From Dunaliella salina (taxonomy: Eukaryota; Chlorophyta; Chlorophyceae; Chlamydomonadales; Dunaliellaceae), in the NCBI GenBank assembly GCA_002284615.2, contig MU070117.1:19897-83896 (forward strand): a stretch of DNA of 64,000 nucleotides, written 5' to 3'. The notes under the pieces were generated by a model that saw only the letters and a list, made by a program, of their open reading frames with translations, was not told where the DNA came from and searched no databases. Of this stretch, positions 1-64,000 are shown one piece after another (the stretch's first letter is position 1; each line of letters opens with the position of its first letter). The position numbers were made by a program, and so were the translations under genes.

Positions 1-186
1 CAAGCAAGCTTGCATGGTGTTAACTTTTTTAACGTTTTAAAAGCCATAAATTTATGGCTTGCCATTGCAAGAAAAGAGTCAAGCTTCAAGGAAAAAAGGG
101 GGGACGTTCGAAAGAACCGAGCCAATCATGGCTGATAAGCTAAATAGCGTACAGTAGCGGTGTTGTAAAAAAAAAAAAACATATGA

Positions 187-1274
187 ATGACATCACAAAG
201 AGCAAAGACCCCTAACGTAATCAGATATCCTTTTGGCCTCGGGAAGAAAGTTGAACCACGCTCACGACATACATCTCTCATTCCACGATTTTATATGACG
301 AGTGACTTTGATCGTCTCGCTCACAAAATTGATCAATCAAACTCTGAACGTCGCTATGCAGAACAGGCTGTCTCAACACATTTCAATACAATCATCAACC
401 AACAACAAGTGTTCGGTGCTGAATTGCAAGGAGTCAAAATATGGCCATCGATGCACACGAACGACTTAACAACTTTGAGCAGCGCTTTGCTTCTGATACG
501 CCTNACATGACGACAAAAACCGATCTGTCAATAAGATGGATTGATGACACAAAACGGGACACACACAACTATGACAATGTTTCTGGCCATGCATTTGTAC
601 AATATCCAAAGAATGCGCAAGTTACGCCTTCCCTTGTATCTTCAACCCTTTCCACAGACAAACCAATTCTCCCACTTCAAAAACCGACCAACTCTTTCAT
701 TGTCCTCGTTGGGCCCAAAGGACGTGAGGGCACACTTGCCGTGAACAATTTCTTAATAAACACAAAAAGCAGGGTGCCATACGGTGTCAAAGTCCAAAGG
801 GAGAAGACCCCAATGACGCTTATGAGAGAACGAGCTGCAAAAACAATCAACAGTGCAGTAAAGCAAACAATCTCGACAAGTGAACAACTACGTGGACTCC
901 AGACACACGTNGGAGCGAACGGAAGCAACCTCTTCTTGTCATTCTTCAACAGGGCGGAAGCCATGGATTACAAGAACAGGGAGGCACAAGCCTTTCAGTA
1001 CCCCATTCGGAACCATTTCCGGTATGAACCAACGATGTCACAGGGGAGGGAAGGTTTCGATTACAGCTCCCCAAAAGACTTAGACCCGTCACAAATTATC
1101 AACAACATCAAGATTGCCGCCCCCCACTTTTTCGAACAGATAGGTGATGCCAACATGAGGGAGGCACAGGGAGTACGGGGTGCTCGCGGTTGCAAACACA
1201 ATGATATAGACGCGAGGAACAAACAACCCAGGATGAATGAGGCATCAGGGTCACGAACAGCCAATACCCACTAG
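187..1274 (+). pseudogene. LINE ORF1-like (gag-like) region, frameshifted
   Basis: Two overlapping frames (187-510, then 441-1274) read as one protein if a single-base shift near 440-460 is allowed. The N-terminal part is polar and helix-prone, like the coiled-coil part of non-LTR retrotransposon ORF1 proteins. No zinc knuckle or RRM is recognisable. The second frame runs to a TAG at 1272-1274 and continues in the same frame into the endonuclease domain, so ORF1 and endonuclease may once have been one polyprotein. Assignment to ORF1 rests on position directly 5' of the endonuclease rather than on motifs. One ambiguous base (N) lies at 504 and another at 911. Confidence 0.45.
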
Positions 1275-2117
1275 AACATAGGCCTTCAGTCAAGACTGAG
1301 CCTGCTGGCACTCAATTGTGATGGCCTCCCAGCAGACGCAGATTCTCTAAAGTTGGAAGAGCTTGTCCATAACATCCAACAACACCACATTATTGCTCTA
1401 TCAGAAACAAGAACAAACAACATCAACCGGCTCCTCCAATTTCTTCCTCAACATGTTCTGAGAGGAAATACAAAAGTCCCTCCAACAAACAATGGTCGCA
1501 AGGGGCAAGGAGTTGCGTTGATTGTATCAAAAACTATTTCTGACTATATTACTGTTTTATACATTTCTGAAACTACTCAAACCATATTTGCCCGGTGTGA
1601 AGCACAGTTTTTTGAGAAGGATCAACCTGTTGTTATAGCAGCTACATATATTGCTCCGGAACAGAGTGAAGCGAGACACGATATCACATCTCAGTACCTA
1701 CACCTGGGACAAGAGTTACAACAGTACTTACTATACTATTCCCCACACCTTATATTGTGTGGAGATTTCAATGCTCATATTGGAGATCTGGACGAGATAA
1801 CAGATACACACTTTGATATTTTACATAAATGCTCATCCCTTCTATCTAAGCGCAAGGCACAATGTTCCCATGTGAACAAAGCGGGACTACTTCTAAGGCA
1901 CTTGGCCTCTACGCTAGGCCTTATCTTGACTACAGGCAGAGTTCCTGGGGACCACGGACAGAAAACATTTGTTGGATATAACAAGACATGTGAAACTAGG
2001 CCTGACCATCTGCTGACATCCAAAACAATGTTCCCTCATGTTAATGCATCTGCTGCTGCAGAAAGGTTGAGATTCTTGTCAAATATCATCCCCAAATATT
2101 TGAAATGGTCTGTGTAA
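1275..2117 (+). pseudogene. LINE apurinic-type endonuclease (EEP family) domain
   Basis: Recognisable from about 1295 (LNCDGLP) onward. Exonuclease-endonuclease-phosphatase motifs follow in order: ALSETR with the metal-binding Glu (about 1396-1413), GDFNAHIGD (about 1760-1786) and TRPDHLLTS (about 1995-2021) with the catalytic Asp-His pair. In LINEs this domain nicks target DNA for target-primed reverse transcription. Homology stops near 2035, where the sequence switches into a reverse transcriptase fragment in opposite orientation; residues after that to the stop at 2117 are antisense to it. The expected downstream RT is therefore missing from this strand and the copy is rearranged and non-functional. 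Confidence 0.8.
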
Positions 2118-2632
2118 GGTAACGGTGATCCATTATAGAAAAAAGATGGAAGGTTGGCCGACCTGGAATTGAAGCAAATAACTTGTGATTTCTGTGTGTT
2201 GACAACCAGAGATTTCTTCATGGCATATTCTTTTAGGTTGTTTAGAAGGGCTTGTAAATTGGATTGCCTATTTGCTACAAAAGCCAGATCATCTGCAAAA
2301 AGTAAATGGGTCACCGTGAAATGGGGGATGGCAGTTAGAGCACCTTGGACGCCACCTGCAACACTGCCAATATCATTGAGATAGATAGCAAACAGGAGAG
2401 GTGAGAGTGGGCAACCTTGCTTCACACCATACAATGGTCGGACACTTGCCATTTTGTCACCGTCAAGCAGAGTGTATTCATCCATATGGTATAGGTCTTT
2501 AAGGAAAAAATGAGTTGTAGAGGCATTTGACAACGATTTAGGTGGCATTTGACAACGATATAGATAAGGCAGGCCTTGACACAGCTGTGCTACTTTGCTA
2601 CGTAGGACCACTACGTAACACAGTGCACGCAT
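2036..2632 (-). pseudogene. LINE reverse transcriptase fragment, inverted
   Basis: The minus strand encodes part of a non-LTR reverse transcriptase: GVKQGCPLSPLLFAIYLND (RT block 4), LLFADDLAFVA with the catalytic FADD (block 5), LVVNTQKSQVICF (block 6) and FKYLGMIFD (block 7). Fingers, thumb and the C-terminal part are absent, so it is a partial copy. It abuts the plus-strand endonuclease at about 2036, giving a convergent arrangement. The N-terminal 25 or so residues of the open frame look unrelated. Convergent order is not what simple 5' inversion by twin priming gives, so later rearrangement or two nested insertions are more likely. Confidence 0.85.
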
Positions 2633-3600
2633 GTATGCAGGAGCAAGGGGTCAAACAGCAAGGAACAGTTTGGGTCTTTCTTGTTTCACTGCTGCCTGGA
2701 CAGGACATCCCGATATGCAAGCATGAAGTGCTGAAACCAGGTTTCATGGATGGCAGTAAGGGGAAGATCAGTGCACCCCTTCCTTGTTTGCCTTCCTGGT
2801 CTCTAGCCTGATTCCTCCAGGCAGGTCAGCTGGTCACGCATACCTGTCATTCTGTGTTCTTTTCAAGCTGCCTCCACACACAGTGTCCACCTCGTGTGTT
2901 TTGAGGAAATGCAGCAAGGAACAACAAAGAGGAGGAAAGAGCACAGTCGGGATGAAATTTGGGCCCGACGCTGCGCAGGGGGCGCTTGCTATACCCAAAT
3001 TTCTAAGAAAGAAGTTTATGATCGTCCAAAAAATGCAGGGCCCAACCAATTCGGTTTGAGCGCACTTTGGACGGGAATTCCGCGCCTGCGCCAAGCGTTC
3101 CAGATACAAACTGAAATTGATACTTAGGGTTCCTGGAGTTTCCTTGCTCAGCTTTGCAGCGGGATGTGCCGGTCGGATGCTGTGGCTGTCCGTGCGCCTG
3201 GAGGGCGGACACGTGTAACACGTAAGAGTGACACGCTGACGCATGACATGTAATGTCATGTACGTTGACCAGCATTGACCAGCCTGTACCCTGATGTGGA
3301 GCTACGTTGTCTCCTCAGTCTGGATGGACCTTATTAAGACATTTTTACCCTTGTGGAATAAAGGCCAATGGAGGCTTACCTAACTGATGGAGGATGCTGG
3401 GGTAAAAACCCCTGGGGGTGTGAATATGGCTGGTTGAAAAGGAAATTAGTAATTCCTGACGCACACTTCCTTACTAGCCGAGTCTCTGGCGTCCAGGCGC
3501 CGGTGCACACCACAGCAGCGGGCGCGGAAAGGAGCCCGCACAGCAACCTCATCAAGGTAAGCGCTCTTCGAGCGTGCACCCTTCCATTTCCGCATCATCC
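2633..3600. other. Non-coding stretch 5' of the Ty3/gypsy element, possible LTR
   Basis: No convincing gene. An AATAAA at about 3357 following a promoter-like stretch would fit the R region of a 5' long terminal repeat of the element that starts at about 3600. The 3' LTR is missing because the element is truncated, so the LTR cannot be confirmed by comparing ends, and no tRNA primer-binding site was recognised. Confidence 0.3.
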
Positions 3601-3623
3601 ATTCATCCACGCATCAAAGGAGC

Positions 3624-5678
3624 ATGATCGGCCGAGGAGAAGGAGCCGCGGGTGGCTGGAGATACTCCACACCCCGGGACTGGAGAGTTTCTTTCAAGGA
3701 GCCTGCACTGGTGGCTGGAGATACTCCACACCGTGCAGTGGTGGCTGGAGATTCTCCACACCATGGAGGGAGCAACTGTTATACTGGCAGCGAAGCTAGG
3801 TTGCCCATGGGGCCTGCGCTGGAGGATGGAGAGCTTCATGAGCATGCTGATTCCCCCATGCATGCCACACGCACTCCTGCTCCCGCCATGCTGGATTCAC
3901 CTGCTGCACGCATGCCCATGGACTCTGGTTCCCCTGGAAGTTTCCGCGCTAAGCTGTTGGAGACGAAACACAAGCATGCAAGCATGCAAGCCAGGAATGC
4001 ATCAGGTGCATGCGCACAGCACACTCCCGCCATCCTGTTCCCCACGGGTTCACGCCTGGATTTCTCTTTTACACCCCACAGGATGAGTGGCCAGCAGCAT
4101 CAGAAAAAGCAGCAGACCCCAAACACCAGGCCCAACACGGACACCACGCCAAGGAGGGAGACGGATGATGAACAAATCTCCCCCGTGGAGATCCTTTGCC
4201 TGGTCCGTGAGCTGCAGCGCGACAGCGCCCAGTTTGCGGAACGTCAGGCCCTCGCGGAGGACCTGCTTTCAAACATTGAGGAAGAACGCCTGCCTGGGGT
4301 GAGTAACCCCTCTCCCATTCTCCAGGCTGTGGACAGAATTTGCTTGGACACGCTCGCTCTTTTACCTGATAATGAGGCGCTGCTCTTGAGACAGCACCCT
4401 GTNTTCCCACACCTGCCTGCCCATGCCCAAGATGCCTTGGCAAGAACAACCCACCCACCAACAACCCGTGCACACTACACCTCACAGGTGGATCGCACCA
4501 TTGAGGGAGTTAAGGGNAGCGTGGCCAAGCTCAACGCTAGGCAACGTGAGCTAGAAGCCCAGCTGGAGCTCTTCAAGCAGCCTGGCCTGACAGCAGAGGC
4601 AATTTTGCAAGTCTGCAGTGCCACAACAAAAATGGTAGAGCAACAACAGCAGGCAGCCCAGGCCGCCATCGCCAGCAGGGACCAGCTGGTAGCAGCACAG
4701 CTTCAGGAGCAGGAGCAGCGCGACGCGCCCATGCGCGAGGAGGCCAGGCGCGCAGCAGCAGCGGAGGCGGAGCGCAAGGAAAAAATTGCTGCAGCGCAAC
4801 GCACCCTCCAGGAGTACGGCGAACAGCCCTCCGGACCCCAGCCCAGGGTGGGTCCTTTTCTTGATTTAACTAAGGTTATGCCTAAGCCTGCAACCTTCGC
4901 TGGACGCTCAGACCAAGATGTAGATACTGCCATCCTGAGTTTTGAGACGTACCTTAGTGCAATTGCGGTGCACATTGANATCTGGCCTGTTGTGGCAACA
5001 AATTTCCTTAAAGATGAAGCACTCACCTGTTGGCTAAACATCTTGATGGCCTTGAAGAAAAACAACCAGGAAGCAACATGGACTCATTTCACTAAGTGCT
5101 TAAGGGATGCTTATGGTACCACAGATAAGGAGCACATTGCCCGAAAACAATTTTTGAACCTGCAACAAAGGGGAATTTCTGCCAAGGACTATGTACGCCA
5201 TGCTCGCTACTTGCTAGCACAACTTGTGCATGACCCACCCACTGAGTCAGATAAATTAATAACTCTGTGGCGAGGCCTGCGCTCAGCATTTAAGGAAGCT
5301 GCACCCCTGCATCCACTTGGCCGCCCTTGGCAAACATTTGATGAATTAGCTGACCACATTCTACACTTAGAGCAGCAGCTGCCTCAAAAATTTAGTAAAA
5401 CCTTTGACACTCCCAGGCCGTTCTCTCGTGGAAATCCTCGTGGATTTTCCTTAACAGCTAACCCATCGCCTCGAATGTCTTCAAATTCCTCACAGGGACG
5501 CCCATATGGACGCCAGCCGGGCTTCCAGCGCCCCCCGCCCGGAGCTAGCAACCCCGGGAGCAACATTCCCAACCGCACGGAGCGCTCCCGCAGCCCTCCT
5601 GCGGGTCGCGACAGCAGGCCTCCCTCATATGTGCAAAGGCTAGAGCGTGAACTAGAGGAGTTGAAGAGAAAAAACTAA
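3624..5678 (+). CDS. Ty3/gypsy Gag polyprotein
   Basis: Open frame of 684 aa. The more likely start is the ATG at 4083 (MSGQQHQKKQQ), giving about 531 aa; the upstream part overlaps the short repeats. A retrotransposon Gag (capsid) domain is visible from roughly 4890 to 5370: the WxxxA-F-L-A-W pattern (WPVVATNFLKDEALTCWL), then FTKCLRDAYG and QRGISAKDYVRHARYLLAQL. A coiled, Gln/Ala/Glu-rich segment precedes it (about 4500-4830) and a basic Pro/Ser/Arg-rich tail follows. No CCHC knuckle is seen, so RNA binding may rest on the basic tail. Ambiguous bases at 4403, 4517 and 4979 make three residues uncertain. Confidence 0.85.
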   Translation: MIGRGEGAAGGWRYSTPRDWRVSFKEPALVAGDTPHRAVVAGDSPHHGGSNCYTGSEARLPMGPALEDGELHEHADSPMHATRTPAPAMLDSPAARMPMDSGSPGSFRAKLLETKHKHASMQARNASGACAQHTPAILFPTGSRLDFSFTPHRMSGQQHQKKQQTPNTRPNTDTTPRRETDDEQISPVEILCLVRELQRDSAQFAERQALAEDLLSNIEEERLPGVSNPSPILQAVDRICLDTLALLPDNEALLLRQHPXFPHLPAHAQDALARTTHPPTTRAHYTSQVDRTIEGVKXSVAKLNARQRELEAQLELFKQPGLTAEAILQVCSATTKMVEQQQQAAQAAIASRDQLVAAQLQEQEQRDAPMREEARRAAAAEAERKEKIAAAQRTLQEYGEQPSGPQPRVGPFLDLTKVMPKPATFAGRSDQDVDTAILSFETYLSAIAVHIXIWPVVATNFLKDEALTCWLNILMALKKNNQEATWTHFTKCLRDAYGTTDKEHIARKQFLNLQQRGISAKDYVRHARYLLAQLVHDPPTESDKLITLWRGLRSAFKEAAPLHPLGRPWQTFDELADHILHLEQQLPQKFSKTFDTPRPFSRGNPRGFSLTANPSPRMSSNSSQGRPYGRQPGFQRPPPGASNPGSNIPNRTERSRSPPAGRDSRPPSYVQRLERELEELKRKN
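3651..3762. repeat. Three copies of a ~23-bp hairpin-forming unit
   Basis: Near-identical units at 3651-3674, 3710-3732 and 3740-3762 share GTGGCTGGAGATACTCCAC (third copy ATT for ATA). Each contains a GGAG/CTCC inverted repeat that can form a small hairpin. They lie in the leader or N-terminal gag coding region of the Ty3 element. Confidence 0.7.
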
Positions 5679-5695
5679 AGCCCCCACAGGCTAGA

Positions 5696-6589
5696 GTGGG
5701 GTCTACATTGACTAAGTCCTGTAGTAATGGAGCAGACTTAGCCTCTGATAAGTCCTGTATTAATGGAGCAAACTTAGCTTCTGATGTGTCTGAAGCACCC
5801 CTTGGAGACAATTATGTTCAATTTCCTCTTTTTGGACTGTCTATATCTTCTGAACACGTTAAGGAGGGCTTTGCTTATCTGCTCTCTCCTACACTTAGAT
5901 CCACACTATCTCTCCGCACCTATCTAGCCACTGACATCGCTGGCCACGATGTTGTGTTAGGTGTACCTCCAGAGCATTTTGCCAAGGCTGTTCAACATTA
6001 CTTAAATTGCAAAGCTAAATCCTCTAAGCCAACTACCTTGTGTGTGCTAGTAGACACTAGCCACCACTTGTTCCCAAAATGGAGACAATTGCTTTATGGA
6101 ATGAGAAAAATTCAAGGGCCTAAGCACTCAGGCTACTCCTTCTGGATTGATGAATTGGAGCCGGAAAAATCAACTTCTAGCATCCAAAATATTGGAAAAT
6201 CAACTTGCTCAATGGTGTTTCAAGGATACTTATGTGGCAGCCCAGCCATTACTTTGATGGATACTGGAGCTTCACACTGCTTTATGGACTTAAATTTTGC
6301 TAAGGAAAATAACTTAGCCCTTCACCCAATCAAAACTTCTGTCACACTTGCGGATGGCGGATTAAGCAATGTGGCCTTAAAAACAGCCCCTCTCCACCTA
6401 AAACTTAGTAGCCATTTCAGCACAACAGTCTTCTATGTAATTGACATGCAACAGCAATTTGACCTCATCTTGGGAGATGACTGGCAAGTCAAGCATGATG
6501 CCATCCTTCACATCAAACATAAATTCTGTGCTCTTCGCCAACACAACAGGCGCTATAAAATTAACTCAATTGCCAAACCTATGCTTTAG
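5696..6589 (+). CDS. Ty3/gypsy pol, aspartic protease part
   Basis: Retroviral-type aspartic protease at the N-terminal end of pol. The active-site motif LMDTGASHCFMD is at about 6256-6291, followed by a flap-like stretch and the second hydrophobic motif FDLILGDDWQVKHDA (about 6460-6504). The frame ends in TAG at 6587-6589, but the next codons continue in the same frame through a linker into the reverse transcriptase at 6722. The TAG is therefore an internal stop in an otherwise open pol frame rather than a natural end. The first 150 residues have no recognised domain. Confidence 0.85.
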   Translation: MGSTLTKSCSNGADLASDKSCINGANLASDVSEAPLGDNYVQFPLFGLSISSEHVKEGFAYLLSPTLRSTLSLRTYLATDIAGHDVVLGVPPEHFAKAVQHYLNCKAKSSKPTTLCVLVDTSHHLFPKWRQLLYGMRKIQGPKHSGYSFWIDELEPEKSTSSIQNIGKSTCSMVFQGYLCGSPAITLMDTGASHCFMDLNFAKENNLALHPIKTSVTLADGGLSNVALKTAPLHLKLSSHFSTTVFYVIDMQQQFDLILGDDWQVKHDAILHIKHKFCALRQHNRRYKINSIAKPML

Positions 6590-8827
6590 CAACCATCTCA
6601 AAACGGCCTAGTAACCGCGGCCCAAGTCTGCCGACTTTATAAAAATTCAGAAAATGTTCGCGCTTTCCAGATTTCTGTCCGTGACTCCAAGGGAGACAAT
6701 AGCACTCAACCCTCACTGGAGGTGCAACATCTGATTCAAGAATTTCAGGATCTCACACTGCCACGTACATCTCTGCCTCCCAAGCGCAATATTGCGCACA
6801 CTATTCCCTTAGAGCCAGGACACAAACCCCCGTTCAGGCCGATTTACCGGCTAAGTCCAGTAGAATTAAATGAAGTGGAGCGTCAAGTTTCTGAATTACT
6901 CCAACAAGGCTTAATCCAGCCTAGCTCTTCCCCATTTGGAGCCCCTGTGCTTTTCGTCACAAAAAAGGATGGCTCCCTACGTATGTGCATAGATTACAGA
7001 GGACTCAACAAAATTACAATTAAAAACAGATACCCACTCCCGCGTATGGATCAACTTTTGGACTCCCTTTCCGGTGCAAAACTTTTCTCAAGCCTTGACT
7101 TGCAGTCGGGCTATCATCAAATCAGGATTCCCGAAGAGGATGAACCCAAAACAGCCTTCCGCACCCCATTTGGACACTACGACTTTAAAGTGCTCAGTTT
7201 TGGACTGACCAATGCACCAGCTACCTTCCAAGCCACAATGAATGACATTTTTCGGCCCTTCCTAAACAAGTTCGTCGTCGTCTATATTGATGACATTCTT
7301 ATCTTCAGCAGAACGCATGAAGAACATGCACACCATCTTCGCCTCGTCTTTGAAAGGCTGCGAGACAATGACTTTAAAATTAAACTCTCCAAATATGAAT
7401 TCGAAAAAACAGAAGTAAAATTTCTTGGGCACTTAGTGGGCGCAGACGGCGTAAAGGTTGACCCGGACAAGGTGGCTGCCGTGGCAAACTGGAAACCACC
7501 CACACATCTAACAGCCCTTCGCTCCTTTATGGGACTTGCACAATATTTTCGGAGATTCATAAAACACTTCTCGCGAATCGCTACACCCCTTACCAACCTT
7601 ACCAAAAAGGACATCCCTTATCATTGGACAAATGAGTGCCAAGACGCATTCATAAAAATAAAAGATGCTCTGACTAACGCCCCAGTTCTCGCACTGCCAG
7701 ATTTCTCTAAACCCTTTGAAGTCATCTGTGATGCTTCAACCAAAGGTCTTGGAGCAGTCCTCATGCAGGAAGGCCGCCCACTAGCCTATGAAAGCAGAAA
7801 GTTAGCACCCGCTGAGCGTAAATACCACACAGGAGAACAAGAGTTATTAGCTGTGGTACACGCACTCAAAATATGGCGGTGCTATCTAGAAGGTCCAGTT
7901 TTTACAGTTGTGACTGATCATAACCCCTTAGTACACTTAAATACACAATCAAACCTTTCAAGGCGTCAGGCCCGCTGGATGGAATATTTGCAGCGCTTCA
8001 CATTTAACTGGCTTTACAAGCCTGGCAAAGACAACGTTGTGGCTGATGCCCTTAGTCGCCATCCAAACTCTCAAACACTTAAACACTGTGCACTGCTTCT
8101 GTGCATGCAAACACGCAGCAATTCTCGCCTGCAACAAAAATTCCAATCTACACAACCAACAAACAAACGCAAACTCACCCAGCAGCAACCTCAAATGAAC
8201 AAAAGAGTTCACTTCAACCCGGAGACAGACAACGCCTTCATTGACCCAGACTCTCATCATCCCCTGTTTGAGCAAAACACACTTGCGCCCGAGGGTCAGC
8301 GTGGCTCAGCGTGGGAAGCTGAACATGGCCTGTCTCAAAGGGGCTTTAGCGGTGTGACTGAACCCTCCACGGATAGCTCNCCCGCCGTTGAGGTGGAAGA
8401 CGTCCTGGGTGGAGTTTGGCGTGCATACAGGGATGATCCACAGCTAAAAAACAGGAACTTTACCCGCCACCTAAGGAGATTCAATGGACTTTGGTATCTA
8501 AAAGACAACCGCCTAGTGGTCCCAGATGACCCTCTCATTAAAAATGCCATCATCTATGAATGCCATGACCGACCCCATGTTGGACATGTTGGCACACTTA
8601 AAACCCAAAACCTTGTGGAAAGACAATTTTGGTGGCCAANAATCCAAAAGGACGTACGTAAATACGTACAAGCCTGTCACTCCTGCCAAGCCAACAAAGG
8701 ATCAAACCAAAAACCGGGTGGACTCCTACAACCACTACCCGTCCCAGACGAACCCTGGGAAAGCGTTAGCATGGACTTTATCATACAACTGCCAAAAACA
8801 AAGCATGGCATGATGCCATATATGTAG
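6590..8827 (+). CDS. Ty3/gypsy pol, reverse transcriptase-RNase H and integrase N-terminal part
   Basis: The RT shows [19 protein letters not shown] (about 6944-7000), [31 protein letters not shown] and the catalytic YIDDILIFS (about 7285). RNase H follows with [26 protein letters not shown] and TDHNPL with its Asp residues. The integrase zinc-binding part has [10 protein letters not shown] and CHSCQANK (about 8570-8695), and the DDE core begins with [10 protein letters not shown] (about 8769). The frame stops at TAG 8825-8827 because of a one- or two-base indel near 8808-8816; the integrase continues in the next frame. Ambiguous bases are at 8380 and 8640. Confidence 0.9.
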
Positions 8828-9537
8828 TGGTGGATAGGCTTACCAAAATGGTGCATCTTATACCCACTGTCACCTCTGTTAAGGCCTCTGAAGTGGCGAT
8901 ACTTTTCAGAAACCATGTGTGGAAGCTGCATGGAGACCCAAACCACTTTGTNACTGATCGGGACTCCAAATTCACCAGCAAATTCTGGCAAGACCTCCAA
9001 AAGCAGCTTGGAATTAAAAGCCACACCTCTACAGCATATCACCCACAGTCAGATGGACAGACTGAACGAACCAATAGAATTCTTGAAGAAATGCTGCATC
9101 ATTATGTGAGCCCTCAACAAGACAACTGGGATGAACTTCTGCCTTGTGCAGAATTTGCAATCAACAACTCATATCAAGAATCAATTAAAACTACACCCTT
9201 TAGACTTAACACTGGGCGGGACCCCCGTACCAAGCTCTCCTGGAGCCTCAAAACCCCTTCCAAACTACCAGCCGTCGAAGAATACATCTCTTCAATGCAA
9301 CAGGCCCTTGCATCTGCAAAGTCAGCTTTGCACTCTGCTCAACAACGCCAAAAATTTTATGCAGACAAGCCGCATCGCCACGTTGAATTTCAGCCTGGCG
9401 ATAAAGTGATGCTTAGCACACAAAACATCCGACTCAAAATGCCGGGCACTCCCAAACTAATGCCAAAATGGCTAGGCCCACTCACCGTCACTGAGCGCAT
9501 TAACCCAGTTGCTTATCGGCTGGCTCTTCCTTTATGA
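8827..9537 (+). pseudogene. Ty3/gypsy integrase catalytic core, frameshifted and truncated
   Basis: Continues the integrase begun upstream: [14 protein letters not shown], then TDRDSKFTSKFW with the second catalytic Asp (about 8955), and HPQSDGQTERTNRILEEML with the third catalytic Glu (about 9042-9098). The C-terminal GPY-like region is visible (PKWLGPLTVTERI NPVAYRL, about 9463-9519). The frame ends at TGA 9535-9537, within the first bases of the palindrome, so the usual C-terminal extension and the 3' LTR are lost. No chromodomain is seen. Confidence 0.85.
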
Positions 9538-9824
9538 CAAGGGAATTTCCTGTGCCGATTATTAATTGGAGTTTTATCAATAGCCTATTAATAATAGGAA
9601 TTTTGACATTCATTTTCTAGATTAATATCTATATTTTTCCGATATTTTCTAGATAAAGATAAGTTCATTAACCTCGAGGTTAATGAACTTATCTTTATCT
9701 AGAAAATATCGGAAAAATATAGATATTAATCTAGAAAATGAATGTCAAAATTCCTATTATTAATAGGCTATTGATAAAACTCCAATTAATAATCGGCACA
9801 GGAAATTCCCTTGTCATAAAGGAA
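9527..9824. repeat. Perfect 298-bp palindrome (149-bp arms)
   Basis: The two arms are exact reverse complements, meeting at CCTCGAGG with the centre between 9675 and 9676 and no spacer. The outer ends are TTCCTTTATGACAAGGG at 9527 and its complement ending at 9824; identity stops on both sides beyond. The arms are AT-rich and contain TCTAGAT motifs that recur in the tandem array just to the right. The left arm overlaps the last codons of the truncated integrase. It could be an integrated hairpin telomere or concatemer junction of a DNA virus, a foldback element, or a fold-back assembly artefact. Confidence 0.95.
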
Positions 9825-10087
9825 TAGGAGGGACACTTTGCACCTTTGCGTTCTTCTATCACCCTGTAATTGAAAAACGTCTATCAACACCCCTTACTCA
9901 TAGTCTTATTTGGATTTTATCTATATTTTCCCTTCTAGGACTCGGCATATGTGTAATAAGGGTGTCCAAAGGCCTTTGGAGTGATCTGATCTATGATGTG
10001 TACACCCTTTGTTATTGAAAATTTCCTGTAAGGTGATTGATAAAGGATCTATGTGTTCACTTATCTAGATTTATCTGATATTTCTTT
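9825..10087. other. Non-coding spacer between palindrome and tandem array
   Basis: AT-rich and without an ORF. It holds one TCTAGATT motif shared with the neighbouring repeats. No promoter could be placed with confidence. Confidence 0.4.
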
Positions 10088-10640
10088 TTTTTAACAATTG
10101 GAAAATAACAAGGGCGCTATGAGCGACAGCGAACATTACAAGTCCCTGAAGGGCGTTGGGTGTCCGCACACATGATGTATCATCTATCTAGATTTATTAA
10201 CACAATCTCCTTTCAACAATTGGAAAATAACAAGGGCGCTGTGAGCGACAGCGAACATTACAAGTCCCTCAGGGGCGTTGGGTATCCCAATAAATGATAT
10301 CTCATCTATCTAGATTTATTTGAAATATTTTCTTTTAGTAATTGGAAAATACAAAGGGCGTTGTGAGCGACAGCGAACATTACAAGTCCCTCAGGGGCGT
10401 TGGGTATCCCAATAGTTGATGTCTCATCTGTCTAGATTTATCTATTAAAACTTCTTTTAACAATTGGAAAAACACAAGGCCGATGTGAGCTACAGCGAAC
10501 ATTACAAGTCTCTCAGGGGCGTTGGGTATCCCAATAGATGATATATCATCTGTCTATTAAAACTTCTTTTTACAATTGGAAAAACACAAGGCCGATGTGA
10601 GCTACAGCGAACATTACAAGTCCCTCAGGGACGCAAACAG
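10088..10640. repeat. Tandem array of five ~112-123 bp units
   Basis: Unit starts (at the CAATTGG landmark or its equivalent) lie at about 10095, 10217, 10338, 10461 and 10573. Each unit has AATTGGAAAA, a GC-richer core ending in CGAACATTACAAGTC followed by a short (C)TCAGGG/GTTGGG hairpin-like stretch, and most end in CATCTATCTAGATTTAT. Core differences are scattered substitutions. The last unit runs to the 3' end of the GIY-YIG gene that follows. Degenerate units recur at 13120-13390, so both GIY-YIG genes are bracketed by this family. Confidence 0.9.
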
Positions 10641-10647
10641 TTGAAAA

Positions 10648-11553
10648 TTAATTGGCAAACGCTATGGCACCAACTTCTCCTACATCAATGACAATTTTTG
10701 TGTCTACATCGAATATTTCTAAAGGGAGAATCCCTTTATAGATATCTTTTTGTAGTAATTTGTATCGCTTTTGATGTTCGGCACCCTTGCGTTTTGGATC
10801 AAATAACTCATTTCTTTTCCATTTCATGGGCTTCTTGTCATACATTAAGGGAGCAGTTGTGCTTCTCTTAATGAACCTTTTGTAATTTGGTAAATTTTCT
10901 TTTTGGTACAGTAAGCTATACTTATAATCATCAAGCTTATACTCTTTGAATTCATGCATTATTCTCTCTTTGTAATCTTTGCAAATTTCTTCACCTATGT
11001 GCACATAGTACACTTCAGTATGTTGGCCGTAATAACTTGAAAACGCGGCTGCTACATTTTTCATTCCTCCTTTCCGATTTGCAAATGCTACAACATCCAC
11101 ATCAGGAGAGGTTACTATACAAAAATATTCACTCTTATCCATTTGACTTTCTCTCATTTCTTTATTATCCTCACGACACTCAAGTGGAATGCTAACATTT
11201 CTATCTGCTATATTTTCCTCCAACTTTTCAGGGCTTTCATTCTCACATGTTAATATTGTGTAATACTCTTTTTCACTCTTATCATAAAGAAATGTGTGAT
11301 ACTCTTCAAATAGATCCTTGGAGAAAAGTTTTCCTTTTAACATCTTTGTGTGATCATCAAATTTTGCTAAAAACTCTTTTTCTATATCATCCATCAATTC
11401 ACACTTGAACACGTAGATTTTTGTGTCTTTTCCATACATTACTCTGTACCTCTTAAATAAGTTGGAAAGGTCCTTTTCTGATTTCCCTACTTTCACCATG
11501 TTTAGAGTTGGTGCAACCACTAAATACACCTTGTTGTAATAAATAAATGGCAT
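10648..11553 (-). CDS. GIY-YIG/T5orf172-type (MUG113) protein
   Basis: A 301-aa protein if translation starts at the ATG at 11551-11553 (MPFIYYNKVYLVV), chosen because the paralogue next door starts MPFIYLVQ; an in-frame extension exists to 11667. The N-terminal 90 residues match the T5orf172/MUG113 branch of GIY-YIG nucleases: YLVVAPTLNMVKVGKSEKD, a KRYRVMYGKDTKIYVF strand, then an E-K/F pattern. This branch is common in NCLDVs and phages and is assumed to cleave DNA. A second motif-like stretch sits near residues 150-250 (FCIVTSPDVDVVAFANRKG, YYGQHTEVYYV), suggesting an internal duplication of the fold. An AAAATTGA-type motif lies about 40 bp upstream. Confidence 0.7.
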   Translation of the reverse strand: MPFIYYNKVYLVVAPTLNMVKVGKSEKDLSNLFKRYRVMYGKDTKIYVFKCELMDDIEKEFLAKFDDHTKMLKGKLFSKDLFEEYHTFLYDKSEKEYYTILTCENESPEKLEENIADRNVSIPLECREDNKEMRESQMDKSEYFCIVTSPDVDVVAFANRKGGMKNVAAAFSSYYGQHTEVYYVHIGEEICKDYKERIMHEFKEYKLDDYKYSLLYQKENLPNYKRFIKRSTTAPLMYDKKPMKWKRNELFDPKRKGAEHQKRYKLLQKDIYKGILPLEIFDVDTKIVIDVGEVGAIAFAN

Positions 11554-11580
11554 CTTGTATACTATATGCACTATATACAT

Positions 11581-11605
11581 CTCTTTAAGTGCTTCAATTT
11601 TTATC
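11581..11605 (-). promoter_or_regulatory. AAAATTGA early-promoter-like motif
   Basis: Reading the minus strand, AAAAATTGAAGCACTTAAAG lies about 30-50 bp upstream of the ATG at 11553. The AAAATTGA core is the known Mimivirus early promoter element; the conserved GCACTTAAAG extension is shared with other genes in this window. Confidence 0.6.
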
Positions 11606-11698
11606 TTCTTGCCCGTATACATCAGGATGCCTTTCAATAATGGGTATCCCAAATGTTTTTGTATCATCTATCTAGATGTATCATGCAAATTCACAAGC

Positions 11699-13027
11699 TC
11701 AACTGTTTTCACCTTTCACACCATTCTTTCTTAACCACACCATCAACTGCGGAAGCTCCTCTGCTGTCTCGTCCATTTCTTCAAACTCTCTCAACAATCT
11801 CCATTTACATATCAAATAATTTGGATTTGAAAGACTTTTCCTCCAAACTTCTTGTATCTTTATTATTGGCGTTAATCTATCTTGTGTTAACTTCTCTTTC
11901 AAATCACTATCGTTGATCTTTACTTTGTATATTGCATTGCTCACTATTGGTTTCAATATACTTTCCAATCCCCCAAACTCACCTTCAAACAAGTAACTAA
12001 AACAGATTAGCAGTTGTGATAAGATGCTGCTCTTTATGCATTTACTTAAAACTATCGAATTAGGTGTTTCTATTCCTAGTTCATTTGATACTGCACTTTC
12101 AATTTTCTCACCAATTCTGTCGCTCAATTCTCCCTCCTCCAATATTGCATTTATTATTTTATCTTTGGCTTTCTCTAATACTTCATCAATGCCTTCTTTT
12201 ACTGAGTATCTTCCTATTTTCCACTTTTGTTCTTGCTTTCTCTTGTCACGTTCTTCATACAGAGCATGGATTAAGTCTTCAATACTGTCAAACGCATTGT
12301 CTAAAATTTCACTTGCCAACTCTTCGTGCATTACTTCATGTCTTTTCAGTTTCTTTTCTTTTATCAAAAAAAACACTTGATCAAGCACACCATGTTTTAA
12401 TGGTGACATCAATGTCTTATATGCTGAAAATTGTAACAGCTCAGGGATATACAACATTGTATCCATCCATGCTATCACATCTTCCTCTTTGTAAATGTAA
12501 GAAGTACTTGGAAGGATATTGTCATGATAGAGAGAATCTTCATAATCCTCCAAATACTCCTCTTCTGTCCAGAATGTATCCGCATGATCATAAAGAAGTA
12601 AAGTTTTGTACAATTTTTCTGTTATTTTTTCCAATACGTCATTCAATTCTTTCTTTCTCATACATGTCCTCATTAATTTGCTTGATCCGGCAGGCAGCGG
12701 AGATTCCTTTTGGAACATCTCGTGACTGTTGTCTTTTGCCTCAAGAAAATCATCAGTTCTCCCAAACAAAAAGTAGAAATATTCTTTATACATTTTTTTG
12801 GTAAATAAATTGCCACATACTCCCATCTCTCTATCCCCAAATCCTATTTTGAATTCTTTTTCAGTTTGTCTTAAATGTTCAATGCTCACATGTGGAAAAG
12901 CTAATACTCTGGTGTTCTCACCATAATAATCTTTATATCTTTTATCTATCTCTGATGTCGAATCAATTGAAATACCTATTTTTATGCACTCATAGTCCGG
13001 TATTTGAACAAGATATATGAATGGCAT
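11699..13027 (-). CDS. GIY-YIG/T5orf172-type protein with long helical C-terminal domain
   Basis: A 442-aa protein from the ATG at 13025-13027 (MPFIYLVQIPDYECIKIGIS). The N-terminal ~95 residues are the T5orf172/MUG113 GIY-YIG type (IKIGISIDSTSEIDKRYKDY, TRVLAFPHV). Residues after ~190 are helical and end in a block (about residues 395-425) of the form WRKSLSNPNYLICKWRLLRE followed by FEEM. That block recurs in the stand-alone protein at 20374-20937 and as a relic near 31250-31345, so it is a shuffled module. Residues from FQKESPLPAGS look like an in-frame GC-rich microinsertion (about 12685-12710). Sits between the two repeat arrays. Confidence 0.65.
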   Translation of the reverse strand: MPFIYLVQIPDYECIKIGISIDSTSEIDKRYKDYYGENTRVLAFPHVSIEHLRQTEKEFKIGFGDREMGVCGNLFTKKMYKEYFYFLFGRTDDFLEAKDNSHEMFQKESPLPAGSSKLMRTCMRKKELNDVLEKITEKLYKTLLLYDHADTFWTEEEYLEDYEDSLYHDNILPSTSYIYKEEDVIAWMDTMLYIPELLQFSAYKTLMSPLKHGVLDQVFFLIKEKKLKRHEVMHEELASEILDNAFDSIEDLIHALYEERDKRKQEQKWKIGRYSVKEGIDEVLEKAKDKIINAILEEGELSDRIGEKIESAVSNELGIETPNSIVLSKCIKSSILSQLLICFSYLFEGEFGGLESILKPIVSNAIYKVKINDSDLKEKLTQDRLTPIIKIQEVWRKSLSNPNYLICKWRLLREFEEMDETAEELPQLMVWLRKNGVKGENS

Positions 13028-13060
13028 CTTGCCTTTGGGTACACTATATGTACACACATC

Positions 13061-13086
13061 TCTCTTTAAGTGATTTCAAATTTTTA
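13061..13086 (-). promoter_or_regulatory. Variant AAAATTTGA promoter-like motif
   Basis: The minus strand reads AAAAATTTGAAATCACTTAA then AGAG, about 35-60 bp before the ATG at 13027. It is a one-base-longer variant of the AAAATTGA motif and keeps the CACTTAAAGAG extension. Confidence 0.45.
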
Positions 13087-13119
13087 GTACCCTCTCAAAG
13101 TGCTTTATTTTTTTACACC

Positions 13120-13390
13120 CTTTAACAATTGGAAAAACCACAAGGGCGATGTGAGTGTCAGGGGTCCCTTAGGGACACCCAATAGATGTTGTTTATCTAT
13201 TATAACAATTGGAAATTCACAAAGGCCGCTGTAAGCTATAGCAAACATTACAAGTCCATCACGTTTTCAAATCCTATTAGCCCAACACTTGATACACCAT
13301 CTATGTTTTGACATCCTTTCTTTTAACAAGTGGAACATCATAACAGCGCTCTAGCCCATTCACTTACAAACTTACTCCTTTTACGATTAT
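13120..13390. repeat. Degenerate copies of the 10.1-10.6 kb array unit
   Basis: Units at about 13128, 13204 and 13325 keep AACAATTGGAAA followed by a CACAAGGGCG-like core; the middle one also keeps AACATTACAAGTCC. They are more diverged and shorter than the units at 10088-10640. Confidence 0.7.
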
Positions 13391-13473
13391 ACAATTTAAT
13401 AATGCTTCCACTCCAAATTCCAACCTTCACCGCATTCAAAATCGGTGATGTTACTATGCTATATTTCCAGCCT

Positions 13474-13680
13474 TTATTCTTGTGAAGGGGCATCATTTGC
13501 AGCATGCCAGTCTATTTCTAGTGAGGGACCGTTGTTAAGGTACATTTGTATCAATCCCATATCAGATAGAAAGGCTTTTATGTAACTATTCTTGGTAACC
13601 CCTGAGAACAAGTTTCTTCTTGTGTCATTTTGTGATAATACCTTGTACTTTTCATTTTTTCTTACAAGAAGCCAATACAT
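13474..13680 (-). CDS. Small hypothetical protein, possibly a fragment
   Basis: A 68-aa open frame from the ATG at 13680 (MYWLLVRKNEKYKVLS). It has a plausible mixed composition but no recognised domain, and no AAAATTGA motif was seen in front of it. It could be the C-terminal remnant of a larger gene. Kept because it is not antisense to another gene. Confidence 0.3.
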   Translation of the reverse strand: MYWLLVRKNEKYKVLSQNDTRRNLFSGVTKNSYIKAFLSDMGLIQMYLNNGPSLEIDWHAANDAPSQE

Positions 13681-13843
13681 CTCTGTGGTAGATTTGAGTT
13701 TTTTAGCGTGCGTTTAAAAGGATTTGCAAGAAGGAAATCTGCAAGCGGGCACACTCAAAGTGGCCAAGCAAGATGCAACCTCTCCGAGGTGCTGCTATAT
13801 TTATGTTTATACATGTAAACAAAAATGAGATGCGCAACAACAT

Positions 13844-13959
13844 ACTGTCATAGCTCAATGGTAGAGTGCGCCTCCCATTGTTGCCAGTGACTGAAGTATC
13901 GCAGGCAAGTGGAAAAATCACGAGACGTGGGTTCGAATCTCACTGGCATCTTTTTTTTT
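13844..13959 (+). tRNA. tRNA-like Pol III unit with A box, B box and T-run terminator
   Basis: TAGCTCAATGGTAGAG (13851-13866) matches a tRNA A box/D arm and GGTTCGAATCT (13930-13940) matches a B box, with a T stem GTGGG/CTCAC. A run of nine T follows at 13951-13959, as in Pol III termination. The order is that of a normal tRNA, but the spacing (about 107 nt in total) implies an intron or a long variable arm, and the best acceptor pairing is only 5 bp (TGTCA/TGGCA). A competing 9-bp pairing, TGCCAGTGA (13882) with TCACTGGCA (13940), makes the fold ambiguous. CTCCCAT would read as a CCC anticodon loop, but this is uncertain. It may be a decayed tRNA gene. Confidence 0.45.
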
Positions 13960-13979
13960 CTTTTTTGAAACATGGGTTG

Positions 13980-14325
13980 CCTTTCCAATTTCCCTTCTAT
14001 TATGGGGTTCATCCACTTTTTATATTTATATATAGCCATTGATGAAAATGGTTGAAGGGCAACCAATTGATTAATTGGAAAAAATAAATCCAATTTTCCT
14101 TCTATTAATTGAGGTTGAGGTTCATCCACTTTTTATATTTATATATAGCCATTGATGAAAATGGTTGAAGGGCAACCAATTGATTAATTGGAAAAAATAA
14201 ATCCAATTTTCCTTCTATTAATTGAGGTTGGGGTTCATCCACTTTTTATATTTATATATAGCCATTGATGAAAATGGTTGAAGGGCAACCAATTGATTAA
14301 TTGGAAAAAATAACTTCATCCTCTT
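13980..14325. repeat. Three tandem copies of a 113-bp unit
   Basis: The landmark GGTTCATCCACTTTTTATAT recurs at 14006, 14119 and 14232, a period of exactly 113 bp, with almost no divergence between units. Each unit carries AACCAATTGATTAATTGGAA, a near-palindrome. A partial fourth start (TTCATCC) follows at about 14316. The near identity points to recent amplification. Confidence 0.95.
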
Positions 14326-14589
14326 TTTATAGTCATTCATGGGAGGCGCAACAAAGCTGAACGCGAAGCTCCTTCCAGGGTTAAAGAGCATCTAAAGGCC
14401 TCTAAGAATTCTTTGAGTGGTGATTGAAAAGAGAGAGCACAAAAAGTGATGTAGAGGGCTTGCATATGGGGCTTCTGCCTGGAAGCATGCTTGTGTGCTA
14501 GCCACAAAAGCCGACAAGGTTGCTAGGCAGATGTGTCCCGCAATGTATTGAGAGTTGCTGCTACTCTTGCTGTTGATGTTTAGGACTGT
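14326..14589. other. Non-coding, GC-richer spacer 3' of the primase-helicase
   Basis: Contains GC-rich GAACGCGAAGCTCCTTCC at about 14359, similar to the short GC-rich insertions elsewhere in the window. No gene seen. Confidence 0.35.
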
Positions 14590-17130
14590 TTACTCCCTTT
14601 CATCTATATCCAAATCAACGTCAAGTAATGAATCATCCTCAAGATCTTGTTCATTAATGTCATCATCTAAACCATCAAAGTCATCAATAGATGGTTTATA
14701 CAATGCCATCTTATCACTATAATTGAGTGCAAGCTTGAAATTGTTGAATGAAATATCTTTGCTGTGTTTTCCATTATCTTGGATTTCAGCATCAAAGGCA
14801 TTTTTCAGAAACGTTTTTGCCAAAGAACACAAAGATATTCTTGTGGAAGGTGTGTTGTGGTTTTGAAGTAAATTTTGTTTATTGATTTGAAATTTTTCAT
14901 CAAAGCACTGCGGAAGAAAACGAAACATGCTATCATCTAAGGTATGAATGTAATCACTGATTGATTGGTAGAAAGTTTCCTTGTTTACAGTGAGTTTTCC
15001 TGTTGAGACAATTATGTCTTTAAAATTTTTGTTGAAAGTTGTTAGTAGTTTTTCTCCTTCAATAAGCAAAACATAGTACTTGTTGTTTTTTTTGTATATT
15101 TCGAGATCATTATTTTTTTTAGTCATCAAAAACTTGATGTCATTTTTGTGTCGAAGTACGTTAGTTTGAACATCCAATTCAAACAAATCTTGACATCTTT
15201 TTGCTTTGAAAAACAGATTGAAAGCCTTTTTTACATTGTATTGAGTTGGCACCTTGATGAAGGTAGAGAAAAATGTTTCATCAATTTTGTGTTGTGGAAC
15301 GCACCAAAAGTCTTCTGAACAACAATCTGCAATCCATTTTTGCAATTTTTCAATGGGTTCAAGAGAATGATGGATACTTTTAGAATTTAGATGCTGATGT
15401 ACTTCATTTGATATGAGTAAATCATTATTAAATGTTACTTCAGGAGGTTTGCATTCTTCGCTCAATTTACGTATTATGTTTTGAGATTTTTTGATGTAGT
15501 CATTTACACCATTATGATTAGCATATGGTGGAGGATATTGAATTAATTTACAAGGTATATGATAGTCTTCTTGTAGACAATTTGTAAGGATGTCTTTCAT
15601 AAAGCATTTTGACTTGTTCTTATTTAACATTATGCCCCTAAGAATACTGTAAGATATTGTATTTTTACAAAAATGAATGTTGGAATCACAATCATATGAA
15701 CGAGGAGGAAAAACGTTTATTTGGCTATCTTGTGGATACAGTTTATTAAAATCATCTGCCTCTTTTGCTAGGTAGTTGTCAACATCTACACTAGTAACTG
15801 GAAGAGCATTTTCTTCATCTTTTGAATCATAGAGAAATAAGTTCATATCTCCATCAATTAGTTGTCGAACTCGAAACAATTGCTGCAAAATAGAATCAAC
15901 TGGTGGAGTCAAGAAAGTGTTTTCAATGCAAGAAAACAATGAATGGAAATGTGGTAATTCAAAGCTTACACCAGCTGTAATACTTGGAGAGTATATGAGT
16001 ATATCACAAGAGTTCCAAAGTTGATTAAAACTTAAGATGTTGTCTGTATCAATTTTATTTCTTGACTCTCTGTGATAAAGTAAGATGCGTTTATTAGGGA
16101 ACTTCTTTTTTAAAAAATGATATATTTGTTCACTAAAGCTTTTTGTGCTCGAAGTTATTACAATTCTTTTGTTTTGTTTTAACTTATTTATTGCTTGAAT
16201 CATAATCCTTCTCTTTAATACGCTAGATGCTGGTTTGGTACTGCAAAATTGTAGATTACATTTGCGATTAGTCTCATGAACAAATGTGTTTTTGATAAAA
16301 TATGGAATTGTGTCCCTCTTTCTTGAAGAAATCATGTTAACAAAGTCATAAACTATAGTGTTATCTGCACAAGCATCTAAAAGATATATGTATTTTGCAT
16401 TGAACAACATGGCTTCCAATTTTGTACATAACAAACTAGTATCTTTTATCAATGAACTGCTCAAGTGTAAAAGGACGCTAGTTACTTCATCCACAATAAT
16501 GAAGTCAAAGAGATTGTTTTTTACTCTATGTAAGCTATCTAAACATACAATTATCTTGTCATCATAGATGTTTTGATCTAAGTCCAAATAATTCCTAAAT
16601 CCTGAGTTCTCTAGCTCAGCCGCATATTTGACAGAGAGAAGTCTCTGGTATGTGATAAATATGCATCGAGTTTTCTTTTTAGAACAATATGTTGGCAGCA
16701 GAGATTTGAGGAGTTCTTTTGTTTTGCCAACACCCATATTTGCTCTAACAATACACATGGGGACAAGAGGGTAATGTTTCATTTCTGGTAGGTTGTATTC
16801 TTCACTCCACTTTATAACATCATTTCTACAGTGAAGTGTTTGTCTTCCATTATAGTCGCATACAGATAAAATTGTATTAAAGGTGGAATCTATAGGAAAA
16901 TAAATACTTTGTTTGCCATGACATTCTTCATCAAAACATTTGTAATAAATTCTTTTCTTATTATAATGGTATTGGAAGAAAGAGCTATTTGATTTATGAT
17001 ATCTATCTGCATATGGACAGTAATGGCCTTTAAAAGAGAAATTCACGATGGTTGGACTGAACAAATATGTATTTATTGATAATGTATTTTCTGATTTCAA
17101 AAGCTCTCTTGTGTAACTTGATTCTTCTAA
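14590..17130 (-). CDS. UL9-like SF2 helicase with N-terminal UL52-type zinc finger
   Basis: 836 aa from TTG at 17100, but the frame is open up to the TAG at 17131-17133 that ends the primase, and both are in the same frame. Residues 26-60 hold a primase-type zinc finger (C28, H35, C55, C60: HYCPYADRYH...YYKCFDEEC). The helicase follows: Walker A NMGVGKTKE (G123-T127), Walker B FIIVDEVTS (D204), then SSTKSF and ILIYSPSITAGVSFE, matching the origin-binding helicase (UL9/Herpes_ori_bp-like) group found in herpesviruses and NCLDVs. The C-terminal ~350 residues are unassigned and end in an acidic tail. It would unwind DNA at replication starts. Probably one polypeptide with the primase before the TAG arose. 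Confidence 0.75.
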   Translation of the reverse strand, partial: LEESSYTRELLKSENTLSINTYLFSPTIVNFSFKGHYCPYADRYHKSNSSFFQYHYNKKRIYYKCFDEECHGKQSIYFPIDSTFNTILSVCDYNGRQTLHCRNDVIKWSEEYNLPEMKHYPLVPMCIVRANMGVGKTKELLKSLLPTYCSKKKTRCIFITYQRLLSVKYAAELENSGFRNYLDLDQNIYDDKIIVCLDSLHRVKNNLFDFIIVDEVTSVLLHLSSSLIKDTSLLCTKLEAMLFNAKYIYLLDACADNTIVYDFVNMISSRKRDTIPYFIKNTFVHETNRKCNLQFCSTKPASSVLKRRIMIQAINKLKQNKRIVITSSTKSFSEQIYHFLKKKFPNKRILLYHRESRNKIDTDNILSFNQLWNSCDILIYSPSITAGVSFELPHFHSLFSCIENTFLTPPVDSILQQLFRVRQLIDGDMNLFLYDSKDEENALPVTSVDVDNYLAKEADDFNKLYPQDSQINVFPPRSYDCDSNIHFCKNTISYSILRGIMLNKNKSKCFMKDILTNCLQEDYHIPCKLIQYPPPYANHNGVNDYIKKSQNIIRKLSEECKPPEVTFNNDLLISNEVHQHLNSKSIHHSLEPIEKLQKWIADCCSEDFWCVPQHKIDETFFSTFIKVPTQYNVKKAFNLFFKAKRCQDLFELDVQTNVLRHKNDIKFLMTKKNNDLEIYKKNNKYYVLLIEGEKLLTTFNKNFKDIIVSTGKLTVNKETFYQSISDYIHTLDDSMFRFLPQCFDEKFQINKQNLLQNHNTPSTRISLCSLAKTFLKNAFDAEIQDNGKHSKDISFNNFKLALNYSDKMALYKPSIDDFDGLDDDINEQDLEDDSLLDVDLDIDERE

Positions 17131-18363
17131 CTATTGTTTTATAGAGCCAATATGACCTATAGGAAAATCAGATGGGGCATTATTTGTCTCTTCATGATCA
17201 TTACATCTTGCTTTGAATTGTGGAGCTTTCAAATGTGACCTTAGAACTTTGAGGTGATTTGGGATTTCGGCTTTGAAAAAGTTTGTGCTTGTTATGGTTT
17301 CTCCAACAAGGTTGTTGAGTTGTGATTTATCGTATAATTGTACAAAATGGTCTTGGACAAGAGGAGAAGAATTTTTGTAAGGTTCTAAAGGAGGTTGATA
17401 ACCTATTCCAAGTTTTCTAGAGTAGAGTGATCTGAAAGATTGAAAATTTTTGTAGGGAGCTTTGTCAATAATACACACAGAGCTTGAATTTGAATCACAA
17501 GGAGCTGTAATCGTAAGAAAACATCTTTCTTCGTCAGAAGTGTGAGCGGGAGAAAGGATAAAACCGTGTAAATTGGATACAATGTGAAACATAACAGATA
17601 AATTTCTACACAACCAATTGACTTTAACATGAAAAGAAACCTTGGAAGGTTTTGGAGAAGAAGCAACTTGAACATTTTTGCCAACTTCAAGATCAACATT
17701 CAAATCCTGATGTTGCTGGAGGAATCTTTGGAGAACGTTAAGAAAGCAATCTAAAAGCTTTTGTGAATATTCTTGCACATCTTCCATACTGTCATCGTTC
17801 TTCCGATCTATGTCAAAAAATAAGAAACAAGGACAAGTTTCTTTGTCGTAGATGACTTCATAATGGTGACCCTTAAACTTATGAGTGTTATGTACACCTA
17901 TTAGTTCTTGGAAGTTTTTTAACCATGCAAATTCTTTAGCAGGTTTATAAGGAGAACCGGTATCACGAGATAAAATAATACAATCTTCTTGCTTTTTGTT
18001 TTTGTTTAGTTCATCCTTTGTGCGAAAATAAGAAAACTCAATTTTTTTAAAACTACTTAAAATTTTTTCTTTATTTTTATTAACTGAATCATCTTCTAAC
18101 ATATTAACTTTTGAGATGGCGGTCTCAAGGCACATATCAGAAAGGTGATTTGGTTGCTTAACAATGTCTTTAGAGATGGGGGTCTCTACGGCAAAAATCC
18201 TTTTTTCATTTTCTTTAATATTATTAGTAGCCTCATTTTCTTTAGGGATGTAAGGTTGCACAACAATGTCTTCAGAGATGGGGGTCTCTTTAACATTGTT
18301 TTCTAATTCATTTTCTTTAACAAAATTATCCTTTTTTGAAATAGTGTACATCGCGTTGTACAT
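17131..18363 (-). CDS. Archaeo-eukaryotic primase (AEP/PrimPol) domain with repeated N-terminal arm
   Basis: 410 aa. Catalytic motif I is CFLFFDIDRK (D184, D186); motif II is the S-x-H in KVSFHVKVNW (about residue 240); motif III is probably FRSLYSRKLGIGYQPP. This is the AEP primase fold of UL52/PrimPol-type replication proteins. Residues 1-100 are low-complexity and repeat ETPIS-DIV-QP-KENEATN units; the same units recur in the fragments at 18992-19342 and 20994-21188. The stop is TAG (17131-17133), and the same frame continues 10 codons later into the zinc finger and helicase. CACTT/ACTTAAAG-type sequence lies just upstream but without a clean AAAATTGA core. Confidence 0.75.
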   Translation of the reverse strand: MYNAMYTISKKDNFVKENELENNVKETPISEDIVVQPYIPKENEATNNIKENEKRIFAVETPISKDIVKQPNHLSDMCLETAISKVNMLEDDSVNKNKEKILSSFKKIEFSYFRTKDELNKNKKQEDCIILSRDTGSPYKPAKEFAWLKNFQELIGVHNTHKFKGHHYEVIYDKETCPCFLFFDIDRKNDDSMEDVQEYSQKLLDCFLNVLQRFLQQHQDLNVDLEVGKNVQVASSPKPSKVSFHVKVNWLCRNLSVMFHIVSNLHGFILSPAHTSDEERCFLTITAPCDSNSSSVCIIDKAPYKNFQSFRSLYSRKLGIGYQPPLEPYKNSSPLVQDHFVQLYDKSQLNNLVGETITSTNFFKAEIPNHLKVLRSHLKAPQFKARCNDHEETNNAPSDFPIGHIGSIKQ

Positions 18364-18413
18364 TATAGAAAGAAAAAATCTTTAAGTAATTTTATTAAAG
18401 TTGAGGTATCAAA

Positions 18414-18698
18414 TTACGTTTTCCTCATGTTGTATTCTTTTTCTTTTTTCCTCTGTCTATAATTGAAAGTTCCTCTTTTAGATGCTTCATTGTACATTTT
18501 TGTATTAGGATCAAATTTCATTACTCTTCGAATCCCAGATAATATATGATCAATCAATTCTTTATCTTGAGTAGCTTCTTCTATTAATTGCCTAATTTCC
18601 TCATATCTTTTCTTATTTAAAGTGCAATGCCTTACAGGTAAATAATCTGGATTTGTGGAGGAAATGCTCGTGACCGTATTTTGAGGAGTATTTTCCAT
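18414..18698 (-). CDS. Small basic protein, paralogue A
   Basis: 94 aa from the ATG at 18698 (MENTPQNTV), preferred over the upstream in-frame ATG at 18752 because it lies just downstream of the promoter-like motif and aligns with the other two copies. The conserved core is KKRYEEIRQL, then GIRRVMKFDPNTKMYNEA and a strongly basic end (FNYRQRKKEKE). The family resembles a small DNA- or RNA-binding protein, but no named domain was recognised. Paralogues lie at 19390-19659 and 21223-21513, and a degraded piece at about 25640-25745. Each intact copy sits directly upstream of a primase N-terminal sequence. Confidence 0.65.
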   Translation of the reverse strand: MENTPQNTVTSISSTNPDYLPVRHCTLNKKRYEEIRQLIEEATQDKELIDHILSGIRRVMKFDPNTKMYNEASKRGTFNYRQRKKEKEYNMRKT

Positions 18699-18724
18699 AC
18701 TTTCAATATAGATATTTATCAACA

Positions 18725-18750
18725 TTTCTTTAAATGCTTCAATTTTTATC
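18725..18750 (-). promoter_or_regulatory. AAAATTGAAGCATTTAAAGA promoter-like motif
   Basis: On the minus strand, about 30-50 bp upstream of the ATG at 18698. It matches the 20-bp consensus shared by several minus-strand genes here and contains the Mimivirus-type AAAATTGA core. Confidence 0.65.
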
Positions 18751-18784
18751 ACATGCCATTAAGAATACGCTTGATGGATCACCT

Positions 18785-18862
18785 CTTTAGATGGTATGAT
18801 TTCTTTAAAAATAACAACCACTTTAAATGGTATGATTTCTTTGAAAAATAAAAACCACTTAA
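18785..18862. repeat. Two tandem copies of a ~38-bp intergenic motif
   Basis: Units carry ATGGTATGATTTCTTT and then an AACAACCACTT or AAAACCACTT end. Further single copies are found at about 19741-19780, 31171-31206 and (partial) 34590-34618, always in intergenic AT-rich DNA near promoter-like motifs. Confidence 0.7.
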
Positions 18863-18991
18863 AAAAATAAGGATGTGGTATAAGTGCTCTTAATAAAAGG
18901 ATGAATGAATTTTGATTTTATCTGTAGGGCCTCATCCAATTTTGACACCCATTTTAACTTGTTGATTGCTTCTATTTGAAATTTGTCAAAA

Positions 18992-19342
18992 TTATTTAAA
19001 GATTTTTTTTTGTAAGTTATTATTAGTAACTTCATTTGTTGTAGGGACGTGAGGTTGCTCAGCAATGTCTCTAGAGGTGGCGGCCTCAGAGATATTGTTC
19101 ATTTTTTCATTGTCTTTTGTACTATTAGTAGCTTCATTTTCTTTAAGGATGTGAGGTTGCTCAACAATGTCTCTAAAGGTGGCGGCCTCAGAGATATTGT
19201 TCATTTTTCCATTTTCTTTTGTACTATTAGTAGTGTCTTGGGAGATGGCGGTCTCCTTGACAAGGTTAGTTACGTTTGTAGAGAGGGGCAATTCTTTTAC
19301 AGACGTTTTGTTTTGTTTTTTCTTATATATGGATGTATACAT
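18992..19342 (-). pseudogene. Primase N-terminal arm fragment, copy 2
   Basis: 116 aa beginning MYTSIYKKKQNKTSVKE. It is built from the same repeats as primase residues 1-100: two near-identical units with SEAAT-RDIVEQPHILKENEATNS flank NEKMNN. It lacks any catalytic primase motif and ends soon after the repeats. It lies downstream of the small basic paralogue at 19390-19659, mirroring the order small basic gene then primase. Most likely a truncated duplicate of the 5' end of the primase gene, though a short expressed protein cannot be excluded. Confidence 0.6.
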
Positions 19343-19389
19343 TTATAATTGAATAAGAAAAAAAACCTTTAAATCATTTTTATTTGTTT

Positions 19390-19659
19390 TTACTCCAAAG
19401 AATTGTTTGCATTCTTTTGGTTTTCTTTTTGTCTTTTCCTATAGCTTGTGATTCTCCTCTTGGCTGCCTCATCATACATTTTGGTGTTTGGATCAAATCT
19501 AGTTACTCTACGCAAACCAGCAAGCAATTCTTCGGTAACCTTATCATCATGAACCAATTTTTCAACAATGCCTTTGAATTCTTCATACCTTTTTTTACTC
19601 ATATAACAATGCTTTGTAGCTTGATCTGATTCATTTAAGCTTGACTGAGTATTTTGCAT
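19390..19659 (-). CDS. Small basic protein, paralogue B
   Basis: 89 aa from the ATG at 19659 (MQNTQSSLNES). The core is KKRYEEFKGI, then GLRRVTRFDPNTKMYDEAAK and a basic tail (SYRKRQKENQK). Clearly paralogous to 18414-18698 and 21223-21513 along its whole length. Its upstream sequence has the full promoter-like motif. Function unknown. Confidence 0.65.
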   Translation of the reverse strand: MQNTQSSLNESDQATKHCYMSKKRYEEFKGIVEKLVHDDKVTEELLAGLRRVTRFDPNTKMYDEAAKRRITSYRKRQKENQKNANNSLE

Positions 19660-19688
19660 ACTTCTCAATATAAGAATAAAGCAGATAA

Positions 19689-19711
19689 TCTTTAAATGCT
19701 TCAATTTTTTT
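19689..19711 (-). promoter_or_regulatory. AAAATTGAAGCATTTAAAGA promoter-like motif
   Basis: An exact match on the minus strand to the 20-bp consensus, about 30-50 bp upstream of the ATG at 19659. It is preceded by GGCATGTGC, also found upstream of the motif at 38039-38063. Confidence 0.65.
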
Positions 19712-19810
19712 GCACATGCCAAATATACCATAAGCCCATGTCTTTAAATGGTATGAATTTATTTCAGAAATAACAACTACTTAAAAAGGAAACAATAAGA
19801 TGTGATGTAA

Positions 19811-20101
19811 GTGGTGATGAAGTACTTTGATTGTCATCCTAATGGCTTAGGAGTTCATAGAGATGAAAAAAGTCTTTTACTTTACCCTGATATATTTTCA
19901 CAAAATTTTACTTGTGTGAAACCCCCTAAAAATGCTCCATTTCAGGATGTGAAAAAGAATGAGACTCTTAAAGTGTTATCAAAAGCCAAAACCCCCAACG
20001 ATTGCCCTTTTGGAGAGGGTTTGCCAATGATTCTNATGGAGAAAGGAGTGATAGCGNTTGTGTTGAAAGANCGCGTAGCATGGTTGCAAACAAGGAAATA
20101 A
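19811..20101 (+). CDS. Hypothetical ~95-aa protein, copy 1 of a duplicated locus
   Basis: A plus-strand frame with a phase-consistent second copy at 21754-21978, where the last ~60 residues (KTPNDCPFGEGLPMI onward) are nearly identical. No domain was recognised. Four ambiguous bases (20035, 20057, 20072, 20108) fall in or next to the duplicated part, which suggests reads from the two copies were merged in assembly. Copy 1 has the longer N-terminus (FDCHPNGLGVHRDEKS), so it is closer to the full gene. Confidence 0.4.
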   Translation: MVMKYFDCHPNGLGVHRDEKSLLLYPDIFSQNFTCVKPPKNAPFQDVKKNETLKVLSKAKTPNDCPFGEGLPMIXMEKGVIAXVLKXRVAWLQTRK

Positions 20102-20267
20102 ATGCTTNGTACAACAAGCTACGAATAAAAAAGGTGTAAATAAAAAAGACTTTCTCAATCAACCAAAAACACACAAATATTTATTCTTTGAGTTTTTCAT
20201 CTTTTTAGCTTGTTTTGGTAAAGTTCCTAGCCTTGGGCATTTTGTGTGTATTGTATGTACACATATC

Positions 20268-20293
20268 TCTCTTTAAGTGCTTTCAATTTTTTC
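20268..20293 (-). promoter_or_regulatory. Orphan AAAATTGA-type motif with GIY-YIG 5' remnant
   Basis: The minus strand reads AAAAAATTGAAAGCACTTAA then AGAGAG. Downstream (20215-20262) is a sequence similar to the start region of the GIY-YIG genes, but no full gene follows. It is a promoter left behind by a truncated duplicate. Confidence 0.45.
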
Positions 20294-20373
20294 ACTCTTC
20301 TTTTTCTGTTCTTTGTAGCTGGCTATGTGTGCAAATTGTATTCAAAAAAATGCAAGACCGCTGTGTGACTAAT

Positions 20374-20937
20374 TTACTCCACCATTTCAGCAAACTCTCG
20401 TTCGAGTCTCCTTCTGCATACATAGTAACTTGGATTACTCACGCATGTCCTCCAAGCTATTTGGATTTTCTTGGATGCATCACACATCTCTTTGTAAAAT
20501 TCTAACCTTAAACTCTTATCCAAACTTTTCATTGTATCCGGTAGGTAGCTACGCGTACATTCTATTATTGAGTTTATTGTGTCAATTGACACTTCGGTGT
20601 ACCACCACAAGAAACCGTTGATCATACTTATAAATATTTGCGACATTATACAATTCTTTAACAGTTTCATTGTTCCCAATTTATTTGGCCCAAGTCCTTG
20701 AGTGATTATACTCTCAAGATCTTTGGCACAAGAATCTTCATCCAATTCACCATCAACGATCTTCATGCCAAGACCCTCTAGGTACGTTTTAACTTTGTCA
20801 TAGATTTTATTTACCTTCTCATCTATCACTTGTTCACACACATTAATTGAATAATGCTCGTTGTTTTTTGGAGATGGATCATTTGCACATATGTAAAGAA
20901 GTTCATGAACATTTTCAGCCAGGTGTAAGAGTGCCAT
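20374..20937 (-). CDS. Stand-alone copy of the GIY-YIG protein C-terminal helical domain
   Basis: 187 aa. The C-terminus IQIAWRTCVSNPSYYVCRRR then LEREFAEM matches the end of the 442-aa GIY-YIG protein at 11699-13027 (same W, SNP-Y, C-R-L-REF spacing), and the preceding region shows a similar helical pattern. The GIY-YIG domain itself is absent, so it is either a domain spun off by duplication or a truncated gene. A 21-bp GC-rich insertion (20538-20558, bounded by GTAT and GTAC) is translated in frame within it. Confidence 0.5.
   Translation of the reverse strand: MALLHLAENVHELLYICANDPSPKNNEHYSINVCEQVIDEKVNKIYDKVKTYLEGLGMKIVDGELDEDSCAKDLESIITQGLGPNKLGTMKLLKNCIMSQIFISMINGFLWWYTEVSIDTINSIIECTRSYLPDTMKSLDKSLRLEFYKEMCDASKKIQIAWRTCVSNPSYYVCRRRLEREFAEMVE
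20538..20558. repeat. GTAC-bounded microelement, 21 bp
   Basis: Lies between GTAT (20534-20537) and GTAC (its own last four bases). Structure: CC-GGTA-GG, then TA, then GC-TAC-GC, then GTAC. It matches the two-hairpin plan of the microelements at 47774-47793 and 61955-61974. Confidence 0.6.
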
Positions 20938-20993
20938 ATTCTATTGTCATATTTACTTTTGTTATCTTTTGCAAGATTCTTGTTTGTTGTCAT

Positions 20994-21188
20994 CTAATTC
21001 CTTTTGTTTTTATAGAAAATGAAATTACTTATAAAAATATTTTCTTTTGTACTATTAGTAGCTTCATTTTCTTTAAGGATGTGAGGTTGCTCAACAATGT
21101 CTCTAGAGGTGGCGGCCTCTGATTCACTTTTTCCTAAAATAGAATTTTTGGGTACATTTTTTTGTATCATGTCTACTTGTTTATACAT
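20994..21188 (-). pseudogene. Primase N-terminal arm fragment, copy 3
   Basis: 64 aa; one unit with SEAATSRDIVEQPHILKENE, like those in the primase arm and in the fragment at 18992-19342, then a terminus unrelated to primase. It lies just downstream of the small basic paralogue C, repeating the same gene order for the third time. Confidence 0.55.
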
Positions 21189-21222
21189 GATATTTAGAAA
21201 AAAAATCTTTTAGTAGTTTTAT

Positions 21223-21513
21223 TTATGCATTTTGTTTCCCCTCCTTACTCCCTTCTTGTTGTTCCTGATTTTCTTTTTTTCTTCTTCTATAATTGAAAGT
21301 ACCTCTTCTACAAGCTTCATTGTACATTTTGGTATTAGGATCAAATTTCATTACCTTTCTTATGCCTGCAAGTATGCGTTCAGCAGCATCATCATCTTTA
21401 GCATCAAGATTTACAATTTGCTTAATTTCTTCATACCTCTTTTTGTTCATATAGCAATATCTCACGGGTGTGTAGTCAGTTGTACTGACATCTGCAGGGA
21501 GAGTATTTTCCAT
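21223..21513 (-). CDS. Small basic protein, paralogue C
   Basis: 96 aa from the ATG at 21513 (MENTLPADVSTTD). The core is KKRYEEIKQI, then AGIRKVMKFDPNTKMYNEA and the basic tail FNYRRRKKENQEQQ. Most similar to paralogue A (same MENT start). It has the promoter-like motif upstream at 21542-21565. Function unknown; a nucleic-acid-binding role is inferred only from charge. Confidence 0.65.
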   Translation of the reverse strand: MENTLPADVSTTDYTPVRYCYMNKKRYEEIKQIVNLDAKDDDAAERILAGIRKVMKFDPNTKMYNEACRRGTFNYRRRKKENQEQQEGSKEGKQNA

Positions 21514-21541
21514 ACTTTCAGTGTAGATTATTGTCTATTTG

Positions 21542-21565
21542 TTTTTAAATGCTTCAATTTTTATT
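21542..21565 (-). promoter_or_regulatory. AAAATTGAAGCATTTAAAAA promoter-like motif
   Basis: On the minus strand, about 30-50 bp upstream of the ATG at 21513; one base differs from the consensus near its 3' end. Confidence 0.6.
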
Positions 21566-21633
21566 GTTCATGGCAACATACCCTGTTCAGCAAAACACGA
21601 CCTTTTAACAATTGAAATGGTATGAAGATGGAG

Positions 21634-21683
21634 TATGCAATCACGTTAGATGGAGTAGAAGTACAAGCCCAAGTGCTTTCATT
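21634..21683 (+). pseudogene. 5' fragment of a CoiA-like gene
   Basis: About 50 bp that is almost identical to 29742-29791, the beginning of the CoiA-like gene (MEYAITLDGVEV); one base differs. It breaks off into a promoter-like AT-rich stretch. Confidence 0.75.
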
Positions 21684-21753
21684 TTTTCACTCTTTGTATT
21701 TTCTTGTTCTCCCTAGTTAGCTCCCAATTAGGTAATTAATTAAGTATTAATTA

Positions 21754-21978
21754 TTACTTTACCCTGATATCTTTTCACAAAATTTTACTTGTGTGAAACC
21801 CCCAAAAAATGCTTCATTTAAGGATGTGAAAAAGAATGAGACTCTTAAAGTGTTATCTAAAGCCAAAACCCCCAACGATTGCCCTTTTGGAGAGGGTTTG
21901 CCAATGATTCTGATGGAGAAAGGAGTGATAGCGGTTGTGTTGAAAGACCGCGTAGCATGGTTGCAAACAAGGAAATAA
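21754..21978 (+). pseudogene. Second copy of the ~95-aa hypothetical locus, 5'-truncated
   Basis: Aligns with 19880-20100 nearly base for base (KTPNDCPFGEGLPMILMEKG). It lacks the N-terminal 25 residues of copy 1. No ambiguous bases are present here. Confidence 0.5.
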
Positions 21979-22027
21979 ATGCTTGTATAACAAGCTACAA
22001 AAAAAAAGACTGTGGTGTAAATAAAAT

Positions 22028-22974
22028 TCATTGTAGCAAAGTATTGATTGCACTTTGGCCTAAATAGTATGCTAATCTACAAGGAATCGCATTTCCTATC
22101 TGCATTATTACTTCTTTGTTATTTCCAACAAGCACAAAATCGTCAGGAAATGATTGTATACGTTTTAGTTCCAGCGGTGTCAAGCGTCTTACACATGTTT
22201 CATCATATTTTACTAAAGCATCATAACCATCTTTGTAATATCGTGCAGGTATTGTGTACGACGGTTTGTCCATATCAAGATATTGTGCACCAAAGCCCTC
22301 ATTCTTTCTTTTTTTACTCGTATACCAATCAGTGCTTTTTCAGACAAATAATATCGACTATCAATTTCTTTTCTTGGAAGCAACACTTCTTTTACAAGAA
22401 TATGTTCTTGTTTTTCAAGAATAGGTGATATAAAGTCACGCAAACTTTCACTCATTTTTAAGTCTTTGTGAATACCAACTATTATTACTCGGTTTCGATT
22501 TTGCGGTACTTCATAATCAGAAGCACAAACTTTGTGAATCTGACAATCATATTTTTTTCCTAATTGCTCCATGATAATGTTTATTGATTTCTCGGAATTC
22601 TCTGTTTTCATAGAGAGAATGCCTAGGACATTCTCCATCATAAATAACTTGGGTTCATGATAATTCAAATATTCACAAAAATGCATAAACAATGAACTCC
22701 TTGGATCTTTCTTATCACGCCTACCTGCCATACTAAATCCACAACATGGTGGACCACCAACCAAAATATCGATTCTTTTATTCTCAAACATATCATTCAA
22801 CTTTTCCGGACCAAATGTTGATAAATCTGCACAAATTGCAAGATCATTAAAATTTTGTTTATAACTTTCAATTGCTTTATCCCATACGTCAATGGCGGCA
22901 ATGACATTTATTCCAGAGTCTTTTAATCCTTGGGAAAAACCTCCACAACCGCAAAACAAATCAATTGCATTCAT
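22028..22974 (-). pseudogene. DNA cytosine-5 methyltransferase 1, one frameshift
   Basis: The N-terminal frame (22213-22974) has motif I IDLFCGCGGFSQGL, motif IV GGPPCCGFSMAGRR with the catalytic Cys, motif VI MMENVLG and motif VIII VPQNRNRVIIVGI. The C-terminal frame (22028-22310) has YTIPARYYKD, motif IX LTPLELKRIQSFPDDF and motif X VGNNKEVIMQIGNAIPCRLA. The two join by a single-base shift in a T run at about 22308-22315, giving about 315 aa, normal for a monofunctional C5-MTase. All catalytic motifs are intact, so the break is either recent or an error in a homopolymer. The short target recognition region suggests a small recognition site. Confidence 0.9.
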
Positions 22975-22980
22975 GTTTTT

Positions 22981-24060
22981 TGTAAGGTTTTATTATTTAG
23001 GTCTTTATATCTTTTCGATTTTTTATTTTGTGACAAAATTGAAGCACTAAAGAGTGCAAACAAAAAAAAGTTGAAATTTCCATAGCAATTGCCCCACCCT
23101 CATCGCAACTGCCCATGGCATCTTTGAGTTTTCTTTCTTGCAACTTCGCCTATAGGACAATGTCATGTGCCGACACTGCCTTTCGAGACATTTTCCTTAT
23201 AGCCGGTAGGTAGCAGCGCGTAGCCTCATCAAATACAATAATAAAAAAGGTAGTTTCGGATCATACACTACCAGAAACAATCCAAATTTCATTACTTTTG
23301 TTTTCCTATAAATAGTGCATGCTGGTAATCTAGGATTTTACCACTCAATCAACTAATCCCAATTTCATTCTTTGGTTTGTTTCCCTTTTTAAACTAGGGA
23401 TCGCGAAGCTCCCTCCGTTTTAGAGGGAATTTAGAACAGACAGATATTAAATTTTTTGATGTGAAAAGGCTTTAACTGTTGTTTGTTCTTAATACCTTTT
23501 ATTATTTTTAAAGGATATTAAGTATAAAACTAAATTATATAAGATGAAGAAACATATAACAATTAGGGGAGGTATTAAATATCCTCATTCCAGTTCATTG
23601 CGATCGCTTAAGTGCGGCCTTTTCTTAAATGAAACAATGAATGTGGTATTTTAAGGCTACTTTATCAGGGAGTATTTACTCTTTTTCATTGCCTTAAAGA
23701 GTTTCTGAGAGCTATCTCCGGATCATATTATGAAGTATGAGACACTTTTTTTATAAAGTCCTTATTAGTTTTTAAACTTTTAAGGATTTAAACGAGCTTC
23801 AATCTTTGTATTCACTAAAATCCTTTCATCTGACTTCACCTATCACTCAATTGTGAATGATTAAAAAACAACTCAATAAAAACCATTTGCAAATCGCATT
23901 TGAAAACCAATGCATTTAAAACCATGAAGAATTTTGTAAATTTTAGACCTTTGGATCCAAAACAAAATTCAAAAATTGAAAAAAAAGAAAAAAATTGATT
24001 CAATTTATCCTTCAATTGCTTAAATAATCCTTCAACAAACATCGCACTTCAGTCTTCTAT
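22981..24060. other. ~1 kb AT-rich non-coding region
   Basis: No supported gene. It contains a plus-strand AAAATTGAAGCACTAAAGAG motif (23032-23053) with no gene behind it, a GC-rich CCGGTAGG-TA-GCAGCGC microelement-like piece (23203-23222), GGGATCGCGAAGCTCCCTCC at about 23398, and a 90-bp stretch repeated at 26131-26225. Confidence 0.5.
23329..23420. repeat. Dispersed ~90-bp repeat, copy 1
   Basis: Similar to 26138-26228: both hold CAATTTCATTCTTTG, a TTTGTTTCCC stretch, TTTTAAACTAGGG and then a GATCGCGRAGCT GC-rich end. Confidence 0.65.
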
Positions 24061-24078
24061 TGCTCAAGTGGACTTCAG

Positions 24079-24747
24079 ATGTCTAGGAAGGTGTTCTCCC
24101 TTTTGCCAAGCGAGCTTTTGACGGCATTGAAAGATGGGAAAGTCCAAATTGGTGAAGCAAGGGACATCGGGTTGCAACGCTATTTTCCTGAACGCACAGG
24201 TGTTCTCTTTGCTCCTATCTTTATGGATATAGATAGACATTTTCAAAAATTTACAATCCAAACTCCTGAAATGATAGCTCCATTTGGTGCAAAAAAAAAT
24301 CCGAACAATCTTGAGCCAAACGATAGTTATTCTATGGATTTGTCTTTTGAACGGATGCAAGATAGAAAATCTCTCAGGTCCTTTTACGAATCTATGAAGA
24401 AGCTTGAGGAATTAGTGATCGAAGAAGGTTTAGAAAGATCAATTGATTGGTTCAAAACTTACAAAAAAGAGATGATTGGAGGTTTTTTCGAGTCAAATAT
24501 TCATGGTGATGATGAAGCATATGCTGCTCATACTTTTCACATGGAACTTCCTATAATGTGGAATGGAAACTTTGGATTTGAATCCTATGATAAAAAGCAC
24601 AATCCTATTGATCTTTTGAGTGCTCAAACCAAGGGAGCTAAGGTTACTGCTATTCTTAAATGTTATGGGATTAAGATTGATGTTAACAAAAAGAGTTTTA
24701 AATTAGTTTGGAGGGTTATGCGGCTCCGTGTTATCCCATCTGAATGA
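24079..24747 (+). CDS. Possible NCLDV conserved protein (DUF5871-like)
   Basis: 222 aa from the ATG at 24079 (MSRKVFSLLPSELL). The C-terminal 45 residues (SAQTKGAKVTAILKCYGIKI ... FKLVWRVMRLRVIP) follow a pattern I associate with a conserved NCLDV family (DUF5871), in which a KG-x-KV-AI-L strand leads to a W-x-V-x-Q/R-L-x-V end; the middle holds NSY- and W-rich segments. The assignment is by pattern memory only and the function of the family is unproven, possibly nucleic-acid binding. The frame is intact and the gene is single-copy. Confidence 0.4.
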   Translation: MSRKVFSLLPSELLTALKDGKVQIGEARDIGLQRYFPERTGVLFAPIFMDIDRHFQKFTIQTPEMIAPFGAKKNPNNLEPNDSYSMDLSFERMQDRKSLRSFYESMKKLEELVIEEGLERSIDWFKTYKKEMIGGFFESNIHGDDEAYAAHTFHMELPIMWNGNFGFESYDKKHNPIDLLSAQTKGAKVTAILKCYGIKIDVNKKSFKLVWRVMRLRVIPSE

Positions 24748-25129
24748 TTGAACTTACAAGTTAGTAGGACACAGGCAGGTCATTTGTATCATATCAATAC
24801 TTAGAGGCTAATTTTAGCAACTAATTTCACATATATAGTTTTACATTTGTGAAAAAAAAACTTTTTTGTTCCACCAAATAGTTTTAACTATGAGTTTGGT
24901 TTTACATGACCGATTTTTATGGCCTATTTGACTCTTTTGATACGCCTATCTCTTTTTACATGTCTCATAGATCCAAGAGAGTAAAAAGAGTGACCAACTA
25001 TGATTTATCATGTAAACACAATGTTTTGTGATCTAGAACAAATGTACAAAACATATTATTGAGAGTAAATAAGAATGAAAAATTTGATTAAGTATAAGCT
25101 TAAAAAAAAATACTAGTTCAATTCTTAAG

Positions 25130-25414
25130 ATGTCCGCAGAACATTTACTTGTGCTCGTCCCACCAAGTCTTGAAAGCATGGGAATCTCAAGGTTGACATC
25201 AATCACAGAAGTCAACAAAGCTTTGTATCAATACATTGATAACAATCAACTAATTAAAGATAATGAAATATTGAATCTTGATAATGTTTTGAAACGTATA
25301 ATGAATGTCAATGTACATCATAATGCGTCAATTAGTCGAAGAGACTTTTTCACTTTGATAGGAAGGATTTTGAGAGAAGAAATATGCCTTAGTGTGATTG
25401 CATTAGGTCTCTAG
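25130..25414 (+). CDS. SWIB-domain protein
   Basis: 94 aa from the ATG at 25130. Residues ~18-82 match the SWIB fold of the SWIB/MDM2 family: ISRLTSITEVNKALYQYIDN, NQLIKD, ILNLDNVLKRIM, then a helix DFFTLIGRIL. Small SWIB proteins are found in algae, in bacteria such as Chlamydia and in many NCLDVs, where they are thought to act in chromatin or transcription. The stop is TAG at 25412-25414 and its 3' end overlaps the minus-strand helicase relic by a few codons. Confidence 0.65.
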   Translation: MSAEHLLVLVPPSLESMGISRLTSITEVNKALYQYIDNNQLIKDNEILNLDNVLKRIMNVNVHHNASISRRDFFTLIGRILREEICLSVIALGL

Positions 25415-25643
25415 CTATAGGATTAAAGACAGGCCCATTATCAAAAATGCCTTGAACATTAAAATCTATACCAACTGTTATTTTTGTGGTGTAAATAACC
25501 AACCTAACATCAGGGTTACTCCAAGTTTCTTTAACATTTTGAAGATCGTTGATTACAGAGCTTCGCGATCCTCTGACGCCATAATCTCTTGGGCCTTGTA
25601 TTCCACTAGCGTCATTGTCTTTAAATGCTTCAAATTGGCCCAC
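25389..25643 (-). pseudogene. Relic of an SF2 (UL9-like) helicase
   Basis: The stretch ETWSNPDVRLVIYTTKITVG then IDF matches helicase motif V of the origin-binding group and parallels ILIYSPSITAGVSFE in the intact helicase. Only about 50 residues remain. A GC-rich AGAGCTTCGCGATCCTCT piece is inserted at about 25557, and to its right (25640-25745) is a degraded copy of the small basic gene (HFDVEKNTKRYNEAA). The order again echoes the replication locus. Confidence 0.6.
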
Positions 25644-25850
25644 ACTACATCTGTAAATTCACTAATCCTCGCCACAATGGCTGCCTCATTGTATCTTTTG
25701 GTGTTCTTTTCCACGTCAAAATGCCTCGGATTACTCTTTAGATAAAGATCTCACACTTACACTTTGCCCGGTTTGCTTCAGGTGTTTGTTAGTTAAAAAG
25801 AAAATTTGAAACGTTTTTACAGTGGTGACAAAATTAATTAAAGAGAAACC

Positions 25851-26123
25851 ATGGATTCAATCAAGACTTGGCATTCAGCTATTTTAAATGCAGTAAACAA
25901 TAAAGAGGGGATACTTGGTGTTTTTCGTGAGGCAAAAATACAAGCACAAATTGAGGAATTCATTTCCGCATATTTGATGTGGGATGGTCGTGAGGACACA
26001 TACACTAATAGAGAAGAAATTCGTGCTTCATATGAATCTTATTGCAATCAAAACAAAAGAAGAATTGATGACACACGTCCACGATGCAAAGAAGCAAGAA
26101 TTAGAGGGCAAATAACGTGGTAA
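25851..26123 (+). CDS. Small hypothetical protein
   Basis: 90 aa from the ATG at 25851 (MDSIKTWHSAILNAVNN), preceded by an AT-rich AATTAATTAAAGAG stretch. Predicted mostly helical with a basic C-terminus (RRIDDTRPRCKEARIRG). No domain recognised. Confidence 0.4.
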   Translation: MDSIKTWHSAILNAVNNKEGILGVFREAKIQAQIEEFISAYLMWDGREDTYTNREEIRASYESYCNQNKRRIDDTRPRCKEARIRGQITW

Positions 26124-26137
26124 ATGTTATCTAGGAC

Positions 26138-26260
26138 TTTTGTCACTCTATCAACCAATTCCAATTTCATTCTTTGTTGTTTGTTTCCCATTTTAAACTA
26201 GGGGGATCGCGGAGCTTCCTTCGGAACCCGTACAGGCAGCGGAGCTGACACATTTTGCAA
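26138..26260. repeat. Dispersed ~90-bp repeat, copy 2, with GC-rich insert
   Basis: Matches 23329-23420 and ends in a GC-rich block GATCGCGGAGCTTCCTTCGG plus AACCCGTACAGGCAGCGGAG. The block includes GGAGCTTCC and TTCC-TTC-GGAA hairpins of the kind seen in the microelements. Confidence 0.6.
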
Positions 26261-26359
26261 AAAACTATAGAGAGAGATATGATTAGTTCAAAAAATGTCC
26301 AACCACCCCCCCCCCCAATACAATTCGTTGTTTGATTGTTTTCCTTAAAGGTCTCACAC

Positions 26360-26611
26360 TTACACTTTGGCCATCTTACGACATTTATTAATACATATAC
26401 ATAGCCTCAAATAAACCATATTACATTTATTTGTTTTCTGTCCGTTAGGTTCTACAAAGTTCTTGCTGTCAGTGAACGGGCAGTAGCCAATTTCTTGCTT
26501 ACCGTTATGGAAAAGGCAGCTGCCATCAGTGTATGTCTTATGTTGCCCCCCACCTCTCAATGGAGTCCCACTCAAAGGCATCCTTGAGTCCCCAGCAGCC
26601 GGCGTGGCCAT
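26360..26611 (-). pseudogene. RNase HI N-terminal fragment
   Basis: Within an 83-aa frame, KTYTDGSCLFHNGKQEIGYC matches the first strand pair of RNase HI (TDGSC with the first catalytic Asp, then the glycine-rich turn). The remaining catalytic residues are absent, so it is a fragment. Source (cellular, viral or retroelement) cannot be told. Confidence 0.5.
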
Positions 26612-26711
26612 GATATCTTCCTTTCAGGCTGGCTCCACCTTGCACGGTTGGCAGCTTCCATGTCACCCCGCACATGCAGGCAAATCTTATCTTTAATATC
26701 AATCAATTTTA

Positions 26712-28442
26712 TCATTCTAATAAATCATTTTCATGTAAAAAACGTATGATATTTGGATGACCATTATTTATTGCACTATCCATTGCCTTTTTTGTACATC
26801 TTTCTGAACGATTATCGTGTAAAAAGATTACGATATCCAAATGACCGTTTTGTGCTGCATTATCCATCGCCCGTGTCGTACATCCTTCCGAACGATTTTT
26901 GTGTAAAAAACGTACAATATCCAAATGACCGTTTTGTGCTGCATCATCCATCGCATTAGTCGTACATCCTTCCGAACGATTTTCGTGTAAAAAACGTACA
27001 ATATCCAAATGACCGTTTTGTGCTGCATTATCCATTGCCCATGTTGTACATCCTTCGGAACGATTTTTGTGTAAAAACCGTATAATGTTTAAATCACCAG
27101 TCTCTGCTGCACTATCCATTGCCCATGTCGTGCATCCTTCTGAGCGATTTTCGTGTAAAAATTGCAAGATGTCTATATGACCGTACCATGCTGCACTATC
27201 CATTGCCCATGTTGTGCATCCTTCGGAACGATTTTTGTGTAAAAATTGCACGACGTCTCTATGACCATACCATGATGCACCATCTATGGCCTTTTTCGTA
27301 CATCCTTCGGAACGATTTTCGTGTAAAAATAAAACGATATCAAAATGACCATGCCACGCTGCATTATCCATCGCATTCTTCGTACATCCTTCCGAACGAT
27401 TCTCGTGTAAAAATCTTACAATTTCTAAATGACCAAAAGATGCTGCATTATTCATTGCATTCGTCGTACATCCTTCCGAGCGATTTTCGTGTAAAAATTT
27501 TATAATTTCTAAATGACCAAAACATGCTGCATTATCCATCGCATTCGTCGTACATCCTTCCGAGCGATTTTCTTGTAAAAAAAGCACAATATTTAAATGA
27601 CCATGCACCGCTGCATTATCCATCGCATTCGTCGTGCATCCTTCCAAGCGATTTTCGTGTAAAAAGCGCAAAATGTCCAAATGACCATGCCACGCTGCAT
27701 TATCCATCGCATTTGTCGTGCATCCTTCCGAGCGATTTTCGTGTAAAAAGCGCAAAATGTCCAAATGACCATGCCACGCTGCATTATCCATAGCATTCGT
27801 TGTACATCTTTCCGAGCGAATTTCGTGAAAAAATCGCACGACGTCTAAATGACCATTTCTTGCTGCATTATCCATTGCTCTTGTCGTGCATTTTTCCGTG
27901 CGATTCTCGTGGAAAAAACGTATGATATCCAAATGACCATTCTGTGCTGCATTGTCTATAGCGCATGTTGTACATTTTTTAGAATGATTCTCGTGTAAGA
28001 AGCGTACGATGTTTAAGTGACCATACTCAACGGCTGGATCGATTATGCTATTAATAGTACTATTATTTATAGTATTAATATCATGATCATGGAGCCATAT
28101 TATAGTCGAATAAAATCCTGATTTAATAAATTCATACATATTTTTATACTCTATATATTTTGGTAACTCGTTTCTTTTCGCTAACCATTCCAACGTACAT
28201 ATCAAAGCGTTCTCATCTTTTATACAAGATGAAATTTTGTTCATAAATGCATTTACATATATATTATTGTTTTTGATTTTGTACCAATGATCAATGTCCG
28301 GCAATTGAACGTTTTTCATTTCGTCTCTAAAAATTTTATTTACTTGACGGATTAAAAGTGTTTCAGTTCTATCATCTAAATATAAATATTTAATAATCTT
28401 CTCCTGTAAATCCCATGGAAGATTACAAAATGGAAACTCCAT
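26712..28442 (-). CDS. F-box-like ankyrin-repeat protein
   Basis: 576 aa. Residues 1-45 (PFCNLPWDLQEKIIKYLYL) look like an F-box. After a variable ~100-residue region come about 16 repeats of 28 residues with the pattern NRSEGCTTNAMDNAAWHGHL plus DIVRFLHE. This repeat class is abundant in mimivirus-like genomes and some protists; F-box-ankyrin proteins often recruit targets to SCF ubiquitin ligases. Adjacent units at about 27655-27790 are nearly identical at DNA level, indicating recent expansion or gene conversion. The frame is intact throughout. Confidence 0.85.
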   Translation of the reverse strand: MEFPFCNLPWDLQEKIIKYLYLDDRTETLLIRQVNKIFRDEMKNVQLPDIDHWYKIKNNNIYVNAFMNKISSCIKDENALICTLEWLAKRNELPKYIEYKNMYEFIKSGFYSTIIWLHDHDINTINNSTINSIIDPAVEYGHLNIVRFLHENHSKKCTTCAIDNAAQNGHLDIIRFFHENRTEKCTTRAMDNAARNGHLDVVRFFHEIRSERCTTNAMDNAAWHGHLDILRFLHENRSEGCTTNAMDNAAWHGHLDILRFLHENRLEGCTTNAMDNAAVHGHLNIVLFLQENRSEGCTTNAMDNAACFGHLEIIKFLHENRSEGCTTNAMNNAASFGHLEIVRFLHENRSEGCTKNAMDNAAWHGHFDIVLFLHENRSEGCTKKAIDGASWYGHRDVVQFLHKNRSEGCTTWAMDSAAWYGHIDILQFLHENRSEGCTTWAMDSAAETGDLNIIRFLHKNRSEGCTTWAMDNAAQNGHLDIVRFLHENRSEGCTTNAMDDAAQNGHLDIVRFLHKNRSEGCTTRAMDNAAQNGHLDIVIFLHDNRSERCTKKAMDSAINNGHPNIIRFLHENDLLE

Positions 28443-28444
28443 AC

Positions 28445-28765
28445 TGTTATGATGTATGAAAGTTTTTTTATATATTTTAGTGTTTTTTTAAATTCAATTA
28501 CAAAGAAGTACACTACCAGGTCCCATAATTGTAATACTATTTCGGTGGCTTTTCTACGTTTCTTTAGACCCTTGGATATTTAAATTGATCTTCAAGTGCT
28601 CAAGGCAGTCAAAATCTTGATTTGGCCCATCTAAGAGCACTTAAGAGTCCTTGGACTCTTAGGTTTTAAACTATTCACCACTGGTCTAGTAAACCTCGAT
28701 GTAAGATTTTATGAATCCCTACGCACCAAAGTTGATTGAATAAACTCTGCTAGGAAAACTTAGGA
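28445..28765. other. Non-coding spacer
   Basis: AT-rich with no supported ORF. The first 60 bp next to the ankyrin gene hold TTGAATTTAAAAAAA on the minus strand, which could be its promoter. Confidence 0.35.
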
Positions 28766-28769
28766 GGAT

Positions 28770-29130
28770 TTGTCTGTATTTAGAAGATATACTTCCATAG
28801 TGTCAGGCCTTGCATATTCTCTTAAAGTCATTCTTCTTTCTCCACTTGGGTGTATATTTATTACAGGGCCTCCTCTGCCTGTCAGGGACACTTTATCCCA
28901 ATCAAGCTCTCAATTCCCTGTAATTTTTACTTTGTGTTTTGTAGCTACATGTTGAATCTTCTCATCAAGCTCTAATAGAAGATCACCTATGGCATCGCGT
29001 AATGTCTTGGTTATTTTTTGGCATTCTTGTGGCCATTTAAATTGTATATCTTTGGCTGTATCCTTGCGAATCCCTAAAAATATGACACGTTCTCTATTTT
29101 GGGGGCCATTTTAATTTAAACAGTTTTGTA
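28770..29130 (-). pseudogene. C5-methyltransferase relic (motifs VIII-IX)
   Basis: The minus strand, in shifting frames, reads NRERVIFLGIRKD (motif VIII, about 29070-29105) and INIHPSGERRMTLREYAR (motif IX, about 28810-28865). This is the signature of a Dcm-like C5-MTase of a different subgroup from the two fuller copies here. In-frame stops and the lack of motifs I-VI show it is dead. Confidence 0.7.
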
Positions 29131-29165
29131 TGCACATCATAACCACACTCTTCTTGGTTTTTTTT

Positions 29166-29560
29166 TTATAAGGCAAACGAGCTCTTTATACAACTCATTT
29201 CTTTCATCGTGTTCATTTCTATTAGCATTAGCAATGGCACGGAAACCCACCTATCAATAGCGGGTATTGTATCCAGTTCCTTTATATCGCTGCAATCGGG
29301 AGTGAAATTAAAAAATTCTTTATAAGTTTCACAGTCATTGTCATTTTGAACATTGGAACTTTTCCATTGCTTCAAGGAGAACCGAGATTGACAGCTCAAA
29401 ATCTCCTTTATGTTGCTCTTCACAAATGCTAGGGCTATCAATATTAGTAGGTACATCTCTTTCCTTTTATATTACCATACAAAGCTTAAAATATTTTTCA
29501 TTTTTATTCCTTAAATATCGTTGAATAAATTAGTTAACTGTTAAAGCCCCCAGATAACAA
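29166..29560 (-). pseudogene. Fanzor/TnpB element, 5' fragment (minus strand)
   Basis: The segment 29379-29560 matches the 5' end of the element at 35099-35300: the leader from GGCTTTAACAGTTAA onward and the N-terminus IALAFVKSNIKEIL with SRFSLKQWKSS. Unlike the copy at 35 kb it has an in-frame ATG (MYLLILIALAFVK, 29456). After about 45 residues the frame runs into unrelated sequence to 29166. The right end at 29550 is next to GGGG, matching the GG boundary seen in other copies. Confidence 0.7.
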
Positions 29561-29719
29561 TTTTATCCTTTGTTGATTCTCATATATATATAGGTAGATT
29601 AGGATTTGGACAGACTCGTAAAACCGGAGAAAACCTAAACCCGATTCTCCAAGATATAAAGGGTGTATAAATGATAAGAAGAGGACTTAAGGTTTTTTTG
29701 CATAACCTAATAAAAGATC

Positions 29720-30895
29720 ATGACGAAAAGAAGAGACCAAATGGAGTATGCAATCACGTTAGATGGAGTAGAAGTAGAAGCCCAAGTGCTTTCAAAAGAT
29801 GCCTGCTGTTGTTCTAAGTACTACTATTGCACAGAGTGTGGTGAAAAAGTATCGCTTGTGCTTCCTAGACTCAAAAAACCCCATTTTCGACACATGGCAG
29901 GACAATCATGTATCCAAATATATTTTGATAACGAAGATGATGATGAGCAATCCTTAAAGCGTGTTAGAAACTGTTGTTCTTTGTTTTATAACGCATGGAT
30001 TTCCAAGTACCCCTCAACATTGACAAGACATTTAATCCCATTAGGAGAAAAACGTGTAATGGTGGATATTGTTTCCCAACCTCATCATGTGAAATTACAA
30101 CATTCTCCTGTTACAAAAGAATTTGTGCAACTACGGAATGAATTGCAAGGTATGGGTGGTTGACACATCAATGGCAGGTAGTTACACTCTTGAAGAAGTG
30201 AAGTTTGGTTTGCAAAGTGGGAAAGGAGATTTTGTGCAGATAAGAATATTGCCAATATGCATTCAATATTGTGTTCTTCCCGCCCAAAAAATGTCCGAGT
30301 AATCCTTGATCCGGATTATAGAGATGACAATAGCCCATTATTTTTAGTGGTTAATACTCCAAGAGAAAATTTGGAAGGCTTGGAGGTTTTAGCTATAGAC
30401 CGAAAGCATTATGTAGAGGAATTTCAAGTAGTTGAAACTTTGTTTACCGCTAATCAAAAAGTAGACTATTTTCCATTATTAAAATGCCTAAAAGAAAAGG
30501 GTTTAAAGATAACAAACATACAAAAATTGTTTGATAGCATGGAGCGATTGAGTTGTAGAATTTTTTATGAACTTCACGAAGATAAGTGCGTCCTGTTACA
30601 TGTGGTGGATGGTCTTTTGATGATGAGCAAATGTGATCCACTTGTATTTGAATATATTGATGATTGGATAGAGCGAAAAATGTTACACATCATAGATGAT
30701 GTCCTAATGCCTTTTGGTCAATACCAAGGTTATTGGATACTAGAGTTGCCAGACTATTATCTAAAATGGGCATGTAATAGTCTTAGAGATTCCAAAATAT
30801 ATTCAAAATTGAAATTGGCATATGCCATTAAAGTAGAGCTTTTACATAGGCATAAATATAAAAGATTTTTTGCAAATGTATTGAAAATTTTTTGA
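29720..30895 (+). pseudogene. CoiA-like nuclease fused to a DUF3820 domain, two compensating frameshifts
   Basis: The N-terminal part has the CoiA-like zinc finger: YYCTECGEKVSLVLPRLKKP with HFRHMAG (29827-29909), then a nuclease-like region (RVMVDIV). A one-base shift near 30150 moves to the frame reading KVWVVDTSMAG, and a second near 30215 returns to the first frame (KWERRFCADKN), continuing to 30895. The C-terminal ~55 residues (VLMPFGQYQGYWILELPDYY, LKWACNSLR) are a DUF3820 domain, as found beside exonucleases. CoiA-like proteins process DNA in bacterial competence and occur in NCLDVs and phages. All motifs survive, so the indels are recent or errors. A TATA-like AAGATATAAAGG lies about 60 bp upstream. 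Confidence 0.75.
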
Positions 30896-30909
30896 ATGGT
30901 TGGCAGGAG

Positions 30910-31152
30910 AAATGAATGTGGCATACTCCATGCATCTCTAAACTCTTGGTATTCAAATCTTCACGCTATCCAAATCTTATCATCATATCATCGTTTTACT
31001 CCAAGTTCAATTCCTTTCAAATTTGTTTGATTTGTATTTACCCCCTCTCTAAAGCCTCAATACATTTTGCACAGCTTGTGAACAAATATCAATTGATGAT
31101 ACTCAATGAATGTCTTTGGGATTTCATGGTTGTTGAGCCAATATGCCCGAAA
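30910..31152. repeat. ~245-bp direct repeat, left copy
   Basis: Nearly identical to 34348-34592 (from GAGTGTGGCATACTCCATGC, or GAATGTGG here, to the ATATGCCCGAA end), differing by about a dozen substitutions. The two copies bracket the methyltransferase-helicase module in the same orientation. Confidence 0.95.
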
Positions 31153-31234
31153 ACCCACCCTTTTTTAAATGGTATGAAGTTCTTTGAAAATAACAACCAC
31201 TTGAAGATGAAAAAGATACACCTTTGCGCTTGCT

Positions 31235-31345
31235 CCCTTTAACAATTGAAGAATTTATTTTACAAGTTCAGCCATTCGAATATCCTTCTGCATACAGAGA
31301 ATTACTCACGCATGTTTCCAAGCTCTTTGGATGTTCTCGCACCTG
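31235..31345 (-). pseudogene. Relic of the GIY-YIG C-terminal domain
   Basis: DNA similarity to 20394-20480 (TCCTTCTGCATACA, then TTACTCACGCATGT and CCAAGCT-TTTGGAT), i.e. the end of the helical domain on the minus strand. It is too short and broken to be coding. Confidence 0.55.
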
Positions 31346-31428
31346 CATCGCATTATCTGTGTATTCGGCATGGCAATTGCATGTCATATGTATGCCATAT
31401 GTATGCCATTCAACTTATTTTTTTCTAA

Positions 31429-32412
31429 ATGTCTATTATGAGATATTTATCTTTATTTTCGGGAATAGGAGGATTTGAAGTAGCAATTCATCAAGTATTT
31501 GGTGATAAAGCAGAATGTGTTGGCTATTCAGAAATTGATAAACATGCAATAGCAGAGTATGAAAGTCATTATCCTAACCATGTCAATCTTGGAGATATAA
31601 CAAAATTAAAGAAGAATGACATAGATTCACTAGATAAGATAGATTTAATAGTTGGAGGTTTTCCTTGCAGTGACTTATCAAGTGCTAATGATCAAAATAG
31701 AAAAGGCTTAAATGGCCAAAAATCAGGATTGTTTTGGATAATGTGTAATGTAATAATGTGGGCGAGAACACAAAATCCAAATTTACAAATAATAATAGAA
31801 AATAATGCAAGTATGGCACATAAATGGCGTGACATGATAACAAATAAATTGTGCATAGTTCTCAAGCAGACTCTATATTGTAACTTTTTTGATTCAAGTC
31901 AATGGGTAATGCAGAGACGCAGGCGTTACTATTGGACACTTAAACAAATACCTGAATATTACGGTACTCGAAAGCAATCCATGAATGATGTACTAGTACC
32001 TATAAATGAAGCAAAACAATATAAGTTGAAAGCAAATGCAATCATGTTTTTGAATTCATCACCTCCGCATTTACATGGGTACAAGGGGGAAATCATCAGC
32101 ATAAAAGGCTCTTGTTACAAAAAAAAATCAGTAGAATACCCAACCCGCCTTAGTAATTTTGGTTATTCTACAACCCTTGATGACTATGTGAAATGTTTGG
32201 TAACAAGATACCAATCATGTTTTTTGCTAGATTACCGGCTGTGCTCTAGAGAACATATGTTTATTCCTCGATATTTAGCCAAATCAGAATTCAATAGATT
32301 GTTTGGATATCCTGAAAATTACGTGTACACAAATCGTAACTCAGTATACGCTCGTTTATATGGTATGACTGTTGTTCCGCCCGTAGTTAAGCATATTCTA
32401 CTTAATTTGTAA
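31429..32412 (+). CDS. DNA cytosine-5 methyltransferase 2
   Basis: 327 aa, intact; the start is the ATG at 31429 or at 31438 (MRYLSLFSGIGGFE). Motif I LSLFSGIGGFE, motif IV VGGFPCSDLSSAN with catalytic Cys, motif VI IIIENNASM (ENN instead of the usual ENV), motif VIII VMQRRRRYYWT, motif IX AKSEFNRLFGYPENY and motif X RLYGMTVVPPVVKHIL are all present. The FPCSDLS form is seen in NCLDV and phage enzymes. Its stop codon overlaps by 15 bp the 3' end of the convergent helicase gene, as expected in compact viral genomes. Together with the helicase it lies between 245-bp direct repeats. Confidence 0.9.
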   Translation: MSIMRYLSLFSGIGGFEVAIHQVFGDKAECVGYSEIDKHAIAEYESHYPNHVNLGDITKLKKNDIDSLDKIDLIVGGFPCSDLSSANDQNRKGLNGQKSGLFWIMCNVIMWARTQNPNLQIIIENNASMAHKWRDMITNKLCIVLKQTLYCNFFDSSQWVMQRRRRYYWTLKQIPEYYGTRKQSMNDVLVPINEAKQYKLKANAIMFLNSSPPHLHGYKGEIISIKGSCYKKKSVEYPTRLSNFGYSTTLDDYVKCLVTRYQSCFLLDYRLCSREHMFIPRYLAKSEFNRLFGYPENYVYTNRNSVYARLYGMTVVPPVVKHILLNL

Positions 32413-34121
32413 ATACTCTTTAATGATAGGCATCAATGTCCACATATTGCCTGTATTTTCTATAATCCTATAACGATTATGTTTGTCATCCCATAAACTA
32501 TAATGCAAAATATTGATAGTATTTTTTGATGTCATCTGGAGGTCACTTATTGTCAACATTTCAAAGTTTCTCTCAATAAACATCGTAATAATTTTGTGTA
32601 CTATTGTATTTGATTTTTTATATGCTTTTGCAACATTGGCTAACCTCTCTGGTGTATCTTCTTGGTCTTCTTTCTTAAGTGGCTCAGCATGATTTGTCCA
32701 CTTTGCCTTGCGTTTTACCTCGCTGCCCATTATTGTTTCACTAGCCTTAATGATCTTTCCGTTTTTGGTGGTTTGGACACCATTCCCTTTATAGCCAGGG
32801 ACTTTACTATAATCAAATTCATTTTCCCATAGATTAATATAATTGATGACGGACTTGACATGTGTGTAGATGAGGCAATGAACATGTGCTTGTTATGACC
32901 ACACGCACGTCCAATAAGACTCTGTGATAAAGTACTGTCACATGGGGTCTTGGTATCTCGATCTACTAACAACCCCACATTATCAATTGGCATTGTTTGA
33001 GCAACCCTAAATAGCTCTTTTAATATAAAGATTGTGTGTCTGATGGGTTTCTCTCTAAGAATGTCTTCATTTGACATCCTTACCATTTGTGATTGTGTAA
33101 TGTGTTGATTTTCAAATACTTTATAGTTTCTTTGTATAAAGAAGTTCTTGATTGTGTTCTTAGCATCCCATAGGACTATATCAGCATCAAGCTTTGACTT
33201 TTTGATGGAATCTTCTAGCAAAGTCTTGGACTGTTCAATTTCCGCCTTTTTTGTGTCTGTGGGAAATCTAATCATATGATAAAGTGGCCTCGAATACTCT
33301 GAAATTCTTTGTGTTATCACCTTATGGAAAGGCACACCTTCGTCTGTTTTCTCTTTTATACCGTATGATTGATGCACACGTCCTTTTATCAGAAAATCTT
33401 TGTGCCACACATATGTTGGAGCTGTGTGAGGATAAGCAGCGACCGTACGGTATTTTTCTGGCTTCCAGTGTTGCTCCATTGTTTCTTTAATTGCATCTGG
33501 AGTGGCAGAAACCATCAAGAACTTCACTCGCTTGTGATGCAAGAATTCAAAAAGTTCTAATTGTGACACCTTGCGTTCACTATGCTCGGGATGAAACTCG
33601 AGAAGAGTGTTAAAAATGACGTGGTCTAATTTTGTTCCAACATGCACTTCATCAATTATGATCAAAGTATTAAAATCGGACAACACAGCATCTCTAAGAC
33701 GATCAATATTATCTCGGTTACATACATCTTTGTTGTGCCAAATATTGTCTTGCATACAAGGAAGAACACGTTCTTGGGTTTGTTCTTTCCAAGAATTTGA
33801 GTTAAGACCTGTGATGAAAAATACAAATGGATATGGAACAAAGTACTTCATGTCTATGTGGGTCATCAAATTATGTGCCGTCCAAAAAATGGTAGATGTT
33901 TTACCAAATTGCGTTGGTGCTACAAACAACTCTGCTGCTAGGTCATGCTCATACAAACCGGTAATAAGTTCCATTGACTTCTCCATTGTATTATCATATC
34001 TTGTGAAAGATTTACTACAATGCCTAAGTTGAGCATTAACCCACTCTCTCATTCGCTCAATAACATCAGGCTCATTGTTCATCAAGGCCCTGACATCCTT
34101 CTCAAGGGTATAAAGAAACAT
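32398..34121 (-). pseudogene. SF2 helicase/translocase (DEVH), one frameshift
   Basis: The frame 32730-34121 has ELFVAPTQFGKTSTI (Walker A-like), NTLIIIDEVHVGTK (DEVH box), KFLMVSATPDAI (motif III) and SQSLIGRACGHNKH (motif VI). A one-base shift near 32885 continues as VHCLIYTHVKSVINYINLWE and on into the frame 32398-32730, giving about 570 aa in total. The region after motif VI and the last 60 residues (winged-helix-like) are unassigned. Such stand-alone SF2 proteins occur in NCLDVs, and next to a C5-MTase a restriction or DNA-remodelling partner is possible, but no nuclease motif is seen. The stop is TAG at 32398-32400. Confidence 0.75.
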
Positions 34122-34347
34122 TGGTGTAGGAAGCTTTCCAGTTGCTTTGTGATTTTTTTATTCCTTTAATAATAAAATCGATTTTTCTCTTTTTTTGTGA
34201 GAGAAAAAAAAATTATGTGACGACTTGTAACAAAAGATTATGTGACAATCAAGTTACAAAATCAGTAACAAAAGATTTTGTGCAACTACGAATTGAATTG
34301 ATTTTTTCAACAAGGCAACTTTAATTGGATAGCGTGAAAAAAAATTA

Positions 34348-34592
34348 AATGAGTGTGGCATACTCCATGCATCTCTAAACTCTTGATATTCAAATCTTCA
34401 CGCTATCCAAATCTTATCATCATATCATCGTTTTACTCCAAGTTCAATTCCTTTCAAATTTGTTTGATTTGTATTTACTCCCTCTCTAAAGCCTCGATAC
34501 ATTTTGCATAGCTTGTGAACAAATATCAATTGATGATACTCAATGAATGTCTTTGGGATTTCAAGGCTGTTGAGTCGATATGCCCGAAGACC
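34348..34592. repeat. ~245-bp direct repeat, right copy
   Basis: Partner of 30910-31152. Just to its left, 34258-34300 repeats a piece of the CoiA-like gene (TTTTGTGCAACTACGAATTG), which sits in the same relation to the left copy but about 760 bp further away. The duplicated unit therefore originally included CoiA sequence that was deleted on this side. Confidence 0.95.
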
Positions 34593-34875
34593 CTTGATAA
34601 ATAACAACCACTTAAAGGGATTCTTTTTATATAGAGAGCTCTGTAAATGAAAGCATTTACGCACTGGGCTACCGTGTTTGAGCATTTCATTTTTAATCAT
34701 ATATACGGTTAAGGGTCTGCATGTCTTTCTTATTTTTTGGTCATTTCAGAAGCATCACTAGAAATCATCTATCATTTTGTATATGGAGTATTTTGCTAGG
34801 ATAAGGTTTGTGGGTGTATGTATTGTGTGCTTTTCTTGAATGATTCCCAAGCTTCTTGTTGCTAAGTCTACATGT

Positions 34876-34920
34876 CCGCTCTTTTAAACTTTAACTTTAT
34901 TGAGGTTTTGCTCAATACTC
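34876..34920 (-). mobile_element. Solo 3' end of a Fanzor/IS607 element
   Basis: CCGCTCTTTTAAACTTTAAC followed by TTTATTGAG is the reverse complement of the 3' terminus of the element at 35099-36874. Only about 45 bp remain. Confidence 0.75.
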
Positions 34921-34938
34921 TCCACCTAGCACCCCTAG

Positions 34939-35068
34939 GTAAACAAATGGATGAAAAGCATTGTGTATAATTTTTTTCTTTTTTTGTTTATTAAGTGTCC
35001 TTTTAGTTAAAAGGAAAATGTGTCAAAAAGATGCAAGTTTGTGCAATATGTTGCAAATTTATGTTAAT
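34939..35068. repeat. ~130-bp direct repeat left of Fanzor copy 1
   Basis: From GTAAACAAATGGATGAAAAG to TTGCAAATTTATGTTAAT, nearly identical to 36912-37043 apart from T-run lengths and one substitution. The pair brackets the Fanzor element at distances of about 30 bp (left) and 37 bp (right). Confidence 0.95.
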
Positions 35069-35142
35069 GGTATACTAAAGTTTGATGCTCTTTTGAAAGG
35101 CTTTAACAGTTAATTGATTTATTCAATGATATTTAAGGAAAT

Positions 35143-35164
35143 AAAAAATTGAAATTATTTAAAG
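35143..35164 (+). promoter_or_regulatory. AAAATTGA-type motif inside the Fanzor element
   Basis: AAAAAATTGAAATTATTTAA then AG, lying about 115 bp before the usable Fanzor frame. The minus-strand copy near 48855-48880 keeps AAAAAATTGAAATTATT. It has the same layout (core, short spacer, TTTAAAG) as the viral-type gene promoters here. Confidence 0.5.
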
Positions 35165-35259
35165 CCTTGTATGGTAATATAAAATAAAAAGATGATTTAT
35201 GTGGATACCTACTAAGATCGATTGCCCTAGCATTTGCGAAGAGCAACACAAAGGAGACT

Positions 35260-36653
35260 TTGAGCAGTCAATCTTGGTTCTCCTTGAAGCAATGGAAAAG
35301 CTCAGACCTTCAAAAAGAAAAAGTAAGGGGTAAGACAAAAATCAAGGATATAGATAAAGAGAAAAAGGAAAAGAAACGAGGCAATAGTTTAAGGAAGTCC
35401 AAAAAACCACCAGCTAACTATTCTAAAAAAATCAAGCTACAGCCAAAGAAAGAAGATGCCCAAACTTTCAATCAATGGTTTGGTTGTTGTAGACTAACCT
35501 ACAATTGGGCTTTGTCATGTATCAAGAAAAAACCAAAGGAATACAAAATGACGGACATAGTTTGGCTAAGAAAACGTTTCATCAACAAATGTAACATACC
35601 GAAAGATAGACAATATCTCCTTGGCACTCCAAAGGAAATTAGGGATAGTGCTTTGAGTGACCTAGCCCAAGCTTACAAGACCAACTTTGCTGTTAGAAAG
35701 AAAGACCCTAGTCACACCTTTGACATCGAGTTTAGGAAGAAAAAGGACAATCAAAGCATCACGTTGGGTTATCAAAATGGAATAAAATTGTGGGACACTC
35801 AGCAACAAGAAATGAAGATGTACCCAACGTATTTACAAAATAAAATCAACTTTCACATCCGGAAAAACCGAAGCCTTCCTGAGAAACTTGAGAACGATTG
35901 TAAACTCACCAAAGACAAGTTAGGAAGGTACTACTTGATCATCGTTTATCACCGAGTAGCCTGTGATGATCAAACAGGCAAAAAAGGGAATGAATGGTGC
36001 TCAATAGACCCTGGAGTGAGAACAATGTTAACAATCTATAGTAGTTCAAATGGCCTAGCTTACAAAGTAGGAGAGAACGACATGACAAGGATATTTAGGC
36101 TTTGTAAATGTTTAGACAAACTAATATCTAGGATGAATAATATTAAACGTAAGTTTAGAAGGAAAAAGTATAACATAAGAGAAAGAATCAAAAACCTAGT
36201 AACAGAAGTACACTGCAAGGCAGTACGTCTACTAGTCACCAACTTTAACAATGTCATCATTCCTCCTTTTAACGTTAGCCAAATGACAAAGCGTTCGAAC
36301 AGAAAGATAAACAGTAAGTCGGTTAGGGGAATGTTATGTTGGAGACACTTTGCCTTTCGACAACGTCTACTACAAACAGCCCAAAGGTATAACGTTAACG
36401 TATTTGTAAGAGGCGAAGAATACACTAGTAAAACGTGTACGCCAACAAAGTTGGCCTAGGCGCTTCGCGCGTACGGGCTTTGCCCTAGCGCTCCGCGCGT
36501 ACAAATTGTAGGACAATCAAAGAAAATTTAGGAGGGGCCAAAGACTACAGATGTTCTCACTGTGGGCTATTAGGTGACCGAGACCTTTGTGCAGCAAGGA
36601 ATATCCTTTTAAAAAATGTGTTTGGGCCTAAGCCCAAAAGTCGATTAGACTAG
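35260..36653 (+). pseudogene. Fanzor2-like (IS607 TnpB/OrfB) RNA-guided nuclease, interrupted in the zinc ribbon
   Basis: The frame 35260-36459 encodes about 400 aa of a TnpB-family protein: the N-terminal OrfB helix-turn-helix region (FNQWFGCCRLTYNWALSCIK), RuvC-I WCSIDPGVRTMLTIYS with catalytic Asp, and RuvC-II region NVIIPPFNVSQM where the usual Glu of PEF is Pro. It then stops in a 62-bp insertion (36441-36502). Removing that insertion restores T-C-T-N-C followed by YRCSHCGLLGDRDLCAARNI, i.e. the CxxC...CxxC zinc ribbon and RuvC-III Asp, ending at TAG 36651-36653. No in-frame ATG is present near the start; homology extends upstream to about 35215, so the start is unsettled (TTG, lost ATG or an upstream exon). 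Confidence 0.85.
36441..36502. repeat. Two GTAC-bounded double-hairpin microelements (34 + 28 bp)
   Basis: Inserted after GTAC at 36437-36440, with GTAC again at 36471-36474 and 36499-36502. The first unit is GCCAAC-AAA-GTTGGC, CTAG, GCGC-TTC-GCGC, GTAC. The second is GGGC-TTT-GCCC, TA, GCGC-TCC-GCGC, GTAC. Excising all 62 bp leaves one GTAC and restores the Fanzor zinc ribbon. The same pair occupies the same site in copy 2 (47488-47549). Confidence 0.9.
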
Positions 36654-36874
36654 GCGATGCTACGCTCGGCCTTTGGCTTGTCTTTCAGTAGACAGTCAAT
36701 GAAAACTTTGCCCTTTGGATTGCCTTAGCATGTTAGAAGTGTTCTGAAAGAAGCTACGCGTTCGTTGGGCTACATGGGCAACAACGTATAACGGCACGGA
36801 AGATGGTGCAAGGTGAAGAGAAGAAGGGTCAATATTGAGCTAACACTCAATAAAGTTAAAGTTTAAAAGAGCGG
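36654..36874 (+). ncRNA. Candidate Fanzor guide RNA (fRNA/omega-RNA) region
   Basis: About 220 bp between the Fanzor stop and the element's right end. It is conserved in copy 2 (47101-47345, minus) and copy 3 (60795-61105) although it has no ORF. It contains GC-rich hairpin-forming stretches such as GCGATGCTACGCTCGGCC and ends in AAAGTTTAAAAGAGCGG. In TnpB/Fanzor systems the guide RNA comes from the gene's 3' end, the element end forms the scaffold, and the flanking DNA gives the guide. Position and conservation fit; transcription is not shown. Confidence 0.45.
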
Positions 36875-36911
36875 TAAATGATTTACACATTATTAATAAG
36901 AAAAGAAGATT

Positions 36912-37043
36912 GTAAACAAATGGATGAAAAGCATTGTGTATAATTTTTTTTCTTTTTTTTGTTTATAAAGTGTCCTTTTAGTTAAAAGGAAAATGTGTCA
37001 AAAAGATGCAAGTTTGTGCAATATGTTGCAAATTTATGTTAAT
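36912..37043. repeat. ~130-bp direct repeat right of Fanzor copy 1
   Basis: Partner of 34939-35068, same orientation. Confidence 0.95.
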
Positions 37044-37434
37044 TTGTGTACATGGCAGCTGAAATCATCGCCGGTCGAGTGGCGAAAATGGAATCGGCAT
37101 TTTAGGAAGCACGTTGCCTGCCCCAAACTAAACCGCAATTCGCTATAAAATGGGTTGCGTGCAGCAACCACAGCAACAGACCAATGTTCTTCCGCTCATT
37201 GGAATCGGAATGGAAGACATCAAATTCAAACCATTGATTCAAGCAACATTCCCAAAAGTGTGCTAGGCGAGGCAATACTACGCTCAGACACAAAATATAA
37301 AAATTAAAAACCCATGAGCGGCGGAACGTGGACTTTACTTGTCCTAGGGCCTCTAGATCTAGCCCCCCCCCCGTTCCAGGTGCACTAAAAAGCTGGCTTC
37401 AAGAAGCATCCGATGGTGTCTTCCAATCACGATT
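37044..37434. other. Non-coding spacer with a Fanzor 3' relic
   Basis: No supported ORF. TGCTAGGCGAGGCAATACTA then CGCTCAGAC at about 37261 resembles the start of the conserved Fanzor 3' region (CTAGGCGATGCTACGCTCGG). A C homopolymer lies at about 37363. Confidence 0.4.
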
Positions 37435-37980
37435 TTAGAGAGGCGAACTTTTAGCTGAGAGTTGGTAAATATTCAGTTGGTAAAGGTTTACAAATATTGC
37501 CTCGTAATACTTAGCTGCGACTCCATTAGCGACGTCTGGAAGATGATTATGAATGAATTCACATACATTTCCCTTGAACGTATCGGAAAAAATGCCTGTT
37601 TCAGGAGCATCTTGATACTTTGTCTTTTGTAAAATAATATCGCATATCTTCTGGTAAGCTATTTCAAGTATTTCCTTTTTTCCAACTTTGTCCTTGTTGT
37701 CAATGACAATGCTGTGCAATAATTTAATTGCTTCATCAAAGTTATCATCAAGATCTAGTTCAAACACCTTTTCAAACACTTTTTGGCAATACGCAAAATG
37801 ATTTTTATTTGTACCTATCATATCATCCGCTTGAAACTCAATGTTCCGCTTAAAATTCCATGAAGGACATGCAATATTTTTTGCGGCTGAATCATCACGC
37901 GTATGTAACGTTGAGACGTCCTTTTCAGAGAAAAGCAAATTTGGATCAATGCCGACGCGGTGCTTTTGTAGGTGAATCAT
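37435..37980 (-). CDS. Hypothetical 181-aa protein with viral-type promoter
   Basis: Starts at the ATG at 37980 (MIHLQKHRVGIDPNLL). A mostly helical, acidic protein: the middle (NHFAYCQKVFEKVFELDLDD, then DEAIKLLHSIV) looks like a helical-bundle domain and the end is hydrophobic. No family recognised. An AAAATTGAAACATTTTAAGA motif lies about 60-80 bp upstream, grouping it with the viral-type genes on this strand. Intact and single-copy. Confidence 0.55.
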   Translation of the reverse strand: MIHLQKHRVGIDPNLLFSEKDVSTLHTRDDSAAKNIACPSWNFKRNIEFQADDMIGTNKNHFAYCQKVFEKVFELDLDDNFDEAIKLLHSIVIDNKDKVGKKEILEIAYQKICDIILQKTKYQDAPETGIFSDTFKGNVCEFIHNHLPDVANGVAAKYYEAIFVNLYQLNIYQLSAKSSPL

Positions 37981-38038
37981 TGTGGTACTTGCAGACGGCT
38001 TATATGTAGAGTTTTGAGTACTTTCATGTAGTCACTAT

Positions 38039-38063
38039 TTCTCTTAAAATGTTTCAATTTTTT
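38039..38063 (-). promoter_or_regulatory. AAAATTGAAACATTTTAAGA promoter-like motif
   Basis: Reads GCAAAAAAATTGAAACATTT then TAAGAG on the minus strand, upstream of the 181-aa gene. It has the same GGCATGTGC lead-in as the motif at 19689-19711. Confidence 0.55.
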
Positions 38064-38123
38064 TGCACATGCCATTTGAAAGTGCAAAAAAATAATCTTT
38101 GTTTTCATTTGATGTAAACATCA

Positions 38124-38262
38124 TTACATATTAAATACCGCAAATGCTAGGGCAATCAATCTTAGAATATATTCACATTTTTTATTTTGTACTACCATAC
38201 AAATTTTCATTTTTATTTCTATTGAACAATTCAAATAAGTGTAAAAGCCTTTAATGCAAATG
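38124..38262 (-). pseudogene. Fanzor element 5' fragment
   Basis: Similar on the minus strand to the leader of the Fanzor elements (AAAGGCTTTTACACTTATTT at its outer end, ATTGCCCTAGCATTTGCGG at its inner end). Diverged; only the 5' ~140 bp remain. Confidence 0.6.
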
Positions 38263-38751
38263 TTAAAAGATATTATACACCACACAAAAAAATCTTTTTG
38301 ATAGAAAATAATGCTTGTGGCTTGAAAAGCAAATGTGTTAAAAAAATAATTCAATACATGTGGTGAGTGTATGGCTTTTGACATTTAGAACACTTTTGAA
38401 AATAGTTGATGAAAATAGCGGAATGATGAGCAAATAAGTAAAGTATACAAATATTTCTTTATGCTCAATGGATATTGATGTTGTGTTATGCTTCATACAA
38501 AGCAGTGGAGTAGGTATAAAATTAGCATAAATATTTGGATAAAACAAATTGAACATTATGTTTTTTGCACTTATCGACGCTTGTAGTTTGCATGCCTACA
38601 CAATACCCCTTTTCCATACAAATTGTTCAACTCAACAAGTGCATCAGCAATTGTGTCAATGTCCACCATACTTTCAAAAGACAAATATATTTCATAGATA
38701 TTATCTGTAAATGAGTCTCTATTAAAGTTAGGGGCGTGGTATTTTTGTGAC

Positions 38752-38812
38752 GTAGGGTTTTAGGGTTTAGGCTTAGCTTTAGGTTTAGGCTTAGCTAAAC
38801 CCTAAACCCTAA
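38752..38812. repeat. Head-to-head TTTAGGG-like telomeric repeats
   Basis: G-rich units (GGGTTTTAGGGTTTAGG) are followed by TTAGCT-type linkers and then C-rich units (CTAAACCCTAAACCCTAAC). The orientation, G-strand then C-strand, is what an end-to-end telomere joining leaves, but the tract is only about 60 bp and also forms one long hairpin. Confidence 0.75.
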
Positions 38813-38882
38813 CACCTCATCTCAGGGAATGACACAGTTGAGGCTTCACATCCTCGTGTATAGTTTGATTGTGTGGAGAACA
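38813..38882. repeat. ~70-bp dispersed repeat, copy 1
   Basis: Matches 63625-63692: CACCTCATYTCAGGGAATKA, then CACAGTTGAG and CATCCTCGTGTATAGTTTG. It lies right next to the telomere-like tract here. Confidence 0.85.
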
Positions 38883-38988
38883 GTATTTACCGTTGCGATC
38901 ACTTAAGTGTGGCTGGATCAACGATGTAAATACTGCTCTTTTAGATTCCTTAAATTTGCAGATATTGAAAACTACTTAAAGACAAAAT

Positions 38989-39335
38989 ATGGCTTATATT
39001 ATTATGAATGATGAAGTCTTGTACGCTGCCGTTGGCAGCTTAGGCGCACAGCGCGTACACACCTAAACAACTCGCCAAAACATTCAACGTCACCAACAAA
39101 ACCCTCGCACAATGGGAAAAATCCAGAAAGATCAAAGCCAAGAAAACCAAAGGAGGTCATCGAAGATACATCTGTACACCACCAATCATTCCCAGTAGCG
39201 ATGAAAAACAATCCATTATATATACAAGAGTCTCTTTTGCAAAACAAAAAAATGACCTTGAAAGACAAACTCAATTCCTACAATCCCATTTCCCAAACTA
39301 TACCGTCATCCAAGACGTTGGGATCGTGACAGTTT
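38989..39335 (+). pseudogene. IS607-family serine recombinase (TnpA), truncated and interrupted
   Basis: From the ATG at 38989 (MAYIIMNDEVL) the frame is broken by a 34-bp microelement (39025-39058); without it the MerR-like DNA-binding domain reads YTPKQLAKTFNVTNKTLAQW and TKGGHRRYI. The serine recombinase domain then begins IIYTRVSFAKQKNDLERQTQ with the catalytic Ser in the RVS motif, and stops being recognisable after VIQDVG at about 39330. About half of the recombinase is lost. IS607 TnpA uses this Ser to insert elements at GG dinucleotides and is the partner expected for the Fanzor copies here. Confidence 0.85.
39025..39058. repeat. GTAC-bounded double-hairpin microelement, 34 bp
   Basis: GCTGCC-GTT-GGCAGC, TTAG, GCGC-ACA-GCGC, GTAC, placed after GTAC at 39021-39024. 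Removing it restores the recombinase frame (L-Y-T-P-K-Q-L-A). Same length and plan as the first unit at 36441, but the stems have different, still fully paired sequences. Confidence 0.9.
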
Positions 39336-39790
39336 TTGTCCTCTCTCTTTTGATGACTAGACATGCTTTTCTGTATGCCCTGTCTCAATGAAATCTTTGT
39401 TTGACATTTAGTCAGAAAAGAAGGTACTTTCACTTAGTACGAGGTATCCCCTTGCACATGAGGCACGCCTCTGGCAGTAGGGGCTGCCTCAGGCTGGCTT
39501 GGAAAGAGGTGCACCTCGATCACACGAGGCATCCTCTTTCAATCGAGGCTGTCCACCTCAGATTGGACGCCCTTGCTTGATGGAATGTGTGCGTACGTAC
39601 ACGCATCGAACGGAGCATGCAAGGCACGCTGTCTTAGTTGGGATCGGGAAGGCAAGTCAGACTTCTTTTTGAACCCTTTTCAATGTTGAGCATGACACTG
39701 TTAGTTAGTTAATAAATCTTTTCACAAAATTTTTCGTGTGTGAGACCAGAAGAAAAAAAAATTGAATCTATATCAATAATTAGTAAATTA
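39336..39790. other. Non-coding insert, possible solo LTR
   Basis: GC-richer sequence replaces the second half of the recombinase. It has an AATAAA at about 39710 and no ORF. It could be a solo LTR, but the ends and target duplication were not found. ATTTTTCGTGTGTGAGACC at about 39729 resembles sequence at 19905 and 21785. Confidence 0.25.
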
Positions 39791-39796
39791 TAGTTT

Positions 39797-39951
39797 TGTT
39801 TGTTGACGGTACCAATGGTGAAGACCCTGAAAGATTTATTGGTCCTATTGAAGAGCTGTCTCCAAGTTCCCAAGCATTGATAAAAAATGGTCTACATGGT
39901 CTTCATTGGGATGGCTTGTCTTGTGTTGAAGAAAAACATCTTTATACATAA
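39797..39951 (+). pseudogene. Open fragment without start
   Basis: About 50 codons (VDGTNGEDPERFIGPIEELS, then PSSQALIKNGL) with natural protein composition, no ATG and a TAA at about 39949. Not recognised; probably the remainder of a gene. Confidence 0.25.
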
Positions 39952-40642
39952 TTGATGAATTTATGCTTTGAGAAAAACTTATGGAAGAAAGAAGAACGTA
40001 ATGAAACTTTGGGTACAAAATACATTATAACTGTGAGAATAGATGGAAAATAATAAATTGGATTTGTTTAGGCAAGCTGTTAGTTTTAATGCTTTCTAAT
40101 CTTTGAATTCTAATTCTTCATTTTTTGGTAAACATACTTTTTATTGGTGTTATAATTGTTGGCTTGGTGGGTTTGGGCTGCCCATGCTATGCTTACAATA
40201 CACACTTCAAGGGTATATATTGCTTGGCCTCCTTTGTTCTGGACATGGGTTAAAGGGGGGATTTACAAGCTTGAAGCCAGGGTGGCTAGAATCCGAGTAA
40301 GGAGGTCTCTTACAATTGGAAGGCCCATCTGCGGAATGTGTTTGCTATTTATAACTTGATAAACATGCAAAAGCAGAGTACGCAAGGCTGTTTATATGTA
40401 AAAAAGCATAATGTCTCCAACACACACATACTTTCAATCCTTATATGTTTTTAAATACTGGAACAATTTTTTGGTCTTCAAATAAGTTTATTATCAACTT
40501 TTTAACCAATACCACTCTATTTTCCACATCTTTGAATTTCAGATGCACATATGCATATTGCAATTAAGGGGGATATAAGTTTATTTGTATATTGAAATTC
40601 AATTTTGTAGATTTTTTGTATAAATTGCAAAAGAATAAAATA

Positions 40643-42403
40643 ATGTCAGCTTCTAGACGTATTAGACAAATTATAAATGGAGATGAGCTACAAGATAAAT
40701 ATGTGGCAACCGCGATGCAAGATTTAAATGCTTTGGACGAAGCTGGAAAACCCGAGTCAACTTCCAGACATTATCCAAAATTTTTTCCTTATACTAATCC
40801 AGACTTAAATGCTCCTGGTGGAGCTGCAAATGCTAAATTTCTTCATTTTTCAAATGATAAAAAATTCATTCGTGTCGTAAATAAAACAACAAATGTGACA
40901 ACTTATATCAATAAAAAGCCCCTCCTAATTCAGCAAGATAGTGAAACTTCTTTCATGCTAAAAAACGATAGTTTTGTTGGCCATTATGATTGGCTACACG
41001 TTGAACATCCAATAACTGGCAGTACAAATGCATTGGTTGAAACTTTAGTTGGTTATGTTGAAGATGAAACAAATTTATATGTAAATGACGGAACAATGAA
41101 AAACTTGATCGATATTAAAAATAATTTTCGTTCAATTTCTATTCAGCACATGCAAAATCTTGTCATTCCTGAGATAACTGAAGACACTTATTTAGAAAAT
41201 GACAACTTAGAAAATGTTGAGTACAATGAAAAAGAAAAAGGCTTTGTCATGAAATGTCTTGGTGCATATGAAACTGTGCGGCAGTCAAGATATACGATCC
41301 CATATACTCAAATGTCAGATTTGCTTATACTACAACAAGCTAAACTGAAACACATGGAAGAAAACCTTGATTATAGTGCACGTGTAGGTTACTTTGATGA
41401 AGAAGTTCGTGCTGTATACAATAACAAAGAAGAAAGAGAAATGACAAAGTTTGGTGCTTTTTTTGAATATATGTCTGATCCGAGTGGAAACCAAACTGGT
41501 TTTTACATAAATGTTTGGTTTCTGCCATATGATACACCTCGCCAACCAAAAATTGCACAAAATAATTGGAATCTTGATCGTTTAGATGGCACAGGACCAA
41601 GTGGATTAATTTTGAATGCAGATGATATGAACACCTTTGCCGTTCATTGGATGCCGCATGCAAATAAAATAATATTTGGTATTATGAAAAAAAACCACAT
41701 TATACGCTGTCATGAGCATGAAAATCTCGTGCCTGACTCTGATCCTCCTCATAGGATGCTACCTCCCCACCTCTATTCAAAAAAGGGCCAATTCAATGGC
41801 TCATTGAGATGGGAGCTCACATCAAGAAATGAAGACCCTCCTTCTCCCAATGCTACAATGATTCAAGGCTCTGCAATCGTATTTAGTGATGAAAAATATA
41901 AAGAAAATCAAAAATTACTTGAATACAATACTGATTTGCATTCTTTAGAGTTAAATAGACAATATGAACAAAAACCTGCTTTTGTTTTGAGGTTAAAAGA
42001 GAGAAATAATAGGGCAAAATTTTGGCCAAAAAGCATTTCATTGCTTCAAATAATTGAAGGGGCTATTGTAAAATGGGAATTAGTCCTTAATGCTGAATTA
42101 AGTAATGGGGAAAATGAAATCCAATGGGTAAATAAAGCAGGTTCTTTATTACAAATTGCTCCCCGGATGAACAACGTTAACAATTTAGATTATACACTTC
42201 TTAATGAAAGCTTGGCATGTAAGAATGGATCAATTATTGCTTCTGGGTATATTCACGGCAGTGGTCGCTTTTCTTTTGACGTTGATAAGTTTAATGCCTA
42301 TGTAACATCATCGATAAGGGGAGAATTAGAAACATTGACACTGAAATTAACGAATGTTCATGGTGTAGCTGAAATAATTTCTAAAATTGAATGGTGTGAA
42401 TAG
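40643..42403 (+). CDS. Large unknown protein, possible virion structural component
   Basis: 586 aa from the ATG at 40643 (MSASRRIRQIINGDELQDKY); an in-frame upstream codon at 40592 gives 603 aa but lies in the AT-rich leader. Intact, no signal peptide or membrane segment. The N-terminal 60 residues look like a conserved anchor. Around residues 250-370 a strand-rich stretch (FGAFFEYMSDPSGNQTGFYI, NVWFLPYDTPRQ, then WMPHANKIIFGIMKKNHI) resembles concanavalin/LamG-type beta-sandwiches by strand and turn pattern. The C-terminal 150 residues are also strand-rich. I do not recognise the family; a virion surface or fibre protein is only a guess from size and fold pattern. Confidence 0.5.
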   Translation: MSASRRIRQIINGDELQDKYVATAMQDLNALDEAGKPESTSRHYPKFFPYTNPDLNAPGGAANAKFLHFSNDKKFIRVVNKTTNVTTYINKKPLLIQQDSETSFMLKNDSFVGHYDWLHVEHPITGSTNALVETLVGYVEDETNLYVNDGTMKNLIDIKNNFRSISIQHMQNLVIPEITEDTYLENDNLENVEYNEKEKGFVMKCLGAYETVRQSRYTIPYTQMSDLLILQQAKLKHMEENLDYSARVGYFDEEVRAVYNNKEEREMTKFGAFFEYMSDPSGNQTGFYINVWFLPYDTPRQPKIAQNNWNLDRLDGTGPSGLILNADDMNTFAVHWMPHANKIIFGIMKKNHIIRCHEHENLVPDSDPPHRMLPPHLYSKKGQFNGSLRWELTSRNEDPPSPNATMIQGSAIVFSDEKYKENQKLLEYNTDLHSLELNRQYEQKPAFVLRLKERNNRAKFWPKSISLLQIIEGAIVKWELVLNAELSNGENEIQWVNKAGSLLQIAPRMNNVNNLDYTLLNESLACKNGSIIASGYIHGSGRFSFDVDKFNAYVTSSIRGELETLTLKLTNVHGVAEIISKIEWCE

Positions 42404-43768
42404 ATAGAGCATTGCGATTTGCTTGTGTGTTTGTGTTTCATTTATTACATTCTAATGAATAATAAAAACGGCATTTTAATTCTCAAGCGGTCTAAAAATG
42501 CACTTGACGCAAATGCACAGAGCGCAAATACACGTGGCACGACATGCACAGGCAAAGCTCGCATGGAAGAAAGTGCGCACAGGCGTGAGAGACCACACAG
42601 GCCCTAAATACATCTAAAAAAGGTTGGTTTGAACCCATCCAACAAGATGTTCCGGCTAACTGGCTACCTCCAAATCCAGCCACACCACTACGTATCCAAC
42701 AACACCTAGTATCAAACACTTGGCCGGAGCCTACACTCATGCAAGTACAAGATACGGCCCTGGTTTTACAAGTGGTCCAAGAAACTTTTGCACAATAAGC
42801 CTATTCCATGTGTTTTGCAGCATTATCCTATCCAAGACAGCTGCAAGTTCGGAAGACAATTGCCAGCATGCATCAGGCAGGGTCATGGTCTCTGGAAAAC
42901 GAGGACCAGGCAAGTGCTGTGTATGTGCACGGTCTTGTGTATATAAAATGCAGAGTAGCAAGCACAGAAAAGTGAGGCTTGTGAGAACCAAGCAAGTCCC
43001 AACAAATTAGATTGGTGTGCCATTGACCCACCCACCCACCCTAGAGTGAGAACAATGCTCACAATCTATAGCCCCAGTGCTGGACTGCTCAAGTTTTAGA
43101 TGCCTTTCAAGGATTGTGGCGCTGTGATTCCTTTGTTGAAGCTGTGCAGCAGGGTACTCCTATTTCTACTTAAGAGTTCACTGCTGACTCGGGCACAGGT
43201 TGCGGGCAGTGTGGCTCCAGCATTCTTGTGTTTGTACTGTGGAATTGTGAGGTTGTGTTTTCACAGCCTTTTCCTTCAGTTGAATGCGCCTTCACAAATA
43301 CTAGAAGGTTCTAACAGTTAATACGTTGGTTTAATTTAATTGTAAACTATTAAAAGAGATATATCGTACTTAAAATAAAAAACATGACCACAAATTGCCC
43401 CACAAGAGCAAAGTAAAGGTGCAATGTCTAAATGCAGCCCGAGTCTGGCCGATCGACCGTATCACACATTTGCCACACCTGGCAACACACATTTTCGCCC
43501 CCCTCAACAAAAGGTGTGCCATGTTGTTACATTTGTTTCATACAAACTTACTCACTCTGCTCATGCCGATTGCAGTGGAGGCATGCAGTTTTGGCCTTTA
43601 GCCACTGTGCAGTCCACTCAGCAAAAGTGAGGCATGAGCACAACAACCAATGCATTGACAAACGAATGGCTATCATGCTTTCAAAGTCCAAATAAAACAC
43701 CCAGACGCCGAGTGCATCATTTAGGGACTGCATGCACAGGCATAAGGAAGCTTCACACACCCACAAGG
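42404..43768. other. Non-coding host-type DNA with a Fanzor relic
   Basis: Base composition becomes GC-richer here. At 43010-43095, AGAGTGAGAACAATG then CTCACAATCTATAGCCCC corresponds to the Fanzor RuvC-I region (VRTMLTIYS), with a short CCCA-type expansion beside it; nothing else of the element remains. No other gene is supported. Confidence 0.45.
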
Positions 43769-44737
43769 TCATGTTTCACCGCTTTTATAGCATGGAAATG
43801 CGAAAGTTGGAGTGGGGCACTTTGAAGCAACAGATGTGAGGTACTTCACGTCCTCTGAACTATCCAGTAAATCAAAAGGCTTTTGACCATTGCTGTCAAG
43901 AATGCTCAAGAGGACACGTCCCAAGGATTTCTCTAGTAATGGAACCGCAGCAAACCCATACATGTCATGCATGATATATGTCTTGCATGCATAGTGCAAG
44001 ACAGTCCCCTTAACATCATCGGAAAATCTGTAGCTCAACAAAGGCAAAATTTTGGCAATGTTTTCTGTGATAAATTGTTTGTCATTCAAGCGAGAATCGC
44101 ATTCCAGTATCAGCTGCAAGACTCCCTTCCGTCCAACATTTCCTCCACGTCCAGAGCATTCAAAAACACGCATGATGACTGCTAAAGAGGTTTCTAGGCT
44201 CACGCGCCCAGCTGCATAGATAGCACGAATATAACGTGTGATGTTCTTAATATTGCTGCAATCGGGAAATAGTATCCAATTTGATGCGAGGCTCAACATA
44301 ATTGAGGGTTTTTTTATCACTTGGTTTGGATTAAGGCGATTCAATAAAATATTGATGGTACTCCTTTGGCTCCCACATTCTAGATAGGATAACACTTCCA
44401 TAAAGTGTGTGTTGAAGGCATTGCTCTCATATGTCTTGACAAAACGCGCCAAGAGCGCAAGTAGCCAGTGTACGTACACACAATTGACACCAATGATGTG
44501 AACTTTCATCCATTCATCAATTAATCGCTTGTAAATTTCCTCCAAAACGTGATTAGGTAAGGTATCATCGCTTCCCATGAGGCAGCACTTGATGGCGCCC
44601 TCTAGGCTTTTGTCTCCTTCCCAAACCAGAGTCAATATTGTGCAAGCTAGATTGTAATCCAATTGCTCAATGTGGCTCCATGACAAAGGCATCTTTTTGT
44701 GTGCCTGCGGAAAAACCCTTTTAACAATCACATTCAC
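43769..44737 (-). CDS. Hypothetical 322-aa host-type protein
   Basis: Helical protein from about the ATG at 44737 (MNVIVKRVFPQ) or a later Met. The C-terminal part contains VLHYACKTYIMHDMYGFAAV and LLSILDSNGQKPFDLLDSSE, which look like one or two degenerate ankyrin units. The rest has alternating hydrophobic helices as in helical-repeat proteins. Base composition and Cys/Trp content match neighbouring host DNA rather than the AT-rich viral-type genes. No introns are needed to keep it open. Confidence 0.5.
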   Translation of the reverse strand: MNVIVKRVFPQAHKKMPLSWSHIEQLDYNLACTILTLVWEGDKSLEGAIKCCLMGSDDTLPNHVLEEIYKRLIDEWMKVHIIGVNCVYVHWLLALLARFVKTYESNAFNTHFMEVLSYLECGSQRSTINILLNRLNPNQVIKKPSIMLSLASNWILFPDCSNIKNITRYIRAIYAAGRVSLETSLAVIMRVFECSGRGGNVGRKGVLQLILECDSRLNDKQFITENIAKILPLLSYRFSDDVKGTVLHYACKTYIMHDMYGFAAVPLLEKSLGRVLLSILDSNGQKPFDLLDSSEDVKYLTSVASKCPTPTFAFPCYKSGET

Positions 44738-44789
44738 ACGTTTTCGGACCTTTTAATATATATAATAGGGCCACGAAAGTGTAACTTCA

Positions 44790-45180
44790 CAAACGGACAC
44801 AATTGTAAGTTTAGTGTTGTCCTGTGCAATGCACTTTGTATATTCGAAAGTTGCGGAAACGCAGATCCTATTGTACTCCGTGCGGACACTATTGTAAGAG
44901 TAGTGTTGTCCTGTGCAATGCACTTTGTATATTCGAAAGTTGCGGAAACGCAGATCCTATTGTACTCCGTGCGGACACAATTGTAAGGTTAGTGTTGTCC
45001 TGTGCAATGCACAATCTTCCAGGAAGTTGGTGTGTTCAGGCTGTTGTGGTTGCATCTGCACATGATGAATTGCCGTTGTGGAAACGCAGATCCTATTGTA
45101 CTTCGTGCGGACACAATTGTGAGGTTAGTGTTGTCCTGTGCAATGCACTTTGCATATTCGAAAGTTGCGGAAACGCAGGG
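44790..45180. repeat. 89-bp tandem repeats
   Basis: The landmark GTGTTGTCCTGTGCAATGCA recurs at 44814, 44903 and 44992 (period 89), and again at 45128 after a 47-bp insertion. Each unit includes GTTGCGGAAACGCAGATCCT and a GTGCGGACAC end. Units are nearly identical. Confidence 0.9.
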
Positions 45181-45326
45181 TTGTTAAAATTCCTATTGCA
45201 TTCCTTCGGAACCCTGCTTTGCGAAAGAAATTCTGTAAAGCTAACTGGAACGGAAGGACCTGAAGCGTGTTTGCAAAATTATTGTGCCCAGCATAGAAAG
45301 ATGTGTTTGAGTATGCACAAAGATAG

Positions 45327-45720
45327 GAGTGCAAGATGGCGCACTAACTTGGTGCTCTCAGCACATGAAAATTTAGTGCTTGAAAAGCACACGGTAAGGA
45401 GTGCAGGATGATGCACTAACTTGGTGCTCTCAGCACACGAAAATTAATTCAGTGCTTGAAAAGTACAGGGAAAGGAGTGCAGGATGATGCACTAACTTGA
45501 TGCTCTTGCAGAGTATTTCGCGCATCATGACTACTGGGCAGCAGCAACGAGTTGGCCCTCCAACAGTGCATTGCTCCGTCTGGAAGCACCTAAAGCATGG
45601 CGCAGTTATGCAGACCCAAGCTGAGGCACGCCCAGTGGTGCAGCACACAAAAATTAATTTAGTGCCTGAAAAGCACAGGGTAAGGAGTGCAGGATGGCAC
45701 GCTGAATTTGTGCCCTCCAG
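45327..45720. repeat. ~75-bp tandem/dispersed repeats
   Basis: Units with GAGTGCARGATG, GCACTAACTTG, TGCTCTCAGCACA and AGTGCTTGAAAAG recur at about 45330, 45400, 45475 and (isolated) 45660-45690. Confidence 0.75.
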
Positions 45721-46246
45721 CATAAGGCCATTTATTTTTTTTTGTTTGGTAAAGACCATGTATGATATGCGATTCTTGATGTAGTGCCCCACATAATGGG
45801 CTCTTCCCTCTTATCAAGCCTCAAGCACCGAGCAGTGGCAGAGGAGCTCCATGCATTGACTTTCTTTTCATGTTTGGGCATCCCATCTTTTGTGCAACTT
45901 GTTTTCTGGCATCATTAATACAGGAGCAGCTGCGCATGCATCATGCATGCATTAGAACAGCAGTTCTTTCAGACCATATCAAACTTAGTGGGCAAAAAAG
46001 TTGTACCGCTTCTCTGCTTCCTTGTTTTGTTCTTTTCTTCCTTCTCTTTTACATGCAGGCCATGATTTGCGGCACGGCGTAGGTTTGGAGTTCATTTGAG
46101 AGGCAACACTGTTTTTCACCAATTTTGAGACATATAACTGCATAATACTACTGGTACTTGATTTACTTGAGTCATGACAACTTTTGACAGTTAATTTGTC
46201 AAACTAGCTAACTTGCAAGCCTTATTAAATTGGTATCTGCAGGAGC

Positions 46247-47100
46247 ATGACACAACCTAACCTGCAGCAGCATGCAGAGGCTTCTCCGGAACTGCTACGC
46301 TGTGATGACGTTTTAGGCAAGATATACAATAGCTGTGATGACGCGGAAACCAGGAAAGCGCTACGTGTGTCATGCACTACATGTTCCAGGTGCTGTAGCC
46401 GCAGGCAGCTTCGCGTAGCGCATCAATGCAATAGCCTTCACAGCAGCATCGCGGGCAGACCCACACTTGATATGTTCTTCTTTTGTGTTTTCAGGTCACC
46501 TGCCATCAATTCCTTGGTAATAGGGCGTCACATGACAAGCCACGATTTTTTGGGTGTCCTGGTCTCTTTCCCCCGGCTAGCTCAGATTAAGCACCTGGTC
46601 TTCTATCGGCAAGATGTGGGGCGTCTATTTTTGTCATTTCTGGGACCACAAGGAACAGTTGCACTGCCCAGGCTCACGAGCGTGACCACCCTCAAGCTCA
46701 TTGTAAGTTTTCATTCCCATGCCACAACTGTCACATGCCGACAATAATGCCTGTTCTTTTTTTAAATGCATCACAGGGTTGTGAACTGGATTCTTCCCTT
46801 GCTAATGTGCTTGCTTTTCAAATGCAGCAACTCACAGAGCTGAGGCTAAAAACTTATTTTTTACCAGATGATCTAAAAGCTTTCGCACACTTTGGGAAAG
46901 GCCTCAAGACATTGACTTTGTGCAACGTAAAGACTCCAGGTTACATGACATCGGAATACCTCTGTGGCAATCAGCTACAGCTGAAAAAGCTCTTTATATC
47001 ATCTCCAAAGTGGGTGACTGGTCTGGATAGGTGCCTTGCATGCCACCCCCTTCAAGATCTTCAAATGTGTAATGTTTTACTTTTGACCGCTCTCAAGAAC
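46247..47100 (+). pseudogene. Host LRR-type gene, 5' part (exons before the Fanzor insertion)
   Basis: The frame begins at the ATG at 46247 and has leucine-rich repeat spacing (LTELRLKTYFLPDDL, LKTLTLCNVK, LKKLFISSPKW). A canonical intron with GTAAGT donor and CACAG acceptor lies at 46703-46776 (74 bp, phase 0), joining TTLKLI to GCELDSSL. A further acceptor-like TTTTCAG is at about 46494, and one (CTGCAG) precedes the ATG, so more exons are likely. The coding sequence is cut at 47100 by the minus-strand Fanzor element and resumes at 48914. F-box/LRR-like organisation is suggested, but no F-box is seen. Confidence 0.6.
46703..46776 (+). other. Spliceosomal intron
   Basis: GTAAGTTTTC donor, T-rich tract and CATCACAG acceptor; phase 0. 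The intron itself contains stops in the coding frame, and splicing joins two LRR-like stretches. Confidence 0.75.
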
Positions 47101-47487
47101 CGCTCTTTTAAACTTTAACTTTTTTGAGTGTTACCTCAACAATGAACGCGTAGCTTCCTTCGGAACCCTTCTTCTCTTTACCTTGCACCATCTTCCGTGC
47201 CGTTATACGTTGTTGCTCATGTAGCCCAACGAACGCGTAGCTTCTTTCAGAACACTTCAAACATGCAAAGGCAATCCAAAGGGCAAAGTATTCATTGACC
47301 GTCTATTGAAAGACAAGCCAAAGGCCGAGCGTAGCATCGCCTAGTCTAATCAACTTTTGGGCTTAGGCCCAAACACATTTTTTAAGAGGCGCTGCACAAA
47401 GGTCTCGGTCACCCAATAGTCCACAGTGAGAACATCTATAGTCTTTGGCCCCTCCTAAATTTTCTTTGATCGTCCTACAATTTGTAC

Positions 47488-47549
47488 GCGCAGAGCGCTA
47501 GGGCAAAGCCCGTACGCGCGAAGCGCCTAGGCCAACTTTGTTGGCGTAC
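47488..47549. repeat. Two GTAC-bounded microelements, same site as in copy 1
   Basis: Reverse complement of the pair at 36441-36502 with two or three substitutions (for example GCGC-TCT-GCGC instead of GCGC-TCC-GCGC). GTAC is at 47484-47487, 47512-47515 and 47546-47549. The shared site shows the insertion predates the split of the two Fanzor copies. Confidence 0.9.
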
Positions 47550-47773
47550 ACGTCTTACTAGTGTATTCTTCGCCTCTTACAAACACGTTCACATTGTACC
47601 TTTTAGCTGCCTGTAACAGACGTTGTCTAAAAGCATAATGTCTCCAACACAGCATTCCTCTTACTGACTTAGCGCTTATTTTTCTGTTCAAACGCTTTGT
47701 CATTTGGCTAACATTAAATGGAGGGAAAAAATTATATTTTTTTCTGTCAAAGTTTGTTACCAAAAGACGTACG

Positions 47774-47793
47774 CGCAGCTACCTTCGGGTACA
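47774..47793. repeat. GTAC-bounded microelement, 20 bp, only in copy 2
   Basis: On the element's strand: CC-GAA-GG, TA, GC-TGC-GC, GTAC, inserted after GTAC within the codons for KAVR. Copy 1 has the uninterrupted GTACGTCTACTAG at 36222-36234, an empty site. Confidence 0.9.
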
Positions 47794-48913
47794 GCCTTGC
47801 AATGGACCTCTGTCACTAGGTTCTTGATTTTTTCTCTAAATCTTAGTATTTTTTTGTTATACTTCTTTCTCCTAGGCTTGCGTTTAATACTATTAGCTCT
47901 AGAAATTAGTTTGTCCAAACATTTACAAAGCCTGAAAATCCTTGTCATATCATTCTCTCCAACTTTGTAAGCTAGGCCTGCTATAGATGGTTAACATTGT
48001 TCTCACTCCGGGGTCTATTGAGCACCATTCATTACCTTTTCTGCCTGTTTGGTTATCACAGGCTACTTGGTGATAAACGATGATCAAGTAGTACCTTCCT
48101 AACCTGTCTTTGGTGAGTTTACAATCATTCTCTAGCTTATCTGGAAGGCTTCGGTTATTCCTTATGTGGAAGTTAATTTTATTTTGTAAATACGTTGGGA
48201 ACATCTTCATTTCTTGCTGCTGTGTGTCCCACAGTTTTACTCCGTTTTGACACAAGGTAATGCTTTGAATGTCCTTTTTTCTCCTAAACTTAACGTCAAA
48301 GGTGTGACTAGGGTTTTTCTTCTTGATAGCAAAGTTGGTCTTATATGCTTGGGCTAGGTCACTCAAAGCACTATCTCTAATGTGCTTTGGGGTCTGTAGG
48401 AGGTATTGCCTATCTTTTGGTATGTTACATTTGTTAATGAAACGTTTTCTTAGCCACTGTCATTTTATACTCCTTCGGTTTTTTCTTAATGCAAGACAAA
48501 GCCCAATTGTAAGTTGACCTAGAACAACCAAACCACTGATTAAAAATCTGGGCATCTTCTGTCTTTGGTTGTAACCTAACTTTCTTAGAAAAGTTAGCAG
48601 GTGGTTTGTTAGACTTTCTCAGACCATTCCCTCGTTTCTTTTCCTTTTTCTCCTTCTCTACATCCTTGATGTTTATCTTGGCCTTTTTTCCTTCTTCTTT
48701 TTGAAGATTGAAGCTTTTCCATTGCTTCAAGGAGAACCAAGATTGACTGCTCAAAGTCTCCTTTGCATTGTTCTTCGCAAATGCTAGGGCAAGTAATCTT
48801 AGTAGGTATCCACAAAAATCATCTTTTCTTTTGTATTACCATACAAAGCTTTGAATAATTTCAATTTTTTCTTTCCTTAAATGTCATTGAATAATTCAAA
48901 TAACTATTAAAGC

Positions 48914-49657
48914 CCTCCGCCACTAAAATCTTCTACTTTGGAAATCATGGGCATTGGGCTGAACCAAACTTTACCTTTTATTTCAACTGAAAACTTCCCT
49001 AAACTGAAGCTCATAGAGATTGATCACATTGATTTGATGGAGCGTGATGTTGGCATGGATCTACAACGCTTCAGTACCGCGGTGTACAGCCTTGCTCAAT
49101 TTCTTTCTCGCGTAGTGAGCACACATGAAGATCAAGAGGACCCACTCATAATTTATGGTACCCAATGTGAGTCAGCTCAATTTGTTGATTTGCTCACAAA
49201 ATTGAGACCATTGACACCATGCTTTGAAAGTGTCAAGTTTCTTGACATAGTTGTCTGCAATTTTGGCAATGGTGCCATGAAGGAGGTTGCTTCGCTCTTT
49301 CCACGCTTGGTGGGACTTATGCTCCATTAAAATGAAAAAGTTCCATCGCACAGGTACTCTGACCAGTTTGGGCTGTCCAATGCTGTTCAGCTACTCCCTA
49401 ATTTGCAAATGCTAGAAATTGTATGTGAACACCCCCCCTACGACACCATCCCTGCACTTACAAAGGCAAAAAAAGCCTTTTTGCTTTCTCTCGTGTCCGC
49501 CAATGATGACTGTTACGAAGAGCTTAATGAGATCAAGCTCCAGTGGGATGCAATTAGACTTCCTGATGCAGCTAGGTTGGAGGTGGTGCATCTGCCTGAG
49601 AAGAGTGAGAGTGAAGATGATGAAAGTGATGATGATGAAGAATGGGAGGAGGCATGA
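48914..49657 (+). pseudogene. Host LRR-type gene, 3' part
   Basis: Continues the LRR protein after the Fanzor insertion: LEIMGIGLNQTLPF, FPKLKLIEIDHIDLM, FESVKFLDIVVCN, FPRLVGLMLH. A TAA at about 49328 interrupts the frame, but a short intron (GT near 49311, CACAG at about 49353) could remove it; the same frame then continues with LLPNLQMLEIVCEHPP and ends in an acidic tail (SEDDESDDDEEWEEA) at TGA 49655-49657. The gene is split by the Fanzor element, so it is intact only if the element is removed. Confidence 0.6.
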
Positions 49658-51006
49658 AGCTGAGCATGCGCGCACAGTGTTACACCCTTTTTTCAGCCAT
49701 TCAAGTGCAACGTTTTATATTCAATGCTCAACAAGGGGAAGCCGCTTTCAAATCGATAGAAGTGGCAAGCCACTTAATTTTTTAAAAGCAAGCCGTTTTG
49801 CACCATGTGGGACATGCAGTGACAAGGCTAATGTATTTACATTATACATGATTTTACAACCCGCCAAAAGCACCAGCCATGTTACCCACTGCTTGTATGT
49901 CATCTTTCGCCAAAGAAACTACCACTTTAACTTCACCATGCAGACAGATGGGGTGGGTGTCAGCCTTCTCTTTATCCATAAGAATTATAATGGAAGAAAG
50001 TCATGTCCATCCTGCTCTACAGACGATACCTATCCATTCTACTATATTCAAGAACTACACCATCATCAATTAGAAAGCCTACAAGGTAAAAACATTGTGG
50101 GCCTGGAAAATATGATTTATTGTATATGACAGACAAAAATGGTAACAGATTGCGTTACACAGCTTTCCAAAGAAAGACTGAGAGCATGAGTAAGAGAAAT
50201 CACCGCATACTTGTTGCCGAAAAACAGAGGAAATGAATTATTGAGAAGGAAACCACACTATCTAACCAAAACAGCAAACTGATTCGGTTAAATCCACTCA
50301 CCAGTGCAGCGGCCATGTACACCCCCAGGAACATGGAGCAGAAGGTAGCATGGGCTTGCGCACTACACCTCTACCAATCCAAGGGTAAAACAGCTCCAAG
50401 TAAGTACCTCACCACCCCACATTCACCTTTGCAGCGGTTTGCAGCGGTGGACACACACACACCTGCACTTGTATCCGTAAACAGGCCTCAAGGTGGAGGC
50501 GCTGTCCCGCTCTGCTTTAGATGAGCTGGAGGCCAAGAGTGAGGGGAATAACAATGCGCGCACCTTGCACACCGTCCCCCTTTTTGAAAGGTCTGCTTTG
50601 ATCAAAAGTGTTCACAAATTTTGAAACACTCAGCAGCTTATTGTAACTTATCTTTTAAATGAGAGCAGTATGGTAAGGGCTCGAGAATGCAGCTCCTTGC
50701 TGTGAAAAAGGGGGACGGTGCCCTTAGCAAAGCAAAGTGCCGTTTAAAAGTTACCACCGAAAAGTGGTGACCCGGTAGGCAGCAAAGCTGACTGCATTTA
50801 TGCTGGTTTATCCAGCATTTTTGCGAGTCTGATGGAAGCAAGCTATGACTGGACAACCTTGCACACAGGTTTACATGCTTCATGACAGCATCGCCTGCCC
50901 TTGAAGCAAAATACATGCTATCACACCGAGCCTCAAAGGGCGCTTAACAAGGCGTGTGCGCACGTTCGCCGCAACAAGAGGAGTCCAGAACAAAATAGGA
51001 GGCAAT
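49658..51006. other. Non-coding host-type DNA
   Basis: Short open frames on both strands but none with domain-like content. CCGGTAGGCAGCAAAGCTG at about 50772 resembles the GC-rich microelements. Nothing else assigned. Confidence 0.35.
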
Positions 51007-51564
51007 TCATTCAAGGTTGATGGTGACAATGTTATGTTTTCTTCCGTAATTTCTGAAAGGGGTATCATCGATTTCAGGTTGTCCGGCGATGAGTTGAGCA
51101 CATTCACGTTGAAGGTTATCACAAGCGAGATGGAGAGGAGTAGTATTTCTGTTAGGATAAGTATTCATGTCATATCTCAATACTTGTGTGTCATGTAAGT
51201 TGTTTTTGGTATTAATTGCGAGTTGTAATAATTGGAATCTGTTGGCATCATCAAGATACATGTTAGGACGACACAACTTGTGAAATATATTTCCTGAACC
51301 TGGGTCGCATCGCAAGTGTGAAAAGTTGAGCCAAGAAGATTGAAGCATACGAGAAAGAGTGTTGAAAGCTTGTTGGTCGAAAGCTGAAATGAGTGCATCA
51401 TTTTTGAATTGCTGTAAGAACCACATAGCTTGAATGTGTAGTCTATCATTAGGATTGTTCAGGATGTTCAAAAAAATCCGGCATGTGTGTTTTACATGGA
51501 TGAGTTCAGGTAGAAAGCTGAAGATGATATATAGGATTTCAACAGGTAAAGAAGTGATGTCCAT
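51007..51564 (-). CDS. F-box protein with ankyrin-like end
   Basis: 185 aa from the ATG at 51564 (MDITSLPVEILYIIFSFLPE), which starts directly with an F-box; the in-frame extension upstream to 52008 is translated minisatellite and unlikely to be coding. The middle is helical. The end contains TTPLHLACDNLQRECAQLIA, one recognisable ankyrin unit. F-box proteins act as substrate adaptors of SCF ubiquitin ligases; both host algae and NCLDVs encode F-box-ankyrin proteins, so the origin is open. Confidence 0.6.
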   Translation of the reverse strand: MDITSLPVEILYIIFSFLPELIHVKHTCRIFLNILNNPNDRLHIQAMWFLQQFKNDALISAFDQQAFNTLSRMLQSSWLNFSHLRCDPGSGNIFHKLCRPNMYLDDANRFQLLQLAINTKNNLHDTQVLRYDMNTYPNRNTTPLHLACDNLQRECAQLIAGQPEIDDTPFRNYGRKHNIVTINLE

Positions 51565-51584
51565 ATTTGCAGGTGTAGCGGACT

Positions 51585-51920
51585 TGCGTTGGTTGCGAAT
51601 GTATACCAAAAGTATGAAGATAAGTTGCGGATATGTTCTGAAAATTGCGGATGTTGCAAGAGTTGCGAAAGTTGCTGATGTGTTTCCAAAAGTTGCAGGT
51701 GTTGTAGGAGTTGCGTAGGTTGCAAATGTGTGTGCAAAAGTGTGTAGCAGAACTTGCGTTGGTTGCGGATGTGTTCCGAAAATTACGTATGTAGCAAGAG
51801 TTGCGAAAGTTGCTGATGTGTTTCCAAAAGTTGCGGATGTTGCAGGAGTTGTATAGGTTGCAAATGTGTGTGTGCCAAAGTGTGTAGCAGGACTTGCGTT
51901 GGTTGCGGATGTGTTCCTAA
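51585..51920. repeat. Minisatellite upstream of the F-box gene
   Basis: Interspersed units of GTTGCGGATGT, AGAGTTGCGAAAGTTGCTGA, TGTGTTTCCAAAAGTTGC and GGAGTTG(C/T)(A/G)TAGGTTGC. A larger unit of about 180 bp is repeated roughly twice (about 51640-51740 versus 51785-51890). Confidence 0.8.
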
Positions 51921-52677
51921 AGTTTTTAGACCTGTTGCTTTGAACCTCGTTATTTGCCTTTTTTTGGCTACCGCAAACGAAGCTTCTTGTATTTGCAATG
52001 GGAGTCAACTTTCTTTATGCTTTTTCATAATGTAAGGAAATAAACATCTTACGGTTTCACGTGTGTATAAAAAGTGCGAATGTTGCGTTATTCTTTTAGT
52101 GCTTTTATTTTTTTTACACATCAAATTCTTCCATGTACGCACACAGATTGTGGTGCTCCCATGTGCACAGCTGCACCAATCAACTTGCAACGTGTGTGTT
52201 CCGCTATGAATGAGTGCTTACAATATACAAGCTCAATATGCTATCTAGAGCATGATGGTGCATTCCAACACCAGTCGTGAGGTTCAAATTCCCTTGGTAT
52301 GTGTTGCAATCGGGTTTTTAAACCCTAACCCCCGGTTTAAATATGACATGTTATTCATCCTGGACATCATCACAAGCATCACAAAGGTCACAATTTGGAC
52401 AAATATTGTCATTCCAGCTAGCCTGCTCAATCTTTAATTGATAACCACGTAACCAAAATCGGGCAACACTACGGACAACATGTTTAGGCAGATCCAAATG
52501 GAAGTACTTGGGTAGGCAAAAATTGGACACAGAATTGCAACAAAATCACGTTTGTTATAAACCCCACTAATCCACAAGCAAACATAAATCCTACAGGCTC
52601 ATGCGAATATTGGCTACATGAGGTTGACCTCGTGAAGTACACGTCGACAGAGCGTTGGCCAAGGAGGACTGCCTCCC

Positions 52678-52947
52678 TTGGCAGGCTACAAAATCTTTCA
52701 GACCCTCTCCCAAAAAGTCCAAAGCTTACTCTGGAATATCCCGCAAAATGCCATCCTAAAGCTCGTGCACAGAGATGTAAGGTGGATAGGTGGCGTGAGC
52801 ATTCCGAGTGTGAAGGGCACACCAGTGATGATAAGTGCACTTTTTCATCCTCGAAGCAACGCTATAGAAAATCTATTTAGTCAACTAAAACACTACCTAC
52901 GAGATGCAAAAATGAAAACATTTGAGGAAGATCAATTCACAATGTGA
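52678..52947 (+). pseudogene. DDE transposase C-terminal fragment (Tc1/mariner-like)
   Basis: The stretch MISALFHPRSNAIENLFSQL then KHYLRDAK is the typical end of Tc1/mariner/IS630 DDE transposases, where N-x-IEN-x-F-x-x-LK holds the third catalytic acidic residue. The region before it (LVHRDVRWIGGVSIPSV) is only loosely similar. The first two catalytic Asp are not identified and no terminal repeats were found. Confidence 0.45.
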
Positions 52948-52949
52948 TT

Positions 52950-53416
52950 TAAACAAAAGTGACTGTTGACAATTTGAGGAATTACTTTGATTTTGCATAT
53001 GATAACTAAATATACAAAGAATATTTAAGAATTGTTCACGTAATAAATGTCACACAATTAGACCTTTTAAAGATTCAATATACCGTGAGAAGCAGTCCCA
53101 AAAAAAGTGTGAAATTCTGACCATCTTAACATCTGTTTTAGACGGCGAAGGTAGCACTACTCTAGAAAATCTGGATACTGATATTCAGTTTTAAAATAAA
53201 AAAATTTACCTGAAATATAACGCATTTTTAGTGTGAGCAAAGTAACTCATTTAGCGGCAACCAGAGCTTTGTTGATAAAATATCTTCCACATTCCACGAA
53301 TAATTGATTTATCGTTGCAGTATCAAATGGTACATAATTGGGTATCATGCTATTCCGCAAAGGAAAAACATTTAAGGTGATTACCACCAATTTCATCATG
53401 TAAATTTATTTAAGTA
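52950..53416. other. AT-rich non-coding DNA
   Basis: No ORF; composition returns to viral-type AT-rich values, marking the left edge of the 53-59 kb block. Confidence 0.4.
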
Positions 53417-53803
53417 TTGATTAACAACCATAGTATAATGAGACCTAAAAAGGATTCTTTGTATAAAAATGAACAAGTACAAATGAAAGAGAATCTTTGG
53501 GAAACCCTTTCAACCATTTTAGATAATGAGAAAAGCACGGACCTTGTTGCTATGGACAATAATCTAGATTTTCAACAAAGAATCATGGATATCTTACCAT
53601 CCATACAACAATACTTTCCGGTTGGCAACATAACATATATATCAAGGCCAGAAAAAGCAGATAGACCATGGTTAACAATCATAAGACACATTTTGAAAGA
53701 CGAAATTAAAATATTTACGAAACAAATTACATTAAAAGGAAGAAAAACTACAAAATATTACTTTATAGAAAAAAAACTACTTAAAGAAATATTAACAAAA
53801 TAA
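53417..53803 (+). CDS. Small protein upstream of the Fanzor1-like gene
   Basis: 128 aa (or shorter from MRPKKDSLYKNEQ at 53438), ending 9 bp before the Fanzor1-like start, same strand. The C-terminal half (RPWLTIIRHILKDEIKIFTK, then GRKTTKYYFI) has the helix-helix-strand pattern of a winged-helix domain. Tight spacing suggests co-expression with the nuclease. Not recognised as a known IS607 or Fanzor partner. Confidence 0.5.
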   Translation: MINNHSIMRPKKDSLYKNEQVQMKENLWETLSTILDNEKSTDLVAMDNNLDFQQRIMDILPSIQQYFPVGNITYISRPEKADRPWLTIIRHILKDEIKIFTKQITLKGRKTTKYYFIEKKLLKEILTK

Positions 53804-53812
53804 ATATAAAAT

Positions 53813-55818
53813 ATGGAAAAACAAAGAAAACCTCCTGACAAAAATAAACCATTTTATCAGTGCATAAAAACAAGCCTAAAAAGTGTTGCAAGAAATGATC
53901 ATGTTATTGATAAACTACAAGAAACCGCTCGTAGAGCTAATGATATTGTCATTCATACACTTCACATGATTAGACTTTATATTTATGATACAAATGCACC
54001 TATCCCCACATTGAATAGACAGTTTATTACATCTGTTATGAAAGTATTGTGTGAAGGAAAAAAAGACAACCGTGGAAAAGCACCAAATGAAGAAACGCGA
54101 CACATAAAAGAAAGATTACATATTTTTTATGAAGCACATTACAAGTCTTTTGTTTTACATCATTTAGACTATCAACATATGAACACAGTTTTGGATTACT
54201 TATCAACAGACATCATTACCATGTACGAAAATAACATTAAACAACATTTTGTTGAATATGTTGAACGCTTTGTGAATGTGTCTTGGGGTAGAAAAGACTT
54301 GATCGCTATTATCAATAAAAGGAAGTGCATAACACGTCGTCATCAAGCAAAAAACTCTTTATGTGCGCAGTTACGAAAAGTTAAGAATGACCTTTTGAAC
54401 CCCCACAAGCCAAAGACATCACACCCTCTTTATCACTATTGGATCGAAGAGCACACACACAAAGTTCTACCTCAAAAGAATTTCAAAGAAGACAACGTTG
54501 TCTATGATATCCAATGCTCCCCTCAAGATTATCTATCTTGTATGATGTACATGATGAAAACAGTCGAGTCTTTTGGAGCAACAATAAACAACGTTTGTCC
54601 TTTGAAAAGTGATGTTATACCCAAACATTTTAGGTTAGACACAATCTCTCTTATCAACTTATGTTTTACTTCAAGTGAGGGGAAAAGAAGTGACTATACA
54701 ACAAAGGGTAATCTTGTTAAGTATCAAGACAAGATATGGGGAATTTTCTTCAAGACACATTTGAAATGTTTTCATATGAAAGATGATGAACAACATACAC
54801 ATGGTTTTGACCATCAAATTGAGACTGATGGTGTGAGTTGTAGTATCATTCTTAAACGAAAAGATTTGATCAATAAACGAGTGCGTCAACCAAAGGCCAA
54901 GAAAGGTGCAAACACTGAATACTACATTGATGAATTAGAAGACTATACCATACTTCAAAGTAAACAAGTAGTAGCCATAGATCCTGGTTTTTTCGGACTT
55001 GTTATATTGTGTGAACAGTGACACAAAAGAACAAGTTAAATTTAGATATTCTCAGGATTTGAGGCGTAAGGAGACCAAAACAAAAAAATACAGGAACTGT
55101 TTACAACAAGAAAAGAAAGCAACAACAGTTGAAGGTAAAACCATTCCAGAGTGGGAGTCTGAATTATGTCGATTCAATCGCAAGACTTTGAACTTTGAAG
55201 AATTCAAAAAGTATATTCAAAAGAAAAATGATGTCAATAGTAAACTTTCACCTTTTTATGACAAGTATTTATTCAGGAAATTGAAATTAGGAAGTTATGC
55301 AAGAAGGCAAGTTACAGAATCACGGATGCTTTCTCGCTTTGAAAAAATGTTTGGGTCTCCAGATAAAACTATAATTGCCATAGGAGATTTTGAACAACAA
55401 AAACATATAAAGTACAAAGAACCAGTGAAAGGGAAAGGATTTAGACAAACCTTTCGCAAAGCAGGATATCATGTGTACTTAGTAGATGAATTTAGGACAA
55501 GCTGTAGTTGTAGTGCTTGTGGAGGAGAATGTAAGAAATTTAGAGCCTCGACCTTATAAAAATGGTAGAAATCTGAGACATGGTTTATTGGTGTGCCAAC
55601 ATTGTAATAAGCTATGGAACAGAGATACCAATGGTGCTTCGAATATTTGGAAGATATCAATCAATGCAATAAATCGATTATCAAGACCGTCCTATTTGCA
55701 AAGATCCCATGGATCAATCAGTGATGCTACGTCGGTATCACACAATCATGATTTACACGGTTTCCCTTTAGGAAAGCCTTGTGCGAAGCACAACGGTATG
55801 CAAAGACCAAACGTTTGA
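53813..55818 (+). pseudogene. Fanzor1-like RNA-guided nuclease, two frameshifts
   Basis: Three frames form one protein of about 660 aa. Frame 1 (53813-55021) covers the helical N-terminus, GFDHQIETDGVSCSIILKR and RuvC-I VVAIDPG. A one-base shift in the T run just after DPG (about 54988) continues as LLYCVNSDTKEQVKF, through TIIAIGDFEQQKHIKYKEP to VDEFRTSCSCSACGGECKKF. A second shift near 55540 leads to LEPRPY, then HGLLVCQHCNKLWNRDTNGA with the second CxxC and RuvC-III Asp. All catalytic and zinc residues survive. It is only distantly related to the IS607-type copies at 35 and 47 kb. Stops at the breaks are TGA and TAA. Confidence 0.8.
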
Positions 55819-55850
55819 CATTTTAAATGCTGAACGGTGTAAAACTATAA
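55720..55850 (+). ncRNA. Candidate Fanzor1 guide-RNA / element 3' end
   Basis: The last coding bases and about 30 bp beyond are repeated at 58205-58325 although most of it there cannot be coding: GATTTACACGGTTTCCCT, GGAAAGCCTTGTGC, AAGCACAACGGTATG and GACATTTTAAATGCT. GGTTTCCCTTTAGGAAAGCC and TTGTGCGAAGCACAA form two neighbouring hairpins; in the second copy the first loop is longer but the stem is kept. A structured, conserved 3' end overlapping the ORF end fits known TnpB/Fanzor guide RNAs. Confidence 0.4.
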
Positions 55851-55861
55851 TACCAATTGAA

Positions 55862-55990
55862 CCTTGAATACTCTTTAATTGTAAATAAAAAATATCATGA
55901 TATTGTAGTTCCCTATTTTTCTTTGAATACATTTTCCAACTGACCGTGAAATGCTCTTTAATTGTAAATAAAAATATCATGATATTCCAA
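55862..55990. repeat. Two copies of a unit with a 14-bp palindrome
   Basis: TGCTCTTTAATTGTAAATAA or ACTCTTTAATTGTAAATAAA followed by AATATCATGATATT, at about 55870-55906 and 55950-55988. Confidence 0.8.
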
Positions 55991-56149
55991 TTCTTTTTTT
56001 TTCAAGGAGTACAATAACCATTTGGATTAAATATACTTTTTGCTATACAACGCACTTTTCAGGTCTTGGAACGGTGCAGGGACGAGGCAAAAATGCTGTT
56101 GCAAAGTTGACGATACTCATTTGCCTAGGCAGGGGGGGCGGGTCCAGCC

Positions 56150-57158
56150 GTGGGGAGGACCAGTGGCAAGCAGCATAGCGATGCAGCGACAAAAGATACT
56201 CCTTTCATTTGTCCACGTTGTGCAATGCAAACAAGCCATAAAACAAGCATGAAAAATCACTTGTCTACCAAAAAGAAATGCCCTGCAAATGTGGTAGACA
56301 TAGATTTAACACCTGAAATTAAGGAGCAAGTATTAAAAAAACAATTCAAACATCTTATTAAGCAAAACAAAAATATCCAAGGTACTGCAACAAACATTCA
56401 AAATCAACACAACAACTTTAATATCCAAAACATCACCAATAACAACATAATGATAAACCAAATTGCATTCAAAGATCGTGTTAAGACATTTGTTGATTAC
56501 ACGCAAGTTGTGAAGTCATTAGACACCCATACAAAGACATACGTTGAGCGACTTTTGAGTTTCCAAAATGTTGAGTTGCCTGACAATCTTCAGATGACCC
56601 AAGAACAGGTAGTCAAAATAATCAATGGTTTATCACAATTCTCAAACATGTTATATGACAAGTCGGAAAACAAATACCTTTTGTGTGTAGAAGATGATTT
56701 TGATGAAACAACAGCATCTGTAATAGTATCAAAAATTGTTGATACTCAACTATCTCAACGATTATGAAAAGTACTTGATAAGATGCTTGTTGAATGACGA
56801 AAAGAATGATGAAAAACACATCCGTCAATATTATCAATTTCTATTTGCATTTGACAAAAAGCCGTTTGTGTCTGGGATGCTTAACAATGAATTGTTGTAC
56901 CCATTTTATGATGAGAGACATCACATAGATGATGACAATTACTCAATTGAAGATAAAGTAAAGCCTATCTATGAAGACGTTGTTCAAACAAGCACATTCA
57001 TTGCTATTATGGGGTTAAAGAAAAAAGTGTTAAATGTTATAAAAAGCAACTCACTCAAAAACATGGATGAAATGAACAAACAAATCTTTGAGTTATTAGA
57101 GATTGACGCCAATTTCAAAATGCGTATGTTGTCCGCCAAACCATCAAGTACTACCTAA
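56150..57158 (+). pseudogene. NCLDV-type C2H2 zinc-finger protein, one frameshift
   Basis: The N-terminal frame (56150-56767) holds a single C2H2 finger FICPRCAMQTSHKTSMKNHL then STKKKCP, a form typical of NCLDV proteins, followed by an Asn/Gln-rich stretch (NIQNITNNNIMINQI) and helices. A one-base shift near 56725-56745 continues as NYLNDYEKYLIRCLLNDEKN to 57158, giving about 330 aa. The true start is unclear: sequence before FICPRC is GC-rich and may be foreign, so the gene's 5' end could have been replaced. Function in viruses is unknown; DNA binding is assumed. Confidence 0.65.
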
Positions 57159-57159
57159 C

Positions 57160-58490
57160 TCTTTAGGCTTTGTGAATCTTTAGACAACAAAAAAAGTTTG
57201 CGATCAGGATATGCATTACCTACTCATATTCTTGAGTGCGCAAGAAGAATTCACCAGAATTTGTGCATTGGCTTGAAGCTGTGGATTTCTTTCACCTGCC
57301 TTTGGATCATGTGTGTGTGAAGTGGAACAGACTAAGCAATTTGACAAAAAAACTCTCCCAGGCTGCCAAAAATTCTATTTGCATTTGACAAAAAATCTTG
57401 AACAATTGTTTCCTCTTTGTTCACAAGGCAACTCTTAATGAGTAAGCAATTTCTTAAAAGAGTAAAAAAACCAAAAGAATTTAAAAATATTTCAATACGG
57501 AAATAGCAAGCAAAAACTTTTGGTGTGCCGTCCCATATAAAGATTGCTTTTACGCTATTGATATTGGCATCATGGCACTGTGATCTTATGGTCATGCACT
57601 GCAGTGTCACACTATGGCATAGGATCCAACGGTACCGACTGTTTTGGCGAGTTTGTAACAGGATGAGCACCAACACCGACAGCTATCCAAGAATCTCTGA
57701 GTTGACCTTGGTTTATTTGGTTGGTAGGCTATGACAAAACAAGATTTTGCAATATAATGATGCATTCCGGTTTTGAAAATAGTTGTTGCCTCTTTGAGCT
57801 TTACCAATGCTGGTGAAATCCATATTATGGTGCCTAGCTTTATTTGCATTTTCATAAGGGTGGTACCTTTCTACCTTTCGACGTGGCTCAATCCACTTTC
57901 CTCCGACACCAATGTGATTATGTGTTTGTTCAGACATTTTGCCTTTTTTATGATACTTTAAAGACAAAGAAGGAAGGCTTTCAATTTTTTTTACATTGTT
58001 TAGCATTTAAAATGTCCCGGAAGGAGCTTCGCGATCAGCTCCGCTGCCTAAACGGGTCAAAATGTGAACATATATTATTAAGAGCTAAATGTTTTGCGTT
58101 AACGCTCATTTGGTTATACATGGTTTTAATGTGACAACATTCAAAATTGCTATGTAAACAACCAATGTGTAGGTCGTTGAGACCATAAAAAAAATCCATC
58201 GGATCCTGTAGTGATTGGTATCACAAACTCTTGATTTACACGGTTTCCCTCCCCCTTGGGGAAGGGAAAGCCTTGTGCAAAGCACAACGGTATGTAAACA
58301 TTTGGACATTTTAAATGCTAAATGTGCGTGACGTGATTTGTACACTTTTAAAATTATTATGTGGTGCGAAAGTATGTGTGAATAATTTTTTATTTATTCA
58401 AGTTTGTTTTCATACTCAAGTTTTAAACTTGAATTGTCGTACATACTTTCCCATAAATATTAAGAATATTTATGGCTCTTTTTATATGCC
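57160..58490. other. Non-coding region with relics
   Basis: At 57368-57400, TTCTATTTGCATTTGACAAA repeats a piece of the zinc-finger gene (56836). GGAAGGAGCTTCGCGATCAG at 58020 is a GC-rich hairpin-type insert. 58197-58330 is the second copy of the Fanzor1 3' end. No intact gene. Confidence 0.5.
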
Positions 58491-58545
58491 ATGCTGAAAC
58501 CACAACATGGTGGACCACCAACTAAAATTGCAATCTTTGATTGTG
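58491..58545 (-). pseudogene. C5-methyltransferase motif IV fragment
   Basis: The minus strand reads ILVGGPPCCGFSMA, matching methyltransferase 1 (22731-22785) at DNA level with few changes. About 55 bp remain. Confidence 0.7.
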
Positions 58546-58969
58546 TTATTAAATTTATAAGCATCATGATGAAACAAAATATGCATTTTAGGTACTTGGC
58601 TTAACATTTTTTCCTTCAAATTTTTGTACTTATTTATGAAATTATGTTGCATTTCCGTATGCTGGTTTGGAAGCATGTAATAAGAGTATCATCAACAAGG
58701 TGCCATTTAAATATTTACATGGACTGATTTGTTTTGCATAGTTGATTACCCCATATTTCTTGAAGGCATGTTTTTGTGTAAATGCATTTAGTAAGAACAT
58801 CATTTGGTTTCCATTTTATAAGGTTCACTAAGGTATTTAACAAACTATCACCATTGTATTTTTTGGGCTTTCTTCTTGGGAAAGTTCTTCATATGGCAGA
58901 CGAAATTTCACACTGAAAATCATGCCAGACTAATACCTCAAATGGGGATGTGACAATTGCAAAATTTAT

Positions 58970-59240
58970 TATAGAGTGAAATTGACATATGCCATTAGAG
59001 TAGAGTAGGCGTATATATAAAAGGGTATCTGCAAATGTTTGAAAATTCTTTAATGAAGCATTATTGTGTGGCCTCAAGGACTTTGGGTGATCTGTATATG
59101 CCAAAACCCCTCACATGCATGCTGCCTGCCACGAGAAAAGGAATGACTTTGTTTTCCAGCATGAAAATTGAAATCGACATATGCCATAGACGTATATACA
59201 AAAAGTCTGTGCAAATACCAGAAAATTTTTTGAATGGAAC
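58970..59240 (+). pseudogene. Two relics of the DUF3820 gene end
   Basis: 58975-59060 and 59160-59245 each resemble 30810-30900, the last codons of the CoiA-DUF3820 gene (TTGACATATGCCATTAGAGT; GACATATGCCATAGACG; both then AAAATTTTTTGAATG-like or AAAATTCTTTAATG-like ends). They are in tandem about 185 bp apart. Confidence 0.6.
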
Positions 59241-59249
59241 ATTGTTGTG

Positions 59250-60375
59250 TTGGCAGGTGGAGTAAAATGTATCATCTTATGGCAACATACTGTGTCATCT
59301 ACTTTATTTGTCTTCACCCCTCCTCTACACATCCCATCTGCTTGCCTCCAATTTCTATATTGCTCTTATTATTTTAACAAATTCTCGGTGCTATTTGCTT
59401 TAAACTTTTTTTCTCTCTTTCTCACCAACCCGCCATCTTTTTACTTTTTCTCAATTACTCCAGACATCCTTATTACATCAATTTTTAACTCTCCGTTTGT
59501 TCAATTTTACTTCAAATCTTTTCACTATATCACCTTTTTACTCCAAATTCATTATTAAAATGATCCTTTCAACTTTTGGTTTAATTTACTGCTTCTTTGA
59601 AGTATATTGGATATACTCTTGCGTGGCTAGGTGCCGTAGCCAAAAGGTGAGTACGCAATTATGCTGACCCATGATAAGATCACTCCACCTCTGAGCACCT
59701 TCTCCACCGCGCAAATTGCCGAGACGTTTTTTTAACATTTTAGATAGCCAAAGCTTGCAATTAGACCAAACCGTTCTTGTGAACCAATGCCTACTCAATT
59801 CATATGCGCTTACTGGCACCGAGCATGCATTGGATAAGTTGATGCAAGATAGCAGCCGTCACAAACTTACATAACCCCGCAATGTTGCCTGCCTTGCATC
59901 ATGAGGATCCACTTGTGCATGCGCATGCTTCACATGTGAGCCTTTGTGTGCAAGCATATGTGTATGTGTGTGTGTATGCGCGCAACGAGCAGACACAGCA
60001 CCTGTGTTAGCTGACGAAGATCCTGGAGTAAGCCCTGACTAATCATGCTCATCCACTGCGGGGCGCGTCCTCGTTGCTGCTGCGCGCCACGAACATCAAG
60101 GTGCGAATAGCATGCTTATGCCTGTGAGCCTAGAGCATAGCAGAGAGTATGTCGTTCATGGTGGTATTTTGTATATCCTGAGTTAGTTCTCACTGTGGCA
60201 GATTCTCATGAAGCAGGAGGCAGAGGTGGTGGTAAAGGTGGTACAGGAGGTGAAAGATGCATCATCGTTTGATGTGTGGGGTGGTGCAGCTGCTAATCGA
60301 AGAGATGGTTGGAGAGACAGAAAGAGGACACTCGGCAAAATGGACTATGTCCTTTAACGCTTCAATTTTGGGGTG
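59250..60375. other. Non-coding, transition to host-type DNA
   Basis: Composition rises in GC after about 59590; a (GT)n-like tract is at about 59950. Open frames here show no domain content. Confidence 0.35.
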
Positions 60376-60650
60376 CTAGTCAAGACATTTGATTGTTTCA
60401 TGTATCCCCACAAAAGTGCATTTTTGACTTGATACCATCAACGAAGTGGCACAGTTTCCTTGTACATTGTCGGGCATGTTCCCTGGTTTCTTTGTAAGCT
60501 TGTGTAACTTTGCTATGTTGCAGTTGTTGGCAAAGCAAGGCTGCTTGAAGGCCTCATCATTCTCCTTGGACTCAGGGATCTGTCCAAAAATCATTTCGCA
60601 GGACAAGTCATCAAAGTTTGGCTTCATTGTGAGCGGTAGTCCAAAATCTT
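60376..60650 (-). CDS. Exon of a D27-like (DUF4033) carotenoid isomerase
   Basis: The minus strand reads DFGLPLTMKPNFDDLSCEMI then FGQIPES and QPCFANNCN, the conserved C-terminal signature of the DWARF27/DUF4033 family, iron-dependent carotenoid isomerases of plastids in plants and algae. An acceptor (TTTTTTGCAG) at 60651-60660 precedes the exon. The 3' limit is uncertain: the frame stays open to 60376, but homology fades after about 60500. Upstream exons should lie at higher coordinates, beyond the Fanzor fragment at 60690-61105, but were not found in the window. Confidence 0.6.
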
Positions 60651-60689
60651 CTGCAAAAAAGACCTATGTAGGCACCTTGCAAAAATTTG

Positions 60690-61105
60690 TGAGAAAATTT
60701 AGGAGGGGCTAAAGATTACAGATGTTCTCACTGTGGGCTATTAGGTGCTTTGTGCAGCAAGGAATATCCTCTTAAAAAATGTGTTTGGGCCTAAGCCCAA
60801 AAGTCGCTTAGACTAGGCGATGCTACCAGCTTTCAGCTGGCTAGCAGGCCTTGCATGCTACGCTCGGCCTTTGGCTTGTCTTTGACGGTCAATGAAAACT
60901 TTGCCCTTTGGATTGCCTTTGCATGTTGGAAGTGTTCTGAAAGAAGCTCTGCGTTCGTTGGGCTAAATGGGCAACAACGTATAACTGCACGGAAGATGGG
61001 TCGGGCTTTGCCCTTAGCGCTCCGCTTGCTTGCCAAGTGCAAGGTGAAGAGAATAAGGGTCAATATTGGGGTAACACTCAATAAAGTTAAAGTTTAAAAG
61101 AGCGG
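60690..61105 (+). mobile_element. Fanzor/IS607 element, copy 3, 3' fragment
   Basis: Begins inside the zinc ribbon (GAAAATTTAGGAGGGGCTAA; YRCSHCGLLG readable) and runs through the conserved 3' region to AAAGTTTAAAAGAGCGG at 61105. It carries two private insertions relative to copy 1: a 35-bp hairpin element at 60827-60861 and a GGGC-TTT-GCCC, TTA, GCGCTCCGC piece at about 61007-61032. It lies just upstream (on the gene's strand) of the D27 exon, presumably in an intron. Confidence 0.85.
60827..60861. repeat. Double-hairpin microelement variant, 35 bp
   Basis: Inserted after GCTAC: (C)CAGCT-TTC-AGCTG(G), CTA, GCA-ggcctt-GC/ATGC, TAC. Copy 1 has the uninterrupted GATGCTACGCTCGG at 36656-36669. 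Confidence 0.75.
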
Positions 61106-61424
61106 CACCTGCATGTATAGATTTATTAGTTGTGAATGAATGCATATGTGTATAATAATACAATATAAAATAGTTAAGTGATTTTTTTTGGATTTTTTCT
61201 CTATAGTGACTTTTTTAGCACTGAAAAAGAAATATACAGGGTGTATACCCGCCCGGAAACTCGAAACTGCTTAGCTTGGAAATGGAAGGGAAGTAAGAGT
61301 GACATTGAATTACTTGCGTGCAAGGGCATTTTCAAGGCTGGAGGTCAAACCCCTAATGTTACGCAAGAAAAGAAAAGAAAAGGAAAGAATAACTACGCAG
61401 GCAGTACTCCAAATGGCATTTTCA

Positions 61425-61525
61425 CCACCACCTTTGCTTGCACTCCCACTTTTGCTTGCACTTTTATTCCTACACCCACTCCAAATGTAAATTTCACCAC
61501 CACCTTTGCTTGCACTCCCACTGCC
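61425..61525. repeat. Short imperfect repeats
   Basis: TTCACCACCACCTTTGCTTG followed by CACTCCCACT occurs at about 61430 and 61494, with partial units between. Open frames across it (61178-61576) are low-complexity and not considered genes. Confidence 0.6.
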
Positions 61526-61889
61526 ACTCCTGGCCATGAGGTCGCTGCGTTCAGGGTCTGGGCTACACAGGGATAGTTTCAGCACAGAAAATGAGTTGAT
61601 TTAAAGTGATGACACTGATTGACGGCGCAGGAGTGGAAAGTTGGCACAGTGGAAATGGTGCTCAGAGGTGATCTCATCTTGGGTCTGCATTACTACGTGC
61701 TCACCTTTTAGCTACAACCCCAACCGTCAAAAACATATTTTTGCGCTGATCTCAGGCCTGCCCTCAGATACTCTGTGAAGCACCATACTATGCTAGCTTG
61801 CTCTTTTCTGGTGAACTGCTCTGTTCACGCAAATCCTGATTTGATCTGTACACATCTCATCATTGCAGGCTATGCCGATGGCGGCGTAC

Positions 61890-61974
61890 GGGCTTTGCCC
61901 TTAGCGCTCCGCGCGTACCCGCAGGTAGCTTTGCCCTTAGCGCTCTGCGCGTACCCACAGGTAGCTCCGCGTAC
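61890..61974. repeat. Cluster of three GTAC-bounded microelements
   Basis: GTAC boundaries at 61886-61889, 61915-61918, 61951-61954 and 61971-61974 delimit units of 29, 36 and 20 bp. Unit 1: GGGC-TTT-GCCC, TTA, GCGC-TCC-GCGC, GTAC. Unit 2: CC-GCA-GG, TA, GC-TTT-GC, CCTTA, GCGC-TCT-GCGC, GTAC. Unit 3: CC-ACA-GG, TA, GC-TCC-GC, GTAC. Confidence 0.9.
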
Positions 61975-61979
61975 GATCC

Positions 61980-63620
61980 AAATTTTTATAGTCAAGGCAC
62001 TTTTACCCCTATGGCTGTAAATAGGTTCCCACTGAACATCTCAGCTTTCTCGCTACTCGTGAAACCGCACAGCCCCTTCATAAGTGTAATATAGTTTTGC
62101 ATAATTGTTATTGAATGTATTAAAGCTGTGGGCTTGAGATTTGCCACCCGCTTGGTTCTTTTCAGCACAAATGCAGAAAAGCATATGCCTGCGCCACCAC
62201 GTGCACTATCCATCCACTAGTCCTTCCAAGAACGCAAGCGTATGGATAACGAGATTACAATGGGGCAAGGAATGTATGTTTAAAATAACTAACTTATCTT
62301 CAATAGATCATCTAAGGATAGGGTCATGGTGCAGGCCCTGGGTATCTTTTACACTGTGAATTTGTAGCATCTTATTTGTTTATAAACCAAAACGACGCTA
62401 TGTTAGTATTGAGTGAACAACTTGTAACATTCATTTTTTCAATCATTCTATTACATCCAAGCCCTTTATAATTACATGAATACACGAAAAAAATATTAAT
62501 AATACTGAATTGTAAAAATGAGGAAAGAAACAGTCTTTATACCAAGAATATTTGCAACTTTACATAAATCTTATGGAGAACAAGTTTTGTTTATGAATAA
62601 ATGTTATAAGACAATTAAAAAAATTTGGAGATACATGCTTTCAACCAAATTAAATTGACTTATCTGGATTGCATGTGAGGTGTTTCAATCCTTTTTGATT
62701 GTGAGTTTCATTTGTTTCATGGTTGCAACAAAACTCCAGACAAAGTAGCGCATGCATATTCAACAAATACGTCCACCGCTCCTGCAGCCAAGGATGGTAA
62801 AAGCATCTGTGATGTAGCTCCATTGGTCCAACAATGATGTAGTTCCATATAAGACGCCAACACCAGCAGTGAGGCAGATGCCCAGTTTGGCCATGCAGAG
62901 CATAATATACATAGCGCTCTTTGTCTGGGCAAATAAAATGTTACATATAAGTTCCTGGTGCAGTTCAAACAATGTATGATGTGATTATGCATGGTGAAGT
63001 CAGGATGGCAGTTAGTGGACTTGCGCTGGAAATGTTGAGGTGAGCCATGCAAGCTGCCCCCACCTTCTCCAATACCTGGAGCACAAGGGTGAACCCTTGG
63101 TAGCTTGGCCTGTGGACTTATATGTGTCAGCGTTTATTGTAATATTCAGATATTAAATTCTCATTGTGCATTGCTTCAAACAATATTACATAAGCCAAAA
63201 CAATAGTTCCAAATAACAATGCAGACAACATACAACTGTTTATTTTTTACGTGAAGAAAATAAATAATTTTTTACATTTTCAATTCTACAAAGTGTCCCA
63301 TGGCAAAAAACATTAAAACATCGACATAGTCGTATACAATGGCACACAATGTGCCGTCGAAGTTCTTCTTTCTCTTGCTTGCCTTGCAACAGCAAAACCC
63401 TTTAGACCTCCCCAGGACAACTCTCATCACTGCAACTGTTATTGTGCGTGCGTCGCTTTTGGCATATATTAGATTGATCGCACTTTTGTCATGCACTTTA
63501 CCTGTTTCCACCTTTCGTGATGACCATGTACAAACGTGCCTACATGATACCATGCTTTTGTATATACACCCGTGAAATTTTAAAATGAGCCTATCATGGA
63601 AAAGCTTTCCACTATTCCTA
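61980..63620. other. Host-type DNA without an assigned gene
   Basis: A minus-strand frame at 62760-62972 contains a hydrophobic stretch (LGICLTAGVGVLYGTTSLLD) that could be a membrane segment of an exon, but no family was recognised. Nothing else is supported. Confidence 0.3.
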
Positions 63621-63624
63621 TAGC

Positions 63625-63692
63625 ACCTCATTTCAGGGAATTACACAGTTGAGTCTTTTCATCCTCGTGTATAGTTTGGTTGTGTGGTAGCC
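63625..63692. repeat. ~70-bp dispersed repeat, copy 2
   Basis: Partner of 38813-38882 (about 90% identical by eye), same orientation. Confidence 0.85.
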
Positions 63693-63769
63693 GATGTAGC
63701 TCCACTGATTAGGGCGCAGCCCTTTTGAGTTCCTCTGGTGCTTCCATTACCCTCCAGAGTTTCTTGTAC

Positions 63770-63831
63770 GCGCCACAGGCGCCTAGCGCTTTGCGCATAC
63801 GGCTGCGCTTAAGCCGCCAAAGGCGGCGTAC
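63770..63831. repeat. Two microelements between GTAC boundaries
   Basis: Between GTAC at 63766-63769 and 63828-63831. Unit 1 (31 bp): GCGCC-ACA-GGCGC, CTA, GCGC-TTT-GCGC, ending ATAC. Unit 2 (31 bp): GGCT-gcgctta-AGCC, GCC-AAA-GGC, ending GGCGTAC. Confidence 0.85.
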
Positions 63832-64000
63832 AATCCTATAAATGTTCAAAGAACTATTTACATCACGGTTTCATAGCCTTGAACAATTCTTACAACTGCT
63901 CGTGATTATAGTATATTTTTCCATGGTTTAGGATGACTGCGGACAATACTGTTTAAGGAAGTTTTATTAGTTTTGTATGGGTCTGGTGGCTTGTTCATTT

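What the first reader, a model, noticed from the sequence alone, without database searches (positions are those of the whole stretch)
36441..36502. A family of GTAC-bounded, two-hairpin microelements (20-36 bp) that insert into genes
At least ten units share one plan: GTAC, a short stem-loop with a 3-nt loop, TA/TAG, a second stem-loop (often GCGC-NNN-GCGC), then GTAC. At this site excision of 62 bp down to a single GTAC restores the Fanzor zinc ribbon, so these are insertions and GTAC acts as target or duplicated site. Stem sequences differ between units (GCCAAC/GTTGGC, GCTGCC/GGCAGC, GGGC/GCCC, GCGCC/GGCGC) but pairing is kept, so structure rather than sequence is conserved. The nearest analogy I know is the double-hairpin elements of Allomyces and other fungal mitochondrial genomes and palindromic elements in some algal organelles and in Rickettsia; finding them in nuclear or viral-type DNA, inside RNA-guided nuclease genes, is unexpected. 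The mover is unknown.
Basis: partly seen in the sequence, partly recalled or inferred. Interest (0 to 1): 0.88.

Follow-up and report, generated by a model that had tools for sequence, protein, structure and literature searches.

The report
Tiny double-hairpin jumping DNA units
Scattered through two contigs of an algal-type genome are DNA units with cores of only 16 to 34 letters, each built as two tiny hairpins, that have inserted into genes and left short repeats of the target on both sides, which puts them among the smallest mobile DNA one could look for.

Summary
The window holds 8 strict GTAC-hairpin-linker-hairpin-GTAC units (0.05 expected in shuffles). The readable parts of contigs C682 and C1055 hold 22, inherited copies included, and a sister set of 16-17-nt cores bounded by TGAC, GTTC or GTAG. 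Seven genome-wide patterns matched only these two contigs of 285 Mb. Nine of 29 loci have an empty paralogous site with one boundary copy; S_A is a tenth. So these are insertions with 3-4-bp direct repeats, and GTAC is one target among several. Stems change while pairing is kept. The pair closing the loop is C-G in 26 of 26 distinct hairpins, and 11 of 26 loops are of the GNA kind known from very stable single-stranded DNA hairpins (4.0 expected). The linker tracks the boundary in 14-15 of 17 events, as in guide pairing of IS200/IS605 and REP elements. Best reading: non-autonomous elements moved as folded single strands. The mover was not found. A new variant of small palindromic mobile DNA, member of no tested family.

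The parts
36437..36474 (+). GTAC unit 1 at site S_B in Fanzor copy 1
36471..36502 (+). GTAC unit 2 at site S_B, shares GTAC with unit 1
39021..39058 (+). GTAC unit in an IS607-type tnpA gene (site S_D); empty in a paralog at C682:157453-157456
   Evidence: MerR domain downstream
47484..47549 (-). Same two-unit array at S_B in Fanzor copy 2
47769..47792 (-). 16-nt-core GTAC unit at site S_A in Fanzor copy 2
36223..36226 (+). Empty S_A site (single GTAC) in Fanzor copy 1
61886..61974 (+). Array: GTAC unit, composite unit, 16-nt-core GTAC unit
63766..63831 (+). Two-unit array, inner boundary ATAC; empty GTAC at C1055:58203-58206
46395..46418 (+). GTAG-bounded 16-nt unit (linker CA)
50768..50792 (+). 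TGAC-bounded 17-nt unit (linker CA)
20534..20558 (+). GTAT/GTAC-bounded 17-nt unit (linker TA)
23199..23223 (+). ATAG/GTAG-bounded 17-nt unit (linker TA)
55816..55819 (+). Empty TGAC site matching the occupied site C1055:24754-24778
35721..35724 (+). Empty TGAC site S_F in Fanzor copy 1 (occupied in copy 4, C682:115394-115418)
47596..47599 (-). Empty GTAC site S_C in Fanzor copy 2 (occupied in copy 4, C682:114663-114719)
35260..36459 (+). Fanzor copy 1 reading frame, cut short by the S_B array

Best explanation
The units are ultra-short, non-autonomous mobile DNA elements. Each core is two GC-rich mini-hairpins joined by a 2-4-nt linker, and it inserts at a preferred tetramer (GTAC most often, also TGAC, GTTC, GTAG), leaving a 3-4-bp direct repeat. 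Shown here: insertion against empty sites; the same cores at unrelated places; conserved structure with changing stems; matches on two contigs only, for the patterns tested. Inferred: the moving form is single-stranded DNA folded through C-G-closed mini-loops; an enzyme acting in trans, working like the HUH (Y1) single-strand transposases of REP and IS200/IS605 elements, cuts and joins at the boundary, with the linker or boundary acting as a short guide. Reinsertion at the duplicated boundary builds tandem arrays, and exchange between units shuffles hairpin modules.
For: Empty/occupied pairs: 9 of 29 loci plus S_A; S_D also. Flank match of 16-17-nt cores: 13 of 74 identical and 14 of 74 with one mismatch, against 2.8 and 7.3 with right flanks shuffled (0 of 2000 shuffles reach the sum) and 8 and 77 of 1364 in IMG/VR loci. 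GTAC scan: 24 hits, 22 kept, against a mean of 0.5 in 20 shuffles. Closing pair C-G in 26 of 26 distinct hairpins with 16 stems. GNA or its complement in 11 of 26 loops against 4.0, p 3.5e-4; the wider class (A/G)NA, defined after seeing the loops, in 24 of 26 against 16.4, p 6e-5. Linker against boundary: 14 or 15 of 17 events complementary, permutation means 5.9 and 7.2, p 5e-5, shared ancestry not removed. Covariation. Guide logic of REP/IS608: PMC8266576 passages.
Against: No mover was found. The genome search for the Y1 transposase family did not complete, and no such family is among the 25 shown of 65 for 95 reading frames. I recall no Y1 transposase from algae or their viruses. IS200/IS605 insertions are not known for target duplication (recalled). 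At C682:128829 the two boundaries differ and the empty site is GTCG/CGAC, which a strict tetramer enzyme would not predict. One copy at S_A has linker GA with GTAC, outside the rule. The linker rule rests on a few related subfamilies.
Confidence: 0.5

Rival explanations
1. Copy-in by replication template switching: a growing strand that ends in GTA(C) or GTC anneals to the same 3-4 letters beside a unit elsewhere, copies it, and switches back. No dedicated enzyme is needed; very stable hairpins provoke the switch.
For: Subfamilies keep to their own boundary. At C682:128829 the empty site reads CGAC and the occupied one CGAC...TGAC, as expected if only GAC matched. GGAC left with TGAC right at two further independent sites shows the same. 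Composite units exist. Exchange between Fanzor copies is visible as a jump in identity.
Against: Needs two exact switches, flank to flank, at every site. It does not by itself explain why C-G closure is so constant.
Confidence: 0.3
2. A DNA transposase or site-specific endonuclease of another kind (for example a virus-type enzyme cutting at GTAC) opens the target, and double-stranded units are joined in.
For: A 4-bp repeat is a normal footprint of such enzymes; GTAC is a palindrome. Two frames match T5orf172 (GIY-YIG type, recalled) and three match a cytosine methylase.
Against: TGAC, GTTC and GTAG are not palindromes. Units share no terminal inverted repeats (16 distinct stems). Cores of 16 nt leave little room for two bound subunits.
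Confidence: 0.12
3. The host gene keeps working with the unit in place: in-frame units are read as a short peptide insert, as recalled for Rickettsia palindromic elements, and others are bypassed or removed, as recalled for mobile bypass elements.
For: The open 595-aa Fanzor frame on C682 carries a TGAC-type unit as a clean 7-residue insert that the 589-aa paralog on C1055 lacks (88% identity). 12 of 24 kept 16-17-nt-class units have 17-nt cores, so core plus boundary is 21 nt. Fanzor copies that all carry S_B units have dN/dS 0.08-0.10, and around S_B copies 1 and 2 differ at 10 synonymous and 0 other codons of 47.
Against: This says how an insert is tolerated, not how it moves. The other 12 of 24, and the S_B, S_A and S_D inserts, break the frame. 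The S_B array differs at 1 of 65 columns between copies 1 and 2, far less than the synonymous sites beside it, so it is probably younger than that divergence. Copies 2, 4 and 5 carry other frame-breaking gaps.
Confidence: 0.05
4. Hairpins made locally by polymerase error, not mobile.
For: Hairpins can arise by snap-back synthesis (recalled).
Against: The same cores occur at unrelated places (CCGAAGG-TA-GC at S_A and C682:143962; GCCAAC hairpins in four contexts) and the empty sites are clean.
Confidence: 0.03

Closest known systems
Double-hairpin elements (DHEs) of Allomyces and other fungal mitochondria
   Same: Two adjacent short hairpins, thought mobile (PMC5910586, PMC7218506, PMC2800124 passages)
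   Different: Fungal mitochondrial; described as lacking flanking duplications (PMC2800124 passages). Here 3-4-bp direct repeats, a tetramer preference, and two contigs of an algal-type assembly
Mobile GC clusters (GC42) of yeast mitochondria
   Same: Short hairpin-forming DNA, direct repeats at the ends (AG or ACT), merging and shuffling of clusters (PMC4478555 passages)
   Different: Mitochondrial; other flank; a 42-nt cluster with several identical copies. Here stems differ widely
REP/BIME palindromes with their RAYT or TnpA-REP transposase, and IS200/IS605 ends
   Same: Tetramer beside a hairpin, many with 2-3-nt loops; paired hairpins; the tetramer can act as guide for the cut dinucleotide (PMC3733652, PMC8266576 passages)
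   Different: Bacterial; boundary GTAG or CGTC; no Y1 transposase found here; here the boundary is duplicated
Rickettsia palindromic elements (RPEs)
   Same: Palindromic DNA inserted in genes (named in PMC3733652 passages; in-frame insertion is recalled); one in-frame 7-residue insert here
   Different: Boundary CGTC at one end in R. conorii; bacterial; single palindrome; larger (recalled)
Palindromic repeats of Volvox organelles and nucleus
   Same: Green algal short palindromes thought selfish; copies in nuclear DNA (PMC2670323 passages)
   Different: About 50 nt on average, loops TAAA/ATTT, nuclear copies judged inert; here two hairpins with 3-nt loops and two contigs only
Pithovirus M1/M2 repeats (MITE-like)
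   Same: Palindromic repeats in giant viruses, often adjacent to each other (PMC10664404 passages)
   Different: Inverted repeats of 54 and 47 bp and TA as putative target duplication; about 140 nt, several times longer

Membership tests
Double-hairpin element (Allomyces type) | two adjacent hairpins per unit | tested here: met
Double-hairpin element (Allomyces type) | no duplication of flanking bases | tested here: not met
   direct repeats with empty sites; the defining statement is from PMC2800124 passages
Double-hairpin element (Allomyces type) | fungal mitochondrial DNA | tested here: not met
   contigs C682 and C1055 of a 285-Mb assembly with Fanzor and IS607 genes; organism not named, so this rests on gene content
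REP/BIME | GTAG (or CGTC) tetramer beside a hairpin | tested here: not met
   GTAC and TGAC dominate; GTAG-type boundary at 2 sites
REP/BIME | associated Y1 (HUH) transposase | tested here: inconclusive
   genome search unanswered; not among the 25 of 65 families shown for 95 frames
MITE or TIR DNA transposon | terminal inverted repeats shared by family members | tested here: not met
   16 distinct stems and no shared terminal inverted repeat
MITE or TIR DNA transposon | target-site duplication | tested here: met
Yeast GC cluster | AG or ACT direct repeats | tested here: not met
   boundaries GTAC, TGAC, GTTC, GTAG
Rickettsia palindromic element | in-frame insertion in open frames | tested here: inconclusive
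   one in-frame case; 12 of 24 units of the 16-17-nt class would break the frame

The most novel reading that the evidence does not exclude
These are the smallest guide-directed mobile DNA: folded single strands with 16-34-nt cores in which a dinucleotide between the two hairpins, or the boundary tetramer, pairs with and so chooses the target, carried by large DNA viruses of algae and moved by an undescribed single-strand enzyme. Subfamilies with TA, CA and AA linkers go to GTAC, TGAC and GTTC.
Probability: 0.2. Interest if true: 0.93.

Novelty: new variant of a known kind. Interest (0 to 1): 0.78.

Why it matters
Mobile DNA this short, with clean empty sites and direct repeats, apparently outside organelles and bacteria, would show that the REP/double-hairpin way of life also exists in eukaryotic or eukaryotic-virus DNA. 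The paired sites, the loop-closure rule and the linker-boundary relation give direct tests of how such elements move, a question left open for fungal mitochondrial hairpins.

Tried and rejected
Pattern scans of IMG/VR with single unit types gave 94, 91, 82 and 3 loci. For the first three I looked for full GTAC units; a few weak non-family matches appeared and no unit of this family. The contexts look like chance matches, most in GC-rich contigs; I did not annotate them. The three loci were not examined; about three are expected by chance by my own estimate. A protein scan of IMG/VR for the Fanzor confirmed none. MAFFT on units of unequal stem length misaligned them, so only five equal ones were used for the covariance model. 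One search left the window out through a script error and is replaced. In one search, 2 of 24 hits (C682:46774, 46858) were dropped as a coding tandem repeat with AT-rich stems and no TA linker; its score favours 3-nt loops, GC-rich stems and TA linkers. The scan demanded C-G closure (except for 2-bp stems with 4-nt loops), so it is no evidence for closure; the closure count comes's list, where closure was not demanded. In one search, 3 of 27 flank-matched cores (C682:23065, 83703, 121147) look like chance and were not used further; the 24 others were merged by hand into 17 events, and the copies with linker GA (C1055:16409, C682:95025) were counted under their sites; 95025 would have counted against the rule. 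Coordinates printed are one too high; one search used some of them, shifting seven loci by one base without changing the outcome. An IS607 serine recombinase as mover was considered: Fanzor copies 1, 2 and 4 share sequence up to GAGCGG, which suggests a GG core as in bacterial IS607 (recalled), not the unit boundaries. A TA-only duplication as in Tc1/mariner fails at TGAC and GTTC sites. On rechecking I found that the 595-aa Fanzor frame, which I had counted as unit-free, carries a unit in frame; the report is changed accordingly and the odds are not.

Full report
Where it is. The window is G000:C682:19897-83896 in an assembly of 284.9 Mb and 1403 contigs. The one relative of the Fanzor protein that bears an organism name among the 120 listed is from Dunaliella salina (P0039, 54% identity), so a green alga is likely but not shown. 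Contig C682 (159.7 kb) and contig C1055 (71.6 kb) carry several IS607-type tnpA and Fanzor genes. C682 also has an origin-binding-type helicase (PF02399), cytosine methylases and ankyrin repeats and, near the window's start, a retroelement with reverse transcriptase, RNase H and an integrase domain (Gypsy-like by recall). Of 120 listed relatives of the helicase one has an organism name, cut off at 'Pyramimonas orientalis v' (P0238). The 603-aa frame at 40592-42403 has seven relatives, none with an informative name. No capsid family is among the families I was shown. I call the contigs virus-like and no more.

The units. The strict scan finds 8 GTAC-hairpin-linker-hairpin-GTAC units in the window against 0.05 in 40 shuffles. 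On the readable parts of both contigs a scan that allows one mismatch finds 24; two are a coding tandem repeat, leaving 22, some of them inherited copies at the same site. The mean of 20 shuffles is 0.5. With 15 other palindromic tetramers in place of GTAC the same scan finds 0 to 13; per occurrence GTAC is highest, 24 for 495, then CTAG, 9 for 372. With no demand on the flanks, a scan for TA-linked GC-rich double hairpins gives 21 hits, 10 of them with GTAC exactly on both sides. Linkers of the 22 are CTAG 7, TA 7, TAA 3, CTAA 2, CTA 2, TCGA 1 (strand-merged), and cores are 16 to 34 nt.

Beyond GTAC. A scan for any identical tetramer on both sides, with C-G closure demanded, found 29 places: 15 GTAC, 6 TGAC (4 on one strand, 2 on the other), 2 GTTC, 1 GTAG, 1 CTAG and 4 that look like chance; 10 shuffles gave 0 to 4. 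Looking only at cores of the form CC-loop-GG-NN-GC-loop-GC, 74 exist on the two contigs. Their flanks are identical in 13 and differ by one base in 14; shuffled right flanks give 2.8 and 7.3, and 2.38 Mb of IMG/VR loci give 8 and 77 of 1364. Three of the 27 look like chance.

Empty sites. I looked for a paralog of the flanks of 29 loci. Nine had one copy of the boundary and no unit: S_D (occupied GTAC/GTAC, empty ATAC); 63766-63831 (GTAC, empty GTAC); S_C (empty GTAC in copy 2); S_F (empty GTCA in copies 1 and 2); C682:128829 (occupied GTCA and GTCG, empty GTCG); the C682:148216 array (empty TGAC); C1055:24758 (empty TGAC at window 55816-55819); the C1055:45297 array (occupied GTAC, empty GTAA); C1055:71418 (empty TGAC). 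Seven loci had only occupied partners, eleven had none, and one (C1055:28554, GTTC) had a partner reading ATTC with a shifted gap. The remaining locus, S_A, showed only an occupied partner there, but is empty in Fanzor copy 1 and occupied in copies 2 and 4 in the alignment. So the inserts come with 3-4-bp direct repeats; the GTCG case suggests that 3 letters can be enough. Most paired sites lie in Fanzor or IS607 genes, because those are the genes with paralogs; this says nothing about preference.

An in-frame case. C682:128829 lies inside an open Fanzor frame of 595 aa. Against the open 589-aa frame on C1055 (88% identity) it shows as a clean insert of 7 residues. Of the 24 kept units of the 16-17-nt class 12 have 17-nt cores, that is 21 nt with one boundary, and 12 have 16-nt cores, which would break a frame.

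Site S_B in the Fanzor zinc ribbon. Copies 1, 2 and 4 carry the two-unit array; C1055:28670 carries one unit with the same first hairpin and another second hairpin; C1055:71343 carries a third combination, although its flanks are about 95% identical to those of 28670 over the 41 bases aligned. None of the copies found on the contigs is empty at S_B, but a protein relative runs straight through. The four Fanzor copies aligned have dN/dS of 0.08-0.10 before S_B. Near S_B copies 1 and 2 differ by 10 synonymous and 0 other codons of 47, while the array differs at 1 of 65 aligned columns. Identity between copies 1 and 2 jumps from 77-81% just before to 95-97% in the 3' part, so exchange between copies has probably carried the array. 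This argues that the array is younger than most of the gene divergence; it does not prove it.

Structure, and why single-stranded DNA. On five aligned units 98% of cells pair, three pairs of the first stem change on both sides and none of the second, and sliding the partner by 1-3 columns drops pairing to 14-50%. The covariance model found further places, among them C682:97320. Loops are 3 nt in 40 of 44 hairpins, under a score that mildly favours this. Among 26 distinct hairpins with 16 stems the pair closing the loop is C-G in 26, while other G/C stem pairs are split 38 to 33. GNA loops (or the complement) number 11 of 26 against 4.0 by letter shuffling, p 3.5e-4. A wider class, (A/G)NA, which I defined after seeing the loops, covers 24 of 26 against 16.4, p 6e-5. 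GNA loops are known from extraordinarily stable DNA mini-hairpins with a sheared G.A pair (PMC6479982, passages and reference list). That ANA loops behave alike is my recollection. Related hairpins are counted as distinct here, so the p values are too small.

Linker and boundary. For 17 hand-merged events of the 16-17-nt class, the linker is complementary to a dinucleotide of the boundary in 14 (left flank) or 15 (right flank), against 5.9 or 7.2 when linkers are permuted, p 5e-5. GTAC goes with TA, TGAC with CA, GTTC with AA; GTAG is seen with CA, and GTAG/ATAG with TA. One S_A copy has GA with GTAC, against the rule. The events are not independent, because subfamilies share ancestry, so this is a lead and not proof. 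In REP and IS200/IS605 elements a tetramer beside the hairpin selects the cut dinucleotide by pairing, and changing it retargets IS608 (PMC8266576, passages).

Distribution. The patterns match 5, 6, 4, 4, 3, 5 and 6 places in the whole assembly, every one on C682 or C1055. Control matches (pattern read backwards) are 0, 7, 1, 36, 0, 0 and 0 rows. In some searches the control has as many rows as the pattern or more (7 against 6, 36 against 8), so there the number alone is no excess; what counts is that each of the four places pairs as a unit and lies on C682. The tool calls its counts lower bounds, patterns cannot see units with other stems, and masked stretches were not read, so 'only two contigs' holds for these patterns. 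Fanzor DNA itself is found on C682, C1055, C1215 and, as one short piece, C1.

What is known. Ten searches of the held library, of which I saw listings, and passages of ten papers, gave no description of such units; this library lacks most subscription journals. The nearest kinds are Allomyces double-hairpin elements, yeast GC clusters, bacterial REP/BIMEs and Rickettsia palindromic elements, Volvox palindromes and pithovirus repeats. For the families put to a membership test, each fails or leaves open at least one feature, so I file the units under none of them.

Verdict. Real, mobile in the past, structurally conserved, and not limited to GTAC. I commit to movement as a folded single strand with an HUH-like enzyme in trans at 0.5, and template switching as the main rival at 0.3. 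The mover remains to be found.

Noticed in passing
Fanzor copies in alignment A1: Fanzor copies differ by repeated gaps of 7-9 nt at different places; no cause found.
   Followed up: no
C1055, frames at 13702 and 37444, and stretches at 42726 and 69258: Frames with the same first 70 residues and the same tnpA stretch appear twice on C1055: a large internal duplication or an assembly matter.
   Followed up: no
C682:128366-130153 (L116:4967-6754) and C1055:20510-22279 (L134:710-2479): Open Fanzor frames of 595 and 589 aa, each with an overlapping frame that begins like an IS607-type tnpA; the first holds a TGAC-type unit in frame.
   Followed up: partly
window 60823-60857 against 36655; also C682:114381, C1055:28473, C682:141.8k: A hairpin insert near the Fanzor 3' end of the same look, with CTAG or CTAC beside it and unclear boundaries.
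   Followed up: partly
window 34940-35100 and 36873-37057; C682:125490-126629: A repeat of roughly 130-190 bp flanks Fanzor copy 1 on both sides and stands in tandem at C682:125.5-126.6k.
   Followed up: no
window 26643-28034: Ankyrin-like gene built of an 84-bp repeat.
   Followed up: no
window 22213-22974, 31429-32412; C682:121609: Three C5 cytosine methylases; the last two begin with nearly the same residues.
   Followed up: no
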